Assembly: GCA_028683555.1 (NCBI GenBank)
Contig: JAQUHN010000003.1
Coordinates: forward strand, 1 to 64,000
Length of the DNA stretch: 64,000 bases
Origin: Geobacteraceae bacterium
GTDB lineage: Bacteria; Desulfobacterota; Desulfuromonadia; Geobacterales; Geobacteraceae
Direction of reading: 5' to 3'
Each line of letters starts with the position of its first letter. The first letter of the stretch is position 1. This document shows, piece after piece, positions 1 to 64,000 of this stretch. Under the pieces are notes generated by a model. The model was not told the origin of the DNA, did not search any database, and worked only from the letters and a program-made list of their open reading frames with translations. The position numbers and the translations under genes were made by a program.

Positions 1-669
1 CGGAGTGCCGCCGAACTGTCCGGCCGAGACTTGGGCGTTCTGAGCCTGAAGCGCAGCGACCACGTCCTTGGAGGTAAGTCGGAAGTTGTTCAGCTTATCG
101 GGATACAGCCAGATCCGCATGGCATTCTGGGAACCGAACACCGTCACTTCGCCAACCCCCTCCACCCGGCTGATTATGTCCTGGATGTTGGCCACCATGT
201 AGTCGGTCAGGTCAAAGCGCCCCATGGAGCCGTCTTCCGAAACGAGGCCGATGATGATCAGGAAGTTTTTGGTCGACTTGACAACGGCTATGCCCTGTCG
301 CTGCACGGCCTCGGGCAGAAGCGGCGTAGCCAACTGCAGCTTGTTCTGCACTTGGACCTGGGCCATGTTGGGATCGGTGCCCGCCTTGAAAGTCAGGTTG
401 ATGGCCACCGTCCCGGCCGAGTCGCTGGTGGACGACATGTAGATCAGGTTGTCGATACCGTTCATCTTCTGTTCGATGACCTGGGTGACGGTATCCTGCA
501 CGGTCTGGGCCGAGGCTCCCGGATACATGGCGTTGATGGTTATCTGGGGCGGCGCGATGGGCGGATACTGGGAAACCGGCAGCGTTTTGATGGCCAGCAG
601 ACCGGCCAGCATTATGATAATGGCGATTACCCAGGCGAAGATGGGGCGGTTGATGAAAAACCGGGGCAT
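1..669 (-). CDS. RND multidrug efflux permease, N-terminal part (cut by window edge)
   Basis: This is the N-terminal 223 residues of an AcrB/MexB-type (HAE1) inner-membrane proton-driven drug pump. The start ATG is at 667-669 and the frame stays open to base 1. The protein begins [17 protein letters not shown], the usual first transmembrane segment of the family. It then shows [14 protein letters not shown] and [12 protein letters not shown], conserved in the first porter (PN1) subdomain. It lies 12 bp downstream of the periplasmic adaptor gene on the same strand, in the usual adaptor-then-pump order. A full family member is about 1040 residues, so roughly four fifths lies outside the window. 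The substrate cannot be told from this part. Confidence 0.95.
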
Positions 670-681
670 GAAAAGGCTCCT

Positions 682-1881
682 TTATTTTTTTGCCGGCGAC
701 GGCTGCTGATCCGCGGCGGAAGCAGCGTCCGTTTTACTGCCGAACGGCACTACCTTCACCGGCAATCCCGGTTTAGCCTTCTGGATTCCCTCGAGGATAA
801 CGCGGTCACCCGCTTTCAGCCCTTCGCTCACCAGCCAGCTGTCACCGACGGTCCGCGCGACCTTCACAAGCCGCTGTTCCACTTTGTCCTCAGGCCCGAC
901 AACCATGACCAGGGCGTTTCCGGCAGGATTACGGGTAACTCCCCGCTGGGGGACCAGAATTGCCTGGTCGTCAACCCCTTCCTCCAGGACGGCCCGCACG
1001 AACATGCCCGGCAGCAGCACCTGTTTGGGATTGGGGAAAACCGCCCGCAGGGTAATGGAGCCGGTGCTTTCTTCAACCGTTACTTCCGAGAACTTGAGAG
1101 TGCTCGGCACGGGGTAGGCGCTGCCGTCCTCCAGCAACAGCCTGACCCGCGCCTGGGCTGCTGCGTTGTCCTTCAGCAGGCCGCTGGCCAGTTGCCGTTT
1201 CAGCCGTAACATCTCGGCGCTGGACTGGGTGACATCCACATACATGGAACTAAGCTGCTGGATGGTGGCCAGTGCAGCGGGCTGGCTGGCGGTCACCAGT
1301 GCGCCGGTGGTCACGGTCGAACGGCCGATGCGGCCCGAAATGGGTGCGGTCACCCTGGTATAGGCCAGATTGATGCGAGCGCTTTCAACCGCGGCCTTGC
1401 TGGAGGCAAGATCCGCTTCAGCCTGCTTGAGCGCGGCATTTGCGTCATCGTAATCCTGCTGGCTCACCGCTTTTATCTTCACCAGGTCCCGGAAACGTTG
1501 CTCTTTGAGCCGGGCCGGGATCAGGTTGGCCTCGGCCTTGGCCTGGGTCGCCCTGGCGCTGGCGAACGCCGCCTTGTAGGTTGCCGGATCGATCTGGTAG
1601 AGCACCTGTCCGGCTTTTACGTCGCTACCCTCGATAAACAGTCGCTGCTGAATAATCCCCCCTACCTGGGGACGAACTTCGGCAACCAGGTGGGCTGACG
1701 TACGGCCCGGCAGTTCCGTGGTCAGGGTCACCCTTTGCGGTTTCACCACTATCACCCCGACTTCGGGAGAGCCGCCTGGTTTCGGGCCTGCTTCGTCTTT
1801 TTTCCCGCATCCGGCCAAAACAAGTACTCCGGAAAGGATTCCCATGATAAAAAACAACGTTGCTCTGTAACTGGTCAACAT
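682..1881 (-). CDS. RND efflux periplasmic adaptor (membrane fusion protein, AcrA family)
   Basis: A 399-residue lipoprotein adaptor linking the inner-membrane RND pump to an outer-membrane TolC-type channel. The N-terminus carries a lipoprotein signal with lipobox VLAGC (Cys at about residue 25). A biotinyl-lipoyl-like half motif follows (EVRPQVGGIIQQRLFIEGSDVKAG), then an alpha-hairpin rich in Ala/Lys/Glu (residues about 100-165), the second lipoyl half (LAYTRVTAPISGRIG) and a beta-barrel (LLPGMFVRAVLEEG). Length is normal for the family. It sits 92 bp after tetR and 12 bp before the pump gene, so one regulated transcript is likely. No outer-membrane channel gene is visible; it may lie left of the window. 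Confidence 0.93.
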   Translation of the reverse strand: MLTSYRATLFFIMGILSGVLVLAGCGKKDEAGPKPGGSPEVGVIVVKPQRVTLTTELPGRTSAHLVAEVRPQVGGIIQQRLFIEGSDVKAGQVLYQIDPATYKAAFASARATQAKAEANLIPARLKEQRFRDLVKIKAVSQQDYDDANAALKQAEADLASSKAAVESARINLAYTRVTAPISGRIGRSTVTTGALVTASQPAALATIQQLSSMYVDVTQSSAEMLRLKRQLASGLLKDNAAAQARVRLLLEDGSAYPVPSTLKFSEVTVEESTGSITLRAVFPNPKQVLLPGMFVRAVLEEGVDDQAILVPQRGVTRNPAGNALVMVVGPEDKVEQRLVKVARTVGDSWLVSEGLKAGDRVILEGIQKAKPGLPVKVVPFGSKTDAASAADQQPSPAKK

Positions 1882-1973
1882 AACTACCTCGGCAAATTTT
1901 ATTAGATGATAAATAGGACTATGGAGTTACTTTCGGCTGCCGCACGGCAGAACAAAGCCCCCGATGCATTACC

Positions 1974-2549
1974 TCACTGTTTCACGCCGTCCCAGCACGC
2001 TTCGCCGGTCCTGGCGATCAGCTCATCATCAAGAGTTATGAACCCCAGGATATGATCCCGGGCAACGGCAAGCAGCGGTCCGAAGGACAATGCGAACAGG
2101 ATCACCAAAGGCAGATCCTTCATGACCCGGCTGGATACCCCTTCCTCGAACAAATCGCGAAAAATATCGAACTCCTCCTTTTTGCCCAGGATTCTGTCTC
2201 TGCGATATTCCACACCGTACGGCGAATTATGAAACTGTTCCAGATAGCGGAAATCGAGGGGATGGCTGATAAAATAGCGCAGCAGCACCGTACCAAAATG
2301 TAGAAACCGCTCCCGTATGGTTTTTTCCATCGGATAACCAACCAGGAGATCGTCTACCATTTTCTTCTCCACTTCCCGGTACAGCTGGTTTATCAGCTCG
2401 TCCTTGTTCTCGAAGTACCGGTAAATCGTGCCAGCGCCAACGCCGGCCCGTTCTGCAATCATGGCCATGGGTGCGCCGTGGAACCCGTGTTCGGCAATCA
2501 ATTCCAGTGCAGCACCTACTATCTCTTCACGCTTGTCCGGCTTTGTCAT
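1974..2549 (-). CDS. TetR/AcrR-family repressor of the efflux operon
   Basis: A 191-residue TetR-type repressor. Residues about 6-50 form the DNA-binding three-helix domain (REEIVGAALELIAEHGFHG, then AGVGAGTIYRYFENKDELI), which matches the family HTH pattern closely. The C-terminal half is the variable ligand-binding helical domain. It is the first gene of the tetR-adaptor-pump run on the minus strand. The start ATG at 2549 is preceded by GGAG about 7 bases upstream. A perfect palindrome lies 14 bp before the start codon, so autorepression together with control of the pump is a reasonable inference. The inducing ligand is unknown. Confidence 0.92.
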   Translation of the reverse strand: MTKPDKREEIVGAALELIAEHGFHGAPMAMIAERAGVGAGTIYRYFENKDELINQLYREVEKKMVDDLLVGYPMEKTIRERFLHFGTVLLRYFISHPLDFRYLEQFHNSPYGVEYRRDRILGKKEEFDIFRDLFEEGVSSRVMKDLPLVILFALSFGPLLAVARDHILGFITLDDELIARTGEACWDGVKQ

Positions 2550-2562
2550 CGGAATGTCTCCA

Positions 2563-2588
2563 AAAAGGAATGAACGTTCATTCCTTTT
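2563..2588. promoter_or_regulatory. Perfect palindrome, probable TetR operator
   Basis: A 26-bp sequence identical on both strands: the half-site AAAAGGAATGAAC is followed directly by its exact reverse complement. It lies 14 bp upstream of the tetR start. Size, symmetry and position fit a TetR-family operator overlapping the promoter of the efflux operon. Confidence 0.8.
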
Positions 2589-3249
2589 ACTTTTCCGTGT
2601 CGTGTCTTGTCAAGTTTTTTGTTGTGAGTACCAAAGGAAGCCAGTGACGGGGAAAATCTTTCCTCGCGTGCGGCAGAAAGACGGCTCAGCGCTTCGTATC
2701 AGATTGTTTAATGCCAGCCTGCATAGTCCTGCGGCAAGCCTGAGTAATTGCACACCAGCTACCATGCGAAGATGTCAAAAGGTGTGATCGTATCTCCACA
2801 TGAAGCTGTGGATTCATTGTGGATAAGTCTGACAGAAAAAAGGTAACGTATTATTTTTTGCTGAAAGAGTTGCACATTGCCTTTTTTGTAGTTACGCAAA
2901 GATATGAATGATATCAGGCACATATAAGAAGACTCGTAACGATAGCACAGTATCGCGGCCGGTTTGTCCATTGACAATCGGTTTCATGTAGGATCAATTG
3001 CGGCTGGGGATAAGTGATTCAATTTTGTTACCATGTTGTATAACCACCATCGGGTCGATTGGTGTGGCAGAGAAGCGGCACGACATTCCGGCCGCTACCT
3101 CGTTCCCGGAGTTCCCCAGCACCAGCACCCACTTTTTTACGAAAAATGATCTCTTGTAAACCGATGTGCCTGCCGCGCGTTTTTCCTAGCACAACAGCTC
3201 GATTCACTACCTGGAAATCCGGGAATTGAACCCGCGACAGCATTGCCTG
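2589..3249. other. Intergenic region without a supported gene
   Basis: About 660 bp between the tetR operator and the secreted protein gene. Open frames here are short, lack ribosome binding sites and overlap on both strands, so none is called. It presumably holds the promoter of the gene at 3263, but no convincing -35/-10 pair with good spacing was seen. Confidence 0.5.
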
Positions 3250-3262
3250 GGAGGATATCAAA

Positions 3263-4396
3263 ATGAAAAAACGAATAGTGTGGCTGATTGCAGTGCTCTT
3301 GGCACCGGTGATAGTAGCGTACGCCTCTCCGGCCCACGCCGATGCCGGAGTATCGATACAATTACCCGGTTTCGGATTAAGCGTCGGACCCGGTGGAGTC
3401 GGGCTCAACATCGGCCTGCCCTGGGTGGTTGCCTCTGCTCCGGTGCCGGCCCCGGTTCCCGCACCGGCCTATGCCTACCCTGTCAACAGCTACGAAGAGG
3501 TGGTAACGGAAGAAGCGCCGGAATTCGTACACCCCCCGGAACTGGGTTTTTACGTGGCAGTAGGCGTGCCTTACGATCTTTTTTTCTATAACAACAGCTA
3601 CTGGATCTGCCGGGGAAACATCTGGTACAACTCCGCCTACTATAATGGTCCCTGGAATCAAATTTACTACACCAACATACCCTACGTGTTTAACAGGTTC
3701 CCCTTTGAGAGAATCCGCCATTACCGGGACTCCTATTACGGGCGGTACCAGAGATCTGGCGCCTGGGATGGCTACGCTCATTTCAGGCCAGGGTATCGTG
3801 ATGGTTACCGGGGCGGGTCCGACCGTGGCCGGCATGACTATGCAAGGCCACGTAATCAGGGCCAAACGTACCGGCAGGGCCTAACCTACCGGAACAGTCC
3901 CGATGCCAGACCTCTGCACAGCAACCCTCAAGGCACGGGAAGGGGATACACCACTAACGGGCCGACTGGCCATAACCGCGACTATGGTGCAAACAACGCC
4001 TATAGCAGATTATCCGGCACCACACCGATCAACACCGCCAGACCGGCGTACTCCCGGCCGAACGGCACCATGCATAGGTATGACAACAGGTCCGCGCAAA
4101 TACGCCCTTCCGGCGCCGCACCAACTGCCAGAAGCAAACCCGTTTATACTCGTCCGGACAGCAACGGCCACTATGCTGGGAACAGATCCTCATACACCAG
4201 GCAAAATGCCAGAGTCCAACCTTCCAACGGCAAATATGCCTATTCCCGGACGAATAACAGCGGACAGACTGCAGCTGTCAAAACCGTGTATAGCAGAACG
4301 AACAGTTCTGGCCAAGGAAACAAGGGGAATGAATTCAACTACCGCCCGAACAGACCTGATAGCGTCAACAGGGGATGGCAGGGTAAGTCCAGGTAA
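3263..4396 (+). CDS. Secreted Tyr/Arg/Asn/Ser-rich protein with degenerate C-terminal repeats
   Basis: A 377-residue exported protein of unknown function. It starts after a good Shine-Dalgarno sequence (GGGAGG about 8 bases upstream). Residues 1-27 form a Sec signal peptide ending ASPAHA. A Gly/Pro-rich stretch follows, then a Tyr/Trp-rich central block (about residues 90-150) containing FFYNNSYWICRGNIWYNSAY and a YYNGPW motif. The C-terminal half is low-complexity and basic, with loosely repeated units of the form YSRTNNSGQ, YTRPDSNGH and VYSRTNSSGQ. The central block resembles small secreted proteins I recall from Geobacter-like genomes, but I cannot name a family. It could be a cell-surface or matrix protein. 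It stands alone, with its own terminator. Confidence 0.8.
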   Translation: MKKRIVWLIAVLLAPVIVAYASPAHADAGVSIQLPGFGLSVGPGGVGLNIGLPWVVASAPVPAPVPAPAYAYPVNSYEEVVTEEAPEFVHPPELGFYVAVGVPYDLFFYNNSYWICRGNIWYNSAYYNGPWNQIYYTNIPYVFNRFPFERIRHYRDSYYGRYQRSGAWDGYAHFRPGYRDGYRGGSDRGRHDYARPRNQGQTYRQGLTYRNSPDARPLHSNPQGTGRGYTTNGPTGHNRDYGANNAYSRLSGTTPINTARPAYSRPNGTMHRYDNRSAQIRPSGAAPTARSKPVYTRPDSNGHYAGNRSSYTRQNARVQPSNGKYAYSRTNNSGQTAAVKTVYSRTNSSGQGNKGNEFNYRPNRPDSVNRGWQGKSR

Positions 4397-4458
4397 CCCG
4401 TACTTGATGCGGGTAGCCGGATAAACGGAAAGAAAGCAGGGACCAACTCCCCGCAAGA

Positions 4459-4501
4459 CAAAAGAGGTCATCGCCTTCCCGCGCATGGCCTCTTTTGCGT
4501 T
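4459..4501 (+). terminator. Rho-independent terminator after the secreted protein gene
   Basis: A 13-bp stem (CAAAAGAGGTCAT paired with ATGGCCTCTTTTG, one G-U pair) with a 13-base loop, followed by CGTTT. It ends the gene that stops at 4396. The 200 bp that follow, up to the tRNA terminator at 4701, hold nothing I can support. Confidence 0.75.
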
Positions 4502-4700
4502 TAACTCCAGCTTGATTGCAAGGAACCGTCAGTCAAACACTTTTGTCTGTTCGGGGTATTTATCCTGACAGGGCCAGATACAGGACAGCAGGAGATCCTG
4601 GTTACGACAACGCTGCAAGAAACGAGAAGTAGCTCAAGTGTCATAAAATCGGTACCGTGTATAATGAAGGATGACTCTGGAAAAAACAGGATTTTTCGAC

Positions 4701-4769
4701 CAAAAAGAAAACCCCTGCCCTTCCCACAATATCTTTCAAGTGAAAGTATTGCTGAAAGCCAGGGGTCAC
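4701..4769 (-). terminator. Probable terminator of the tRNA-Ser gene
   Basis: Read on the minus strand, ACCCCTGG pairs with CAGGGGT around a nested CTTTCA/TGAAAG hairpin and is followed by TTTTCTTTTT. It lies 36 bp beyond the tRNA 3' end. Confidence 0.65.
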
Positions 4770-4804
4770 AAACAAATAACCAGCTGATATCGCTGGATAG
4801 TTAG

Positions 4805-4894
4805 TGGCGGAGAGATAGGGATTCGAACCCTAGGAACCGCAAGCGGTTCAACAGATTTCGAGTCTGCCGCCTTCGACCTCTCGGCCATCTCTCC
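4805..4894 (-). tRNA. tRNA-Ser (anticodon CGA)
   Basis: A class II tRNA of 90 nt including an encoded CCA. The acceptor stem GGAGAGA pairs with TCTCTCC. The anticodon arm is CAGAC-TCGAAAT-CTG with anticodon CGA. A long variable arm (GAACCGCTTGCGGTTC) identifies serine, and the T-arm GGGTTCGAATCCC is canonical. It reads UCG codons. Confidence 0.96.
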
Positions 4895-4986
4895 TCAGTG
4901 CCCGCGCATTATCATAAAATACCGGGCGAATGTCAAGCTGCAAGCATCTGCGCCGCTTACTCTCAATCCAAAAAAAGCAGTTTTCT

Positions 4987-5137
4987 ACAGGGATGAAGGG
5001 GATATAGGGGATAACGTCAAAACCGATAAAGGATTTACCTTTTACAACGTAAAGATATCTTGCCAAAAACCGGTTCCAGTCATTTTCTGCAAAAACGATG
5101 AAGATAAGAAAAAAGGTTCTATCCCCTTCATCCCTGT
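4987..5137. repeat. 18-bp inverted repeat, arms 115 bp apart
   Basis: ACAGGGATGAAGGGGATA at 4987-5004 recurs as its exact reverse complement at 5120-5137. The segment between is AT-rich and non-coding. It lies between the tRNA-Ser 5' end and the lipA stop. It may be an intergenic multicopy repeat or the ends of a small non-autonomous element. Confidence 0.6.
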
Positions 5138-5156
5138 TACTACGATTCCAAGATTT

Positions 5157-6002
5157 TCACTTCCCGTAGCGCTCCGCCAGGTAGGAACTCCTCACATACG
5201 GCCCGCTCTCCACATGCCGGAAACCCATGGCCAAGGCCTTTTCCCGGTAGCTGTCAAAGTCCTCGGGAGGCAGATAGTCCTGAACCGGATAGTGGCGCTT
5301 GCTCGGTGCCAGGTACTGGCCGATGCTCAGGTAACGGCAACCTGCCTCCAGCAGATCGGCAAAGACCCCGGCAACCTCGTCCTCCCTCTCCCCCATGCCG
5401 AGCATGATGCCCGATTTGGTCAGAACGGAAGAGTCCATGTCGGCGATCACCTTCAGCACCTGGAGGGACCGCCGATACTCGGCTCCCTGCCGGATATGGT
5501 AGAGCCGCGGAACCGTTTCCACATTATGGCCAAGGATGTCCGGTCGGGCAGCAACAACCGTTGACAGACTCTCCCGGTTACCCTGAAAATCGGGGATCAG
5601 CAGTTCGACGGTTGTATCGGGAGAGACAGCTCGGATCTCCCGCACCGTTTCGGCATAGAGTGCCGCACCGCCGTCCACGAGGTCGTCGCGGGTTGGGCTG
5701 GTGATCACCACGTGGCGGAGCTGCAGTCGGCGGATTGCCTCGGCCACCCGCCGCGGCTCACCGGGGTCGGGTGGCAGCGGATCCCTCTTGGTGACATTGC
5801 AAAAGGAGCAAAGCCTGGTGCAAACCGTGCCGAGCATGAGAAAGGTCGCCTGGTTGTTGCCGTAGCACTCGGAGATGTTCGGGCAATGGGCCTCACGGCA
5901 GACGGTATGGAGCCGCAGGTCTTCCAGCAGCCGCTCCATCTCGCTGTGGCCAGCGGGCGAGATCTTTTTTTGCAGCCACTCGGGACGCCGGGAGCGGATC
6001 AA
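5157..6002 (-). CDS. lipA: Lipoyl synthase (radical SAM, inserts two sulfurs into octanoyl-protein)
   Basis: A 281-residue LipA. It converts protein-bound octanoyl groups into lipoyl groups, here presumably on GcvH and 2-oxoacid dehydrogenases. Both iron-sulfur clusters are visible: the auxiliary-cluster motif CREAHCPNISEC (residues about 35-46) and the radical SAM CxxxCxxC motif CTRLCSFC (about 61-68). The RSSY motif that ligates the auxiliary cluster is present near the C-terminus (SGPYVRSSYLAERYGK). Length is normal. It is the last gene of the gcv-lip run, about 140 bp after the octanoyltransferase gene, which makes the octanoyl substrate. Confidence 0.96.
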   Translation of the reverse strand: MIRSRRPEWLQKKISPAGHSEMERLLEDLRLHTVCREAHCPNISECYGNNQATFLMLGTVCTRLCSFCNVTKRDPLPPDPGEPRRVAEAIRRLQLRHVVITSPTRDDLVDGGAALYAETVREIRAVSPDTTVELLIPDFQGNRESLSTVVAARPDILGHNVETVPRLYHIRQGAEYRRSLQVLKVIADMDSSVLTKSGIMLGMGEREDEVAGVFADLLEAGCRYLSIGQYLAPSKRHYPVQDYLPPEDFDSYREKALAMGFRHVESGPYVRSSYLAERYGK

Positions 6003-6142
6003 GCGGTATCCCCCTCTAGGTTCCAGCTGTCAGCGCAGTATTTCGCCTCTCGCAGCAACCTGGCTTGTTCTTGCTCCTTGTTGTCGGGAACGGAACTTTG
6101 CAGGCTGATGCCGAGATTTTCCTCGAACGAGCTACAGAGCTC

Positions 6143-6823
6143 TCACTTCAGTACTTCCGCCGCCATCGTAAATCCCTCCTCGGCCAGGGAGGTTGCGCCA
6201 GCGGGCACTGCACAACGAAGGTAGGGACGGGCCTGGGAAAGTGCGGGGTACAAGGGAATGGAGCCGTGCTGGAAGATGATACCGCGGGTCCGGCGCTGAG
6301 CGTTGCCGCCGAGTTTGCGCCCGGCCACCAGAATATCGTACGCCTCGGTGCCGGCAAAGCAGAGCGCCGTCCGCTCGCCGAGCCGCGCCGGTCCGGCCGG
6401 GGAATCGACGGCAAAGTACGGGGACAGGCCGAGCCTGCGGTAGGCAAGGAGCAGAAAACCGCAGAGTCGCCGGAACGACTCCTTGACGCCGACGATGTCC
6501 GAGATCTGGCCGGGGGTGCAGACGATGCTGTAGGTCAGCTCCTCGGCGTGAAAGATGCAGCCACCGCCGGTAACCCGCCGTACCACCGGAATCCCGGCCC
6601 GGGCACAACGCTCCAGGTCAATGACCCCATTCGGCTGCTGAAAGCGGCCGAGGGAGAAAGCCGGCGGATTCCAGCCATACAGACGCAACACCGGCAACGA
6701 ACTTCCGGGGTCGAAGCAGGTCAGCAGCGCCTCGTCAAGCGCCATGTTGCTCGGCCCGTCGAGCGGCCCGGTATCGATCAGCCGCCATCCTTTACTCCCC
6801 GACCCTCGATCTTCACTCCTCAC
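6143..6823 (-). CDS. LipM-like octanoyltransferase / lipoate-protein ligase family protein
   Basis: A 226-residue member of the BPL/LplA/LipB cofactor-transfer superfamily. The ligase core shows VVRRVTGGGCIFHAEELTY (the RRxTGGGxxxH motif). The segment LCFAGTEAYDILVAGRKLGG places a Cys where Bacillus LipM has its acyl-thioester cysteine, and the catalytic Lys follows in GRKLGGNAQ. It is therefore more likely an octanoyltransferase than an ATP-dependent ligase; this is inferred from motifs. The start is GTG at 6823, preceded by GAGGA from a short repeat; the conserved domain begins at about residue 12. It lies between gcvPB and lipA, and no classical LipB is seen in the window. Confidence 0.85.
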   Translation of the reverse strand: MRSEDRGSGSKGWRLIDTGPLDGPSNMALDEALLTCFDPGSSLPVLRLYGWNPPAFSLGRFQQPNGVIDLERCARAGIPVVRRVTGGGCIFHAEELTYSIVCTPGQISDIVGVKESFRRLCGFLLLAYRRLGLSPYFAVDSPAGPARLGERTALCFAGTEAYDILVAGRKLGGNAQRRTRGIIFQHGSIPLYPALSQARPYLRCAVPAGATSLAEEGFTMAAEVLK

Positions 6824-6836
6824 TCCTCACTCCTCA
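6812..6836. repeat. Short tandem repeat supplying RBS-plus-GTG units
   Basis: A run of CACTCCT units (period 7) on the plus strand. Read on the minus strand it gives repeated GAGGAGTG, each unit carrying a Shine-Dalgarno-like GAGGA directly before a GTG. It spans the gcvPB stop and the lipM-like start, so slippage would shift the spacing or start of the downstream gene. Confidence 0.7.
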
Positions 6837-8273
6837 TTGACAGCAGACATTGATCTCCCGCGCCGCCTTCGTCTCGTCCAGCCGCGAGACCGGCATGGTG
6901 CGGGGCGCCTGGAACAACGCTTCGGGATTCGTTTCGGCCAGGTCGGCCGCCTCGATCATCACGGCGATGAAGGCATCGAGTGTCTCCCGGCTCTCGGTCT
7001 CGGTCGGCTCGATCATCATCGCCTCCTTGACGACCAGCGGGAAATAGACCGTGGGCGGATGGAACCCCCGGTCAATGAGATACTTGGCGATGTCGAGGGC
7101 ATGGACACCGTGCTTCATCTGCCGGGAGGCAGAAAAGACGCATTCGTGCATGCAGGTCGAGTCAAAGGGCAGGTCGTACCAGCCCTTGAGCCGGTTCATG
7201 ACATAGTTGGCATTCAGCACCGCCTGCTCGCTCACTTCCACCAGGCCGTGCCTGCCGAGCATGGTGATATAGGCGAGCGCCCGCACCAGCACGCCGAAAT
7301 TGCCGTAGAAGTTCGCCAGCCGACCGATGCTTTGCTCCCCGGCTTCCACAAGACAATAGCTACCGTCAGTCCGCTGCGTCACCCTGGGCGACGGCAGGAA
7401 GGGCAGCAGCTGCTCGCTCACCCCCACCGGTCCGCTCCCCGGCCCGCCACCGCCGTGGGGGGTGCCGAAGGTCTTGTGCAGGTTGACGTGCATGACATCG
7501 AAACCGATATCGCCCGGCCGGACCTTGCCGAGAATCGCATTCAGATTCGCGCCGTCACAATAGACCAGGGCGCCGTGCCGGTGGGCGATGGCGCAGATCT
7601 CCTCCACATGGGGATTGAACAGGCCGAGGGTATTGGGACAGGTCATCATGACTGCCGCCACCTCATTATTCATGGTCTTGGTGAAGGCGTCAAGATCCAT
7701 GTCGCCATAGGGGGCGGTCGGGACGCTGATCACCTCGTACCCCGCCATGGCGGCAGTGGCGGGATTGGTGCCGTGGGAGGAGTCGGGCACCACCACGAAA
7801 CGGCGTTGCTGACCGTGTGAGCGATGCCAGGCAGCGATCATCATGATGCCGGCCATTTCTCCCTGGGCCCCGGCCAGGGGCTGACAGGAAAAGGCTTGCA
7901 TGCCGGTGATCTCGGCCAGTAGCCGGGACAGCTGGTGGATGACGCCGAGTGAGCCCTGGACAAAAGCCTCGCCGGAGCTGAGATAGGGCAGCACCGGGTG
8001 AGCACCGGCAAAGGGTCGCACGGCCTCATCAACCGCCTTGGCATTGTATTTCATGGTGCAGGAGCCGAGCGGATAGAAGTTGGTGTCCACGGCAAAGTTA
8101 CGACGCGCGAGATTGCTGAAATGGCGCACCACCTCCAGCTCGCTCAGCTCCGGCAGTCCAGCCGACTCACCCCTGAGGAGACCGGCAGGAAGGTCGTTCG
8201 CCCGGGGCACGTCGCTCCGCGGGAGAATGGTGCCATGGCGGCCGGGCACCGATTTTTCGAAGATCAGCTCCAT
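6834..8273 (-). CDS. gcvPB: Glycine dehydrogenase (decarboxylating) subunit 2, P-protein beta
   Basis: A 479-residue PLP-dependent subunit of the glycine cleavage P-protein. With GcvPA it decarboxylates glycine and transfers the aminomethyl group to lipoylated GcvH. The PLP-lysine region is visible as [20 protein letters not shown], with [16 protein letters not shown] and YCDGANLNA before it. The start ATG at 8273 was chosen because it follows GGAGGTCCT and matches the family N-terminus (MELIFEKS); longer upstream reading is inside gcvPA. It overlaps the end of gcvPA by 10 bp, indicating translational coupling of the two subunits. Confidence 0.96.
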
Positions 8274-9610
8274 AGGACCTCCTCCAGCCGTGTCGCCAGG
8301 GTGTCGATCTCGGCGCGGGTCCGTTTCTCCGTTACCGTTACCACCAGGCAAGACTCCATGCCGGGATACCAGCGGCCCAGCGGTATCCCGGCGGCGATCC
8401 CTACCGCCAGGAGCCGCTCACTGACAGTGGCCGCATCTTTTGGCAGGCTGAGGGTGAATTCATTGAAGCTCGGCCCCGCCGTGACAAGCAACACCCCGCG
8501 GACACTGCCGAGCAGACCCTTGGCATACTGTGCCTTATCGTAATTGAGCCGTGCCAGCTCCGCAAATCCTTCCCTGCCGAGAGCGGCGAGGAAGATCAGG
8601 CCGCGCAAGGCACAGAGGCTCTGGTTGCTGCAGATGTTGGAAGTGGCCTTCTGCCGCCGGATGTGCTGTTCCCGAGCCTGAAGGGTGAGGACGAAGCCGC
8701 GCCTGCCATCCTTGTCCACGGTTTCGCCGACGATCCGGCCCGGCAGGTTGCGGATATGCTCCTTTTTCACCACCAGGAAGCCGAACGAAGGACCGCCGAA
8801 ACAGAGCGGATTACCGAGGCTTTGGCCGTCGCCGACAGCCAGGTCTGCACCCATCTCGCCAGGGGTCTTGAGCAAGCCCAGGCTGAGCGGGTAGACGGCG
8901 ACGATGGACAGCACGCCACGGTCACGTGCTGCCGCGGCCAGATCGCTGAAGTCGTCGACCCCGCCGAAAAAGTTCGGATTCTGCAGGACGATGGCAGCGG
9001 TTTCGTCGTCAAGGGCGGCGAGGAATGCCTGCCGGTCGCTCTGACCCTTTACCGCTGGGACCTCGACGATCTCCACCGCCAGGTTTGCCAGGTAGGTCCG
9101 CACGATCTGCCGGGAAAAAGGATTGACCGCAGCGTCCATGAGGATTTTTTTGCGGCCGGTGATGCGCAGGGCCATCAGGGCCGCTTCGGCCAGAGCGGTG
9201 CCGCCATCGTAGAGGGAAGCATTGCTCGCATCCATGCCGGTCAGGCGGCAGATGGCGGTCTGGTATTCATAGAGGGCTTGAAGAGTACCCTGGGAGCATT
9301 CCGGTTGGTAGGGGGTGTAGGAAGTGGCAAACTCGGTCCGCCCCGCCAGATGGTCGACAACGGCGGGAATCAGGTGATCGTAGCTGCCGCCGCCGATAAA
9401 CGGGACGATGTTGCGCCGGTCCCGCCCGGCCAGCCGCTCCATCCCAGCCAGCATCTCGAATTCGGACATGCCATCCGGCAGTTCGAATGACCGGGCGCGC
9501 AGTTCGGCAGGAATGACGGCAAACAGGTCGGCAATGCTGCCGACGCCGATCACAGAGAGCATCTCCCGAATCTGCTCCGGAGTCTGGGGACAGTAGCCGG
9601 AGCCGCTCAT
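8264..9610 (-). CDS. gcvPA: Glycine dehydrogenase (decarboxylating) subunit 1, P-protein alpha
   Basis: A 448-residue subunit of the two-part P-protein found in many bacteria in place of the single long GcvP. Family features include [40 protein letters not shown] and the C-terminal [17 protein letters not shown]. The start ATG at 9610 overlaps the gcvH stop in an ATGA, and the protein then begins [18 protein letters not shown] as is typical. It is coupled at both ends within the operon gcvT-gcvH-gcvPA-gcvPB. Confidence 0.96.
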
Positions 9611-9981
9611 GAAAGGCCCTTGAGGTATAGCGTATACTCGTCCCGATTCATCAGGCCTTTCACCTCGCCGGGATCGGCGATTTCCACCTTCACCAGCCAC
9701 CCTTCCCCTTCGGGGCTGCTGTTAACTATTTCCGGCTTGTTTTCCACCAGCTCGTTTACCTCGATCACCTTCCCCGAAAGCGGGGCATAGATATCGCTGG
9801 CCGCCTTGACCGACTCGATGGCGCACAGCACCTCCGCCTGTTTCACTTTCCTGCCCGGCAGGGGAAGCTCCACGAAGGTAATGTCCCCCAACTGCTCCAC
9901 AGCATGAGCGGTTATGCCGATGATGCCGACTTGGCCGTCGATCCGAATCCATTCGTGTTCCCTGGTGAAATAGAAATCCAT
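9607..9981 (-). CDS. gcvH: Glycine cleavage system H protein (lipoyl carrier)
   Basis: A 124-residue lipoyl carrier that shuttles the aminomethyl group between the P-, T- and L-proteins. The lipoylation site is Lys in [18 protein letters not shown] (ESVKA motif, residues about 60-64). FTREHEWI at the N-terminus and [10 protein letters not shown] near the C-terminus are conserved. The ATG at 9981 is preceded by GGGGAGACAC. It is followed without a gap by gcvPA. The lipoyl group is presumably attached by the two lip genes later in the same run. No dihydrolipoyl dehydrogenase (L-protein) gene is in the window. Confidence 0.96.
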
Positions 9982-10015
9982 GTGTCTCCCCTCGTACAAA
10001 TCTGTATTCTATGTA

Positions 10016-10067
10016 GGGGCAGGCCCCCGTGCCTGCCCGAACGTAGGGCAACCACAGGGGGTTGCCC
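10016..10067. repeat. Two tandem GTAGGGGCA-type hairpins between gcvT and gcvH
   Basis: GGGCAGGC (10017-10024) pairs with GCCTGCCC (10031-10038), and GGGCAACC (10046-10053) pairs with GGTTGCCC (10060-10067). Both units follow the pattern GTAGGG(G)CA...TGCCC. They fill most of the 188-bp spacer between gcvT and gcvH and resemble dispersed intergenic hairpin repeats known from several bacterial groups. Confidence 0.65.
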
Positions 10068-10169
10068 CTGCTTCACCCGTGTCCGGCCTATGGCCACCAT
10101 CCCCATGGCGATGGTTGTTAAGTCCAGGCCATTCATGATTTCAAATTTCACACTTCATAATTCATACTT

Positions 10170-11261
10170 TTATTTCCTCAACGACCCCTCCCGATAGAAC
10201 GGCAGCTCCACCACCGTTGCGTCCAGGGAGATCCCTTCCTGGCCGACCTGGAGGGAGGTTCCGATTGCCGCCGCTGCAGGCGTCACATAGCCCATGCCAA
10301 TGCCGCAGCCGAGCATGGGGGAAAATGCCCCGCTGGTAACCATGCCCACCTGTTCGCAACGCAAAAAAATCCCGTAGCCGTGGCGCGGCGTGCGGCGGGA
10401 ATCAACCCGGAAAGCCACCCTGACTCTCTGCAGTCCTGCCGCCTGTTGGCGGAGCAGCGCTTCCCGACCGACAAAATCCCTGCTGAAATCCACGAACCGT
10501 TCCAGCCCGGCCTCCAGCGGAGTAGTCGTCTCATCCAGATCGCTGCCGTAGAGACTGTAGCCCATTTCAAGGCGCAGCAGGTCCCGGGCTCCGAGCCCGG
10601 CCGGCCTGACCCGGCCGTCTTCCAGCAGCTGCCGCCACAACGGAACAACCACACCATTGTCGCAATAGATCTCGAAACCCAGTTCGCCGGTATAGCCGGT
10701 ACGACTCACCAGGGCATCGGTTCCGAGCAGCGACAGCCGTCGGAAGCCGAAGAAAGGAATCGTTGCGATCTCCGCGCCGAACAGTTGCACCAGCACGTCC
10801 CGGGCCAAGGGGCCCTGCAGGTCCAGTTTGGCGCTGCGGCCGGTACGGTCTTCACCATGCGCAGCACCCTGCAATCCGGCCTGGATAGCGGCAAAATCCT
10901 TTTCCTCGGGCCCGGCGTTGACCACCACCATCAGCTGATCTGCTGCCAGCCGGTAGACGGTCAAGTCATCGACGATGCCACCCTGTTCGTTGAGGAGAAA
11001 CCCGTACCGGCAACGGCCGACCGCTATCGTATCGAGCCGGAAAGAGAACAGCCGCTCGATACCGGCCGCGGCAATCTCTCCCTGCAACAGAAACTGGCCC
11101 ATGTGGCAGGTATCGAACAGGGCCGCCGATTCCCTGCACCAGCGGTGCTCGGCCAGGATCCCGTCATACTGGATCGGCATCAGCCACCCGCCGAACGGTG
11201 CGAGGCGGGCGTCAAACCCGGTATGCTCGGCCATGAGGGGTGTTGTTTTCAGGGTCACCAT
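10170..11261 (-). CDS. gcvT: Aminomethyltransferase (glycine cleavage T protein)
   Basis: A 363-residue folate-dependent T-protein. It releases ammonia from the aminomethyl-lipoyl GcvH and makes 5,10-methylene-tetrahydrofolate. The N-terminus TTPLMAEHTGFDARLAPFGG, the SRTGYTGELGFEIY motif and LGARDLLRLEMGYSLYG are family signatures, and the GcvT C-terminal barrel ends the protein. It is the first gene of the gcv run. A conserved C-terminal barrel (VTSGAFSPMLGCGIGMGYV) suggests it is functional. No glycine riboswitch fold was recognised upstream. Confidence 0.95.
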   Translation of the reverse strand: MVTLKTTPLMAEHTGFDARLAPFGGWLMPIQYDGILAEHRWCRESAALFDTCHMGQFLLQGEIAAAGIERLFSFRLDTIAVGRCRYGFLLNEQGGIVDDLTVYRLAADQLMVVVNAGPEEKDFAAIQAGLQGAAHGEDRTGRSAKLDLQGPLARDVLVQLFGAEIATIPFFGFRRLSLLGTDALVSRTGYTGELGFEIYCDNGVVVPLWRQLLEDGRVRPAGLGARDLLRLEMGYSLYGSDLDETTTPLEAGLERFVDFSRDFVGREALLRQQAAGLQRVRVAFRVDSRRTPRHGYGIFLRCEQVGMVTSGAFSPMLGCGIGMGYVTPAAAAIGTSLQVGQEGISLDATVVELPFYREGSLRK

Positions 11262-11310
11262 AAAAAAGTACCTGCCTGAGGTTCTTCAACGATCGATATC
11301 AATCGTTATC

Positions 11311-11319
11311 AGTATACCA
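11311..11319 (-). promoter_or_regulatory. Possible extended -10 promoter element of the gcv operon
   Basis: The minus strand reads CTGGTATACTGATA, an extended -10 (TGG before TATACT), 50 bp upstream of the gcvT start. No good -35 was seen. The imperfect repeat AACGAT/ATCGTT lies just downstream. Confidence 0.35.
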
Positions 11320-11361
11320 GCAAGCAGCAAAATTTCCCGACATTGGCGGACTGCTGGACGT

Positions 11362-11397
11362 AAAAAAAGGGAAGCCGCCATAGTGCGGCGGCCTCCC
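11362..11397 (-). terminator. Rho-independent terminator after degP
   Basis: Read on the minus strand: GGGAGGCCGCC pairs with GGCGGCTTCCC (one mismatch or G-U position), a loop of 7, then a run of seven T. It lies 39 bp downstream of the protease stop codon. Confidence 0.85.
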
Positions 11398-11435
11398 TGT
11401 GAACCGATTGCCGGAGTGTGGCGACGTGAACGGCA

Positions 11436-12836
11436 CTACTCGACCTTCATCGCCACAAACAGAGAGGAATCTCCCCGTCGCAGGAGTAAGCGCACGATAG
11501 TGCCTTTTTTGAGCGCCGAAACCGCTTTCGCATACTCCTGGCTATTTCCGACCGGGGTGGTATTGATCTGCTTGATGATATCTCCCCGGGCAACTTCCGC
11601 ATCTTCGGCGGCACTTCCCTGCTTGACCTCCATCACCACCACGCCCTTGGTTTCGCTGGTCCTCAACTGCGCTGCCAGATCCTTGGTGAGATCCGCGACA
11701 ACGATACCGAGCTTGTCCTGGACTTCCGTGGTCTGTTTGGCAGGCGACGCAGCGTCCGTCATCTTTGCGATGGTAACTCTCTGCTCAACGGATTTCCCGT
11801 TTCGCAAGACCTTGACCACGGCTTTTTTGCCGACCGGAGTCACTGCGGCAAGCCGGGGCAGCTCATGCATGTCTTTGATCACGGTGCCGTCAAATTCCAG
11901 GATGATGTCACCCACTTTGAGTCCGGCCTTTTCCGCCGGGCTGTCCTTTATTACCTCGGCGATGAGAGCCCCCTGCTCATTTTTCATGCCGAAGGACTTC
12001 GCCAATTCGGCGGTAACCGGCTGCACCGAAACACCGAGCCAGCCCCTGGTCACCGTACCTGTTTCCCGCAGTTGGGTAATGACCGCCTTGGCCATGTTCA
12101 CCGGAATGGCAAAACCAATGCCCTGTCCACCGGCAACAATGGCGGTGTTGATGCCGACCACCTCGCCGTTGGCGTTGAACAGCGGTCCTCCCGAATTGCC
12201 GGGATTAATGGAAGCGTCGGTCTGGATGAAATCATCATACGGGCCGCTGCCGATCACCCGGCCCTTGGCGCTGACGATCCCGGCCGTCACCGTCTGGGCA
12301 AGACCAAACGGATTGCCGATTGCCATGACCCACTCGCCCACCTCGATGGCGTCACTATCTCCCAGGACAGCCACCGGCAACCGGTCATTGGACTCGATCT
12401 TGATCAGCGCCAGATCCAGCTTTTCGTCGGTACCCTTTAGCTTGCCGGAAAACTCCCGACCGTCGGAAAGCTTAACCTTGATCTCATCGGCGCCCGAAAC
12501 GACATGATTGTTGGTCAGGATATACCCTTCGGCATTGATAATGAACCCCGAACCGAGACTTCTTTGCTTGTAGGAACGTTGCGGCATCTGTTCAAAGAAG
12601 CGATCGAAGAAATCGCTGAAGGGGTCGCCCTGGAAGGGGTTCGTCTGCGGACGGCGGGATCTCTGCTTCGGTGAAACGTCTTTTGACGTGCTGATATTAA
12701 CGACTGCCGGTGTCAGTTTCTTGGCCAGCCCCACGAAGTCGGGAGGCAGGGCCGTTGCAAAAGCAGTTCCCCCGGCAAGGGAGAATAGACCTGTTACCAG
12801 TACGATCATCAGGAAACGATTGAATGAAGTGCGCAT
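11436..12836 (-). CDS. Periplasmic serine endoprotease DegP/HtrA family (Do)
   Basis: A 466-residue periplasmic protease/chaperone. The ATG at 12836 is preceded by GGGGG and starts a signal peptide (MRTSFNRFLMIVLVTGLFSL...AFA); the frame extends further upstream but without family sequence. The catalytic triad is visible: His in LTNNHVVSGADE, Asp in KLDLALIKIE and Ser in NPGNSGGPLFN. Two PDZ domains follow, the first with GWLGVSVQPV and KAGLKVGDIILEFDG. A short Q-linker with KQRSRRPQTNPFQGDPF lies before the protease domain, as in DegQ/DegP of deltaproteobacteria. It is next to an OmpR-type regulator on the same strand but separated by that gene's terminator. Confidence 0.94.
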   Translation of the reverse strand: MRTSFNRFLMIVLVTGLFSLAGGTAFATALPPDFVGLAKKLTPAVVNISTSKDVSPKQRSRRPQTNPFQGDPFSDFFDRFFEQMPQRSYKQRSLGSGFIINAEGYILTNNHVVSGADEIKVKLSDGREFSGKLKGTDEKLDLALIKIESNDRLPVAVLGDSDAIEVGEWVMAIGNPFGLAQTVTAGIVSAKGRVIGSGPYDDFIQTDASINPGNSGGPLFNANGEVVGINTAIVAGGQGIGFAIPVNMAKAVITQLRETGTVTRGWLGVSVQPVTAELAKSFGMKNEQGALIAEVIKDSPAEKAGLKVGDIILEFDGTVIKDMHELPRLAAVTPVGKKAVVKVLRNGKSVEQRVTIAKMTDAASPAKQTTEVQDKLGIVVADLTKDLAAQLRTSETKGVVVMEVKQGSAAEDAEVARGDIIKQINTTPVGNSQEYAKAVSALKKGTIVRLLLRRGDSSLFVAMKVE

Positions 12837-13181
12837 GATATACCCCCTGTTCTTTCTTCCGGCTTGAATGACCGCCATAAACACGTCATTGCCGTCTTTT
12901 TTCGTAAGCAGCTCTGGCGCGACACAGTGCAATCCGCCAAAAACGGTTTCAGGGAAAGGCACGTTGACCGCTTCCCGTGCAAACAGGGCACGTGCCGATC
13001 GACCGAAAAGTTGGCTGTTTGGCCGGCGCATCTGCCGCTTCAAGGTCAATGGTTGCTGCTCTTTAATGTAATTGATAGGGTATTGATTTGTCAACCAAGT
13101 GGGATGTCGCTCACCACAGGCAAGGAGGGTCGGGGCTGGAAAAGGAAATTTATGCCATTGTTGTGCGGCGCCTGCTGAAAA

Positions 13182-13223
13182 TAAAAAGGGGCGCCCATCC
13201 GCTGCTACAGGATAAACGCCCCT
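13182..13223 (-). terminator. Rho-independent terminator after the response regulator gene
   Basis: On the minus strand GGGGCGTTTATCC pairs with GGATGGGCGCCCC (small asymmetry) and is followed by TTTTTATTTT. It separates the regulator gene from degP. The remaining 350 bp up to the degP start hold no gene I can support. Confidence 0.75.
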
Positions 13224-13277
13224 ATCGGGGGTGACAACCGACATGCTGTTTTGCTCTAGAGTGCTACCTGTTATCTA

Positions 13278-13952
13278 TCAATCTTCTTCTTTCAGAATAT
13301 AGCCAACGCCACGCACCGTATGGATGAGCTTCTTGTCTGCATCCCGGTCGATTTTCTTGCGCAGGTAGTTGACGTAGACATCGATAATATTCGTAAAGCT
13401 GTCGAAGATGTAATCCCAGACGTTTTCAGCAATGGTGGTTCGAGTTAAAACCTGGTTGGGGTTGCGCATGAAGAACTCGAGCAGCGAGTACTCTTTTGCC
13501 GTCAGGTCAATCTCTTTGTCTTTTCGCCACACCTTGTGGGTGACCGGGTCGAGACGAAGATCCGCAAACCGGATTTCGGCACCCCGCTCCTGCTCAGACC
13601 TGCGAAGGAGAGCACGGACGCGCGCAAGGAGTTCGGCAAACGCAAACGGCTTCGTCAGGTAATCATCCGATCCCGAGTTGAGACCGGCAACGATATCCTC
13701 CACCGTGTCTTTCGCCGTCAGCATCAGAACAGGGGTCATGTTTTTTTTCGCCCTGATCTCCTTTACCACTGCGAAACCATCCTTTTTCGGCAGCATCACA
13801 TCGAGGATGATAAGGCTGTAGGCACCATCCATGATCTTCAACAACCCCTCTTCGCCATCGTATGCAACATCCACTTCATACTTTTCTTCTTCAAGCCCAC
13901 GCTTGATAAAACTGGCAACCTTTTTCTCGTCTTCAACCACTAAAATTTTCAT
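13278..13952 (-). CDS. OmpR/PhoB-family DNA-binding response regulator
   Basis: A 224-residue two-domain regulator. The receiver domain shows the acidic pair in VVEDEKKVA, the phospho-acceptor Asp in LIILDVMLPKKDG (residue about 51), Thr in MLTAKD and Lys in DYLTKPFAF. The C-terminal winged helix has LTAKEYSLLEFFMRNPNQVL and YVNYLRKKID. It is closest in pattern to the CusR/CopR/MprA group. No histidine kinase gene adjoins it: degP lies downstream and a non-coding stretch upstream. An envelope-stress role with degP is possible by neighbourhood only. RR and degP have separate terminators. Confidence 0.94.
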   Translation of the reverse strand: MKILVVEDEKKVASFIKRGLEEEKYEVDVAYDGEEGLLKIMDGAYSLIILDVMLPKKDGFAVVKEIRAKKNMTPVLMLTAKDTVEDIVAGLNSGSDDYLTKPFAFAELLARVRALLRRSEQERGAEIRFADLRLDPVTHKVWRKDKEIDLTAKEYSLLEFFMRNPNQVLTRTTIAENVWDYIFDSFTNIIDVYVNYLRKKIDRDADKKLIHTVRGVGYILKEED

Positions 13953-14461
13953 GTCATCACCTCTTCATGTCGTATGAAATACCTGAACGACCAAACGTAT
14001 TAAAAAAACCTGGGGAAATTTTTCAGAAAAACTCATCCATCATAGGGCATGCAGAACCTGCCCGACAGCGGGTTTTCCCGCCCGCCCCTATCATCGCAAT
14101 AAAAACAAGAATCTCATGAGGAAACTTATACCACACAAGATAGAAGATGCAATAAAGAATATCCCAAAAAAATATCCTTTTATCAGCCATCTCCAACCCG
14201 GTAACGTTTCTCTGGAAATTAGCGGCAAAAAGGACCTGTTTCAGGAATAATTTTAATGAGAAATACATCCAACCTGTATAATTTGTCAAGGTTTTAATTG
14301 TCAGCGTTCGCTGCATTTGCTATTTTTATTAGTCGTGCCGAGACGCATGCACAGAAGAAAGCGGTCGTTTCACCCCTGCCGGACCTCTCCCTGCTCCGCT
14401 GCAGGGCCATAGCCGGCTTGCCCCGGCAGAACAGAGATGATTTCGGCAAAATTAAAACAAG
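13953..14461. other. Non-coding region between the response regulator and the repeat element
   Basis: About 500 bp, AT-rich near 14100-14300. A TATAAT hexamer sits at 14277-14282 on the plus strand and could be the -10 of the prmA transcript, but no matching -35 is evident. Open frames here lack conserved sequence. Confidence 0.4.
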
Positions 14462-14644
14462 GAAGTTTCCATCCGGAAATTCCGGATGTGAAACGAGTTG
14501 TTTCCAAATCAGAAACGAGGATTTTTTTGTCCTGACAAGGAAATCAGGGGATTGTGCGGAGACGTACTACTGTACGTCGCACAAACAAAACCGCAGATTG
14601 ACGCTGTCAGGGCGAAAAAGGACCGTTTCCGGATGGAAACAAGG
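14462..14644. repeat. Folded intergenic element with inverted ends, upstream of prmA
   Basis: About 180 bp built of nested inverted repeats. GTTTCCATCCGG (from 14466) forms a local hairpin with CCGGATGTGAAAC and recurs inverted at the far end as CCGGATGGAAAC. Inside, TTTTTGTCCTGACA pairs with TGTCAGGGCGAAAAA. The centre is a tight hairpin, GACGTAC-TACT-GTACGTC, flanked by TTGTGC/GCACAA. The whole unit could fold into one long interrupted stem ending 14 bp before prmA. It may be a MITE-like repeat or a structured leader; multiple copies in the genome would favour the first. Confidence 0.7.
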
Positions 14645-14657
14645 AAGGTGTTGGGAG

Positions 14658-15584
14658 ATGCACAAAGAATGGACGCAAGTTTCATGCGAGGTTCCCGATG
14701 CAATGGTTGACGCCGTTGCGGAGTTCCTGATCGAACTCTCCTCTAACGGAGTCGGGATTGACAATCGCACCCTTGACACCTTTTCACTGGACTCACTGGA
14801 AGATACGCCAACCAAGACGGTAACGGCATATTTCCAGAACGACGAGTTTCTTGCTGAAAAAATTCGCCAAATCGAAGCCTTCCTTACCGAAAACGGCCCG
14901 ATTTTCAGTGGTTTTTCCTACCGGGCACCTACGATTTCCACCATCAAGGAGGAAGATTGGAGCACCAGTTGGAAGGAACACTTCAAACCGTTGCGGGTTG
15001 GAAAGCGCCTGGTGATCAAACCCACCTGGGAAGAATTTCCTGCCACCGCCGATGATATCATGCTGGATATCGACCCTGGCATGGCCTTCGGCACCGGCAC
15101 GCATCCGACAACCATGCTCTGTCTCACCGTTCTGGAAAAACTGCTTACCGATTGCCGGGATGCCGCCAAAGCGATGACAGCGCTTGATGTCGGAACCGGT
15201 TCGGGTATACTCAGCATTGCTGCTGCGAAATTCGGCATCGGACACATTACCGCCATTGATATCGACCCGGAAGCGGTGCGGGTGGCACACGAAAATTGCG
15301 TCCTGAACGGGGTCGAAGAAAGGGTTTCGGTTTCCGACACGCCTCTCGGCATGATATGCGGCAGCTATGACATCGTGCTGGCCAATATCCTGGCTGAGGA
15401 CTTGGTTCGCATGGCTCCCGAACTGATCGCGCGACTGAATCCGAACGGATTCCTCATCTTGTCAGGAATCCTGATTGAGAAAGAAACCCTGGTCATCGAA
15501 GGCTATGCAGACCCGTCCATGACACTGACGGAGGCTGCCCGGGAAGGCGAATGGAGTTGCCTTGTCCTGCGGCGAAATAGCTAA
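14658..15584 (+). CDS. prmA: Ribosomal protein L11 methyltransferase
   Basis: A 308-residue SAM-dependent methyltransferase that trimethylates ribosomal protein L11. The N-terminal domain carries EEDWSTSWKEHFKPLRVG, a PrmA hallmark. The catalytic domain has DPGMAFGTGTHPTT and the SAM motif ALDVGTGSGILSIAAAKFG, then NPP-like VLANILAEDLV. The ATG at 14658 is preceded by AGGAAGG; the open frame extends far upstream through the repeat element, but that part is not PrmA-like. It abuts rsmE, whose ATG follows its stop immediately, giving a translation-modification pair. Confidence 0.95.
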   Translation: MHKEWTQVSCEVPDAMVDAVAEFLIELSSNGVGIDNRTLDTFSLDSLEDTPTKTVTAYFQNDEFLAEKIRQIEAFLTENGPIFSGFSYRAPTISTIKEEDWSTSWKEHFKPLRVGKRLVIKPTWEEFPATADDIMLDIDPGMAFGTGTHPTTMLCLTVLEKLLTDCRDAAKAMTALDVGTGSGILSIAAAKFGIGHITAIDIDPEAVRVAHENCVLNGVEERVSVSDTPLGMICGSYDIVLANILAEDLVRMAPELIARLNPNGFLILSGILIEKETLVIEGYADPSMTLTEAAREGEWSCLVLRRNS

Positions 15585-16325
15585 ATGCGACGATTCTTTA
15601 TTGATGAAAACGCCATCACCGAAGACCAGGCGGTTATCACCGGTAACCTTTTTTGTCACATGACGCGGGTTCTGCGACTGAAAATCGGCACCCGCGTCAT
15701 CCTTTCCGACGGAATCGGCAGGCGTCACGTGGGGGTCATCGACACAGTCGGCAGGGAAAATCTTGTCGTCCGGCTCGAAGAAAGCTCCTTGGAGCCGACA
15801 AGGCCGACCGGCCCCCTCATCACGCTCTACCAAGGATTGCCAAAGGGAAGCAAGATGGAATTTATCTTGCAGAAGTGTACAGAGTTGGGTGTCGACTCCC
15901 TGGTTCCTTTTGTTGCCGGCCGTTCTGTTGCCCGGCTTCCAGCCAACAGGGAAGGCGAGCGTCTTGAACGCTGGCAACGGATAGTCCGTGAAGCGGCTCG
16001 ACAATCCAACCGGGCGACTGTCCCGGATCTCAAACCGGTCATGGAGTTACCGGAACTTCTCGACGCCGCCGACCAGACCGTTAAACTCCTGCTCTGGGAG
16101 GAAGAAAAATCAAATCGACTCAAGTCGGTCCTCGGATCCGTACCGCTTCCCGAAACCGTTGCCGTCATGGTGGGGCCTGAGGGTGGATTATCGAAAAATG
16201 AAGTTGCGGCAGCAACCCGCGCCGGTTTTATTCCGGTAACCCTCGGCTCGAGGATACTCAGAACCGAAACGGCAGGTATCGCACTCTTGGCAATTTTGCA
16301 GTATTGCTGGGGTGACATGGGTTAA
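15585..16325 (+). CDS. rsmE: 16S rRNA (uracil-1498-N3)-methyltransferase
   Basis: A 246-residue SPOUT-class RsmE. The N-terminal PUA-like part begins MRRFFIDENAI and includes HMTRVLRLKIGTRVILSDG. The knotted C-terminal domain shows QKCTELGVDSLVPF, REAARQSNRATVPDL, MVGPEGGLSKNEVAAA and LGSRILRTETAGIALLAILQ, all conserved. It starts directly after the prmA stop, without an intergenic base, so the two are co-translated. A zinc-ribbon gene follows 24 bp later. Confidence 0.95.
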   Translation: MRRFFIDENAITEDQAVITGNLFCHMTRVLRLKIGTRVILSDGIGRRHVGVIDTVGRENLVVRLEESSLEPTRPTGPLITLYQGLPKGSKMEFILQKCTELGVDSLVPFVAGRSVARLPANREGERLERWQRIVREAARQSNRATVPDLKPVMELPELLDAADQTVKLLLWEEEKSNRLKSVLGSVPLPETVAVMVGPEGGLSKNEVAAATRAGFIPVTLGSRILRTETAGIALLAILQYCWGDMG

Positions 16326-16349
16326 GAAGGTAACAAAGGAGGATCTTGA

Positions 16350-17132
16350 ATGAAATGTCCCAAGTGCGGTTACAACAGCTTCGAGTTTCTCAATGCCTGC
16401 AAGAAATGCGGCTCGGAACTCGGCTCTTTTAAAAAAACTCACAACATCAGCCCCATAGTGCTGCCCATCGCCACTGTTGCTGCAGAACCCCCGCGGCAAG
16501 CGGCATCCCCTGACGTAAACCTGGAATCCGACCAGCTTTTCGCCGCAACCCCGCCAACCCAGGACGCCGACAATGCCGTTCTGCAAGACACCCGGGATGC
16601 AGCACCGCCAGCGCAACAAGAAAACCCGTATGCCGGATTTGATCTCGACTTCCCCGATTCAGCGCAGGATCAGGCAGGAGACCAGGCATTTAACGAATTC
16701 TCTTTTTCCGATCAACCTGCCGACATGGAACCGGAAAGCACCATGACACTCACCGATGCAACAGATGATGGATTTTCCTTTGGAGAATACGCGGACGAAG
16801 CGCAGCCATCTGCAATTGGGGACTTTCAGTTCGACGAACCTGAATCAGATCTGGAAGACTACGAAAGGATCCTGGAACCGGATAGTTTCGGCAGCAGTGA
16901 GCCGCTCGAGGGAGCCATGCCGCAAGAGGCGGAAGAAATCGGACAATTCGGCACCAGCGATTTTGATTTCGCAACGGGCGCAGCAACGGAAGATATCTTC
17001 GGCCTGGAGAATGAGCCGGACACGCCAGTAGCTCCCGAAAAGAAGGCGCAACAGAATGTTGAAGATTTCGACAAAGAGTTTGAAATGATCTTTTCCTTTG
17101 AGGACGCTGAAGAATCGGAAAAAAACACCTAA
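16350..17132 (+). CDS. Zinc-ribbon protein with long acidic disordered tail
   Basis: A 260-residue protein of unknown function. The first 20 residues form a treble-clef or zinc-ribbon unit with paired cysteines at 3/6 and 17/20 (CPKC and CKKC). The rest is low-complexity, rich in Asp, Glu, Pro, Ala and Phe, with repeated DFDF/FSF-like patches and no membrane segment. It has a good RBS (AAAGGAGG) and sits 24 bp after rsmE on the same strand, so it probably belongs to the prmA operon. It ends 10 bp from the convergent rnd gene. Function unknown. Confidence 0.8.
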   Translation: MKCPKCGYNSFEFLNACKKCGSELGSFKKTHNISPIVLPIATVAAEPPRQAASPDVNLESDQLFAATPPTQDADNAVLQDTRDAAPPAQQENPYAGFDLDFPDSAQDQAGDQAFNEFSFSDQPADMEPESTMTLTDATDDGFSFGEYADEAQPSAIGDFQFDEPESDLEDYERILEPDSFGSSEPLEGAMPQEAEEIGQFGTSDFDFATGAATEDIFGLENEPDTPVAPEKKAQQNVEDFDKEFEMIFSFEDAEESEKNT

Positions 17133-17142
17133 CGGATCCCGA

Positions 17143-18282
17143 TCAGCGCAACATACCCAACAGTTCCTCACCAAGCACGCTTTTCTGCCATCGACGCAGC
17201 ACCGGCACGGCATCCAGCCCGTTCAGATCGCAGGGAACCTCCTTTGCCAGGGTTTCCAGCAAGGCATTGTTGACCAGGATTCCCGCATCAATGCCGAGAG
17301 CAAGGGCCTTTTTCTCCCGCCACCGCTTCAGCCGCTTCAACCGTTCTTCCCTGGCGGCGTCCCTTTCGGGTCGCAGCGGCCGGGCGATAAAGGGCAGCAG
17401 CTCCTCCGGGATCGAACACCCTTCCGCCACCGCTTTCAGAATGTCCCTGCCATAGCGCTCAACGGAGCGGGCCGGCAACCCCGGTATGCCGCTCAAATCC
17501 TGGACGGTGAGCGGTTTTTTCTCCGCCAACTCCCGCATGGTCTCGTTGGACAGCACCTTGAATGGCGGACGGTCGGCAAGCCGAGCCTTATCATCCCGAA
17601 AACGAAGCAGCGCATCAAGAACGGCAAGCGACCGCCGATCCATCCTGCTGGCTCCCTTGAAACGGACATACAACGGCTCACCCTCCCGATCGGCCGCCCG
17701 CACCTCGGAGAGCAGCACACACTCTTCCTCAACCCAGGAAATCCTGCCTCGCGCCACCAGTTCCTCTTCAAGTTGGCGATAGAGCGCAACAAGGCACGAG
17801 GTGTCCGCCGCCGCATAGGCTATCATTCCGGAATCCAGCGGCCTTTTGCTCCAGTCCGCCTTCTGGTAACGCTTATCCAGCTCGACACCAAAGCGCTTTC
17901 GCAATACCGCGGCCAAGCCGACTTCCTTCTCGCCGAGAAGCTGACAGGCAATCATGGTGTCGAACAGGTTATGGACACTGAGAGAGAAGTCCCGGTAAAG
18001 AGAGCGGATATCGTAATCGGCGCCATGAAAAACCTTGCGAATTGCAGGATTTTCCAGCAGCACGGCCAGAGGGGAAAGATCCGGAACCGCAAGCGGATCG
18101 ACCAGGAATACTTCCCGGGACGCGGCTATCTGTATCAGACAGACTTTTTCCCGATAATGGTGCAGAGAATCAGCCTCAAGGTCGAAAGCAAGTACCGTCT
18201 CCCCGGCAAGCTTTTCCACAAGTCGCAGCAGAGCTTCCCGCGACTCTATCATTTTCGGTCTAATAACATGGTGCTGTTTCAT
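17143..18282 (-). CDS. rnd: Ribonuclease D (3'-5' exoribonuclease)
   Basis: A 379-residue DEDD-type exonuclease involved in RNA 3'-end maturation. Exo I is VLAFDLEADSLHHY, Exo II HGADYDIRSLYRDF, and Exo III YAAADTSCLVALY with the DEDDy tyrosine. One or two HRDC domains follow (DRRSLAVLDALLRFRD; AVAEGCSIPEELLPFIARPL). I chose the ATG at 18282 because GGAAGGA precedes it; an upstream GTG at 18300 is also possible. It is convergent with the zinc-ribbon gene and about 70 bp downstream of mqnC on the same strand. Confidence 0.93.
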   Translation of the reverse strand: MKQHHVIRPKMIESREALLRLVEKLAGETVLAFDLEADSLHHYREKVCLIQIAASREVFLVDPLAVPDLSPLAVLLENPAIRKVFHGADYDIRSLYRDFSLSVHNLFDTMIACQLLGEKEVGLAAVLRKRFGVELDKRYQKADWSKRPLDSGMIAYAAADTSCLVALYRQLEEELVARGRISWVEEECVLLSEVRAADREGEPLYVRFKGASRMDRRSLAVLDALLRFRDDKARLADRPPFKVLSNETMRELAEKKPLTVQDLSGIPGLPARSVERYGRDILKAVAEGCSIPEELLPFIARPLRPERDAAREERLKRLKRWREKKALALGIDAGILVNNALLETLAKEVPCDLNGLDAVPVLRRWQKSVLGEELLGMLR

Positions 18283-18351
18283 TATGTCCTTCCCCGCCAC
18301 ACCGTATCGTCACGTGGGGAAGCGTGATGCTCCCACCCGACAGCGGCGGTT

Positions 18352-19425
18352 TCAATAGAATTGTACAATTTCATAGCCGGTAGTACGCTGGGCCGGCGCA
18401 AACCCGGCAGACCTGATCAGGGCAACCAGCTCTTCCCGGGTGATGCGAAATGAACATCCTGCCGCAGCCACGACATTCTCCTCCAGCATCGTTCCACCAA
18501 GATCGTTGGCACCGAAAAAAAGCGCTACCTGGGCAAGTTTGGCCCCTTGGGTAACCCAGCTTGCCTGAATGTTGGGAATCGTATCGAGGACGATTCTTGA
18601 CAGGGCAAGCACTTTCAGGTACTCGGCTCCGGTAGCGGCAACGCCCCCCAATTCGGTATTGCCCGGCTGATACGTCCACGGGATAAACGCAGTAAACGTC
18701 CCTCCCTGCTGCTGGAGTTCCCTGATGCGAAAGAGATGTTCCACAATGTCCTCGGGCCGTTCCCGGCTACCGAACATCATGGTCGCGGTGGTGGGAAGCC
18801 CCTGGCGGGCAGCTTCGCGCATCACCGCCGCCCACTCTTCCCAACCAATCTTGTCCGGTGAGATCTCCGAGCGAACCCGGTCGACGAGAATTTCGGCGCC
18901 ACCGCCGGGAATCGAACCGAGCCCGGCCTCCTTGAGACGGCGAATGGTTTCCGCCAGGGTCAGGCCGGATATGCCGGCAATGTGGCTTATCTCGGCGGGC
19001 GAAAGGGAGTGGTTGCGGATCCCCGGAAAACGCTCGCTGATTCCGCGAAACAGCTCCTCGAAAAACTCTATGCCCAGCCGGGGATGAAGCCCCCCCTGCA
19101 TCAGCAGCTGAGTTCCACCCTGCGCCGCCAATTCCTCGACCTTGCGGTAGATCTCCTCGCGGGACAGCAGGAAAGCGCCGGCCGCCCCCTCATCCCGGTA
19201 GAACGCGCAAAACCTGCACCGGGAGACGCAGATATTGGTGTAGTTCACGTTCCGGTCAACGACGAAGGTCACGATCTTGCCCGGATGGAGCCGGCGGCGG
19301 ATCCGGTCGGCAAGTTTCCCGACGGCCAGGAGATCGGCCTCCTCGAGGATCCGGAGGGCGTCCTGCCTGTCCAGCGGAATTCCGCTTTCAAGGCGCTCCG
19401 CGCATTTTTGCAGCAACGAATGCAC
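18352..19425 (-). CDS. mqnC: Cyclic dehypoxanthinyl futalosine synthase (radical SAM)
   Basis: A 357-residue radical SAM enzyme that cyclises dehypoxanthine futalosine in the futalosine menaquinone pathway. The cluster motif is NYTNICVSRCRFCAFYRD (CxxxCxxC), followed by LMQGGLHPRLGIEFF and IPGGGAEILVDRVR. The frame extends upstream to a TTG at 19515 that overlaps the mqnE stop. The GTG at 19425 is preferred: it has AGGGGAGA 5 bases upstream and gives the family-typical N-terminus (HSLLQKCAERLESGIPL). It is paralogous to the neighbouring mqnE and is the last gene of the menaquinone run. Confidence 0.93.
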   Translation of the reverse strand: MHSLLQKCAERLESGIPLDRQDALRILEEADLLAVGKLADRIRRRLHPGKIVTFVVDRNVNYTNICVSRCRFCAFYRDEGAAGAFLLSREEIYRKVEELAAQGGTQLLMQGGLHPRLGIEFFEELFRGISERFPGIRNHSLSPAEISHIAGISGLTLAETIRRLKEAGLGSIPGGGAEILVDRVRSEISPDKIGWEEWAAVMREAARQGLPTTATMMFGSRERPEDIVEHLFRIRELQQQGGTFTAFIPWTYQPGNTELGGVAATGAEYLKVLALSRIVLDTIPNIQASWVTQGAKLAQVALFFGANDLGGTMLEENVVAAAGCSFRITREELVALIRSAGFAPAQRTTGYEIVQFY

Positions 19426-19511
19426 TGGTCTCCCCTCTCCCGAACAGAATCCTGCAACCTTCATTGGCGCGGCGCCCGGCAAATCCTGGCCGAACTCCAG
19501 CCGCGCAGCGA

Positions 19512-20594
19512 TCAATGACGCCGGATCTCCCGGTAGAGGGAATCCCGTTCCACCGGTTCTCGCCCCGCCCGCCTGATCAGTCGCAGGATTTCGCCCCGGG
19601 TCATGCCCCGCGGTGATTCGGCCCCGGCCTCGTGACCGATCCGCTCGTCCACCACCGTGCCGTCCAGATCATTGGCGCCAAAGGCAAGCGCCACCTGGGC
19701 GATTTTTTCGCCGAGCAGCACCCAATATGCCTTGATGTTGCTGAAATTGTCCAGGTAGAGTCGGGCCACGGCGATCGTCTTAAGGTCATCGACCCCGCCG
19801 GACCGCAGTTCCCGACCAAACTGCAGCGACGTATTCCCCGGCTGAAAAGAAAGCGGAATGAATGCCTGAAAGCCGCCGGTCCGATCCTGCAGATCCCGCA
19901 ACCGGGCAAGGTGATCGACCCGGTCGGAAAAGTTCTCCAGATGACCATAGAGCATGGTCGCATTGGAGCGGAGTCCGCAACCGTGCGCCTCTTCCATGAC
20001 CTGCAGCCACCGGTCGCCGGAAATTTTTTCTGCGCAGATTTCCGTCCTGACCGATGGCGCAAAGATTTCCGCTCCGCCGCCGGGCAGCGAGTCGAGCCCC
20101 GACTCCCTGAGGCTGAGCAGTACCTCCCGCACCGAAAGACCGCTGATGCGGGAAAAATGGTCGATTTCCACGGCAGTGAAGGCCTTTAGATGAAGATCGG
20201 TGGACAGCGCCTTCACTGTCCGGAGCATCTCACCGTAAAACGGAAAGGGCAGCTCCGGATGGAGTCCGCCAACCATGTGGATCTCCGTGGCGCCCTGCCG
20301 GAGGGCCTCCTCGGCACGGGAACGGATTTCCTCGAGTCCCAGCAGATAGCCACCCGCCTCGGCCGAATCACGGCGAAAGGCACAGAAACGACAGCGGTTG
20401 GCGCAGATGTTGGAATAGTTTATATGCCGGTTCACGTTATAGAAAACGCGACGACCGTTCTTCCTGGCGTTTGCATACGCCGCCAATTCGCCGATCTCAA
20501 GCAAATCCTCCGATTCGAACAGAAACAGGGCATCGGCATCGCTGAGTCGCGCCCCGTCCCGAACTTTGGCAGCAATAGCTGCAAGGGAACTCAT
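19512..20594 (-). CDS. mqnE: Aminofutalosine synthase (radical SAM)
   Basis: A 360-residue radical SAM enzyme that joins 3-enolpyruvylbenzoate and SAM into aminofutalosine. The cluster motif is NYSNICANRCRFCAF, followed by IHMVGGLHPELPFPFYGEML and LPGGGAEIFAPSVR. The MVGGLHP form separates it from MqnC (MQGGLHP). The ATG at 20594 overlaps the ubiX stop in ATGA. With mqnC downstream and the prenyltransferase upstream, it shows that menaquinone is made by the futalosine route. mqnA, mqnB/D and mqnK/L equivalents are not in the window. Confidence 0.94.
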   Translation of the reverse strand: MSSLAAIAAKVRDGARLSDADALFLFESEDLLEIGELAAYANARKNGRRVFYNVNRHINYSNICANRCRFCAFRRDSAEAGGYLLGLEEIRSRAEEALRQGATEIHMVGGLHPELPFPFYGEMLRTVKALSTDLHLKAFTAVEIDHFSRISGLSVREVLLSLRESGLDSLPGGGAEIFAPSVRTEICAEKISGDRWLQVMEEAHGCGLRSNATMLYGHLENFSDRVDHLARLRDLQDRTGGFQAFIPLSFQPGNTSLQFGRELRSGGVDDLKTIAVARLYLDNFSNIKAYWVLLGEKIAQVALAFGANDLDGTVVDERIGHEAGAESPRGMTRGEILRLIRRAGREPVERDSLYREIRRH

Positions 20595-21199
20595 CGGTCC
20601 ACCGTTGGATTCCACGGTCGGTAGAGGCGATGTTCGATAAGGAGCGCCTCCAGCACTTTGCCGACCACGAAGTCAACCATGTGCTCAACGGTACCGGGAG
20701 CATGATAGAACGCAGGCATGGCCGGCACTATCCTGGTTCCCATACGAGCCAGTTTCAGCATGTTTTCCAGATGGATCTCGGAAAGCGGGGTCTCCCTCGG
20801 CACCAGCACCAGCGGGCGTTTCTCCTTGAGCATAACATCGGCGGATCTCTCCAGCAGGTTCCCGGAATTGCCGCAGGCTATCCTGGCAAGGGTCCCCATG
20901 CTGCAGGGGCACACGACCATCGCATCGGCGGCCGATGAACCGCTGGCAACAGGGGCAAGCAGGTTGTCACCGGCATAATAGCGGAGTCGGCTCTCGGGCA
21001 CCTGGAAGCGCTCACGCAGCCGGGCGGCAACCTCCTGTTCGGTCCCGCTCCAGTGGAGACCCGCCTCGGCCTCGAGAACACTGAAACCGGCCAGGCTAAC
21101 CAGGAGGATGACGTCATGGCTCGCTGCCAGCAGCTCTTCGCAGAGGCGAAGACCATACTGGACTCCGGAGGCGCCGGTTATTGCCAGAATGATTCGCAT
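20591..21199 (-). CDS. ubiX: Flavin prenyltransferase UbiX
   Basis: A 202-residue UbiX/Pad1-type enzyme that prenylates FMN to make the prFMN cofactor used by UbiD-type decarboxylases, here presumably the one in the menaquinone pathway. Motifs: MRIILAITGASGVQYGLRL, VVCPCSMGTLARIACG, LVLVPRETPLSEIHLENML and MPAFYHAP. The ATG at 21199 follows GGAAGGAG; upstream codons are not conserved. It overlaps mqnE and lies 88 bp after the prenyltransferase gene. Confidence 0.95.
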   Translation of the reverse strand: MRIILAITGASGVQYGLRLCEELLAASHDVILLVSLAGFSVLEAEAGLHWSGTEQEVAARLRERFQVPESRLRYYAGDNLLAPVASGSSAADAMVVCPCSMGTLARIACGNSGNLLERSADVMLKEKRPLVLVPRETPLSEIHLENMLKLARMGTRIVPAMPAFYHAPGTVEHMVDFVVGKVLEALLIEHRLYRPWNPTVDR

Positions 21200-21287
21200 A
21201 GTCTCCTTCCACCAGGTTTCGCCCCGTCTCTTCCGTAGAATTAAAGAGGAGAAAAACACCGGGAAGCCAGTGAGTCAACTTCAGCCG

Positions 21288-22172
21288 TTACCGGAACAAT
21301 ACATCGCCCAGGGTAAAGAAAAAAACCGTGATACTGATATAGCCGTTCATCGTAAAAAAAGCCGCGTCCAGTTTCGCCAGGTCGCCATCCTTCACCAGCC
21401 AGTGCTCATATGACAAAAGCAGTACGGCAATACAGACGCCCGCGAGATAGGCAATTCCGAGCCCGGCAGCAACAGCAAGAAAAAGCAGCATGACACAGGT
21501 AACGACGTGGAACAGGCGGGCCGTCAGCAGTGCACCTCTTGCACCGAACCGCGCCGGAATGGAGCAGAGACCGGCTGAGCGGTCGAATTCCAGGTCCTGC
21601 AAGGCATACAGGATATCGAACCCGGCAACCCAAAACAGCACTGCCACCCCAAGGATAAATGGCGAGAGTTCCACACTGCCCCGGACAGCTATCCATGCTC
21701 CGACCGGAGCCACGGCAAGACAGAGGCCGAGTACCACGTGACTCAGGGCGGTAAATCTCTTGCAATAGGAATAAACCACCAGTAAAAAGAGGGCCAGAGG
21801 CGAAAGGATGAAGCAGAGGTGATTCAGTCGGTACGCCGCCACAAAAAAAAGGATCACGGCTGCGCCACTGCAGAGGAAGACCGTATTTTTTCCCAGGAGT
21901 CCGGCCGGGATCGCCCGACCGCAGGTGCGCGGATTAGCCCGGTCAAGCTCCGCGTCTATCAAGCGATTCAGTCCCATTGCCGCGGTTCTTGCTCCGACCA
22001 TCGCCATCAGTATCCAGAATGCCTGATAGAGCGAAGGAAGGCCCGAGGCGGCGAGCACCGCACCGGTAAAGGCGAAGGGAAGGGCAAAGACCGTATGGGA
22101 AAATTTTATCGTTTCCAAAAACGTTCGGAGCGTCCCAAGAACCCCCAGCGGCTGTTTCACCACCGCTCCCAT
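21288..22172 (-). CDS. mqnP: UbiA-family prenyltransferase, probable menaquinone MqnP
   Basis: A 294-residue integral membrane prenyltransferase with about eight or nine predicted helices. The two Asp-rich prenyl-diphosphate motifs are present: NRLIDAELDRANPRT and DILYALQDLEFDRSAG. The family attaches polyprenyl tails to aromatic acids. Because mqnE and mqnC follow, the substrate is probably 1,4-dihydroxy-6-naphthoate rather than 4-hydroxybenzoate; this is inference from context. The ATG at 22172 has GAGGGAGGAAAA upstream. It is the first gene of the run mqnP-ubiX-mqnE-mqnC. Confidence 0.9.
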   Translation of the reverse strand: MGAVVKQPLGVLGTLRTFLETIKFSHTVFALPFAFTGAVLAASGLPSLYQAFWILMAMVGARTAAMGLNRLIDAELDRANPRTCGRAIPAGLLGKNTVFLCSGAAVILFFVAAYRLNHLCFILSPLALFLLVVYSYCKRFTALSHVVLGLCLAVAPVGAWIAVRGSVELSPFILGVAVLFWVAGFDILYALQDLEFDRSAGLCSIPARFGARGALLTARLFHVVTCVMLLFLAVAAGLGIAYLAGVCIAVLLLSYEHWLVKDGDLAKLDAAFFTMNGYISITVFFFTLGDVLFR

Positions 22173-22479
22173 GCCGATTTTCCTCCCTCTTTCATTGTTC
22201 CATGGCCAGCCACTGCCAGGTCAGGGAACGACTGGTGCAGAAAGCTGTCTGCCGTGGTGCGCCGTGCATCCGGCCTGACGGGTAAAGCTTCTCAACAGGC
22301 GGCAATAGCGGGAGCGCGAATCCAGCCCTGGTGAAACCCTTGCAACGAGGACGGCTCCCGGCATTTCAGCTTCACCGGAAGATGCCCTGCTCCCCAAGGT
22401 ATTTTTACTTATCCTTCATTTTTGTATCACTTCAGGGGGGCTTCTGACAACGCTTTTATTCCTGTTGAATCAACTGCCG

Positions 22480-22506
22480 AACTACATTAGTGTGGTAATG
22501 ATAGTT
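22480..22506. promoter_or_regulatory. Imperfect palindrome, possible metal-regulator site
   Basis: AACTACATTA and TAATGATAGTT flank GTGTGG, giving dyad symmetry with one extra base. It lies about 75 bp upstream of the znuA promoter. A Zur/Fur-type regulator is plausible for a zinc importer, but the match to a known box is weak. Confidence 0.3.
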
Positions 22507-22581
22507 GTTTTTTGGTACTAAAGAAAAGTTCAGACACGGCGCATTCATGAATCTCGCGCAATGCACCATCGCCAGCAGCGT

Positions 22582-22609
22582 TTGACAAGAACTTATTCGG
22601 TTCTATGCT
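22582..22609 (+). promoter_or_regulatory. Sigma70-type promoter of the znuACB operon
   Basis: A perfect -35 TTGACA (22582-22587), a 16-bp spacer, and -10 TATGCT (22604-22609), about 90 bp upstream of the znuA GTG start. Confidence 0.65.
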
Positions 22610-22699
22610 TTTGAAAACAAACCAATCCAACCGATTGCCGATGGTCCCGGGATCTCGTCCGATCCGAGCAGATCACTATCGCCAAAAACGGGGTGTGCT

Positions 22700-23659
22700 G
22701 TGAAAAGAATTTCCGCAGGGGTGCTTGTCTGCCTGATACTGTTTCTGTGCCTTTCCTGCAAAAAAGACGCGGTCGAAACCGGAACACCCGGCAAAATACG
22801 GGTTGTCGTCTCCCTTTTCCCCCTCTATGATTTTACCCGAACCATCGGCGGCGACAAGGTGGAGGTATCCCTGCTGCTCCCTCCCGGCCTGGAAGCACAC
22901 AGCTTCGAGCCGAAACCCGACGACATCATCAGGGCAAACAAAGCCGATCTCTTCATCTACACGAACCGCTATATGGAGCCTTGGGCCGAGGACATCATCG
23001 ACGGGCTCGACACCCGCAAAACCTTGGTAGTTGACGCAAGCCGGGGCGTGCATTTCCTCCAAGCGGGGCGCAGCATCGAACACAACCACGCAGCGGAAAA
23101 CCATGGCCGGCAGACAAATGCCGGTGAAGGAATGGATCCGCACATCTGGCTCGACTTTGATAACGCCCGGATCATGATCGACAATATCCTGTCCGGCCTC
23201 GTTGCCAAAGATCCGGCCCACCGCGACTACTACACTGCCAATGCCAAGGCCTACCAGGAACAGCTCCGGGAACTGGACGACCGGTACCGCACCGGGTTGT
23301 CGCACTGCGCCAAGCGCATTTTTCTCCACGGCGGACACTTCGCCTTCGGCTACCTGGCCAACCGGTACGGGCTCAGGTACGAATCAGCCTATGCCGTCAG
23401 CGCCAATGCCGAACCGTCACCGACAAAAATCGCCCGACTCATCCGCCAGATACGTGCGAACAGACTGCACCATATCTACACCGAGGAACTGGTTGAACCG
23501 AGAATTGCCGAAACCCTTTCCCGGGAAACCGGCGTGACTATCCTCAAGCTGCACGGAGCGCACAATATCAGCAAGGACGAGCTGGCCGGCGGCGCCATCT
23601 TCCTTTCCCTCATGGAGCAGAACTTGACAAGTCTCCGGATCGGATTGCAATGCAAATAG
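22700..23659 (+). CDS. znuA: Zinc/manganese ABC transporter substrate-binding lipoprotein (ZnuA-like)
   Basis: A 319-residue cluster A-I metal-binding protein. It starts with GTG and has a lipoprotein signal (CLILFLCLSCKKD, lipobox LCLSC). Metal ligands can be picked out: His in GLEAHSFEPKPDD, His in MDPHIWLDFDNA, His in FLHGGHFAFGYLANRYGL, and a late acidic residue. A short His-rich loop (EHNHAAENHG) suggests zinc. It overlaps the ATPase gene by 10 bp and the permease follows, so the set is a complete importer. Manganese cannot be excluded. Confidence 0.9.
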   Translation: MKRISAGVLVCLILFLCLSCKKDAVETGTPGKIRVVVSLFPLYDFTRTIGGDKVEVSLLLPPGLEAHSFEPKPDDIIRANKADLFIYTNRYMEPWAEDIIDGLDTRKTLVVDASRGVHFLQAGRSIEHNHAAENHGRQTNAGEGMDPHIWLDFDNARIMIDNILSGLVAKDPAHRDYYTANAKAYQEQLRELDDRYRTGLSHCAKRIFLHGGHFAFGYLANRYGLRYESAYAVSANAEPSPTKIARLIRQIRANRLHHIYTEELVEPRIAETLSRETGVTILKLHGAHNISKDELAGGAIFLSLMEQNLTSLRIGLQCK

Positions 23660-24402
23660 ACATCATCTCCATAAAAGGCCTCTGCTTCTCGTATCAGGGC
23701 AATGAAGTACTGCACGACATAACCTGTGCCATCAAAGCAGGCGATTATGTGGGGGTCGTGGGTCCCAACGGTTCCGGCAAGAGCACCCTGATGCGCTGCC
23801 TGCTGGGACTCAATCGGGTGGATACGGGCACCATCGAACTGTTCGGCGCTCCCCAGGCAGCCTTCACCGCCTGGGAGCGGATCGGCTTTCTGCCGCAGGC
23901 ACTGCAGCTGTTCAACCCGAATTTTCCCGCCACGGTCGAAGAGATCGTCAGGCTCGGCCGTCTGTCCAGAAAACGCTTTCCGCGCCGTTTCGATTCCACC
24001 GACACCACCGCCACAACCCGAGCGCTGGAAGTGATGGGAATATCCTCCATCAGAGACAAGCTGATAGGTGAACTCTCTGGCGGATTGCGCCAACGGGCAC
24101 TCCTGGCAAGGGCACTGGTCAACGAACCCGACATCCTTATCCTTGACGAACCGACCACCGCGCTCGATCCCGAAACCCGCGAAAGCTTTTACGCAACCCT
24201 GCAGGACTTGAACAGCAACAGCGGCACGACCGTCCTCCTGGTAACTCACGACTCTGCAACAGTGGGCATCTATGCATCAAAACTCCTCTACCTGGACAAG
24301 AAGCTGATTTTTTACGGAAGTTTCGAGGAGTTCTGCCAGTCTTCCAGCATGACGGAAGTTTTCGGACCCCACAGTCAACACCTCATCTGCCGCAGGCACT
24401 GA
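23650..24402 (+). CDS. znuC: Metal ABC transporter ATP-binding protein (ZnuC-like)
   Basis: A 250-residue ABC ATPase energising zinc import. Walker A is GPNGSGKSTL, the Q-loop lies in GFLPQALQ, the signature is LSGGLRQRALLARAL, Walker B is PDILILDEPTTALD and the switch His is in LLVTHDS. It overlaps znuA by 10 bp and is followed after 12 bp by the permease. Confidence 0.93.
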   Translation: MQIDIISIKGLCFSYQGNEVLHDITCAIKAGDYVGVVGPNGSGKSTLMRCLLGLNRVDTGTIELFGAPQAAFTAWERIGFLPQALQLFNPNFPATVEEIVRLGRLSRKRFPRRFDSTDTTATTRALEVMGISSIRDKLIGELSGGLRQRALLARALVNEPDILILDEPTTALDPETRESFYATLQDLNSNSGTTVLLVTHDSATVGIYASKLLYLDKKLIFYGSFEEFCQSSSMTEVFGPHSQHLICRRH

Positions 24403-24414
24403 AAGGGAACTTGA

Positions 24415-25233
24415 GTGAATCTGACCGACATCATCCACTATGCCTTTCTCCAGCGGGCTATCCTGGCAGGAACCCTGATTGCGGTCCTTTGTTCGGTGCT
24501 CGGCGTTTTTCTTGTCCTGCGCAGGCTCTCCCTGATCGGCGACGGGCTCGCCCATGTGACCTTCGGCAGCGTTGCCCTGGCCCTGCTGTTCCGCTTCCAG
24601 TCCGTCTATACCGCCATAGCAGCGATCCCTTGTGTGCTTCTTTCCGCCCTCGGCATTTTAAAAATCGCCGAAAAAGCCCGCATCTACGGCGATGCAGCGA
24701 TCGGCATCGTCTCTTCCCTGGGTATCGCCTCCGGCATTCTGCTGGCAAGCCTGGCCGGCGGCTTCAATGTAGACCTTTTCAGCTACCTGTTCGGCAACAT
24801 TCTCTCCATCAGTCCTGCGGAACTGCTGGTCACGGCGGCGCTGTTCGTAATCGTGCTGCTGGCGGTGACCTTTCTTTACAACGATCTTTTCGCCATCACC
24901 TTCGATGAGGAACTGGCCGAAACCTCCGGCATACGGGTCGATCGCATCAACGCGATCCTCGTCCTGCTGACCGCCCTCACGGTGGTGCTGGCCATGAAGG
25001 TCGTCGGCATCATGCTGATCTCCGCACTGCTGATTCTGCCTGCCGTTTCCGCCCTGCAACTGGCCCGTGGATTCAAGACCGCCATCATCCTCTCTGTCTG
25101 CCTCGGAGTAACCTCCGTGGTCGGTGGAATCTTTGCCTCTTTCATCCTCAATCTGCCCACCGGCGCAACCATCATCATCATCAACTTTTTCCTGTTCGCA
25201 ACCGCCTTTTTCGTCAGGAAACTGCTCCGCTGA
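24415..25233 (+). CDS. znuB: Metal ABC transporter permease (ZnuB-like)
   Basis: A 272-residue ABC-3 family permease with about eight or nine membrane helices. It opens with MNLTDIIHYAFLQRAILAGT and has LSLIGDGLAHVTFGSVAL, the conserved loop of this family, and VVGIMLISALLILPAVSALQLA near the C-terminus. The start is GTG at 24415, just after the ATPase stop. It completes the znuACB importer. Confidence 0.93.
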   Translation: MNLTDIIHYAFLQRAILAGTLIAVLCSVLGVFLVLRRLSLIGDGLAHVTFGSVALALLFRFQSVYTAIAAIPCVLLSALGILKIAEKARIYGDAAIGIVSSLGIASGILLASLAGGFNVDLFSYLFGNILSISPAELLVTAALFVIVLLAVTFLYNDLFAITFDEELAETSGIRVDRINAILVLLTALTVVLAMKVVGIMLISALLILPAVSALQLARGFKTAIILSVCLGVTSVVGGIFASFILNLPTGATIIIINFFLFATAFFVRKLLR

Positions 25234-25332
25234 TTCGACACCACCCCTGCAACAACCTCCTTCCCGCCCTGGTTGACAGGCCCTGCGAATAGGAATACTA
25301 TCGCCGGACACTCCTAGCGAAGGGAAGCATGC

Positions 25333-26691
25333 GTGAAAGAAAAGACTGTCTATACCTGCCAGAAATGCGGCTACCAGTCCCCCAAGTGGCTTGGCAAGTG
25401 TCCCGATTGCAACTCCTGGAATACCCTGGTCGAAGAACTCCAGTTCCGCAAGGATACCCGTTCCAGTGAATCGGGAACCGCAACCGTACCGACCCCGATC
25501 GGCGAAGTGGCCGGCGAAACGGAAGACCGCTTTTCCTGCGGAATTTCCGAATTCGACCGGGTGCTCGGCGGCGGTGTTGTCGCCGGGTCGCTCGTTTTGA
25601 TCGGCGGAGACCCCGGCATCGGCAAATCAACCCTCATGCTCCAGGCAATGGATCATCTGGCCCAGCGACGCGGCAAAGTGCTGTATGTCTCGGGGGAGGA
25701 GTCAGCGCGCCAGACCAGGATGCGGGGTGAACGGCTCCATGTTGCAGCCCGGGAACTGTTCATACTGGCCGAGAACTCCCTGGAAAAAATCATTTCCCAC
25801 CTGAACCGGCTTACCCCGCAGGTGCTGGTGGTGGATTCGATCCAAACCGTGTTCACCTCCTCGCTGGAGTCCGCCCCGGGAACCGTCAGCCAGGTACGCG
25901 AAACCGCCGGAAAACTGATGATGCTTGCCAAGAGCAGCGGCATACCGGTATTTCTCGTCGGACATGTAACCAAGGACGGCTCCATCGCCGGACCGCGGGT
26001 CCTTGAACATATGGTCGATACAGTTCTCTATTTCGAGGGCGATACCGGCCACCCCTACCGGATCCTGCGGGCCATCAAAAACCGCTACGGATCCACCAAC
26101 GAAATCGGCGTTTTTGAAATGGGCGAAGAGGGCCTGCGCGAGGTCACCAACCCGTCCGAACTCTTTCTTTCCGAGCGGCCCCTCGGTGTTTCCGGCTCGG
26201 TGGTGGCGGCCACCATCGAGGGAAGCCGGCCGCTGCTGGTGGAACTCCAGGCACTTGTCACCTCGTCCTCCTACGGCGTTCCCCGACGGACCACCATCGG
26301 GGTCGATCACAATCGCCTGGCGCTGCTGGTAGCGGTACTGGAAAAAAAGGTCGGGCTTACCATGGCGGGACAGGATATCTTCCTCAACGTGGTGGGCGGG
26401 GTAAAACTGAGTGAACCAGCGGCCGACCTGGGTATTGTCGCCGCCGTTGCGTCGAGTCATCTCGATCGGAGCATCACGCCCCGCACCATGGTGGTCGGCG
26501 AAGTTGGGCTGGCCGGTGAAGTGCGCGCCATAAGCCACCCGGAGGTCCGGGTCAGGGAAGCCGCCAAACTGGGGTTCTCCCGCTGCATTCTTCCCGCCGG
26601 CAGCCTGAAGCATGTCCGGAGCGGCGATGTGGAGCTGATCGGCGTTTCTTCGGTGGAGGAAACTTTGGAGAATCTCTTTCTTCCCGCTTGA
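25333..26691 (+). CDS. radA: DNA repair protein RadA
   Basis: A 452-residue RecA-like branch-migration ATPase that processes recombination intermediates. It has an N-terminal C4 zinc finger (YTCQKCGYQSPKWLGKCPDC), Walker A GGDPGIGKSTL, Walker B-like VLVVDSIQTVF, the RadA-specific KNRYG motif (IKNRYGSTNEIGVFEM) and a C-terminal Lon-protease-like domain (DIFLNVVGGVKLSEPAADLG). Length is standard. It starts with GTG, with GAAGGGAAG upstream. It stands 99 bp after znuB and has no obvious functional link to it. Confidence 0.95.
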   Translation: MKEKTVYTCQKCGYQSPKWLGKCPDCNSWNTLVEELQFRKDTRSSESGTATVPTPIGEVAGETEDRFSCGISEFDRVLGGGVVAGSLVLIGGDPGIGKSTLMLQAMDHLAQRRGKVLYVSGEESARQTRMRGERLHVAARELFILAENSLEKIISHLNRLTPQVLVVDSIQTVFTSSLESAPGTVSQVRETAGKLMMLAKSSGIPVFLVGHVTKDGSIAGPRVLEHMVDTVLYFEGDTGHPYRILRAIKNRYGSTNEIGVFEMGEEGLREVTNPSELFLSERPLGVSGSVVAATIEGSRPLLVELQALVTSSSYGVPRRTTIGVDHNRLALLVAVLEKKVGLTMAGQDIFLNVVGGVKLSEPAADLGIVAAVASSHLDRSITPRTMVVGEVGLAGEVRAISHPEVRVREAAKLGFSRCILPAGSLKHVRSGDVELIGVSSVEETLENLFLPA

Positions 26692-26710
26692 TGGCCATGG
26701 AATATTTTTC

Positions 26711-26739
26711 TTTACTTAAGGATTCAATTCCCCTAGAAT
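26711..26739 (+). promoter_or_regulatory. Possible promoter of the dksA-type gene
   Basis: TTTACT (26711-26716) and TAGAAT (26734-26739) are spaced by 17 bp, 31 bp before the start codon. Confidence 0.45.
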
Positions 26740-26770
26740 ATCAAAGATTTAACAACCCAGGAGAAATGGT

Positions 26771-27127
26771 ATGGACTTTGATAAACGGGAACACTACAGG
26801 GGCATTCTGCTGGAAGAAATGAGATCGCTCCTGGAAGACGCCGAGAAGACCGTGTCCGAAATGACCGCCGACACAACCAACTTCCCCGACCCCACCGACA
26901 GAGCTACCCAGGAGTCGGATCGAACTTTCGAACTTCGCATCAGGGACCGGGAAAGAAAGCTCCTCAACAAGATCAGGGAAGCACTGGAAAGGATCGACAG
27001 CGGTACTATCGGCACCTGCGAGATGTGCGGCGAAGAAATTGGCGAGGCACGGCTCAAGGTTCGTCCGGTAACGACCCTCTGTATTGACTGCAAGATCGAA
27101 CAGGAAAAGAAGGAAAGGCTTAAATAA
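26771..27127 (+). CDS. dksA: DksA/TraR-family RNA polymerase-binding zinc finger protein
   Basis: A 118-residue DksA-type protein. An N-terminal coiled coil (residues about 5-75, including DPTDRATQESDRTFELRIRD) precedes a C4 zinc finger, CEMCGEEIGEARLKVRP...CIDC. DksA acts in the secondary channel of RNA polymerase and, with ppGpp, adjusts transcription. The coiled-coil tip has DPTDRA, matching the DxxDxA pattern of true DksA. It has a GGAGAA ribosome binding site. A histidine kinase gene follows after 72 bp. Confidence 0.93.
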   Translation: MDFDKREHYRGILLEEMRSLLEDAEKTVSEMTADTTNFPDPTDRATQESDRTFELRIRDRERKLLNKIREALERIDSGTIGTCEMCGEEIGEARLKVRPVTTLCIDCKIEQEKKERLK

Positions 27128-27199
27128 CCCGCTCTGCCAAGGAACAATCCGAAACATATCTTTGAGTCATTCCCCCGATCGACCGAAACGGCGAACCCC

Positions 27200-29539
27200 A
27201 TGGCTATTCAGGACAACTACACTCTCTTGAGCACAGCGGTTCAGATAGCAAACTCCGCCAACCTGTCCCATCCAGCCAGAATCAAATCAATCGTTCGACT
27301 CATCAAGAAGTCGTTACGACTGCATGCTGCGACCATATACCTTCTCGATCCTGACCGGCGATCACTATCCCGAATGATTGCAGCAGACGGGCCGAAAAAA
27401 ACGGCTTCCTGCCTGATCCCTCTGGGCGAGCATCCGGCAGGGCTCTGCGCCCTCAAAAAAGAAGTCATCTTTTCCCAACACGACCCTGGGGCGGAAAACG
27501 CAGCCGATGCTTTTCGAAAACTGGATTCGCTGTTCCTGCCGATCATGAGCGGCAAAAGAGTGACCGGCATCCTTGCACTGGAGCTTTCAGCCGAATCACC
27601 CCCAGCCACGTCCCTGCCGATGCTTCTCAGAGACATCCTCCACACACTAGCCGGCATTATCTGCGCAGGAGAGATTGCGCACCGTTCGGATCAACGCATA
27701 CAAAACCTCATGACGCTGAACGAACTGGGAAAAGCCCTTCAGCAGCCGATTCCGTTCACGGCAATCCTCCCCCATGTTCTTAAGAAAGCACATAGCTATT
27801 CCGGTTCGTCCTGCACCATTCTGCGCATTTTCAGCTACGGTGAATTTACCCCGAAAGTATTGAAGGCCTGCAGAAAACAGCTCCGCCCCCACCTGCCCAC
27901 CCTGCAGGAAATCGAAACTCAGTCCGCAACCAGAATGCTCGACACGGAAACGCCGCACCTGACCGTCGACCTCATTGCCGACGAAGACCTCCCGCCATCG
28001 TACCTGACTATCCCGCTTCAATACGAAGGCAAAGTCTTTGGCTGCCTGACATTCTTCGGCAAATCGGGCCAGTCGGTTCGGCGCAATTTCGACGAGGAAG
28101 ACCGGGAGCTCTTTGCCGGCATGGCAAACCTGATCGCGCCTGCCTTGGGCCGATCGGAAAACAGCCGCCGCATGGACATCCTCGTCACCGAAAACAGCAA
28201 CAAACTGAAAGAACTCTCGCTCCTCTACCGCGTCAGCAACGCCATGCACGCCACCACCCGGATCAACAGGCTGATCCACTTGAACCTCACGGCACTCGTT
28301 TCCGGCGAATCACACCTCTTTGAACGGGCCATGCTTTTTCTGGTCAACAATCGTTCCGGTGTTTTGCAGGGAATGCTCGGCATCAGCACCGATGAGTGCC
28401 ATGGAATTTTGCAGTCCCTGGACAACCATGAAGATTCACTCTATAGCCGGTGGGAAATTTCCGATGAGGACATGGAACGCCAGCAGAACTCCGTATTCAG
28501 CCTCAAGGTGAAGGGAACCCGCCTGCCCCTCGACAAGTCCCTCAACATACCTTCCCGGGCAGTGTTGGAAAAAAAGCTCATCTTGTTTGACGGTTCGACA
28601 AAACAGCCGCCGGCAAAAGACGATATCATCAAGAAATTCACCCTGAAATCGTTCGCCTCGGTACCGATCATCGCAAAAAATGAAACCGTCGCCGTGGTGA
28701 TACTGGACAACCCCTTCTCTGACAAGACTATTACCACCGATGATCTGCGGTTTCTCCAGTTGTTCGCCAATCAGGCAGGCATGGCAATCGAGAATTCCAT
28801 GCTCTACAACCGTCTCGAAGACGCAAACCGCGAATTCAGCGAAATCCGCCAACGTCTGCTGCAGGGAGAACGGTTGGCTGCGCTCGGCGAGACTGCCGCG
28901 TCGATTGCCCATGAACTGAAAACCCCGCTGGTTGCCATCGGAGGACTTGCCCGACGCCTGCTGCGCAAGGAAGAACCCGGCTCTACCGAATGGAAATACG
29001 CCGACACCATTGCACATGAAGCGGCTCGCCTGGAGAAGATGCTGAGCGAAATTCTATTCTTCACCAAAAGGGCAACCATCTGCTACACCCAGTGCAACAT
29101 GAGAGACATAATCGATCAATCACTGGCCGTCGTTTCGGAATTTCTCGATGAAAATGGGATCCAGGTAAAAAAACGGATCTCCAATGCCTCGCTTGAGTTC
29201 CTTGGAGATTTCCAGCAGATCAAACAGGTCTGCATCAACTTGTTCGTAAATGCCGGAGAGGCAATGAAACAGGGTGGCACGCTGTTTGTTTCGGCCACGA
29301 CCACTGTCGCAGAAGGTAAGGAAGCCGTTTCGCTCAAGGTGCGCGATACAGGAGGCGGAATATTTCCCGAAATTCTGCCGGACATTTTCAATCCGTTTTT
29401 CACCACCAAGGAGGGCGGAACCGGCCTCGGCCTGCCCATCGCGCACCGGATCGTCACCAATCACGGCGGACAGCTTTTGGTGGAAAGCCGGGCAGGAAGC
29501 GGGACCGAATTTCGCATAATTATCCCGACCCGGCCCTAA
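27200..29539 (+). CDS. Sensor histidine kinase with repeated GAF domains
   Basis: A 779-residue cytoplasmic kinase without predicted membrane segments. Three GAF-like regions are seen: about residues 15-150, 160-330 and 345-540. The third contains KSFASVPIIAKNETVAVVIL and LQLFANQAGMAIENSMLY. The kinase core has the H-box SIAHELKTPLVAIGGLARRL (His at about 570), the N-box QVCINLFVNAGEAM, G1 VRDTGGGIFP and G2 GGTGLGLPIAHRIV. It carries no receiver domain and no response regulator lies beside it, so its partner is elsewhere. The ligand of the GAF domains is unknown. Confidence 0.93.
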   Translation: MAIQDNYTLLSTAVQIANSANLSHPARIKSIVRLIKKSLRLHAATIYLLDPDRRSLSRMIAADGPKKTASCLIPLGEHPAGLCALKKEVIFSQHDPGAENAADAFRKLDSLFLPIMSGKRVTGILALELSAESPPATSLPMLLRDILHTLAGIICAGEIAHRSDQRIQNLMTLNELGKALQQPIPFTAILPHVLKKAHSYSGSSCTILRIFSYGEFTPKVLKACRKQLRPHLPTLQEIETQSATRMLDTETPHLTVDLIADEDLPPSYLTIPLQYEGKVFGCLTFFGKSGQSVRRNFDEEDRELFAGMANLIAPALGRSENSRRMDILVTENSNKLKELSLLYRVSNAMHATTRINRLIHLNLTALVSGESHLFERAMLFLVNNRSGVLQGMLGISTDECHGILQSLDNHEDSLYSRWEISDEDMERQQNSVFSLKVKGTRLPLDKSLNIPSRAVLEKKLILFDGSTKQPPAKDDIIKKFTLKSFASVPIIAKNETVAVVILDNPFSDKTITTDDLRFLQLFANQAGMAIENSMLYNRLEDANREFSEIRQRLLQGERLAALGETAASIAHELKTPLVAIGGLARRLLRKEEPGSTEWKYADTIAHEAARLEKMLSEILFFTKRATICYTQCNMRDIIDQSLAVVSEFLDENGIQVKKRISNASLEFLGDFQQIKQVCINLFVNAGEAMKQGGTLFVSATTTVAEGKEAVSLKVRDTGGGIFPEILPDIFNPFFTTKEGGTGLGLPIAHRIVTNHGGQLLVESRAGSGTEFRIIIPTRP

Positions 29540-29570
29540 ATTCGTTCTTTTCAAGCGCGGCCAATTCCTG

Positions 29571-29576
29571 TATAGT
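29571..29576 (+). promoter_or_regulatory. Probable -10 element of tRNA-Ala
   Basis: TATAGT, 27 bp before the tRNA 5' end, with a weak -35 (TTTTCA, 29548-29553) at 17 bp spacing. Confidence 0.4.
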
Positions 29577-29603
29577 ATTCGGCCGTACCGGAACTGTTCG
29601 CAC

Positions 29604-29679
29604 GGGGATGTAGCTCAGCTGGGAGAGCGATGCGTTCGCAACGCATAGGTCGACGGTTCGATCCCGTTCATCTCCACCA
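29604..29679 (+). tRNA. tRNA-Ala (anticodon CGC)
   Basis: A 76-nt tRNA with encoded CCA. The acceptor stem GGGGATG pairs with CATCTCC. The D-arm is TAGCTCAGCTGGGAGAGC. The anticodon stem-loop is ATGCG-TTCGCAA-CGCAT with anticodon CGC. The T-arm contains GGTTCGATCCC. It reads GCG codons. Confidence 0.95.
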
Positions 29680-29725
29680 ACAATAACGTAGTCCGTTGAA
29701 CGTCAACGGGGTTACGCTCTTCACT

Positions 29726-29772
29726 CATGGGGCTTTTCTGTTTTCACACAGAAAAGCCCCATGCTCGTTTTT
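29726..29772 (+). terminator. Strong terminator after tRNA-Ala
   Basis: A perfect 15-bp stem, CATGGGGCTTTTCTG against CAGAAAAGCCCCATG, with an 8-base loop and a CTCGTTTTT tail, 47 bp after the tRNA. Confidence 0.85.
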
Positions 29773-30154
29773 CCTCTCAAAAAATCATTGAAATATATTA
29801 TTTCAGAATGCGGTCTCCGAATGACATGCGTGGAAGTTTTCGGCGAAGCGCATGCAAGATCTCACTTCAAACCGAAGATTGGCGTAGCGAAAAGGCGATC
29901 TGCAAAATTCTTGCGGAAAAACTTTGTCGTCAGTTGTACCGACCACGATTCTGGTATACTAAGTGACAAAATAACTTCCTGCGGACTTTGCGACAAAACA
30001 ATCTTCAGCTCGAACGCGATGTAGGGAAGGACCGAATGCAATGTCGCGGGTAATTGAAAACCGAGCCTATCCCCGATAGGCTTTCTATTGAAAAGCTGGG
30101 TACAAGGCTTCGGGAATGGTCATCTTTGAAAGATTCGATCTAAAGGAGGAGAAG
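29773..30154. other. Leader region of the lipoprotein pair
   Basis: About 380 bp without a supported gene. A TATACT hexamer at 29955-29960 (TTGTAC 15 bp upstream) could be the promoter. A small hairpin, AGCCTATC-CC-GATAGGCT, lies at 30064-30081 and is followed by TTCTATTG; it could act in the 5' leader. Confidence 0.4.
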
Positions 30155-30541
30155 ATGAACAACCATGTATACCGGCTTGCTTGCGCGATCACGCTATGCG
30201 GCCTGATGGGCGTAAGCGGTTGCGCTGGAAATGGAAAAGCCCTTACAGAACAGATTGCGAACACGGAAAAATCGATTGCAGCGGCAAGGGACGGCAACGC
30301 CTCCACAAGTGCTCCGCTCGAATTGAAGCTGGCCGATGAAAAATTGCGGGCTGCAAAAGCGGCCGCTGACAAGAAAGAGTATGATCAGGCTCGCACCTTG
30401 CTTGAAGAAGCACAGGTTGATGCCGACCTTGCCAGGGCAAAATCGGAGTCGGCAAAAGCACAACAGTTCCGTGACAGCATAAAAGCTCTGCTCAAGGAGA
30501 TCGAGAGGGGTCAAAAGGCGCAAGAGATCTACTATCATTAG
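30155..30541 (+). CDS. Small lipoprotein with DUF4398-type helical domain
   Basis: A 128-residue lipoprotein. The ATG at 30155 follows a strong RBS (AAAGGAGGAG). The lipobox is VSGC at about residue 22-25. The mature part is a helical repeat-like domain (LELKLADEKLRAAKAAADKKEYDQARTLLEEA split across it), of the DUF4398 type, with one TPR-like pair. It probably faces the periplasm on a membrane anchor. It is followed after 13 bp by an OmpA-type lipoprotein with a similar N-terminal part, suggesting that the two act together in the envelope. Confidence 0.85.
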   Translation: MNNHVYRLACAITLCGLMGVSGCAGNGKALTEQIANTEKSIAAARDGNASTSAPLELKLADEKLRAAKAAADKKEYDQARTLLEEAQVDADLARAKSESAKAQQFRDSIKALLKEIERGQKAQEIYYH

Positions 30542-30554
30542 GGAGGAATTGAAA

Positions 30555-31373
30555 ATGACACCGAGCGTTTTGTTTACATACTACAGCAAGCGGTATCTCA
30601 TGCTCTGTCTACCAGTGGTTTTCGTTCTTGCCGGATGTGCCACAAAGCCTGTCGCCACGGCGTCTCTTGTTCAAGCGCGTTCGGCGTACGCCAAGATTCA
30701 GGCTGACTCCAGCATATCAACGAATGCCCCGGTTGCTTCTTATGAGGCAGGTCAGGCATTGCAACGAGCCGAGCAGGCAACGGATGTCCCAACACAGGAG
30801 CACTTGGCCTACATCGCGGAAAGAAAAGCCCAAATTGCGGTCGCCGATGCCGAGAAGAGCATGGCTGAAAAAGAAGTCCAACTGCTGCAGAAGGAAAAGG
30901 ACAAAGTCCTCCTCAAATCCAGTGAGCAGGAGGCTGAGATGGCCAAGAGGGAAGCCGACCAGGTCCGCCAACAGGCAAAACAGCTTGAGGCAGAACTGGC
31001 AGAACTGAAAGGCAAACAGACCGAACGTGGAATTGTGCTAACGCTCGGCGATGTCTTTTTTGAAACCGGCAGGGCAACTCTTATGCCCGGGGGCTTGCAG
31101 GCTATCGACAAACTTGCGAATTTCCTGAAAAAGAATACTGACAGGGGGGCCTTGATTGAAGGTCACACCGACAGTGTCGGAACTGCGGAGTTTAACATGC
31201 ACCTCTCTCAAAGGCGGGCCGAGGCGGTCCGCGATGCACTGCTGGCGAGGGGAATCGGCGCAGAGAGGATTACGGCAAAAGGTTACGGTGAAAGCTACCC
31301 GGTTGCCAGCAACGGAACTGCCGAAGGACGCCAACTGAACCGGCGTGTGGAAATCGTGGTGGTGAAACAGTAA
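30555..31373 (+). CDS. OmpA-family peptidoglycan-binding lipoprotein
   Basis: A 272-residue outer-membrane lipoprotein. The signal ends in the lipobox VLAGC. The next 80 residues are a DUF4398-like helical domain, followed by a coiled coil (EKSMAEKEVQLLQKEKDKVL onward, residues about 95-155). The C-terminal OmpA domain has DVFFETGRATLMPGG, IEGHTDSVG and LSQRRAEAVRDAL, with the peptidoglycan-binding Asp/Arg pair. The ATG at 30555 was chosen because GGAGG sits 8 bases upstream; a TTG six bases earlier is too close. It would tie the outer membrane to the cell wall. It forms an operon with the small lipoprotein before it. Confidence 0.92.
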   Translation: MTPSVLFTYYSKRYLMLCLPVVFVLAGCATKPVATASLVQARSAYAKIQADSSISTNAPVASYEAGQALQRAEQATDVPTQEHLAYIAERKAQIAVADAEKSMAEKEVQLLQKEKDKVLLKSSEQEAEMAKREADQVRQQAKQLEAELAELKGKQTERGIVLTLGDVFFETGRATLMPGGLQAIDKLANFLKKNTDRGALIEGHTDSVGTAEFNMHLSQRRAEAVRDALLARGIGAERITAKGYGESYPVASNGTAEGRQLNRRVEIVVVKQ

Positions 31374-31611
31374 TACGTGCGGAAACGCCGATACAGTGTG
31401 CATCTGCCTTCAGCTATAAATATTTCGGCGTGGGTCAGTCCACGTGACGATAAGGATGCAAATCTGAAAACAGACCAATACCGAAACCACTCAGAACAAT
31501 AAATTTTATTATTACGTATTGGCTGCTTTTATTTTGCCTGTTTCCTGGCACACCTTGCAGCACACAAATTGATACGACAGCTTTTTTCCCGCCCATTTCC
31601 ACCAAATACAA

Positions 31612-31650
31612 CAAGGGTTACGGCATCAGCCGTAACCCTTGTTTCGTTTC
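31612..31650 (+). terminator. Terminator between the OmpA-type gene and selB
   Basis: A perfect 13-bp stem (CAAGGGTTACGGC / GCCGTAACCCTTG) with the tetraloop ATCA, then TTTCGTTTC. It serves the plus-strand lipoprotein operon and may also serve selB, which converges on it. The preceding 31374-31611 holds no supported gene. Confidence 0.75.
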
Positions 31651-31677
31651 TATTCCTTCGGTCAGGACACACGCCTG

Positions 31678-33588
31678 CTACCCCTTCCGCAGCACCCTCT
31701 TGTCACCCACCCTGATGGTGACCTTTTCCTGATCGAAATATTCCAGGAGCGGAATCATGAACTTGCGCGACAGCCCGGTCATTTCCCGGAATTGCGGCGG
31801 TGTAATCTCGCCCTTGTCCCGGAGAAGAGCAACCAGCTTCTCGCGAAGAACCTGAAGGGGCGCGGGTGCGTAGAACACATCAGTCTTTATCTTGACCGCC
31901 CGGCCTTCGCGGGCCAGCAGGTTGAGATGCTCAAGCACTTCCTTCTCGCCGCAACGGACAAGATCGCACAATTCCTTGATGCCGGGCGGTTCAGCCCCGC
32001 CCGCCTGCAGGGCATTTTCCAGCTTTGCCTGCAGCACCGACTGATCAACTGCGGAAGAAGCCTTATGCCCGGGCTTTTTAACCAGGTCCCGGTCAGCAAT
32101 AGCCTTCCCGTCCTTTTCCAGCGAAGCCAGCAGCGGACCGAAGAAACGGCTGTCGCTGCGTTTCGGGATGCGGGCCTTCAGTTCCTCCTTGCCGATGCCT
32201 TCCTTGAGGGGGTTTTCCCGCAAGTAGTTTTCGAGACCGGCGAGCAACAGGGCCTTGAGGTCGGCAAAGGCCTCTTTTGCCAGGAAAATGCGCGGCTCCC
32301 GCACCACCTGAACCAGGAGCCCCTGGGAAAGAAGACCAGCCAGGGCGGCCTCGGTCTTTTTGGCTGACAGGCCGCTGCGGGTAATGAGTTCCTCCAGCGT
32401 CACCCCGGACAGGAGGCTCTCCTGCGCCAGGAGCTGAATCTTGGAAACGTCTTCGCCTTCCCCGAGCGCATTGAGAAGCTCCAGGGCCTGGGCGGAACGG
32501 CGGCGCCGGCGCGGCGGCGCCGGATCGATCACCACCCCGCCGCCAACGGTAATCTGGGGTGAATAACTGCGGACAATGAAACAATCGCCGGGCAGGAGCA
32601 GAACAGGTGTTTTCAGTCGAAGCTGGACGAATGCGGAATCACCCGGCGCCAGGGTGTCGCGATCGAGCAGGATCACCTGAGCTGAAACCTCATAGGTGGC
32701 CGAATGGAGACGCAGCGTGGCACGATGCTTCAGCTCCCGGGAGGCCGACGGCAGGTAGGTTATCCGGGCATCAACAGCGCGGGTGGTGCGGAACGCGCCG
32801 CGCGGAATGACCACATCGCCACGCGCCATGTCGGCATGATCGACCCCCTGGATATTTACCGCGACCCGCTGTCCGGCCGCACCGCGTTCCGCTTTTTTGC
32901 CATGGGTCTGCACACTGCGCACGCGCGACGTAAGGCCGGAAGGCAGGATTTCCACCTCGTCTCCGGTGGCAATCTCCCCCGAAAGGAGGGTACCGGTCAC
33001 CACCGTACCGAAACCGGCAACGGTAAACACCCGGTCAACGGGAAGACGAAACGGGCCGTCGACGGACTTCTCCTCCACCTGCGAAGCCAACTCTGTCAAG
33101 GCAGAGCGGAGTTCATCCAGTCCGGCAGCCGTTTTTGCCGAAACCGGGATAATCGGCGCCTCTTCCAGGAAACTGCCGACTAAATAATCGCGCACCTCTT
33201 CCTTCACCAACTCCAACCATTCCTCGTCCACCATGTCGCACTTGGTGAGGGCAACCAGCCCCTTCTTCACCCCGAGCAGTTGACAGATTTCCAAATGCTC
33301 GCGCGTCTGGGGCATGACCCCCTCGTCGGCTGCAATCACCAGCATGACCAGGTCCATACCGCCAACGCCGGCCACCATAGCCCGGACAAACCGCTCATGG
33401 CCCGGTACATCGACAATTCCGAACTGGATATCTCCCGGAAGCTCCAGGTGGGCGAAGCCGAGCTCAATGGTGATGCCCCGCTCCTTCTCTTCCTTCAGAC
33501 GGTCCGTATCGATGCCGGTCAGAACCTTGACCAGAGAGGTCTTGCCATGGTCAATATGGCCGGCGGTACCAAGAATGAGATGTTTCAT
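31678..33588 (-). CDS. selB: Selenocysteine-specific elongation factor
   Basis: A 636-residue EF-Tu-like GTPase that delivers selenocysteyl-tRNA to UGA codons with a SECIS hairpin. G1 is [20 protein letters not shown]2/Switch [15 protein letters not shown]3 [13 protein letters not shown] and G4 ALTKCDMVD. Domains II and III follow. The last roughly 250 residues are the winged-helix repeats of domain IV that bind the SECIS element. I chose the ATG at 33588, where homologous sequence begins ([15 protein letters not shown]). The tRNA-Sec gene is at 60076 in the same window; without the island between them the two would lie about 5 kb apart. Confidence 0.96.
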
Positions 33589-34649
33589 GGAATGCCCTTT
33601 TTCACCACTGCTACGATAGTGGAATGGTAGAGGATTCAGCGACAAAATTCTTCGGAAAGGTTTTTATTGGATAAAGTCGAAAGCCGGAAGGATGGCATGA
33701 ACTGGCCGCACTGCAATAAATAGTATCCGCGAGTGAATGGAGCCCGCTCCGCTGTTTCAGCACATGTTTGGAGAATCATGGTGCGACAACCGCAATCAGG
33801 GCAGAAAGTCTGCAAAAAAACATGACCAGCAAACCCGGTTGCAGTAGAAAAATCCGCAGAGCAAACAACATAACAAACTGTTATTACGATATGTTATTCC
33901 ATTTCCCGCTTGGTCTTCATCTGCACAATGTAAAATTATGGGCCGTTTCCGGAAATACCCTGCGAAAGTTTAACGAAAGTTGCCAGCATTGTAAATCCTA
34001 ATTGTAGAGCGTATGTGACCTTTTTCCCAGAAACTGAATCGATGCAAACCTCGTAATTTCGACCCAGTGGCCTCCGCCCCCAAACTGGACCGGTTATAAC
34101 TGCACATTTCCGGACTGGCGAGTGTTGCATCGTATTCCAGATCGGCGCTATGTTGTCACCTGCAGGGTATGCTCTCCAGTACGTTGTCGACGGGCTCCCT
34201 GCGCTAGGATTCGCGCAAAGTGGAGGCAACCGAGCGCACTAGCTATCGGCGGCACAGCTCAGCTGTCAGGTCCTCTTGTGGCACCGACTGAATCCTTCCT
34301 CGCGGCAAATCCGCGACACCTGCCTACCAGTGAAGCACCAACTCTCACATCGAAGCAGGCTGTAGACAGGAAAATAGTTGGTCGCGTGTGCGAAAAAGTA
34401 CTTTTCAGCAGATGAAATAATATACTGAAATTGTTGGATTTTTAAAATTATGCTGGATTTTTACCTTGTGAAACCGATAAATACACAATCTCTGTTTCGG
34501 ATTATTCTGTCCAGACAGCTGGCGAGTTTTTTGTTGTTATCGCCAAGCGCTTCCATGCCAGGAAAATGGCTATCAGTCTTTCCGGCAGCATTGCCGCCTG
34601 CACAAAAACGAAAATTCACTAACAAAAAGACGGGAAAATACCTTCCGAA
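33589..34649. other. 1-kb region without a supported gene
   Basis: Open frames here are short, on both strands, without conserved motifs or ribosome binding sites. The base composition is mixed: AT-rich at 33830-33960 and 34390-34480, GC-richer between. It must hold the divergent promoters of selB and the hybrid kinase. A decayed gene or insertion remnant is possible but was not recognised. Confidence 0.4.
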
Positions 34650-37713
<3,064 letters not shown>

Positions 37714-37733
<20 letters not shown>

Positions 37734-38109
37734 GGACGATTTCACCAGTCGCCTGCTGTTGCAGGAATTCCTGAAAAGCTACGGCCCATCCCATATTGCC
37801 GTCAACGGCAAGGAGGCAGTTATAGCCGTGCGCCTCGCCCTGGAGGCAAATGAACCCTACGATCTGATCTGCATAGACATCATGATGCCGGAAATGGACG
37901 GACAGCTGGCGCTTAAGGAGATCCGGGCACAGGAGGAAGCAAAGGGATTGAAACCCGCAGATTGGGCGAAAGTTGTAATGACAACGGCCTTGGACGATCC
38001 GAAAAATGTTATTGGAGCTTATCACAATCTGTGTGATGCTTACCTGGCCAAACCTATTCACAAGTCAAAGCTTCTGGAAGAACTGCGAAAACTCAGGCTG
38101 ATCAAATGA
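37714..38109 (+). CDS. Single-domain response regulator (CheY-like)
   Basis: A 131-residue receiver with no output domain. The acidic pair is in LIVEDDFTSR, the phospho-Asp in LICIDIMMPEMDG and Lys in DAYLAKPIHKSKL. The ATG at 37714 was chosen because GGAGG lies 6 bases before it, inside the last codons of the hybrid kinase, which it overlaps by 20 bp. The overlap points to co-expression, and the protein is probably a phosphoacceptor of the kinase Hpt domain. Its target is unknown. Confidence 0.9.
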
Positions 38110-38303
38110 TGGGGTGGTTTGGAAAATCCGGACATCAAGGCAATCATGACTTGTTAATTATTAAAGCCATAAGACTAACAACTGATAGCAATATAAGAGG
38201 ATTTGATGCAATATAGATTACGGGGTCTTCAGGTCATCTCCGACCAGTAATTTGAACCTTATCCCACCACCTGCGTCAATTCCTGCGTCATCCCATACTG
38301 GAT

Positions 38304-38347
38304 AAAAAAGGGACTTAAGCAGATAACCACTTAAGTCCCTTTTTTTA
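38304..38347. terminator. Bidirectional terminator, probably the ancestral tRNA-Sec terminator
   Basis: GGGACTTAAG (38310-38319) pairs perfectly with CTTAAGTCCC (38330-38339). There is an A-run on the left and a T-run (38340-38346) on the right, so it can work on either strand. It is immediately followed by a copy of the tRNA-Sec 3' end at 38350. Read on the minus strand, the order GCTTCCGCCA then this terminator is what an uninterrupted selC locus would show. Confidence 0.75.
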
Positions 38348-38349
38348 TT

Positions 38350-38360
38350 ATGGCGGAAGC
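38350..38360. repeat. Distal attachment site copy (att)
   Basis: ATGGCGGAAGC, identical to the tRNA-Sec 3' end at 60075-60085; the next bases (AC against GC) diverge after one mismatch. It marks the left limit of the selC island. Confidence 0.7.
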
Positions 38361-38386
38361 ACCTCTTACTCTCTGTACACCCTGTA

Positions 38387-38396
38387 AGATACCCCA
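38387..38396. repeat. Possible integrase arm-type site at the distal end
   Basis: AGATACCCCA, 27 bp inside the distal att copy. It matches the AGATACCCC(C)A motifs at 41022-41040 and 59898-59963. Confidence 0.4.
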
Positions 38397-38794
38397 TTGA
38401 ACTTTTTACCCGAGGTAATTGCTCATCTATCGTAACTTATCGACATACAAAGAATAATACAATCAGATTTCAGATAGATGGATACTGGAGACAGACGACA
38501 CATAACGGAAGATGAAGCCTAATTCGCAACGTTCAGGCCATCATGAAGATCAGATCCTAGTTCATATGCGTAAGAGAGCTGTTTTCAGCTAGAGCAAGAG
38601 TGCCCTTTCATACCCATGGAACCACCGGTTTGGCTTCGGCTCTCCAGGTAACAAAAAAGATCGGACTGAGTGATTGTCCTATCCATCCGAAACGGGACGA
38701 CAACCTGCTACCTCTCATAACAAAACGAAGCAATCTGGGAGCATTCAGGCCGAAATAGCACCGGGCAACTTAGGGTGATGCTTTTCGGCATATT
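38397..38794. other. Accessory DNA without a supported gene
   Basis: About 400 bp between the distal att copy and the PhnD-like gene. No intact frame, repeat or RNA gene was recognised. Confidence 0.4.
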
Positions 38795-39745
38795 CTATCT
38801 TCCTTGCTTTCTTCGCGAGACAATTTTATTACTGTACTTGGACGCATTCAACATCTTCTCGACGGAAGACAAGTGTTCATTCTTGAAGTCAACCAATCGG
38901 TTGATCCGGAACAGGGTAAGGAGTTGCCGGCCTTTCGGGTCAGTGTGGATATTTCGAAGGGCCGTCACCATGGCGTCACGCTTGGGGTTACTGACGTCCT
39001 CTCGAACGGCGATAATCCCGGTCAAAAAACCTGGTGACCTTTCTATAATATGAAGATTGCGACCAATTTGCGGGTTCAATTCAACCATCGTCTCAAACGA
39101 CACCCTACTTGCCACACAGGCGTCGGCCTGGTCGAAGAATACCGGCAAAATTACTTGAGAGGCCTTGGGATATTCAGTGATCTTGGAGAAAAAATTCCGG
39201 GCATCGCCAGAAACTTTGTTCTTGAGGAGGGTATTGAGCCACAGCATCGGTATTGAACCCTTCTGCCCAGAATCGACCCTGATGTTCTTCCCACGAAGTT
39301 GTTCCACCTGTGAAATACCCCTGTCGTTCCTGACAAGAATCAACAGTTCGTTGTAGGAATCTTTTCCATAATCCGATGACAATACCGATGACAATACCGG
39401 TTTCAGGCGAACGCTTTCTCGTAAGGAAATGAACTCTTCAGGCATTAGGGCAATGATATCCACGTCGTTATTGGCGAGAACCTTCTTCATTTCATCCAGA
39501 TTCTTCATAATTATGACTCTAGTTCCCACCTCGTTCTTCAGTTTCCTATCGACTGTCTGAGCCCAAGTCGTGATCAAACTCAAGGCGTCATTGGGGTCAA
39601 CGTTATAAAATGCCTCCGAGGAATATCCGATGACAATGGGCTTGTCTTTGTCACAACTGGTCATTCCGGCTATTAAGGAGCTCGGCCCGACAAGGCTGAA
39701 GAGGCAAACGAAGAGCGTTGTGATGGCAACATTCAGTCTCGACAT
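38795..39745 (-). CDS. PhnD/SsuA-like periplasmic substrate-binding protein
   Basis: A 316-residue exported protein. A signal peptide (MSRLNVAITTLFVCLFSL...SLIAG) precedes a type 2 periplasmic-binding fold related to phosphonate/phosphate binding proteins: KPIVIGYSSEAFYNVDP, VDIIALMPEEFI, ELLILVRNDRGISQVEQLRG and VRVDSG-like IRVDSGQKGSIP. The ATG at 39745 follows AAAGGAAAAA. No transporter permease or ATPase is nearby, so it may be a stand-alone sensor-type binding protein rather than part of an importer. It lies inside the older island remnant and looks intact, in contrast to the broken integrase beside it. Confidence 0.8.
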   Translation of the reverse strand: MSRLNVAITTLFVCLFSLVGPSSLIAGMTSCDKDKPIVIGYSSEAFYNVDPNDALSLITTWAQTVDRKLKNEVGTRVIIMKNLDEMKKVLANNDVDIIALMPEEFISLRESVRLKPVLSSVLSSDYGKDSYNELLILVRNDRGISQVEQLRGKNIRVDSGQKGSIPMLWLNTLLKNKVSGDARNFFSKITEYPKASQVILPVFFDQADACVASRVSFETMVELNPQIGRNLHIIERSPGFLTGIIAVREDVSNPKRDAMVTALRNIHTDPKGRQLLTLFRINRLVDFKNEHLSSVEKMLNASKYSNKIVSRRKQGR

Positions 39746-40501
39746 GGAGATTTTTCCTTTGCCTGCAGAGATTATAACGGAAACGAACAACTTAAATATG
39801 ACCTGCCAACTCTTTTTCGGAGACAGTGATATTACTAGATTCTTATCGACAAGCAGAAATAATATTTTAGCAAATTCGCCCGACCCTCCAAAAAACGTAA
39901 CAAAAGTCCGAACAAATCACAGTATTTCCCTCAAAAATCATAGAGGTATCTACGGGAATTTTAGCATTAGCAAGTTTGCACCGTACGAAAGCAACTTTTC
40001 AGCAGGGATAGCGTTAAAAACATCTTCTAAACAAGACATGTTAAAAGTTGAGTTTCTGGCGGAACAAAGAGGAAGGTGGTTCAAATGAGTGAAAATGGGA
40101 AGAAGCCTGGTGGCAACCTATCCTGTGAGTTGCGAAAGTCTCACGAGTAAGTCTTTCAAATAACTGTAATTAAAAGGCAAAATTGCGAAAGCACGTTAAG
40201 ACCTTTGTGGATCTGAAATACTCAACATTAAAATTAATGATTCATGGCATATGCTTATAAAACGTAACTGTCAAAAAAAGTAAAATAGCCAGTTATGATA
40301 GATTTGGCAATAAACATAAGCTACTGCGTGCTATAAGATCGATATCAAAGCGACGCTCAGGCACGACAAAGTGTCTTTGATTACATCGAGCGTTTTTTAT
40401 AAATGCCGAAGGATTCATGCTTCCCTCGGCAATTAATCCCCCAACAAATTCGAGAAACTAACATCGCAGTTTAACTTACTGCTCATGAAACTGGGGTAAA
40501 T
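39746..40501. other. AT-rich accessory DNA without a supported gene
   Basis: About 750 bp of low-GC sequence between the binding protein and the integrase remnant. One plus-strand frame overlaps the binding protein's start region antisense and is not credible. No repeat or RNA gene was recognised. Confidence 0.4.
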
Positions 40502-40866
40502 TCAGTCACGGAAAAACTGACTCACCACGATGGAAAGTGACCGCTCTTGCTCGTCCGGTTTGGAGGTCGCTACCTCTAAGGCTTCTTCAGGTTGTCGAGG
40601 AGGTACTGTCTTGCGTTTGATTCCAAGGAGTGTGGAAAGGTGTGAGCTCCCTTGCTCACCAGTGATGAACCCTGACCAGAGGAACGAGAACGTTTTGAAG
40701 ATGCCTTCTTGGAAGGGCATGACGCAACAGTGGCTGTCATCTTGTCCTTGGTCTTAAATCTTTTGACGAGTTCTCTGGTGCGGATTGTTCCTAAGAGGTC
40801 TGAAGGAATGCGAATACGAAGGTGACAATTGCCGTTGCGGCTTTGAAGATAGGGCGTAGAATGCAT
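40502..40866 (-). pseudogene. Truncated, frameshifted integrase (N-terminal part)
   Basis: From an ATG at 40866 (AGGAGA upstream) the frame reads MHSTPYLQSRNGNCHLRIRI and then RELVKRFKTKDKMTATVAS, the N-terminal arm-binding region of DUF6538-type tyrosine integrases. The expected continuation (MPFQEGIFKTFSFLWSGFIT ... SKPDEQERSLSIVVSQFF) is in another frame, from about 40720 down to a stop at 40502. A frameshift near 40720-40745 therefore breaks it, and the catalytic domain is missing. It sits 79 bp from an att copy at 40945, as an element's integrase should. Confidence 0.75.
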
Positions 40867-40944
40867 GATGTCTCCTGTGTAGCAAAACGTGTAGCACAAG
40901 AGACCACCACTTAAAACATTATTTAAATCAGATAGTTAAAAGAT

Positions 40945-40962
40945 TGGCGGAGCGCATGGGAA
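40945..40962. repeat. Internal attachment site copy (att)
   Basis: TGGCGGAGCGCATGGGAA. It matches TGGCGGAAGCGCATGGGAA of the tRNA-Sec 3' end (60076-60094) with a single base missing. It is the junction between the older remnant and the intact element. Confidence 0.8.
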
Positions 40963-41021
40963 GCTAATTAAGCTTTCAACATGCTGAATTATTGAAGTAT
41001 TGTCAATGTGATTTTCTTGGC

Positions 41022-41040
41022 ATACCCCCAAAGATACCCC
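41022..41040. repeat. Possible integrase arm-type sites, left end of the element
   Basis: ATACCCCCA (41022-41030) and AGATACCCC (41032-41040) in tandem, 60-80 bp inside the internal att copy. The same motif recurs next to the integrase start at the other end. Confidence 0.5.
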
Positions 41041-41084
41041 TCATTCGACGTTTTCCACGATCGAATCCACGTAGAGGCACGACG

Positions 41085-41414
41085 TTATTCATCGAAAAGC
41101 ACGCCGTCCACAAGATCCTCCACCACCGCATGAAACTGAAGGTCAAACCATTTTCTGAAGGTCCGGAGATCCCTTTTCTGGGGCCAGTCTTCTTCTCTTG
41201 TCCACCAGCCGGCGAGCTGATCTTCGAATATTAATATGAAAAATTTCTTAAGAACCCTGTCTCTCTGAGCGTCATCTTCAAATTCCGGGATCAGGTAGGC
41301 GGTGCAGTCCTCGTTGATCTCTTCGAGAGACACGTCGGTAGGATCCGGCAGCGAACGCAGCCATTCCCTGAACGGTTCCTTTGCTGTTGCTATTACCAGA
41401 CCTCTGTTGACCAT
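41085..41414 (-). CDS. Small acidic protein of unknown function
   Basis: A 109-residue protein with a strong RBS (GGGGAGGTGAT before the ATG at 41414). It has an acidic, Trp-rich helical character: FREWLRSLPDPTDVSLEEIN, TAYLIPEFEDDAQRDRVL, WWTREEDWPQKRDLRTF and FDLQFHAVVEDL. I recall similar short proteins in many bacteria, without a known role. There is no signal peptide or membrane segment. It is the last cargo gene at the left end of the intact element. Confidence 0.75.
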   Translation of the reverse strand: MVNRGLVIATAKEPFREWLRSLPDPTDVSLEEINEDCTAYLIPEFEDDAQRDRVLKKFFILIFEDQLAGWWTREEDWPQKRDLRTFRKWFDLQFHAVVEDLVDGVLFDE

Positions 41415-41475
41415 ATTTTATCACCTCCCCGGCACCTAGGGTCTCAGTCCTCGCCGGAATGCCATATTCCACCAG

Positions 41476-41544
41476 CTACTTCTTCTCAAGGCTTTGCATC
41501 AGCCGCTGGTAGTCCCTCCGGCTTTCAAGACGTTCAAGTCTCAT
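41476..41544 (-). CDS. Possible 22-residue peptide after the YhcG-type gene
   Basis: An ATG inside the last codons of the YhcG-type gene opens MRLERLESRRDYQRLMQSLE and stops two residues later. The 11-bp overlap resembles translational coupling. No independent support; it may be chance. Confidence 0.25.
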   Translation of the reverse strand: MRLERLESRRDYQRLMQSLEKK

Positions 41545-42676
41545 CGTTCCCCTCTCCGACTTCACTTTGCAGTTCCGCCTCTATCTCCTCGATGGTTGGC
41601 AGCGCTGATTGCAGTCTTTCCGGCAGGGCGCGAGTCAGTTCGTAGTCCGAGACCCCAATCGGTTTGTTTATGTCACGCAGGGCATATTCGGCCAGAATTC
41701 TGTCTTTGGTCTGGCAGAGAATCAGGCCGATGGTGGGTTGATCGGTTTCGTGTTTCAGCTTGTCATCCACCGCGGAACAGTAGAAGTTCATCTTGCCGGC
41801 ATATTCCGGCTTGAAATCGCCTTTTTTCAACTCGATAACCACAAAACATCTCAGACCCAGATGATAGAACAGCAGATCGATATAAAAGTCTTTGTCGCTG
41901 ACTTCAAGATGGTATTGGCGCCCAACGAAGGCAAAACCCTGGCCGAGCTCCAGCAGAAATCTTTCCAGGTGGCGGACAAGCCCGGTTTCCAGTTCCCGCT
42001 CGTGAAAAGGCTCTTCGATGGTGAGGAAGTCGAAAATGTAAGGGTCTTTCAGAAGTTGACGGGCCAGGTCAGATTGTGGCGAGGGTAAGCTCTGTTGAAA
42101 GTTGGTAACCGCTGCTCCCTGGCGCTTGTGGAAACTGTTTTTGATCATCTGCGCCAGAGTATCGCGGCTCCAGCCTTGCTCGATGGTCTGCTGCATGTAC
42201 CAGAGTCGAGCAGACAGTTCTTTGACCTTTTCCATCAGAATGATGTTGTGGCCCCAGGGTATTTTTGCAACAAGTTGCTGCAAATTTGTCGAGAGATCGT
42301 TGGGGGGCCTTTGTGCCACAGGCTGCGGCACTTTAACTGGAACCTTACTGTCAGCTTGCTGAAATTGTGCCACGGGCTGTGGCACTATTGGCAAAGTATC
42401 CGGATACTCACGATAAAATCGAAGCATTCGCTTGATGTTTCGTTCGGAAAATCCCTTCTGCTCTGGCAGGTCATTGCGTATATCCCGGGAGAGACGAGGG
42501 ATGACTGCAGCCCCCCATCCTTCCCGTTTCTGTCTTTCCAGAATCATCCGCCCGATATCCCAGTACATAAGAATCATTTCCGCATTGGCGGAGAGGGTGG
42601 CTTTAATCTGTGCCTGCCGGATCCGGGTCTTGATGTCGCCAAGAAGACCGGCGTAGTGGGTCAAATCAGTGGTCAA
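41534..42676 (-). CDS. YhcG-type PD-(D/E)XK nuclease (DUF1016)
   Basis: A 380-residue protein of the YhcG/DUF1016 family. The N-terminal domain starts HYAGLLGDIKTRIRQAQ and contains YWDIGRMILERQ and FSERNIKRMLRFYREYP. The C-terminal nuclease fold has DFYIDLLFYHLGLRCFVVIE followed by LKKGDFKPEYAGKM, giving the D...ExK catalytic pattern. I favour a TTG start at 42676, with AGGAGA 7 bases upstream; an ATG at 42709 has no ribosome binding site. The family is often found in defence islands and mobile elements; its role is unsettled. A partly duplicated linker (VPQPVAQFQQ, VPQPVAQRPP) lies at about residues 100-125. Confidence 0.88.
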   Translation of the reverse strand: MTTDLTHYAGLLGDIKTRIRQAQIKATLSANAEMILMYWDIGRMILERQKREGWGAAVIPRLSRDIRNDLPEQKGFSERNIKRMLRFYREYPDTLPIVPQPVAQFQQADSKVPVKVPQPVAQRPPNDLSTNLQQLVAKIPWGHNIILMEKVKELSARLWYMQQTIEQGWSRDTLAQMIKNSFHKRQGAAVTNFQQSLPSPQSDLARQLLKDPYIFDFLTIEEPFHERELETGLVRHLERFLLELGQGFAFVGRQYHLEVSDKDFYIDLLFYHLGLRCFVVIELKKGDFKPEYAGKMNFYCSAVDDKLKHETDQPTIGLILCQTKDRILAEYALRDINKPIGVSDYELTRALPERLQSALPTIEEIEAELQSEVGEGNDET

Positions 42677-42729
42677 TTCTGTTCTCCTGTGGAAAGCCGC
42701 AGATGCCATCCAACATCAGTTACTTGAAA

Positions 42730-42993
42730 TTACAACCGCCAATCCCGCCGATGTTCGGCGATATACTTTTGGGCCGGTCAGAGTTCCCGCTCCTGCGGAC
42801 CGATAATTGCGCGGCCGGTGAGGGTCAAGAGGAATCCAGGGACATTCGGGTCCGCCGCGATCTGGAGTGAGGTAATAACCTCATAGTTGCCGGAGACCCC
42901 CATCATCCCCTCGTCAAAGGCCCAATGGCAGAGCTTGCAGAGTGCCATGCCGTTGCGGATGTCGTCGTTTTTGCTTCTGCTCCAGGGTATCAA
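42730..42993 (-). pseudogene. HNH endonuclease, C-terminal remnant with in-frame stop
   Basis: The frame reads IPWSRSKNDDIRNGMALCKL and CHWAFDEGMMGVSGNYEV, the C-terminal half of an HNH nuclease (N...H of the zinc/metal finger). The N-terminal half is absent: the next gene's stop lies just upstream. A TGA at 42778-42780 interrupts it. The same frame continues with PAQKYIAEHRRDWRL to a TAA at 42730, which looks like the natural C-terminus, so the TGA was probably a TGG (Trp) codon. Confidence 0.65.
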
Positions 42994-43043
42994 GCCCCAC
43001 CAGGAAGAATTTAAAATATGTCACCCGAATTTCCCCATGGTCA

Positions 43044-44324
43044 TCAGTACCGCTCATCCGGAGATTTCCACGACCGAAACCACTGCAGGGCATCAGTGCC
43101 GCCAATCATTTCACGAGCCAGTTTCAAACGTTCCTGGAGCCTTCTCTTCTCTTCGTCACCCAAATCAGCGACCCGTAGTTCGGCATCGGCAAAGAATTCC
43201 TCAAGCCTTTTTGCTTCCGCCCAGGCCTCGATGATTTCGAGCAGTTCTTCACGGCTATCCTGTTCCGCCTTGAGGCGCCGGCGCTCTTCCTCTTCCCGGC
43301 GCCAGATTATCTGTCGGGCTTCCCATTCCTTGCGCTCAATTTCCGCCTTGCGCTCGCCTTCTTCAACAAGTTGGGCAATGGTGGCAGCTTCCCGCTTCAG
43401 TTCCTTGACGATTGCTGATAGCTTTCCGGGGAAATCACCTGCTTTGGTTTCCCGCCACTGTCGCCTCCAATCTGCCCTCTGATATGGCGAGTATGCCTGT
43501 ACGCATAATCTTCCACTCGGCAGATCATGCATGCTGGTCCATGAATAGCTTTCATATCGTCTTGGCTTCTTAACTGGAAGTTCTGAAACGCGAGTGTATT
43601 TCCCGTCTTGGTATTTCACCTCGACATTCTCGCTCATTTCAAAGATAGTCAAACCGATTAAGACCGTGCCGATAGTGACGATAGTGTCGCGGGCGGGACT
43701 CCACAGATCGGAATAATGGCGATCTCTTCCCCCTTTTTCACGCTCATCGACTGCAAAACGTCGCAGAAACAAATTTTTTCGCTCAAATGCTACTTCGTGG
43801 CCACGCTCTTCAAACAGCAGGAACAATTCGTTTGCCACATCCAAGGCGCGACTGCACGTCTGCTTCGATGCGATAACATCAACCATAAGGCGCTTGCTGG
43901 GTTTAAGGTAACCGTCGCTGTTTTCTCGAGCTTCGTCAAAATATTGCTGTGCTCCCTGCAAAAGCGGGTGGCATTTGGGCAGTTCGCTCCGATCGCGCAG
44001 CCTCGATTTCTTTTTCCGGGGCGGTTTCGGTAATGGAAGTTTGGCGCGTCGTGCATGCCCATACCGATTCCATTCCAGTTCATCACCAGGTTCAGCTTCC
44101 GGTAACGGTGGACGCCTGGTTGTTTTGCCAACGGTAAGCTTTGCCCAATATCCCCTTTCTGGTCGTGGAACATTCAGCCAAGTGCAGACGCGCGCCATAA
44201 AGCTCGATGATACGTTGTACTTCAGGGCAACCTTGGTCATAGGCTCGGCCCAGACCTCTTCATACAGCCGTTCTCTGCTGACCGGGGCTTTGTTGTCGTG
44301 AGTTGGATTCTTTCCTTCTTCCAA
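43044..44324 (-). CDS. HTH and coiled-coil protein of unknown function
   Basis: A 426-residue protein. Residues about 16-65 resemble a helix-turn-helix module: SRERLYEEVWAEPMTKVALK followed by YNVSSSFMARVCTWLNVPRP and RGYWAKL. A basic linker (PPRKKKSRLRDR) and a mixed domain with a possible beta core (RDTIVTIGTVLIGLTIFEMS) follow. Residues about 295-400 are a long charged coiled coil (KLSAIVKELKREAATIAQLV, RREEEERRRLKAEQDSRE). The start is TTG at 44324 with AAGGA upstream. It lies downstream of the RM/CBASS operon but is separated from it by 256 bp containing tandem repeats. I recall the N-terminal pattern from proteins of genomic islands. No function is assigned. Confidence 0.75.
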   Translation of the reverse strand: MEEGKNPTHDNKAPVSRERLYEEVWAEPMTKVALKYNVSSSFMARVCTWLNVPRPERGYWAKLTVGKTTRRPPLPEAEPGDELEWNRYGHARRAKLPLPKPPRKKKSRLRDRSELPKCHPLLQGAQQYFDEARENSDGYLKPSKRLMVDVIASKQTCSRALDVANELFLLFEERGHEVAFERKNLFLRRFAVDEREKGGRDRHYSDLWSPARDTIVTIGTVLIGLTIFEMSENVEVKYQDGKYTRVSELPVKKPRRYESYSWTSMHDLPSGRLCVQAYSPYQRADWRRQWRETKAGDFPGKLSAIVKELKREAATIAQLVEEGERKAEIERKEWEARQIIWRREEEERRRLKAEQDSREELLEIIEAWAEAKRLEEFFADAELRVADLGDEEKRRLQERLKLAREMIGGTDALQWFRSWKSPDERY

Positions 44325-44427
44325 AACCGAAAATCCTTATTATTATAGTTACCACTACGGTATTCGACATCAAAACGAAACCGAGTGTTGTTGGTATAGC
44401 CCTTTTGCCCTACTATAGCCTCTTTGA

Positions 44428-44458
44428 TGTCCTGTTTGTCCAGTTTATGTCCAGTTTA
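44428..44458. repeat. Tandem 11-bp repeat upstream of the HTH protein gene
   Basis: TGTCCAGTTTA occurs twice in perfect tandem (44437-44447, 44448-44458), preceded by a partial unit TGTCCTGTT. It lies about 105 bp upstream of the HTH/coiled-coil gene and may be its operator. Confidence 0.5.
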
Positions 44459-44580
44459 AAGTTCTCAACGCTGCCTACTCGGTCTAAATAGGTAACAACC
44501 CTCTACTACAAAACCAGATCCTATTAAATCTGCGACAAAAGTTTCTCAAGCCGTAGACTGTTTATTGGCAAAAACATCAA

Positions 44581-45294
44581 CTAGGATAGGGCCAATTCCA
44601 GCCTGTGTTTTCGCTTTTCCCAGTCCGGCATGACCTTTTCCAGAAGTCGGTAGAATCCGGGGCTGTGATCATGATGTTGCAAATGACACAACTCGTGGAT
44701 AATGACGTAATCGATGCATTCAATAGGGGCGCGGACTAAATCCGGGTTGAGGGTAAGAGTCCCTGTCTTTGAAAGACTTCCCCAGCGCTTCTTCATCCAC
44801 CGAAGCTGAATTCTCGGTTTCGCTGAAACAATCTTTTCAAAATGCGGCCAGCTACGGTCAAATCTTTCTTTAAATCTCTCTGCCGCCTTCTGTGTATACC
44901 AGCCTTCCAGCAAGTACTTCACCTTTTCCGATGTGGATTCATCTTTTACATCTATGTAAAAATGTCCACGAATCAACTTTACCGAATTGATATTACCGCT
45001 GCTTATCTTTAGTCGATACTGTTTGCCGAGATAGAGGTGCGTCTCGCCGCCCGCGAAACTTTTTCCCGGAGTTCTCGGCTCGAATTGGCGGAAATAGTCC
45101 AGCTGCTTTTTGATCCATCCGGCACGCCTGATAACCCGCTTTCGAATTTCGGCGAAATTGGAACCTTCGGGTGCTTTTATCACCACCGCACTATCCGGAT
45201 GGACAGCGATTTCCATCGTTTTCCGGTCCACATATATCACTTTAAACTCTATCGTTTCTTTCGCATAGACGATCGAGCCTGACGACAAGCTCAT
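44581..45294 (-). CDS. YgjP-type zinc metalloprotease-like protein (M48-related)
   Basis: A 237-residue protein of the YgjP/DUF45 family. The zinc motif is HELCH at residues 200-204, followed by HHDHSPGFY supplying further ligands. RIQLRWMKKRWGSLSKTGTL and TLNPDLVRAP are family signatures. The ATG at 45294 overlaps the hsdR stop in ATGA, so it is co-translated with the restriction subunit. Members of this family often accompany type I restriction genes; the substrate is not known. It is the last gene of the defence operon. Confidence 0.9.
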   Translation of the reverse strand: MSLSSGSIVYAKETIEFKVIYVDRKTMEIAVHPDSAVVIKAPEGSNFAEIRKRVIRRAGWIKKQLDYFRQFEPRTPGKSFAGGETHLYLGKQYRLKISSGNINSVKLIRGHFYIDVKDESTSEKVKYLLEGWYTQKAAERFKERFDRSWPHFEKIVSAKPRIQLRWMKKRWGSLSKTGTLTLNPDLVRAPIECIDYVIIHELCHLQHHDHSPGFYRLLEKVMPDWEKRKHRLELALS

Positions 45295-48200
45295 CTACCG
45301 CTCCTGTGCCTGGCAACCTGCATGGTTCGCTCGATAATTTCATCCATCTGGTCGAGGCTGATCTCTACCCCTCTCTTGCCTTTGACCTCATCATAAAGAT
45401 AATCGTCAATATCGTTAACTGCCTGTTTCTGTGCATCATCGTCGTCCCAAAATTGTACTTTCCAATGGGACTTGAGTATTTCTTGAACTGCAAGGCTGGT
45501 ATCCGTGGCTATCTCGTCGCATTCCTCTGGCTCCAGTTGATGCCGGTCGAAGAAGGGCTTGAGAACGCCGTAGAAAGCCATTGCATCTTCGTTTCCGGAA
45601 AGCTTGTCAGGGATATCGTCATGGTGCCTGGTCACGACTTTTTTCCTGATCTCCGAGACCTTGCTAAGGTACTCCAGATCTGACAAGCGTTTCGCTCGAA
45701 AATCCTCAATGGCCTGCTGGATCAATTTGGAAAACTTCTCATAAAACGCAGGGTCTTCATCCATCTTTTCAGTTATGACCCGTTTTGTGGCGAAAGCGAT
45801 AGCATCAGCTTTTGCGGCCGTGGTCTTGCCTGCGACATATACTCCCTGTTCTTCCTTCACTACATCGAACAGTTTTTCATCGAAAATGTTCACCGGCTCA
45901 TTCAGTTGGATCACTTCATTTGCCTGGATGTGCGTGTCAAGCAGTTTCTTGATCTTCGGCTCGTAGTCACGGTAGTCAATTGCCTCGGCATAACGCAGCT
46001 TCACCGCAGCTTTCAGGTTCTGGAAACGCTTAAGATCATCCTTGTAACGTTTGAGCTTCTCGGCATCGACCCCCATGATGAACGTTTCCGCGGAAAGGGC
46101 AATCCCGAGCGACTTTCCGTACTCGGCCAGTCGCCGGTAGAAGTCTTCGCGCAAGGCATCATCGGCCAGCAGCACTTCATAAGCCTCTTCGTCATAGATG
46201 TTCTTGACTTCCTTGAAGATGTCCCAGAGGTCCGAATAACGCTGCGGCAGCTTCTCGATCTCGGTGTTGATGGAAGTCAGAGTCCCCTGTAGGTCCTCCT
46301 CATCAAACCCCTCAAAAGCCCCGTACATGGTCAGCGCCTTGTCCAATTCCCCGAGAAGACCAACATAGTCGACGACAAACCCGAATTCCTTGTCTTCGTG
46401 AAGCCGGTTGACTCTGGCGATGGCCTGGAGCAAGGTATGTTCCTTCAGTTCCTTACAGAGGTACATGACCATATTGCGCGGCGCATCGAATCCGGTCAGC
46501 AGTTTGCTCACCACAATCAGGATCTCCGGTTCCGAACCGAACTTGAACTGGTTGATTATCTGCTTGGTGTATTCTTCTTCGCTGCCGTAGCGTTTCATCA
46601 TCTTTTGCCAGAATCTGACCACCTCGTCCGTTGGCTCATCATCGGTCTCTTCGTAACCTTCACGGCTGTCAGGAGGGGAAATGACCACTTCGGACGACAC
46701 GAATCCGATATTCTCCAGATGCTCATGATACTTCAGCGCAACGGCCTTGCTCGGCGCTACCAGTTGGGCTTTGAAACCGGTTCCCTGCCAGGAGGCGCGA
46801 AAATGCTCGCTGATGTCGAAGGCCCGCATGTAAACTACCTGTTCCGCCTTGTTAAGCATGGAGGCCTTGGCAAATTTTCTCTTCAGGTCGGCTTGCTGTT
46901 CCCTGGTCAGTCCCTGCGTGTGGCGCTCGAACCAGAGATCGATGGCCGCCTTGTTCTGTACCATCTCCACGTAACGGCCTTCATAGAGCAGCGGCACGAC
47001 CGCCCCGTCTTCCACTGCCTGGTTGATGGAGTAGTGCGGTTCAATCAGACCGCCGAACTTTACAAAGTTGTTCTTTTCTTTTTTCATCAGCGGAGTGCCG
47101 GTAAAGCCGATGTAGCAGGCATTGGGAAACATCTGCCGCATCCTCGCCGAGAAAGAGCCGAAATTGGTCCGGTGACTCTCGTCAATCAGCATGAAAATTT
47201 CGGTGGAGTCGTCCTGGTATTTCCTGAGATTCAGCGCCTTGTCGAACTTGTGAATCAGCGTCGTAACGATGGCGGCCTTATGTTCCGCCACCAGTTCCAG
47301 CAGGTTTTTCCCCGAGGTGGCCCGGTCCGGGCTGAGGCCACAGGCGGCAAAGGTGTTTCCTAGCTGCTTGTCCAGATCGTCGCGGTCGGTCACTAGCACG
47401 ATGCGCGGATTGGGCACACTTGGATCGAGGGCCAGGTTTCTGGCCAGCATGACCATCGTCAAGGACTTCCCAGACCCTTGCGTATGCCAGATAATCCCTC
47501 CTTTACGACGTCCCTCGCCATCCAACTGTTTGATCCGCTCCAAGGTTGACTTGATGACGAAGTACTGTTGATAGCGGGCGATCTTCTTGATCCCACCATC
47601 AAACACGGTGAACCTGAACGTCAGCTCCAGAAGGCGTTCCGGACGGCAGAGGCTGTAAAGAGCCTTGTCCTGTTCCGTTACCAGACGTTCCCCTTCCGCC
47701 TCATGGGCGTCGAAAAACTTGCGGGCAACGGCAAACTCGCCGCTGAAGAGTTGGTTTTTTCTCTCCTCTGAGAGAACTGTATTGACGTAACGGGCAACAG
47801 ACGTGTCTTTGTCGAGCAGTTCCTTCCAGATTCCCCAGAATTTGGCTGCTGTACCCGCTGTTGCATAGTAGGCCGAGTTCTTGTTGATCCCCATGACCAG
47901 TTGTGTGTAGATAAACAACTTGGGTATATAATCATCACTCTGGTTGCGGATGGACTGAGAGATAGCCTTTTCAACTTCTACATTGGGGGATTTACACTCG
48001 ATGACCGCCAAGGGAATGCCGTTGACGAACAGGACGATATCCGGGCGAATGGTTTCCGTACTGCGAGCGCGATCAACACTGAATTCTGCGGTGACATGAA
48101 AAACGTTCCGGTCCCATGCGCGCCAGTTGATGTAATTAAGATTGAAGCTCTTGGAATCGCCTTCAATGGATTGTTCCAGCGCAGCTCCTAGGGTAATAAG

Positions 48201-48494
48201 GTCATAAATGACTTCATTCGTTTTCAGCAGGCCGTCGTACTTAACATTCTTCAGTTTCTGGATGGCGGTCTGGATGTTTTCTTCGCTGAAAAGGTATTCT
48301 CGACCCTTGTAAGTGATGCGGTTGAGGCGTTTGAGTTGTTCGCTAAGGATGCCTTCCAGAAGCACGTTGCCGGTTTTGCCCTGACGTTGTTTGAGAGCCT
48401 GATCAGGTGTCAGATATTCGAAACCCAGGTTGATGAGGAGTTGCAGGGCAGGGATCTGGGAGAGGTATTTTTCGTTGAAGCGGAAGCCGGTCAT
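45291..48494 (-). CDS. hsdR: Type I restriction enzyme R subunit (translocase and nuclease)
   Basis: A 1067-residue HsdR. The N-terminal nuclease has RPDIVLFVNGIPLAVIECKS (D...ExK, residues about 150-170). The motor shows Walker A GIIWHTQGSGKSLTMVMLAR (about 335-355), the DEAD-type box LIDESHRTNFG, FTGTPLMKKEKNNF, and helicase domain 2 with VVSKLLTGFDAPRNMVMYL and ALLQAIARVNR-like TLLQAIARVNRLHEDKEFG. The C-terminus is the helical HsdM-interaction region. The start has GAGGAATTGAT before ATG. It cuts DNA that HsdM/HsdS leave unmethylated. It lies 24 bp after the CBASS E2 gene, which is unusual, as hsdR normally follows hsdS directly. Confidence 0.95.
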   Translation of the reverse strand: MTGFRFNEKYLSQIPALQLLINLGFEYLTPDQALKQRQGKTGNVLLEGILSEQLKRLNRITYKGREYLFSEENIQTAIQKLKNVKYDGLLKTNEVIYDLITLGAALEQSIEGDSKSFNLNYINWRAWDRNVFHVTAEFSVDRARSTETIRPDIVLFVNGIPLAVIECKSPNVEVEKAISQSIRNQSDDYIPKLFIYTQLVMGINKNSAYYATAGTAAKFWGIWKELLDKDTSVARYVNTVLSEERKNQLFSGEFAVARKFFDAHEAEGERLVTEQDKALYSLCRPERLLELTFRFTVFDGGIKKIARYQQYFVIKSTLERIKQLDGEGRRKGGIIWHTQGSGKSLTMVMLARNLALDPSVPNPRIVLVTDRDDLDKQLGNTFAACGLSPDRATSGKNLLELVAEHKAAIVTTLIHKFDKALNLRKYQDDSTEIFMLIDESHRTNFGSFSARMRQMFPNACYIGFTGTPLMKKEKNNFVKFGGLIEPHYSINQAVEDGAVVPLLYEGRYVEMVQNKAAIDLWFERHTQGLTREQQADLKRKFAKASMLNKAEQVVYMRAFDISEHFRASWQGTGFKAQLVAPSKAVALKYHEHLENIGFVSSEVVISPPDSREGYEETDDEPTDEVVRFWQKMMKRYGSEEEYTKQIINQFKFGSEPEILIVVSKLLTGFDAPRNMVMYLCKELKEHTLLQAIARVNRLHEDKEFGFVVDYVGLLGELDKALTMYGAFEGFDEEDLQGTLTSINTEIEKLPQRYSDLWDIFKEVKNIYDEEAYEVLLADDALREDFYRRLAEYGKSLGIALSAETFIMGVDAEKLKRYKDDLKRFQNLKAAVKLRYAEAIDYRDYEPKIKKLLDTHIQANEVIQLNEPVNIFDEKLFDVVKEEQGVYVAGKTTAAKADAIAFATKRVITEKMDEDPAFYEKFSKLIQQAIEDFRAKRLSDLEYLSKVSEIRKKVVTRHHDDIPDKLSGNEDAMAFYGVLKPFFDRHQLEPEECDEIATDTSLAVQEILKSHWKVQFWDDDDAQKQAVNDIDDYLYDEVKGKRGVEISLDQMDEIIERTMQVARHRSGR

Positions 48495-48518
48495 ATCAAT
48501 TCCTCAAAAAATTATTAC

Positions 48519-49178
48519 CTATTTCATAACACTGATGATATTACTGTGCATCCGAAACCAAGACCTGGATGCAATATTTCTGAAACCATTTAGTTTTTTA
48601 TGAAAAACACAACTTCCCAAACGCTTCCCGCAGTTACACGGGCAAGAGAGCTTGTTAGCAACGCGTCTTTTAAAACCTAAAAGTTCAATTGCTTTCAGGA
48701 CACTTGCCTTTGATTTCAGCCCAAACATATCCATGTAATCATTAATTATTCCATCTACACCGTGAGCGAGTTCGCTAAAGACAAAATCACCACCATTTTG
48801 AAGCTTGTTGGTGACTGCATATAAATAAGGTACGAGGCAAGTTTCGACAAAATCAGTTAAAGTCGGCCGTTCTGCAATTTTCTTCATGAGATGAAGCGGA
48901 GATCCCAAGCAAAGGGTTTCATCATTATATACGTGGTGCTTTCCATCTCTTGGAATTTTGCGGCTCAGTTCCTTGACTGTTGGTATCGCTTTAGGAAACA
49001 GCGTTGGTACCATGATTTCCAGTTCATAAGAATCACATATTTGTATCCCATTTGGGGGCGTTCCGCAAAAATTGAAAGTGCCTCTTATCACGAAACCATC
49101 ACCCCGGTATGGCCTTATGGACATACCGGGATAGTCTTTCAAAAATTGTCCTAAATTATAGAACTCTTTTACTGCCAC
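48519..49178 (-). CDS. CBASS E2-like conjugating protein (short type II system)
   Basis: A 219-residue protein with an E2 ubiquitin-conjugating-like fold: YELEIMVPTLFPKAIPTVKE, then the probable catalytic Cys in HHVYNDETLCLGSPLHL (Cys 90). In short type II CBASS an E2-only protein acts on the adjacent CD-NTase to prime it; E1 and JAB domains are absent here. The C-terminus carries a cysteine cluster, CPCNCGKRLGSCVFH, resembling a small zinc-binding tail. It starts with GTG directly after the cyclase stop (TAGGTG). Family assignment rests on the Cys motif and neighbours. Confidence 0.85.
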   Translation of the reverse strand: MAVKEFYNLGQFLKDYPGMSIRPYRGDGFVIRGTFNFCGTPPNGIQICDSYELEIMVPTLFPKAIPTVKELSRKIPRDGKHHVYNDETLCLGSPLHLMKKIAERPTLTDFVETCLVPYLYAVTNKLQNGGDFVFSELAHGVDGIINDYMDMFGLKSKASVLKAIELLGFKRRVANKLSCPCNCGKRLGSCVFHKKLNGFRNIASRSWFRMHSNIISVMK

Positions 49179-50369
49179 CTATTTCTCCTGTCCCCAAGGT
49201 TTTGGAGGGGTCGATTCAATGTCATGGGTTCTGGGAACTATAATAGATGGCCCCAATGCTAGGCCAAGGCTTTTGCTAATCTCAGATGTATTCATACGTA
49301 CTGAGAATTTTTTACTAGCTTGCTCGGAAATAAATCCCGCATCATCCGATGAACACAAGAGTTCAATGTCAGTTTGCGCCTGTTGCAACCAAAACCAGAA
49401 ATTTTGCTCCAATTTAAGATGGTTACACTCCGGTCGTGACCACTTGTCTGCAAAATCTTCGGCAGGGTCTACCGGATTTGGCACACGAGGTTTAGCGGCA
49501 TTGACATAACTACCCATTCTTGAAAGGATTGAAGTCAGCGCTGACTCGATGTCGGTTTCACCGTTATATGCTCTAGCTGCCAGTGTAGTGAGGATTATGG
49601 AAATTGGTTTGACTTCAGGATCGTCTTTGAACATCAGATCACGATGCCGTTTCAACAATTGAACCACACGTTGAAGAGGCGTTTTCCGCTGGTAAATTGG
49701 AATTTCGTCAACTTGTGCTTTTTCCAAGATTGTTAGCAGCGACAAGTTCATTCGAGATTCAAACCATTTGGCGTAACCCTCTGGATTACTGATATGCCAG
49801 TTTTCGCTGATTTGTCTGTATTCAGGATGACGGTTATCAGTAATTGATACGGTCAGATGTGATGTACCCTGAGAAAAATACTCGTCTTCTCCCGACTTAC
49901 GTAGTGCTTCAAATATAAGTTGTTGACGGGCGTCATCCGCTGATATGCATGGAGTTATATCCATGTGAAAGCTGAGGGTATCTTGATACTCCAGTCGCCA
50001 ACAGCGATGTTTTTCATCTTTGGGGGCCTTTATCCCACGAGCAATCCGGTAGGATTCAATCTCGAGGCCAACCAGCACCTTCAGAGATTCCTGAGAATGA
50101 CTCTTTTTTGTTATCTGTGCGCGAAGCTTGCACGCAAGATCCAAATCGTAAGCTTCATCTTCAATGAGTGGACGAATTGCCGTACCGAGCCGAAATGATC
50201 CTTGAGGGAATATGTGAGGATCATTATTATTGCAGATTGATTCATCGCGTCCTAACCAGCTGCCAATGTCTTCATATCGGTCCTTAGCTTTTTGATAAGC
50301 AGACACAGGCAATTCCAGCAATGAGACCATGTTTTCAAGCAATAATCTTTTCTGTTCTTTTGTTGTCAT
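49179..50369 (-). CDS. CBASS CD-NTase (cyclic oligonucleotide synthase)
   Basis: A 396-residue cGAS/DncV-like nucleotidyltransferase that makes a cyclic nucleotide signal on phage infection. The active site is visible: FPQGSFRLGTAIRPL (GS motif), YDLDLACKL (the DxD pair, residues about 78-80) and a third Asp in LSFHMDITPC. The ATG at 50369 follows GGAGAA and lies one base after the capV stop; an upstream extension in frame is within capV. With capV before it and the E2-like gene after it, it forms a complete type II short CBASS. The product nucleotide cannot be told from sequence alone. Confidence 0.93.
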   Translation of the reverse strand: MTTKEQKRLLLENMVSLLELPVSAYQKAKDRYEDIGSWLGRDESICNNNDPHIFPQGSFRLGTAIRPLIEDEAYDLDLACKLRAQITKKSHSQESLKVLVGLEIESYRIARGIKAPKDEKHRCWRLEYQDTLSFHMDITPCISADDARQQLIFEALRKSGEDEYFSQGTSHLTVSITDNRHPEYRQISENWHISNPEGYAKWFESRMNLSLLTILEKAQVDEIPIYQRKTPLQRVVQLLKRHRDLMFKDDPEVKPISIILTTLAARAYNGETDIESALTSILSRMGSYVNAAKPRVPNPVDPAEDFADKWSRPECNHLKLEQNFWFWLQQAQTDIELLCSSDDAGFISEQASKKFSVRMNTSEISKSLGLALGPSIIVPRTHDIESTPPKPWGQEK

Positions 50370-50370
50370 G

Positions 50371-51312
50371 TTATTCTCCTTGAACAACAGATAGAAGCCT
50401 TTTGATTTTTGCACTATTATGTGTAAACATCCGGTCGGCATTGGAAATCAAATCATCAATAGCAGAGCAGTCATCGAGGGGGAGTGGACAATCAGAATCA
50501 AAGTTGAGCCGGATAATTTGATCTTCATTCAGCATCAACTGCAGATAGTTATGGGTTGTCTGCGCCTGGAGAGACATCATGAAGCTAATGAACTCTTTAC
50601 CCTTCCAACCATTCAGGAGTCCCCATTTGCGGTTTGATTTTACTCCATAACAGGTTTTTGCGTGGCCTGTTCCCAATGACAGGATACGTATGTCGGATAA
50701 TTCGATATTGAGTCGACGCCGAGCATCAATGACGGCTGCAAGCGAAGGGTTATTGGCCCAGAGACCGCCATCAGCAAGAAGGTATTCGTCGACCTTGGTC
50801 GGATTAAAGTATGTCGGAGCAGAACAGGAGGCTAATACTGCCTGGTGCAGCAATACGTTGCCATCTCTGTCGTAATCCTTTTGATAGGCGGACTTGAAAA
50901 CATGAACACCGCCATTTCCGATATCGGTAGCAGGTATCAACAGCGGAATTGGAATCTCGCAAAGCTTTATTTCACCAAACGTTTCTACAAGTGCAGTTTG
51001 CAGGGCTTCGTTCTCATACAGATTTTCAAGAGCAGGCTGATATTTGGCTACTTTTTTAGGCAGCCAAGGCTTCTTTCTAGAAAAAATTTTTGGTCCATGC
51101 TCTCGATACATGGCGACAACTTTTCCCGGATCAATTTTGCACGCCACAGCAGCGGCAATAATCGAGCCGGTACTGGTACCGGCAATCATATCGAAATGTT
51201 CTTCTATATTGATGCCGAGTCTATACTTCATGCAATAAAGGAGATGGGCAGGAAAAACTCCACGTATCCCTCCGCCATCAACGGACAGAATTTTGAACGT
51301 CTTGTTTGGCAT
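50371..51312 (-). CDS. capV: CBASS effector, patatin-like phospholipase CapV
   Basis: A 313-residue patatin phospholipase. The oxyanion motif is SVDGGGIRGVFPA (residues 10-22), the nucleophile Ser 47 is in AGTSTGSI, and the catalytic Asp is in LLADGGLWANNPS (about 179). When bound by the cyclic nucleotide, CapV enzymes degrade the inner membrane and kill the infected cell. No membrane segment or signal is present, as expected. Its ATG shares a base with the hsdS stop (TAATG), so the CBASS effector is translationally coupled to the restriction system. Confidence 0.94.
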   Translation of the reverse strand: MPNKTFKILSVDGGGIRGVFPAHLLYCMKYRLGINIEEHFDMIAGTSTGSIIAAAVACKIDPGKVVAMYREHGPKIFSRKKPWLPKKVAKYQPALENLYENEALQTALVETFGEIKLCEIPIPLLIPATDIGNGGVHVFKSAYQKDYDRDGNVLLHQAVLASCSAPTYFNPTKVDEYLLADGGLWANNPSLAAVIDARRRLNIELSDIRILSLGTGHAKTCYGVKSNRKWGLLNGWKGKEFISFMMSLQAQTTHNYLQLMLNEDQIIRLNFDSDCPLPLDDCSAIDDLISNADRMFTHNSAKIKRLLSVVQGE

Positions 51313-52550
51313 TACCTGGCTCCCTCTTCAGCCCTTACCCGCCACACTCCGGTCAATAACTTTTGCATTAGCCCGCGCTTTTGCCGTCGCAAAGCGTCAT
51401 TCTGCAGTTTCAATAGATCGATTTCTTGCCTGGCTAAATTGAGAGTTGCTGATATTTTTTGTTGTTCTTCGAGTGGTGGCATTGGGATGGGCAGTTTGGC
51501 AAACTCATTCCATCGTAGACTTCCTCTACGGTCAACTGATGCACTGGTATTGACTTGGAAAATGTGTCTGTAGGTTTCCGTTTTCAGAACTTTGTAAAGA
51601 TAGCCATCGTCAATAGCATTACTGGTTTTGAATACCGTGTACATTGGACTGACAAGAGCATTTTCATAAAAATCCTGATAACCGATTGAGCCTTCCTCAA
51701 TGTGGTTTGTGGCGTAGGCAAACTCACCTTTGGAAACCACCTTATAGGTCGATGTATTAAGGCTGAACACCTGTTTTCCGAAATACGACAATGAATCAAC
51801 CAAACCGTCATGCTTTGTGCTTGAAAGAACTGGAATATCCTCACTTGCATCATTTGTAGCCTTAACTTCTTTTGCGACCGCACCGATCTTTACAATTCCC
51901 CAGTGCCCTGGCACTGCGAACCACCTTGTTTTTTTCGTTACATCAGCATTAGCTGAGTTACCGAATAAGAGATTAACGGAGAGCCACTTATACTGCTTCT
52001 CTTTGGCCGCAATCAGCAGTTCAGTCTTTTCGGTTGCCTCATCCCAGGCTGAAAGCATTGAGGCAATAGCAGTTTGTTCAGAGAGAGGGACAATGAAGAT
52101 AGGAAGTTTTGAGATAATTTCTGTATTCAAGTTGAGCATTGTTTGGCCAAGAGCATTGCTTTCAAGCCACTTGCCCACTTCAGAAAATTGTACATACTGG
52201 TGAATATAATTATGGTCAACTTCTTTGCTAAGCCGCGCTCTTAAGCATCCTGTTCCACAAAGCCATCCAGCATTTTCACTTTTGGCAACAGCAATGCGAA
52301 TCAGGTTACCTCTTCGTGGAAATATTATATCGCCTTCAATAATTCGGTGCTTTGCAAGTTTTTTTGCCTTCACTTCTGGTACGCGGGCAATGGAATTAGA
52401 AACGATTTCACCATTTGAAATATCTTTAGGCATAACCACTGGAATGCCTTCATCTTCATATTCTTCAGCTTTAAGCTGGCTTCCAAATGGCCCAGTTTGC
52501 AGTCCTTTTGAAACAGTTAGTGTTCCAAGTGTTGCAAAGTGTCTATTCAT
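51312..52550 (-). CDS. hsdS: Type I restriction enzyme specificity subunit
   Basis: A 412-residue HsdS with two target recognition domains (about residues 1-150 and 210-350). The conserved helical dimerisation repeats end each: PLSEQTAIASMLSAWDEATE and PLEEQQKISATLNLARQEID, then the tail RQKRGLMQKLLTGVWRV. The ATG at 52550 overlaps the rhuM stop by 8 bp; longer frames have no support. It would determine which bipartite site is methylated and cut. capV starts on its last base. Confidence 0.93.
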   Translation of the reverse strand: MNRHFATLGTLTVSKGLQTGPFGSQLKAEEYEDEGIPVVMPKDISNGEIVSNSIARVPEVKAKKLAKHRIIEGDIIFPRRGNLIRIAVAKSENAGWLCGTGCLRARLSKEVDHNYIHQYVQFSEVGKWLESNALGQTMLNLNTEIISKLPIFIVPLSEQTAIASMLSAWDEATEKTELLIAAKEKQYKWLSVNLLFGNSANADVTKKTRWFAVPGHWGIVKIGAVAKEVKATNDASEDIPVLSSTKHDGLVDSLSYFGKQVFSLNTSTYKVVSKGEFAYATNHIEEGSIGYQDFYENALVSPMYTVFKTSNAIDDGYLYKVLKTETYRHIFQVNTSASVDRRGSLRWNEFAKLPIPMPPLEEQQKISATLNLARQEIDLLKLQNDALRRQKRGLMQKLLTGVWRVRAEEGAR

Positions 52551-53571
52551 TTCTTGCCCCCACCAGCTTGGCCGCATCTACCAACGCCTTGATGGATTCC
52601 TCCTCGCCAAGCGACTCTTTGTGCTCCCTCCGCCGTAGGGCAAAGCGATCATACTCGTCATGAGCATGGTTTTCCGCGCTCTTTTTGCTGACCGTTCCGG
52701 CATTGGGGAGAACATTACGGTCATTGAAACGCAGAAACTCATCCAGCTTCTGTTCCCAGTCATTCATGAAAACCTGCTTGCGCCGTCGGGCCTGATCTTC
52801 GGCATAATCTAGCCACATGACAACGATCCGGTTCAGTTCCTCGATTTCCTGCTCGTTCAGGTAGTTCTTGGCAATGGCAACATCGTTCTTCCGCACCTCG
52901 TCGGCCTTCCAGCTAGTCAAACCCATGTTGGTTTTGGTATGGTCAGCCCGTTTGAGAATAAGTTGTGGGGCGGTCATGCCGGTTGCGGCAAAGTGCAGCT
53001 TATTCTGGATGATGCTGAAAAACTTGGTGGTCTCCGGCCAGGAAGGGTCATAATCGCCTGCCATAGCAAAAATCTCCTTCACACGCAGGTACATCCGCCG
53101 CTCGCTGGCGCGAATATCGCGGATGCGTTCCAGCATCTCGTCGAAGTAATCAGGGACACCGGAGCCGGCAATAGGCGGGTTCTTTAGCCGCTCGTCGTCC
53201 ATGGTGAAGCCTTTGATGATGTACTCCTTCAAGCGTTGCGTTGCCCAGATGCGGAAGCGAGTCGCCGTATGACTCTTAACCCGGTATCCGACCGAAATAA
53301 TTGCATCAAGGTTGTAGAAATTTGTTTCGTATTTTTTGCCGTCTGCGGCAGTTGTAAAGAATTTCTTTACAACTGGTTCCTGCAGCAACTCCCCTTCGTC
53401 AAAGATGTTTTTCAGGTGCTGACCTATGTTCTGCTTGCTGGTCTGGAAAAGCTCCGCCATCATCTGCTGCGTTAGCCAGACAGTCTCATCCTCCAGCCGA
53501 ACATTGATCTTGATTCGCCCACCTTCTTCGTAAACTAGAAATTCCCCTATGGCTGGCAGATTGTCACTCAT
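52543..53571 (-). CDS. rhuM: RhuM-family protein in the restriction operon
   Basis: A 342-residue RhuM homologue. The family pattern is clear: VWLTQQMMAELFQTSKQNIG, KFFTTAADGKKYETNFYNLD, AIISVGYRVKSHTATRFRIW and ATQRLKEYIIKGF. The N-terminal part resembles a phage Bro/KilA-type DNA-binding module. RhuM was named from a Salmonella pathogenicity island, but its biochemical role is unclear; it is often found inside type I restriction operons. It overlaps hsdM by 4 bp (ATGA) and hsdS by 8 bp, so it is coupled on both sides. Confidence 0.9.
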   Translation of the reverse strand: MSDNLPAIGEFLVYEEGGRIKINVRLEDETVWLTQQMMAELFQTSKQNIGQHLKNIFDEGELLQEPVVKKFFTTAADGKKYETNFYNLDAIISVGYRVKSHTATRFRIWATQRLKEYIIKGFTMDDERLKNPPIAGSGVPDYFDEMLERIRDIRASERRMYLRVKEIFAMAGDYDPSWPETTKFFSIIQNKLHFAATGMTAPQLILKRADHTKTNMGLTSWKADEVRKNDVAIAKNYLNEQEIEELNRIVVMWLDYAEDQARRRKQVFMNDWEQKLDEFLRFNDRNVLPNAGTVSKKSAENHAHDEYDRFALRRREHKESLGEEESIKALVDAAKLVGARNE

Positions 53572-55124
53572 CGTTCAATCTCCTTCAGCATGACCACCAT
53601 TTTCGCCCGCACCTCGGCAAGTTCTTTCTCCAGCTGATCAATCTCATCCTGCACGGCATCGATGTCGATTTCCTCCTCTTCCTCGAAGGTATCCACGTAG
53701 CGGGGAATGTTGAGGTTGAAATCATTCTCCCTGATTTCCTCAATTTCCGTCACGTGGGCATACTTCTCGACATCCTTTCGAGTCTGAACGGTCTCGACGA
53801 TTCTGCGAATATGATCGTCGGAAAGGGCATTCTGGTTCTTGCCCGGCAGATAGTCACTGCTGGCATCGACAAAGATCACATCCTTGCGACCCTCATTTGC
53901 ACCACCTTTTTCCCGACTCCGATCGAATACCAGGATCGCAACCGGAATGGATGTGGTCGTGAAAAGGTTGCCCGGCAGGCCGATAACGGCGTCGAGCAGG
54001 TTCTCTTCAATCATCTTTTGGCGGATGCGCCCCTCGGCAGCCCCCCGGAACAAAACGCCATGAGGAACCACCACTGAAACCCGTCCTTCCTTCTCAATCG
54101 CCGCTTCCACCATGTGGCTGATAAAGGCCCAGTCCCCCTTGCTTTTAGGTGGCAAGCCACGCCAGAAACGGTTATAACGATCGCTCTCAGCTTCTTCAGC
54201 TCCCCACTTGTCGAGGGAGAACGGTGGATTGGCTACCACGACGTCGAACTTCATCAGTCTGTCGTTCTCCACCAGTGCCGGGCTGGTCAGAGTATCGCAC
54301 CATTCGATGCGGGCGCTGTCGAATCCATGCAGGAACATGTTCATCCTGGCCAGCGCCCAAGTGCTGCCATTAGACTCCATGCCGAAAAGAGCGAAGTTTC
54401 TGTCCCCTACTTCTCTCGCGGCCTCTATGAGGAGTCCGCCGGACCCGCAAGCAGGATCGCAGATGCGGTTCCCCGGTTTCGGGGCTCCCATTTTTGCAAC
54501 CAGTTCGGAAATTTTGTGCGGCGTGTAGAATTCCCCCGCCTTTTTCCCCGCATCGGCGGCGAAGCGCTCGATCAGATAAATATAGGTGTTGCCGATGACA
54601 TCCTCGGAAACCTTGCCGGGGCTCATGTCAAGTAAAGGCTTGTTGAAATCTTCCAGAAGCATCTTCAAACGTCGGTTGCGGTCCTTGGTCTTCCCGAGGT
54701 TCGCCTCGCTGTTGAAATCGATATTGCGGAACACGCCTTCCAACTTGGCCTTGTTAGCTTCTTCAATAGCGTCCAAGACGATATTGATGAGGTCTCCGAT
54801 GTTTGCCGCGTTTCGCCGCTCATAAAGGCTGTAGTAATCCGCAAGAAAACGATCTTCAACTTCACCGGTCTCATGATTCTTCAACTCCGCAAAGGGAAGG
54901 ACAAACCGTTCACGCTCCAGCTTGCGGCGGATGCGGGCATCGTCATCTCCATATTGCTTGCGAAACTCCTCGTAATGAGCCTTCCAGACATCCGAGATAT
55001 ATTTCACGAATAGCATGACGAGGATATAGTCTTTGTACTGTGCCGGATCCACCACCCCCCGGAAGGTATCGCAGGCCGCCCAAGCAGCATTGTTTACGTC
55101 TTTCTGGTCAATCTTCGGACTCAT
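53568..55124 (-). CDS. hsdM: Type I DNA N6-adenine methyltransferase subunit
   Basis: A 518-residue HsdM. SAM motif I is CDPACGSGGLLIEAAREVG (about residue 221) and catalytic motif IV is VVANPPFSLDKWG (NPPF, about 299). The N-terminal helical domain has WAACDTFRGVVDPAQYKDYI and the C-terminus a helical bundle rich in Glu. It overlaps the half-hsdS gene before it and rhuM after it by ATGA junctions. With HsdS it protects host DNA; with HsdR it forms the restriction complex. Confidence 0.95.
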   Translation of the reverse strand: MSPKIDQKDVNNAAWAACDTFRGVVDPAQYKDYILVMLFVKYISDVWKAHYEEFRKQYGDDDARIRRKLERERFVLPFAELKNHETGEVEDRFLADYYSLYERRNAANIGDLINIVLDAIEEANKAKLEGVFRNIDFNSEANLGKTKDRNRRLKMLLEDFNKPLLDMSPGKVSEDVIGNTYIYLIERFAADAGKKAGEFYTPHKISELVAKMGAPKPGNRICDPACGSGGLLIEAAREVGDRNFALFGMESNGSTWALARMNMFLHGFDSARIEWCDTLTSPALVENDRLMKFDVVVANPPFSLDKWGAEEAESDRYNRFWRGLPPKSKGDWAFISHMVEAAIEKEGRVSVVVPHGVLFRGAAEGRIRQKMIEENLLDAVIGLPGNLFTTTSIPVAILVFDRSREKGGANEGRKDVIFVDASSDYLPGKNQNALSDDHIRRIVETVQTRKDVEKYAHVTEIEEIRENDFNLNIPRYVDTFEEEEEIDIDAVQDEIDQLEKELAEVRAKMVVMLKEIER

Positions 55125-55702
55125 CGGTTCGCCTCTCCTTCAGCCAGGTTAAGTAATTTTGCGGACAAATATTGTTTCCGTTTCTCAGCCAACTTCTTTA
55201 TCAAGCTCTGTTCCCGCTCCACTAAAACGGATAACTCAACGATCGCCTTTTGCCGTTCAAGCGAAGGTACAGCTATCTCCAAGGCTTCCAGCGCATCCTT
55301 GCTGATCATCTTTTGCGCTGTTCCCTTTGAATGCGTCGCCAGAAAAGATTGCGCCGGCGGGGAGTTGATATACCAGTTCAGATATTCGGCAAGGACACCG
55401 CTGTCGGTCAGCCGAATACGAAACAATGGTGCCGCCACAACAGCATTTCCGGGATTATCCGAAAGGATGGCACAGGTATTTGTAACGCCGCGTGAACGAA
55501 AGATAAGGTCGCCCCTCATGGCTAAATGGTGTTCCTTGGGCTGCTCCATGTCTATTTGCAAAAGCCCACTGAGGTCGACCTGATCATCGATAAGATCTTT
55601 CATCTGAATAATCGCCACGGCACCGGACGGCACGACATCAAGCCGCCCCCGAAACGTATAGCCAATCTGGATGGATGCAATTTTGCGCAACTCGACTTTC
55701 AT
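55121..55702 (-). CDS. Half-size specificity subunit (single target recognition domain)
   Basis: A 193-residue HsdS-like protein with one recognition domain: AIIQMKDLIDDQVDLSGLLQ, RGDLIFRSRGVTNTCAIL and LEALEIAVPSLERQKAIVEL. One conserved helix ends the protein (ELSVLVEREQSLIKKLAEKR). Two copies could pair to read a symmetric site, or it could pair with the full HsdS. It is the first gene of the operon and overlaps hsdM by 4 bp. It appears complete rather than truncated: the start has its own promoter and the C-terminal helix is intact. Confidence 0.88.
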   Translation of the reverse strand: MKVELRKIASIQIGYTFRGRLDVVPSGAVAIIQMKDLIDDQVDLSGLLQIDMEQPKEHHLAMRGDLIFRSRGVTNTCAILSDNPGNAVVAAPLFRIRLTDSGVLAEYLNWYINSPPAQSFLATHSKGTAQKMISKDALEALEIAVPSLERQKAIVELSVLVEREQSLIKKLAEKRKQYLSAKLLNLAEGEANR

Positions 55703-55735
55703 TTTTCACCTATCACCAAAACTCAATTGCAGAGA

Positions 55736-55764
55736 AAAATAACACAAGGATGTTGTTTCGTCAA
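55736..55764 (-). promoter_or_regulatory. Promoter of the RM/CBASS operon
   Basis: On the minus strand: -35 TTGACG (55759-55764), a 17-bp spacer, and -10 TATTTT (55736-55741), about 35 bp before the first start codon. An inverted repeat, ATTGCAGA (55726-55733) and TCTGCAAT (55785-55792), brackets it and could be a regulator site. Confidence 0.65.
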
Positions 55765-55802
55765 TAAAAAAAATGAAAAATATTTCTGCAATCGCATTAC
55801 TG

Positions 55803-56378
55803 CATTATGATGCTACTTTCTTTGTCGTAATAGAGATTGATAACTGGCCGAGGGTAAAAGAAGGCAAAATGGAACAAAAAGGGATATGCAATGCAGCATT
55901 GAGATACTCATTTGCATCTGTAATTTAGGGACTACCTGTAGTTGCGTCGCTTAAGATTGCCGGCCGGACAGTTGAAGCTGCCGTGGTCGATGGTCATTGA
56001 CCACCATGAAAAATCACCTACCTAATTCGCTCCATGTTTAACAGCGCAAGACTGTTCGCCGTTGCCAACTGGGACCACTTTTCGGATGGTAAAGATCATA
56101 CTGACACCCTGCTTGCCGAAAAAGTGGTGCCCGTGCCCCTGTTCCTTCCCTGCATGTCATGTCGCGGTGCCGTCACCCCTCCTCTTCAATAGTTACCACG
56201 TCGCGGTTCCAACCTTGAAGGGGACCTCGTAAATTTGCGACTATAACTATATATTCATATAGTTATTCGTGATTTTTTCGGACATGTTTCTGTTCTCATC
56301 TGCGCATGAACCTCATGCCCGATTCTATTCAGGGACCCCTCCGGGCGGCGCAAACCGCCCTGTCCGCATTGCAACAGC
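55803..56378. other. Non-coding accessory DNA with a small palindrome
   Basis: About 575 bp between the defence operon promoter and the gene at 56379. No frame is supported. It contains the palindrome ATAACTATAT-ATTC-ATATAGTTAT at 56243-56266 (10-bp perfect arms). Confidence 0.5.
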
Positions 56379-56819
56379 TCATAACCCGAGAATGTCAGCG
56401 TAGCTAATCGAAACCTTCCCCACTGTCAGCTTCATTTTTCTGCCTCTGATTTTGGCCGCAGCCTTGCGCAGGCCTTGAATCCTTTGAGCATCAACATACG
56501 CGCCAAAGGCCATCCTCACGCGGTACTGGAGGAGGCTCGTGGCCAGATACCTCCTGCCGTCCTCGTTGAGGAGGGTGTTCAGGAGGTACCGGTCGACCTT
56601 ACTGTACTCCGGAAACAGGAGGAGCATGGTTCTTTCACGGGCTCTTTTCGCCTTGAGGGCTGCCGCGATGAACCAATGCTTGTCCCAGAGCTGGCCCAGG
56701 ACAGACAGAGCCCTTACTCCATCATCATCGAGGGGAAGACTGATAAGTCCTTCCTTTGCCATTCGTCCGATGACGTTTTCCGGAATGCCGAATGCTGCAG
56801 TTGCTTCCTTTTGATTCAT
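56379..56819 (-). CDS. Small protein of the replication module, unknown function
   Basis: A 146-residue protein. The ATG at 56819 follows AAAGGAGG. The N-terminus MNQKEATAAFGIPENVIGRM resembles a MerR/excisionase-type winged helix (AFGIPENVIGRMAKEGLI). The rest is basic and helical (WFIAAALKAKRARERTML, RKAAAKIRGRKMKLTVGK). It lies beside iteron-like repeats and repA on the same strand, so a role in replication control or partition of the element is possible. I do not recognise a family. Confidence 0.7.
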   Translation of the reverse strand: MNQKEATAAFGIPENVIGRMAKEGLISLPLDDDGVRALSVLGQLWDKHWFIAAALKAKRARERTMLLLFPEYSKVDRYLLNTLLNEDGRRYLATSLLQYRVRMAFGAYVDAQRIQGLRKAAAKIRGRKMKLTVGKVSISYADILGL

Positions 56820-56930
56820 ACGCAAACCTCCTTTTATTGTTGGTACGGAAAACCTTCTGTAGGCCGGTTTTGCCCACGTTTCACGGTGAACGTGGGTCCC
56901 CCCTTCACTTCTCCACAACCCAGCGGCTAC

Positions 56931-56969
56931 TACTACAGGTGTATTACTACAGGTATTAAAACTACAGGA
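56931..56969. repeat. Short direct repeats ACTACAGGT
   Basis: TACTACAGGT at 56931-56940 and 56945-56954 and AACTACAGGA at 56960-56969, at 14-15 bp steps. They lie between the small gene and the iterons and may be part of the origin or a promoter operator. Confidence 0.5.
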
Positions 56970-57012
56970 GGAGGCTGCCATGCCCCGCCCTGTCCGGGCT
57001 ACGCGGCAACCT

Positions 57013-57097
57013 CTCCTACCGTTTATGCGTAGCTCACCCCGAAATCTCCTACCGTTTATGCGTGCACTCCTCTTATTTCTCCCTACCGTTTATGTGT
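57013..57097. repeat. Iteron-like direct repeats, candidate replication origin
   Basis: Three direct copies of CTACCGTTTATGCGT (the third has TGTGT) start at 57016, 57049 and 57083, 33-34 bp apart, close to three helical turns. The last overlaps the repA stop codon. Regular spacing beside a RepA gene is typical of iterons bound by the initiator. Confidence 0.7.
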
Positions 57098-58006
57098 GGA
57101 CAACTCCGGCAGTCGACAGGGTTGTGCACGGCCTACATGGGACTGTGATGGTTTCAGCAACAGCCCAATGGGGGTCGGAAGCGCCCTTGCAAGGCAGTAG
57201 ACAGTCAGCACCTTTCTAAGGGCATCGACGAAGGCGGCCCTGAAGTTGTCTTCCCGGCCGTAATCGGCGCCGAACTGCTCGGCCAGTGCAGACCAGGGGA
57301 CAAGGGTCGCTTTCCTGAGATAGCTCATTCGGTAGGTCAGCCAGCAGTAGATGTCCAGCGCCAGGGGCGACCTTCTGAGCGCCTTGAGTGCCCTGGTGTC
57401 GACCGGCACCGGATGGTCAATCAACTCCCGGAAGAAACTGGCTCCCAGGATAACCTGCGAGTGCCAGAAGTCGAGCTGGTCCGGGTCCTTGGGGTGCCAC
57501 CAGAGTCTTGTCTCATCCGCTATCCGGAACCCGACGCTCGCCCAGTGGCTCTCACCGCTGTGGATGCAGGAAATTGACGTGGAAAACAGCCGCTGCAGCT
57601 GCTGCTTAACCCGGGGAATAGTTCCCCTCCTGCCGCCGGTGGCAGTGAGCCCCAATTCGCGCATGAAGGCGGCCAGGCTGTCACCGAGAACCACATCGGG
57701 TCGTTGAGTGCGGACAGCCTCGGTGGAGACCCAGGACAGGATGAGTCGCGGTAGTGAGCCGTACGGGAGCCCGATTTCGGCCGGCGCCATCATGATCAGG
57801 GTGTAGTTGCCATTCCTGCGCCTGAACTCGTTGAGCCCCGGGTCGCGGTGGGGCATGGTGGCCTGGACCATGGCCCGGGTCATGAATCCGATGCTCCCGC
57901 TCTCCCGTGGGCCCTCCTGCTGAATCTCTTCAGCCCGGGCAATAAGGTCCAGGTCACACTGCCGCAAAAGAGGACGGCCCTTGGTGTCGGTGTCCGTTAA
58001 CATCAT
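57083..58006 (-). CDS. repA: Plasmid-type replication initiator RepA
   Basis: A 307-residue protein of the plasmid RepA family (PF04796 type). Family blocks: YTLIMMAPAEIGLPYGSLPR, LILSWVSTEAVRTQRPDVVL, LWWHPKDPDQLDFWHSQVIL, GASFFRELIDHPVPVDTRAL and LRRSPLALDIYCWLTYRMSY. Such initiators bind iterons and open the origin. It lies between the iterons and an alpA-like gene, all on the minus strand. Its presence in a chromosomal element suggests an integrative plasmid or an element that can replicate after excision. Confidence 0.88.
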   Translation of the reverse strand: MMLTDTDTKGRPLLRQCDLDLIARAEEIQQEGPRESGSIGFMTRAMVQATMPHRDPGLNEFRRRNGNYTLIMMAPAEIGLPYGSLPRLILSWVSTEAVRTQRPDVVLGDSLAAFMRELGLTATGGRRGTIPRVKQQLQRLFSTSISCIHSGESHWASVGFRIADETRLWWHPKDPDQLDFWHSQVILGASFFRELIDHPVPVDTRALKALRRSPLALDIYCWLTYRMSYLRKATLVPWSALAEQFGADYGREDNFRAAFVDALRKVLTVYCLARALPTPIGLLLKPSQSHVGRAQPCRLPELSTHKR

Positions 58007-58024
58007 CCGGCGGCATTCGGGTGG

Positions 58025-58273
58025 CTATTTCTCAACAGTATTGGATGTGCTCGCTATGAACGCCCGAAGGTCTTCGGCCCTCCAGACTGTCAGACGCGGG
58101 CCGAGCTTCAGCGGCTGCGGGAAGAACCCGGACTTGACCCCCGCCCACCAGGTGCTCTTGGAAACCGGAATCAGGGCCGGAATGGGCGGATCCGCCTTGG
58201 GCGATCCGATAATCTGGGTGAGCCGAAGAAAGCCGGTTTCCGGTAAAATGGTTTTGGTCGTGATGAATTCCAT
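58025..58273 (-). CDS. AlpA-like DNA-binding regulator / excisionase
   Basis: An 82-residue winged-helix protein of the AlpA/phage-regulator type: ETGFLRLTQIIG, then IPVSKSTWWAGVKSGFFPQP and LKLGPRLTVWRAEDLRAFIA. The ATG at 58273 follows GGAGGCAGAT; upstream codons are not conserved. AlpA relatives activate or assist excision by P4-type integrases. It is 18 bp upstream of repA, on the same strand as the integrase, and may couple excision with replication. Confidence 0.85.
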   Translation of the reverse strand: MEFITTKTILPETGFLRLTQIIGSPKADPPIPALIPVSKSTWWAGVKSGFFPQPLKLGPRLTVWRAEDLRAFIASTSNTVEK

Positions 58274-58372
58274 ACGATCTGCCTCCTTGTTGTCTCGTTG
58301 AAGCAAGGCAGGGAATTTTGGGCGGGCTGAGTATCGGCCGGCATCGTGAATGCCGATGATTGCGACATTTCA

Positions 58373-58412
58373 ACAAAAAAAGGCCACTACCCTTGCTCAG
58401 GTAACGGCCTTT
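58373..58412 (-). terminator. Rho-independent terminator upstream of alpA, downstream of the integrase
   Basis: On the minus strand AAAGGCC(GTTACC) pairs with (GGGTAGT)GGCCTTT and is followed by TTTTGTTG. It would stop integrase transcripts before alpA. The 250 bp between it and the integrase stop hold no supported gene. Confidence 0.7.
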
Positions 58413-58660
58413 GCACAAAACATCCGAGAAACATCAGATTCGCCCCAGTAAAATAGCTGGTTGCGAATCAGGCTGCCCAGTCTCATGCCTTGACTTCTAA
58501 ATTCCACCGAATCTGGCGGAATGAGTTATGTAGGACTGCATAATACTGCTTCAGACAACTATGTCAATACAAAAAAGAGGATAAATTGCAGTTTAATCAA
58601 TATGTTACAACCAGAAACACAATGAAACAGCCTAACAATTGCCTCACGGCGGGGAAGTCG

Positions 58661-59896
58661 TTAGAGGGTTGAACGCTTTGCCAACTGCATGACCTTTGCC
58701 CCACTCTTCAGCTTATCCAGGTAGTCGGCCCATTGCTGCATCATCCTGCGCCGCTCGGTCAAATGAGAGGTTCGATTATAGGCGCGACCGTTGGGGTCGC
58801 GAACGGCGTGGGCAAGCTGGTGCTCAATAATGTCAATCCGCTGATGCAGGACTTCGTCAAGGATTGTCCGTGCGGTCGCTCGAAAACCGTGGCCGGTGAT
58901 GGTATCGCCGTCAAACCCCATTCGCCGGAAGCTGGCGTTTATGGTGTTGTCGCTCATGCACCGGGCAAATGAGCGTGTGGAGGGAAAGACGTATTTGCTG
59001 TTGCCTGTAAGCGGCTGAATTTCCTTCAAGATAGCGATTGCCTGCTTGGAAAGTGGGACAAGGTGGGGTTCTTTCATCTTCATCTTCTGGCCTGGAATAT
59101 TCCATTCCGCCGCGTCAAAATCGATCTCCGACCATTCCATGTGCCGCAACTCGCCGGGCCTGACGAAGACAAGCGGCAACAGCTTCAAGGCGCATTTGGC
59201 GACATGGCCGCCCTGATAGGTATCGATGGCGCGCAGGAGCGGGGCAAGTTCCTTTGGGTCGGTAACCGCTGCCATGTGCTTCCTGGTTTTGCTTATTGCC
59301 GGCAGATAGCCCCGGAAACCGGCAGAGATGTCGTAATTTGCCCTGTCAACTGACATGGCGTACCGGTAGACCTGCCCCATAATCGTCAAAGCGCGTCGTG
59401 CCGTCTCAATCACTCCCCTTGAGCGGATTCTATCCAGAATGGCCTTGATTTCTTTCGCGGTGACCTCAGTAATCGGCTTGCTCCCGATCCAGGGGAAAAT
59501 GTCCTGGGTCAGACGGTTCATGATGGTGGCAGCGTGTTCATTCGACCACTCTTTATTCTCCACCATGTGTTCATGCCATTCACCGGCGATAGTCTCGAAG
59601 CTGTTGGCTTTCAGGTCGGCTCTCCTCTGTTTTGCCGCCTTTCTCTCCGCGGAAGGGTCGATGCCGTTTGCCACCAGATTCCGGGCTTCCTGGCGGCGCC
59701 CACGTGCTTCCGCCAGGGAAATGTCGGGATAGACCCCGATGGCAAGCAGCTTTTCCTTCCCATCGAAACGATACTTGAATCGCCAGAGCTTGCTGCCGCC
59801 GGAAGTAACCAAGAGATACAATCCTCCGCCATCCGTGAGTTTGTAATCCTTCTCTTTTGGTTTTGCTGTTTTTATCTGAATATCCTTTAGCGCCAT
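58661..59896 (-). CDS. int: P4-type tyrosine integrase
   Basis: A 411-residue tyrosine recombinase. The N-terminus has the DUF4102 arm-binding domain (LTDGGGLYLLVTSGGSKLWR, IGVYPDISLAEARGRRQEAR). The core-binding and catalytic domains follow, with the first catalytic Arg in FVRPGELRHMEW, HxxR in GHGFRATARTILDE, His in IEHQLAHAV and the nucleophile Tyr in GRAYNRTSHL. It looks intact. It starts 180 bp from the tRNA-Sec 3' end, which it presumably recognises as att. Its start codon overlaps the arm-like repeats, so binding of the enzyme could repress its own gene. Confidence 0.94.
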   Translation of the reverse strand: MALKDIQIKTAKPKEKDYKLTDGGGLYLLVTSGGSKLWRFKYRFDGKEKLLAIGVYPDISLAEARGRRQEARNLVANGIDPSAERKAAKQRRADLKANSFETIAGEWHEHMVENKEWSNEHAATIMNRLTQDIFPWIGSKPITEVTAKEIKAILDRIRSRGVIETARRALTIMGQVYRYAMSVDRANYDISAGFRGYLPAISKTRKHMAAVTDPKELAPLLRAIDTYQGGHVAKCALKLLPLVFVRPGELRHMEWSEIDFDAAEWNIPGQKMKMKEPHLVPLSKQAIAILKEIQPLTGNSKYVFPSTRSFARCMSDNTINASFRRMGFDGDTITGHGFRATARTILDEVLHQRIDIIEHQLAHAVRDPNGRAYNRTSHLTERRRMMQQWADYLDKLKSGAKVMQLAKRSTL

Positions 59897-59897
59897 A

Positions 59898-59963
59898 AGA
59901 TACCCCCATTTATTGGGACAGATACCCCCAGTACTAAGTCGAACACCCCAAGATATACCCCCA
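59898..59963. repeat. Possible integrase arm-type sites, right end
   Basis: AGATACCCCCA at 59898-59908 and 59920-59930, and ATATACCCCCA at 59953-59963, just upstream of the integrase start. The same motif occurs at the left end of the element and near the distal att. Confidence 0.6.
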
Positions 59964-60016
59964 ATAGACCCCGGATTTCTGCAAACATTATAATGCTATC
60001 CTGGACTTTATTCAAT

Positions 60017-60042
60017 AAAAAACCCGCTATTTCTAGCGGGTT
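60017..60042 (-). terminator. Terminator downstream of tRNA-Sec, inside the element
   Basis: On the minus strand AACCCGCTA pairs with TAGCGGGTT around GAAA, followed by TTTTATTG. It lies 33 bp past the tRNA 3' end and supplies termination in place of the displaced hairpin at 38304-38347. Confidence 0.75.
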
Positions 60043-60074
60043 ATGGCACATCATGAAACACTCTGAAACATGTA

Positions 60075-60085
60075 ATGGCGGAAGC
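60075..60085. repeat. Attachment site within the tRNA-Sec 3' end
   Basis: ATGGCGGAAGC, the shared core; the longer match to the internal copy at 40945 runs to 60094. The tRNA remains complete because the element's end restores its 3' sequence. Confidence 0.75.
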
Positions 60086-60173
60086 GCATGGGAATCGAAC
60101 CCACCCGGGAAGTTTCTCACCCCCCACACCGGTTTTGAAGACCGGGCGGCCCACCAGCGACCGACGCGCTTCC
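60076..60173 (-). tRNA. selC: tRNA-Sec (anticodon UCA)
   Basis: A 98-nt selenocysteine tRNA with encoded CCA. The extended acceptor GGAAGCGC pairs with GCGCTTCC. The anticodon arm CCGGTCTTCAAAACCGG contains TCA and reads UGA. A very long variable arm (GGGGGGTGAGAAACTTCCC region) and the T-arm GGGTTCGATTCCC are present. selB lies at 31678 in this window. selC is a well-known integration site for genomic islands. Confidence 0.95.
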
Positions 60174-60416
60174 ATACGCGATATACAAGCAAAGATACGG
60201 AGACAGCCTCCGTCATCCTTGTCAACAGAACGATACTAACCAGATTCCATTCGAACAATTCCTGAAAGGATTGAAATAATATCTGATCGATCGGAATTAT
60301 GCAACCACTTATAGATCGATGTATAGGCAGCAGTACGTCAATATTGCAGCAAGGAATCCCAGGGAAACCACAGCGGAAACCACGGCGCGGAGCGCCTGTT
60401 TTCCGTGTGGCTTCCG

Positions 60417-61316
60417 CTATTCGGCGTGAAACCGCTCGACAATACTGGCGAGGAAGGCATCGGCAGCCGGCGAAAGCTGACGACCCTGACGGGTAACCAG
60501 ATAAATATGACGGAATATCACCAGACCTCTGACGTCAACCACGAACAATTCCCCTCGATCACACTCCTTCTTGACAGAAAGTTCAGAAAGAAACGATATT
60601 CCGGCACCGTTCAGCACTGCCTGCTTGACAGCCTCGTTGCTGCCGAGACACATGGCTGACTTCAGCTTTTCCGGAGCAAAGCCTGCTTTGGCAAGCTCCT
60701 CCCGTAAAGTTCTGGCCGTACCCGATCCCGGCTCACGGAACACGAGAGGCTCTCCGACAAGATTTTCCGGCCGGATCCATTTCCTGGCGGCCCAAGGATG
60801 ATCCGCAGGCACCACCAGTGAAATCTTGTCAAGGGTCAGAGGGCTATAGACAAAGCCCTTCTCCTTGAACCGGCTACCGACCAAGGCAAACTCCACCTCC
60901 TCATCCTTGAGCCTTTCGAGAGTTTCCCGACTGTCGCCCTGCAAGAGGGTGATCATCACGCCGGGAAAAAGCTGCCGAAAGGGCGGGATGCACTCCGGAA
61001 TCATGTAACATGCCGGAATATTGCTTCCGCCGATCTTCAGCTCGACTTCTTCAAGCCCGCGAAAACGGTTCAGAGCCAGGGGTACTTGCCGTGCTTCCGC
61101 TATCACACGTCTGGCCTGGTGGAAAAGCAGCTTACCCGCTTCGGTGAGGAGAGCTCCCTTACCGGTCCGATCCAGCAGTTTCAGATCGAACTCGCTTTCC
61201 AGCGAGGAGATATGCTGACTTACGGTCGATTGGGTAAGGAAGGTGATTTCCGCGGCACGGGAAAAGCTACCGTTTTCGGCAACGGCAATGAATACTTCCA
61301 GCTGTTTCAGGTTCAT
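60417..61316 (-). CDS. LysR-family transcriptional regulator (CysB/CysL-like)
   Basis: A 299-residue LysR-type regulator. The N-terminal HTH is MNLKQLEVFIAVAENGSFSR followed by AAEITFLTQSTVSQHISSLE. The effector domain shows LKIGGSNIPACYMIPECIPP, VEFALVGSRFKEKG and KQAVLNGAGISFLSELSVKK. The ATG at 61316 has AGGGGT 8 bases upstream. It lies just outside the island, right of tRNA-Sec. The target is unknown; it has no divergent partner gene, and the neighbouring outer-membrane gene runs the same way upstream. Confidence 0.92.
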   Translation of the reverse strand: MNLKQLEVFIAVAENGSFSRAAEITFLTQSTVSQHISSLESEFDLKLLDRTGKGALLTEAGKLLFHQARRVIAEARQVPLALNRFRGLEEVELKIGGSNIPACYMIPECIPPFRQLFPGVMITLLQGDSRETLERLKDEEVEFALVGSRFKEKGFVYSPLTLDKISLVVPADHPWAARKWIRPENLVGEPLVFREPGSGTARTLREELAKAGFAPEKLKSAMCLGSNEAVKQAVLNGAGISFLSELSVKKECDRGELFVVDVRGLVIFRHIYLVTRQGRQLSPAADAFLASIVERFHAE

Positions 61317-61495
61317 GATCATACCCCTGGTAACTGTGCGAGATGCATTTTCTGCCCCGGCACAGTGGTCAATGGTTACCATGCAAAAGACACCTCATCC
61401 GAACAAAGTGCCTGACCAAAATCCGAAACCTCGTCCCGGAAACCACCATTTTTGCAGTAAAAATAGCACGTTTTTGTCTGGCGGGAAACCCCTTC

Positions 61496-62344
61496 CTACT
61501 GCAATTGGTAGGTAACCGCCAGGGTATAGGTAGCTCCGGCGGCGGTATTCTGACCGTAGATTTCCGGTGTGTAGCTTGCCTCAATCCCCATCGCAGGGTT
61601 TATCTTGTAACCAAGCGTTAGATCGAGCTTTCCCAGGTCGAAATTGTTGGTTGCCGTCGGGTTGCCACCGCTGTCGTTATGGGTACCGTTATCGATGCTG
61701 TAGATACCATCCAGTTTGACCCGGCCGTAGAGATCCTTGGTCAGATCCATGCCGAACTCAACCAGGTACCTGAACTCGTCGGACGGATCGGAGAATCGCC
61801 ACCGGTATCCGGCTTCAACGCCGCAATAGCCGGGAAGATACGGGTACAGGGAGAGGCCATAGAGAAACCTCAATTCCGTATCATACTGGCCGTTGCCCAA
61901 GGGAACCCTGTCATGCCTGTCGTAGGCCTCGGGAATCTTCACCAAACCTTGGGCGGAAAATATTCCGGCCCGCCCTTCCAGCAGTTTTATCTTCATTGCG
62001 AGGTCGATATCACCGATCCCATAGGTGGTGGTTTTTGAAAGGTCGTCTTCTTTTTCAATGTATTTGAAATAGATAGAATTGATAAGAGTAATGGTGTCTG
62101 TGAGTCCGTATTCGATGTAATTGGCACCATTTATGTCACTGAAGTCACCATTATCATCGAAGCGAACACGATCACCATTTTTGTCAAACGTGTCATTGGC
62201 ATAATAGAAATTAAGTGACAATCTATCATAAATTTTCCCACTAGCTAAAGTCCATGCTCCAGCATAAGATACGCTGGCATAAGATATTATAGTTAAAAAT
62301 GTAATAAAAAATAATGCTGTAATTCTTCTAATCATCGTATACAT
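61496..62344 (-). CDS. Outer-membrane beta-barrel-like protein (transporter/MetA-type)
   Basis: A 282-residue exported protein. A signal peptide (MYTMIRRITALFFITFLTII...SYAG) is followed by alternating beta strands: GKIYDRLSLNFYYANDTF, NYIEYGLTDTITLINSIYFK, YGIGDIDLAMKIKLLEG and VEAGYRWRFSDPSDEFRYLV. The pattern matches phenol-degradation MetA-type or generic transporter barrels. It ends ATYTLAVTYQLQ, with Gln instead of the usual terminal Phe. The start at 62344 follows GGAGAATTAC. AT-rich codons at its 5' end differ from the GC-rich 3' half. Confidence 0.75.
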   Translation of the reverse strand: MYTMIRRITALFFITFLTIISYASVSYAGAWTLASGKIYDRLSLNFYYANDTFDKNGDRVRFDDNGDFSDINGANYIEYGLTDTITLINSIYFKYIEKEDDLSKTTTYGIGDIDLAMKIKLLEGRAGIFSAQGLVKIPEAYDRHDRVPLGNGQYDTELRFLYGLSLYPYLPGYCGVEAGYRWRFSDPSDEFRYLVEFGMDLTKDLYGRVKLDGIYSIDNGTHNDSGGNPTATNNFDLGKLDLTLGYKINPAMGIEASYTPEIYGQNTAAGATYTLAVTYQLQ

Positions 62345-62415
62345 GTAATTCTCCATGTTTCTTATAGTATTTGTATATTTTTTAACCATAAATTAATCAG
62401 ATCAAGTCACTGCGT

Positions 62416-63969
62416 GTGCAAATTATGCATGGACTGGCAATCATCTTGTATGGTATATCAAATATTATGCAATCAAACTTCCTATATTTTATCAGTATTG
62501 TCCATTTCAGCGCTTTAGGGATTCTCTCTTTATATGGAACACACAGAATATGGCTTCTCTGCTGCTGGTTCCGCGAAAAAAAGAAACCGGACCAAGCGGT
62601 TCCCGCCTTTTCTCCGCCGGCATTCCCGGTGGTAACGGTTCAGCTGCCGCTCTACAATGAAAGATTCGTCGCCGCTCGACTGCTGGATGCCGCAGCCGAT
62701 CTGGATTGGCCAGAAGACCGGCTGGAAATCCAGGTATTGGACGATTCCACCGACGATACCCGAAGTATCGTTGATGCACGCGCAACATACTGGTCGGCAC
62801 GGGGAAAACTGATCACTGTCCTGCGTCGCGAGACCCGGGCCGGATATAAGGCCGGGGCACTAGCCAACGGCCTCCGGTTGGCAGGCGGGAAATTCATCGC
62901 CATCTTTGACGCCGATTTCATTCCGCCGCGCGACTTCCTGCGCCGGACAATGCCACTCTTCAGCGCCGAAAATATCGGCATGGTTCAAACCCGCTGGGGG
63001 TTCGTCAACGCCGAATCATCGCTGCTTACCCGTATTCAGTCATTGCTTCTTGCACCCCACTTCGGCATCGAGCATTGGGTCCGCTTCCGGCGCAGACTGT
63101 TCTTTAACTTCAACGGAACCGCCGGTGTCTGGCGGCGGGCCGCCATCTCTTCAGCCGGTGGCTGGCAAGCCGACACGGTCACCGAAGACCTGGACCTGAG
63201 CTACCGGGCCCAGTTGGCCGGCTGGAAGTTCGTCTACCACGATGAACTGACGGTTCCTTCGGAACTTCCCATAACCCTTGCCGCGTTCCGGGGTCAGCAG
63301 CAACGCTGGGCAAAAGGGTCCATCCAGACGGCCCGGAAGCTGTTGCCGGGTATCCTTGCGGCGCCGCTTCCCTTCGCGGTGAAGATCGAAGCAATGGCCC
63401 ACCTGCTGGCCAACGCCGGTTGGGTGGCCGGCGCCCTTGTCACCCTGACCCTGTACCCGACCATCGTTTCCCGCCTCGGCATCGGCTGGCACGAAATGCT
63501 GCGCATCGATCTCCCCCTGTTTCTGACCGCCAGCGGCGCGATTTTTCTCTACTTCCTCACCTATGCCGTTGCCGGCACCAAAAAGTGCCAGGTACCGCTG
63601 ACCCTGCCCTTGCTGCCGGTGTTGGCCATCGGCCTCGCACCGAGCATCGCCTTCTCGGTCCTGAGCGGACTTTGCAAGCGGGGCGGCATTTTTCTCCGCA
63701 CCCCCAAGTACGGGATAACGGGGCGGCAACGCCGACCCGGCCTCGCCTCGCTCTATCGCCAACGGTCACCCTGCCAACTGCTGATGAATGCCGCGTTGTT
63801 CTGCTACACACTGTTACCCGTGCGTTTTGCCTTGGAGCGCGAGGCGTGGGCCGCCATTCCTTTCCTGCTGTTGTTCCCGCTCGGATTTCTCACCGTTACC
63901 CTGTTTGACGCCGCCGACCTGTTTCGGCAGGCGAGCAGCAGGTTGTGCGAGGAAGATTCCCCCTCATGA
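62416..63969 (+). CDS. Membrane glycosyltransferase family 2 (cellulose synthase-like)
   Basis: A 517-residue processive GT2 enzyme. One membrane segment lies at the N-terminus (about residues 20-50) and about four at the C-terminus. The catalytic series is complete: VQVLDDSTDD-like IQVLDDSTDDT, the DxD in AIFDADFIPP, TEDLDLSYRAQLAGW and the QxxRW motif in GQQQRWAKGS. It probably makes a beta-linked polysaccharide or glycolipid; the sugar is unknown. It is transcribed away from the outer-membrane gene, sharing its promoter region, and ends at a terminator. Confidence 0.92.
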   Translation: MQIMHGLAIILYGISNIMQSNFLYFISIVHFSALGILSLYGTHRIWLLCCWFREKKKPDQAVPAFSPPAFPVVTVQLPLYNERFVAARLLDAAADLDWPEDRLEIQVLDDSTDDTRSIVDARATYWSARGKLITVLRRETRAGYKAGALANGLRLAGGKFIAIFDADFIPPRDFLRRTMPLFSAENIGMVQTRWGFVNAESSLLTRIQSLLLAPHFGIEHWVRFRRRLFFNFNGTAGVWRRAAISSAGGWQADTVTEDLDLSYRAQLAGWKFVYHDELTVPSELPITLAAFRGQQQRWAKGSIQTARKLLPGILAAPLPFAVKIEAMAHLLANAGWVAGALVTLTLYPTIVSRLGIGWHEMLRIDLPLFLTASGAIFLYFLTYAVAGTKKCQVPLTLPLLPVLAIGLAPSIAFSVLSGLCKRGGIFLRTPKYGITGRQRRPGLASLYRQRSPCQLLMNAALFCYTLLPVRFALEREAWAAIPFLLLFPLGFLTVTLFDAADLFRQASSRLCEEDSPS

Positions 63970-63971
63970 CA

Positions 63972-63999
63972 ACGCGGGTCGTTGAACAACGACCCGCGT
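63972..63999 (+). terminator. Terminator stem after the glycosyltransferase
   Basis: A perfect 13-bp stem, ACGCGGGTCGTTG with CAACGACCCGCGT, around AA. Any T-run lies beyond the window edge. Confidence 0.75.
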
Positions 64000-64000
64000 C

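Follow-up and report, generated by a model that had tools for sequence, protein, structure and literature searches.

The stretch of DNA analysed here (the window; 64,000 nucleotides in contig C224 of a 3.88 Mb draft assembly that is 93% complete) probably contains, at 40943-60075, an integrative element of ~19.1 kb that sits at the 3′ end of tRNA-SeC, carries a plasmid-type replicon together with anti-phage defence genes, and would exist as a theta plasmid when excised. A sequence-only reading of the same DNA had suggested an element able to replicate when excised. At the level of sequence the suggestion is well supported: initiator and integrase are intact, the origin layout is conserved, a candidate excision factor and att ends are in place, and both the operon position of repA and the predicted fold of its product fit. 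What the analysis adds to that reading is the tRNA-SeC integration site, the two ends of the element, the older remnant in tandem with it, and the connection of its small ORF with conjugation modules.

The integration machinery and the ends of the element comprise the following features:

60076-60173, minus strand: tRNA-SeC (selC), the integration target, found with ARAGORN; the tRNA region is matched in 42 of 48 genomes of the family
60075-60094, plus strand: selC-side att core ATGGCGGAAGCGCATGGGAA
59897-59962, plus strand: int-side arm-type repeats (A)GATACCCCC / ATACCCCC at 59900, 59922 and 59955, putative binding sites
58661-59896, minus strand: P4-type tyrosine integrase, 411 aa (PF13356, PF22022, PF00589)
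58025-58273, minus strand: AlpA-like small DNA-binding protein (PF05930, E=6e-4)
41031-41040, plus strand: distal-end arm-type repeat AAGATACCCC
40943-40962, plus strand: distal att copy ATTGGCGGAGCGCATGGGAA, the left end of the repA element
40653-40867, minus strand: N-terminal remnant of a second integrase, of DUF6538 type, from an older element (PF20172, E=9e-7)
38350-38360, plus strand: outer att remnant ATGGCGGAAGC, corresponding to the final 11 nt at the tRNA end

The P4-type integrase and the AlpA-like protein had both been named from the sequence, and the former is confirmed. The integrase frame is intact and adjoins the 3′ end of tRNA-SeC, and its product is 79% identical to selC-adjacent integrases of two other genomes, G058 and G020. 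The AlpA-like protein scores 20 bits against PF05930, 1 bit short of the Pfam cut-off of 21; it is likely an excision factor or regulator. Related integrases (E up to 1e-60) occur in 94 of the order's genomes and AlpA homologues in 75 of 141. The same genome holds a second int-alpA pair (G000:C121:323-3117), with an integrase 58% identical to the first and an alpA-like frame that contains a stop.

The extent of the element was delimited by comparison with genome G059, in which a terminator-like flank lies directly 3′ of selC. The corresponding native flank is displaced in the window to 38257-38349, left of 38350 (blastn, 80% identity to the selC-adjacent flank of G059), and some 21.7 kb thus separates selC from it. 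Position 38350 is nonetheless disfavoured as the left end of the repA element. What favours a tandem instead, in which an old remnant (38350-40943) is followed by the repA element (40943-60075), is the att copy at 40943 together with the leftover piece of a DUF6538 integrase. Each of the three att cores has a copy of the 10-mer AAGATACCCC beside it, and these three are its only copies in the window. Between the cores at 40943 and 60075 one base is deleted and one changed, and a similar one-base-shorter core lies at the far end of the selC elements of G058 (~8.1 kb) and G020 (~8.7 kb). The selC site has been invaded repeatedly. The older remnant retains a gene for a PhnD-type periplasmic protein (38795-39790) besides the truncated DUF6538 integrase; in G059, near selB, a 31-bp piece of tRNA-SeC accompanied by scraps of DUF1016 and of a DUF6538-like integrase (L055, 8639-9418) is the scar of a lost element.

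Behind alpA lies the replicon:

57083-58006, minus strand: repA, PF04796 initiator of 307 aa, starting 18 bp past the alpA stop
57095-57103, minus strand: DnaA-box-like TTGTCCACA, one mismatch, overlapping iteron 3
57083-57097, plus strand: iteron 3, CTACCGTTTATGTGT, one mismatch to CTACCGTTTATGCGT, overlapping the repA stop
57049-57063, plus strand: iteron 2, exact copy of CTACCGTTTATGCGT
57016-57030, plus strand: iteron 1, exact copy of CTACCGTTTATGCGT
56932-56969, minus strand: three CCTGTAGT repeats (ACTACAGG on the plus strand), 14-15 bp apart
56909-56917, plus strand: DnaA-box-like TTCTCCACA, one mismatch, beyond the CCTGTAGT repeats
56379-56819, minus strand: orf146, 146 aa, homologue of a gene between sigma-like and tra genes in F-type conjugation modules

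The assignment of RepA to PF04796, made in the sequence-only reading, is secure: the RepA_C domain is matched over residues 81-230 at E=5e-31 (108.8 bits against a cut-off of 26), and alignment with nine relatives from plasmids and contigs reveals a full-length protein with neither internal stop nor truncation. RepA is 45-54% identical to plasmid RepAs, and its nearest relatives are plasmid-borne; order-level relatives of the draft genome include Pelobacter propionicus, and a 30,722-base contig of genome G122 has a repA match positioned as in pPRO2. By sequence RepA matched no chain in the PDB. An AlphaFold2 model (39 relatives aligned; pLDDT 79.9, pTM 0.77, both ends weak) was compared with the PDB by Foldseek, which returned domains 2-3 of RctB as the top match (E=5e-8) and RepE54 among the next, weaker matches, above E=0.01. 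RctB and RepE54 are both iteron-binding initiators, and the modelled fold of RepA matches this class (RctB and, more weakly, RepE).

Taken alone, the occurrence of CTACCGTTTATGCGT in the window is only mildly unusual, three matches at ≤3 mismatches being reached in 9 of 100 shuffles. That the repeats, spaced at 33 and 34 bp, are real iterons is indicated by related plasmids, in which motif, side, orientation and helical spacing are all kept. The motif lies 3′ of repA in the same orientation in pH8NP1, pW9NP1, pA31BJ1 and pPAES01: the three Polaromonas plasmids among these (pH8NP1, pW9NP1 and pA31BJ1; RepA 49-54% identical) have it with two mismatches at 33/22 bp spacing, and pPAES01 has many copies. 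Related motifs at 33/33 spacing occur in pPRO2 and in plasmid-like contigs of G059 and G061. More broadly, direct repeats in helical phase follow repA at 36 of 62 loci drawn from many phyla, against 1 of 1240 mononucleotide shuffles, and the core ACGCATAAACGGT or a close variant can be recognised by eye in most of these 36. The three iteron-like repeats that had been pointed out at the repA stop are therefore borne out by comparison.

The same is true of the further ACTACAGGT repeats (the reverse strand of CCTGTAGT), present at 56932, 56946 and 56961, twice exactly and once as ACTACAGGA. Taken one by one as 9-mers, they are no rarity in the window. They occupy the most AT-rich stretch of the origin, and pairs of the CCTGTAGT type follow the iterons at the corresponding place in 18 of 62 repA loci (18 of the 36 with iterons), as compared with 0 of 1240 shuffles. 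These two shuffle comparisons lead us to reject a chance origin of the repeats. A role for ACTACAGGT solely as orf146 operators is likewise rejected: the closest orf146 homologues lack such repeats upstream, and plasmid origins have them. Plasmid relatives carry TTATCCACG in a register matching TTGTCCACA. On comparative sequence grounds, then, the ACTACAGGT repeats belong to a conserved origin, as probably do the DnaA-box-like sites.

Some 260 bp downstream of repA is orf146, the small partner gene of the sequence-only reading, whose reality is attested by a strong upstream ribosome site, AAAGGAGG, and by homologues at 55-63% identity. It has no Pfam family, found no match in the plasmid database or in IMG/VR, and its model, predicted without partners, was too poor (pLDDT 50) to be used. 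Across the class, 39 of 277 genomes encode homologues. At all eight loci examined they form part of a module with a TrfA-like initiator, sigma-like genes, a 222-aa gene, and OmpA-like, DsbC-like, TraL and TraE genes (the contig of L079 is incomplete, and in L083 the tra part runs in the opposite direction); Pfam matches in these modules are TraE, TraL, TraC_F_IV, TrfA and a weak Sigma70. In the window, by comparison, orf146 is a solo copy beside an origin. The genome has no second homologue, and a resident helper is accordingly not seen. The location of orf146 and its small size suggest that it may be a regulator.

The remainder of the element is cargo, much of it directed at defence:

53568-55702, minus strand: HsdM and a short HsdS-like ORF (type I restriction-modification)
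51312-53571, minus strand: HsdS and a RhuM-family protein
48519-51312, minus strand: CBASS, with patatin effector, DncV-like CD-NTase and E2-like protein
45291-48494, minus strand: HsdR
41534-45294, minus strand: YgjP-like peptidase, a 426-aa protein of no known family, and a DUF1016/YhcG nuclease

No relaxase, partition or conjugation/transfer gene was recognised among the ORFs of the element that were scanned. Contig C29 of G027 encodes a 62% identical copy of the 426-aa protein (43044-44324) at L050, 17928-19166, with a distant RepA ~8 kb away.

The position of repA directly behind alpA is telling. At 23 of 30 other alpA loci the following gene – defined as the next on the same strand, usually within ~30 bp – is a replication gene: a Toprim primase in 14, a DnaB-like gene in 5, a replisome-organiser type in 3 and DUF927 in 1, proportions that are no census given that the loci were picked by likeness to the present AlpA. 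The remaining seven comprise two other genes and five small winged-helix-like proteins of one family. This family, found directly after alpA in L168, L169, L177, L191 and L054 and lacking a Pfam match in the members tested, may represent unrecognised initiators. Set against these 30 loci, a plasmid repA in the slot is seen only in the present element. Viewed from the side of repA the arrangement is equally singular: among surveyed repA loci, many of which end at contig edges, AlpA lies near none of 94, and the present integrase or AlpA near none of 80 genome loci; nor is an integrase or AlpA found near related RepAs on viral contigs. As a whole, the int-alpA-repA element turned up in one genome only.

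A profile search placed a tyrosine integrase near repA at only two of the 94 loci, L134 (2586-6873, a Lysobacterales MAG) and L146 (3357-6855, Chiayiivirga). Both are ICE-like and combine the integrase with VirD4-type genes and a PF04796 repA that has iterons; L134 directly adjoins a tRNA-Asn, a partial copy of the tRNA being on another contig. On long contigs, repA with iterons also lies close to tRNA-Ala (L144, 5347-6840) and tRNA-Met (L122, 4480-6876), possibly as further integrated replicons.

From these features we infer a cycle in which AlpA and the integrase would promote excision via recombination between the att cores at 40943 and 60075. Transcription from alpA would continue into repA, and RepA, a predicted double winged-helix initiator, would bind the three iterons that directly follow repA on its 3′ side and, with host DnaA at the adjacent boxes, melt the AT-rich CCTGTAGT region. 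The excised circle would replicate in the theta mode of a plasmid and its copy number would probably be low; replication would guard the excised form against loss and raise its dose for transfer, which, with no relaxase or conjugation gene found, would have to use a helper. Several features speak against this reading, namely the presence of only three iterons (few for an origin), the mismatch in each DnaA box, the absence of a partition gene, the unequal att cores, the modest statistics of the repeats when the window is taken by itself, and the occurrence of the whole element in a single genome.

Some of these same features could signify a decayed or silent replicon, that is, a plasmid-derived module that looks intact within an island that no longer excises or replicates. 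Accretion and decay are indeed evident at the selC site, in the truncated second integrase and the shrunken remnant element, and the missing partition gene and the non-identical cores would fit. But int, alpA and repA all remain open, the iterons are near identical to one another, and the core difference is shared by the G058 and G020 elements, whose integrases are 79% identical to the present one. The shorter core is probably native to this integrase group, and we dropped its reading as a sign of decay. A silent replicon is accordingly judged unlikely.

The alternative raised in the sequence-only reading was an integrated plasmid. On this view selC would have been entered by a complete PF04796 plasmid that had gained an integrase, and the other plasmid genes would have been lost later. 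The plasmid affinities of RepA and the occurrence of orf146 homologues on conjugative-element contigs accord with such a history, and there are integrating plasmids, pPDL2 among them, that have oriV, repA and int (PMC3516476). It is nevertheless the less likely account, and we hold it very improbable: repA here is accompanied by no par, mob (relaxase) or tra gene, and shares an operon with alpA just as phage-type replication genes do in sister elements; at none of the 80 genome loci with repA is the present integrase or AlpA a neighbour. That operon slot could instead betray a phage satellite, packaged by a helper phage, in which RepA-oriV substitutes for the satellite primase in making the packaging substrate. 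The int-alpA backbone of relatives does bear a Toprim primase, DnaB-like helicase or replisome organiser, and a jumbo phage moves AlpA-bearing tmRNA islands that contain defence genes (PMC12595487). Yet no P4 alpha primase-helicase, capsid-interference or capsid-size, terminase or other phage-interference gene was recognised among the ORFs of 40943-60075, and orf146 points to conjugation instead; a satellite existence is thus judged unlikely.

The preferred reading, an excisable island with its own replicon, may be taken a step further. The solo orf146, whose homologues elsewhere accompany F-type conjugation operons, hints at helper control of the element. Tentatively, orf146 might tie excision, RepA-driven amplification and transfer to the arrival of an F-type conjugative element from this bacterial class, making the whole a helper-gated replicating defence island; were this true, SGI1 with AcaCD/SgaCD would have in it a Geobacterales counterpart made of unrelated parts. 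If the island replicates, excision would raise the dose of its defence genes and make them more stable, and orf146 would become a defined candidate for helper sensing. The presence of a plasmid origin as a unit in a slot that phage-type primases and helicases hold in sister islands is evidence that replication modules are exchanged between integrative islands across the divide of plasmid and satellite lineages. From the survey of origins there also emerges a predicted binding motif, ACGCATAAACGGT, for a widespread RepA family that has no solved structure. Integrative elements with their own replication are known; a PF04796 replicon within an int-alpA defence island at selC, together with a solo orf146, appears to be new within the reach of the searches made.

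Among known systems, PF04796 plasmids (Polaromonas pH8NP1, pW9NP1 and pA31BJ1, Pelobacter pPRO2 and PromA pSB102) share a related RepA, 46-54% identical to the present one. The origin layout 3′ of repA is equal in the Polaromonas plasmids and similar in pPRO2, and no such repeats were found in the stretch of pSB102 scanned. Unlike the present element these plasmids are free, some have ParA, and int-alpA was not found beside repA. Islands and satellites of the P4/CP4-57 type at selC have in common with it the integrase family, an AlpA-like protein, the tRNA target and variable cargo, and sister selC elements of this type occur in G058 and G020. Islands and satellites of this type hold primase/helicase or phage-type genes and no plasmid initiator with iterons. 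The Pseudomonas tmRNA islands I23, I44 and I55 resemble the element in intY, alpA, defence cargo and lack of transfer genes, but differ in site and in having alpA at the opposite element end, and no plasmid replicon is reported for them in the sections drawn on here (PMC12595487).

SGI1 offers by analogy a precedent for the reading we prefer, in that it replicates after excision, although only with a helper, of whose activator it carries relatives, and has iterons 3′ of repA (PMC7826253). Its S004-repA-oriV module, like the present one, belongs to an integrative element that does not transfer autonomously, and in it a small gene precedes, within one operon, a plasmid initiator that has iterons on its 3′ side (PMC7826253, PMC7433901). 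The differences lie in a RepA of IncN2/N3 type, other iterons, insertion at trmE, and replication that needs the activator of the IncC helper plus its own; whereas the SGI1 family is defined by an IncN2/N3 or Rep-primase RepA and by trmE, here RepA is of PF04796 type and the site is selC. IMEs with plasmid or phage initiators have been reviewed (PMC5704250). GIsul2 and related IncP islands each carry rep genes of plasmid type (repA/repC) alongside alpA and a tyrosine integrase, and AlpA overexpression promoted mobilisation of islands of this type (PMC9376610, PMC5704250). They target guaA and carry resistance cargo, and their rep genes are known by description as RepA and RepC; GIsul2, with int, alpA and repA/C, is nonetheless the closest known arrangement to the element described here (PMC9376610).
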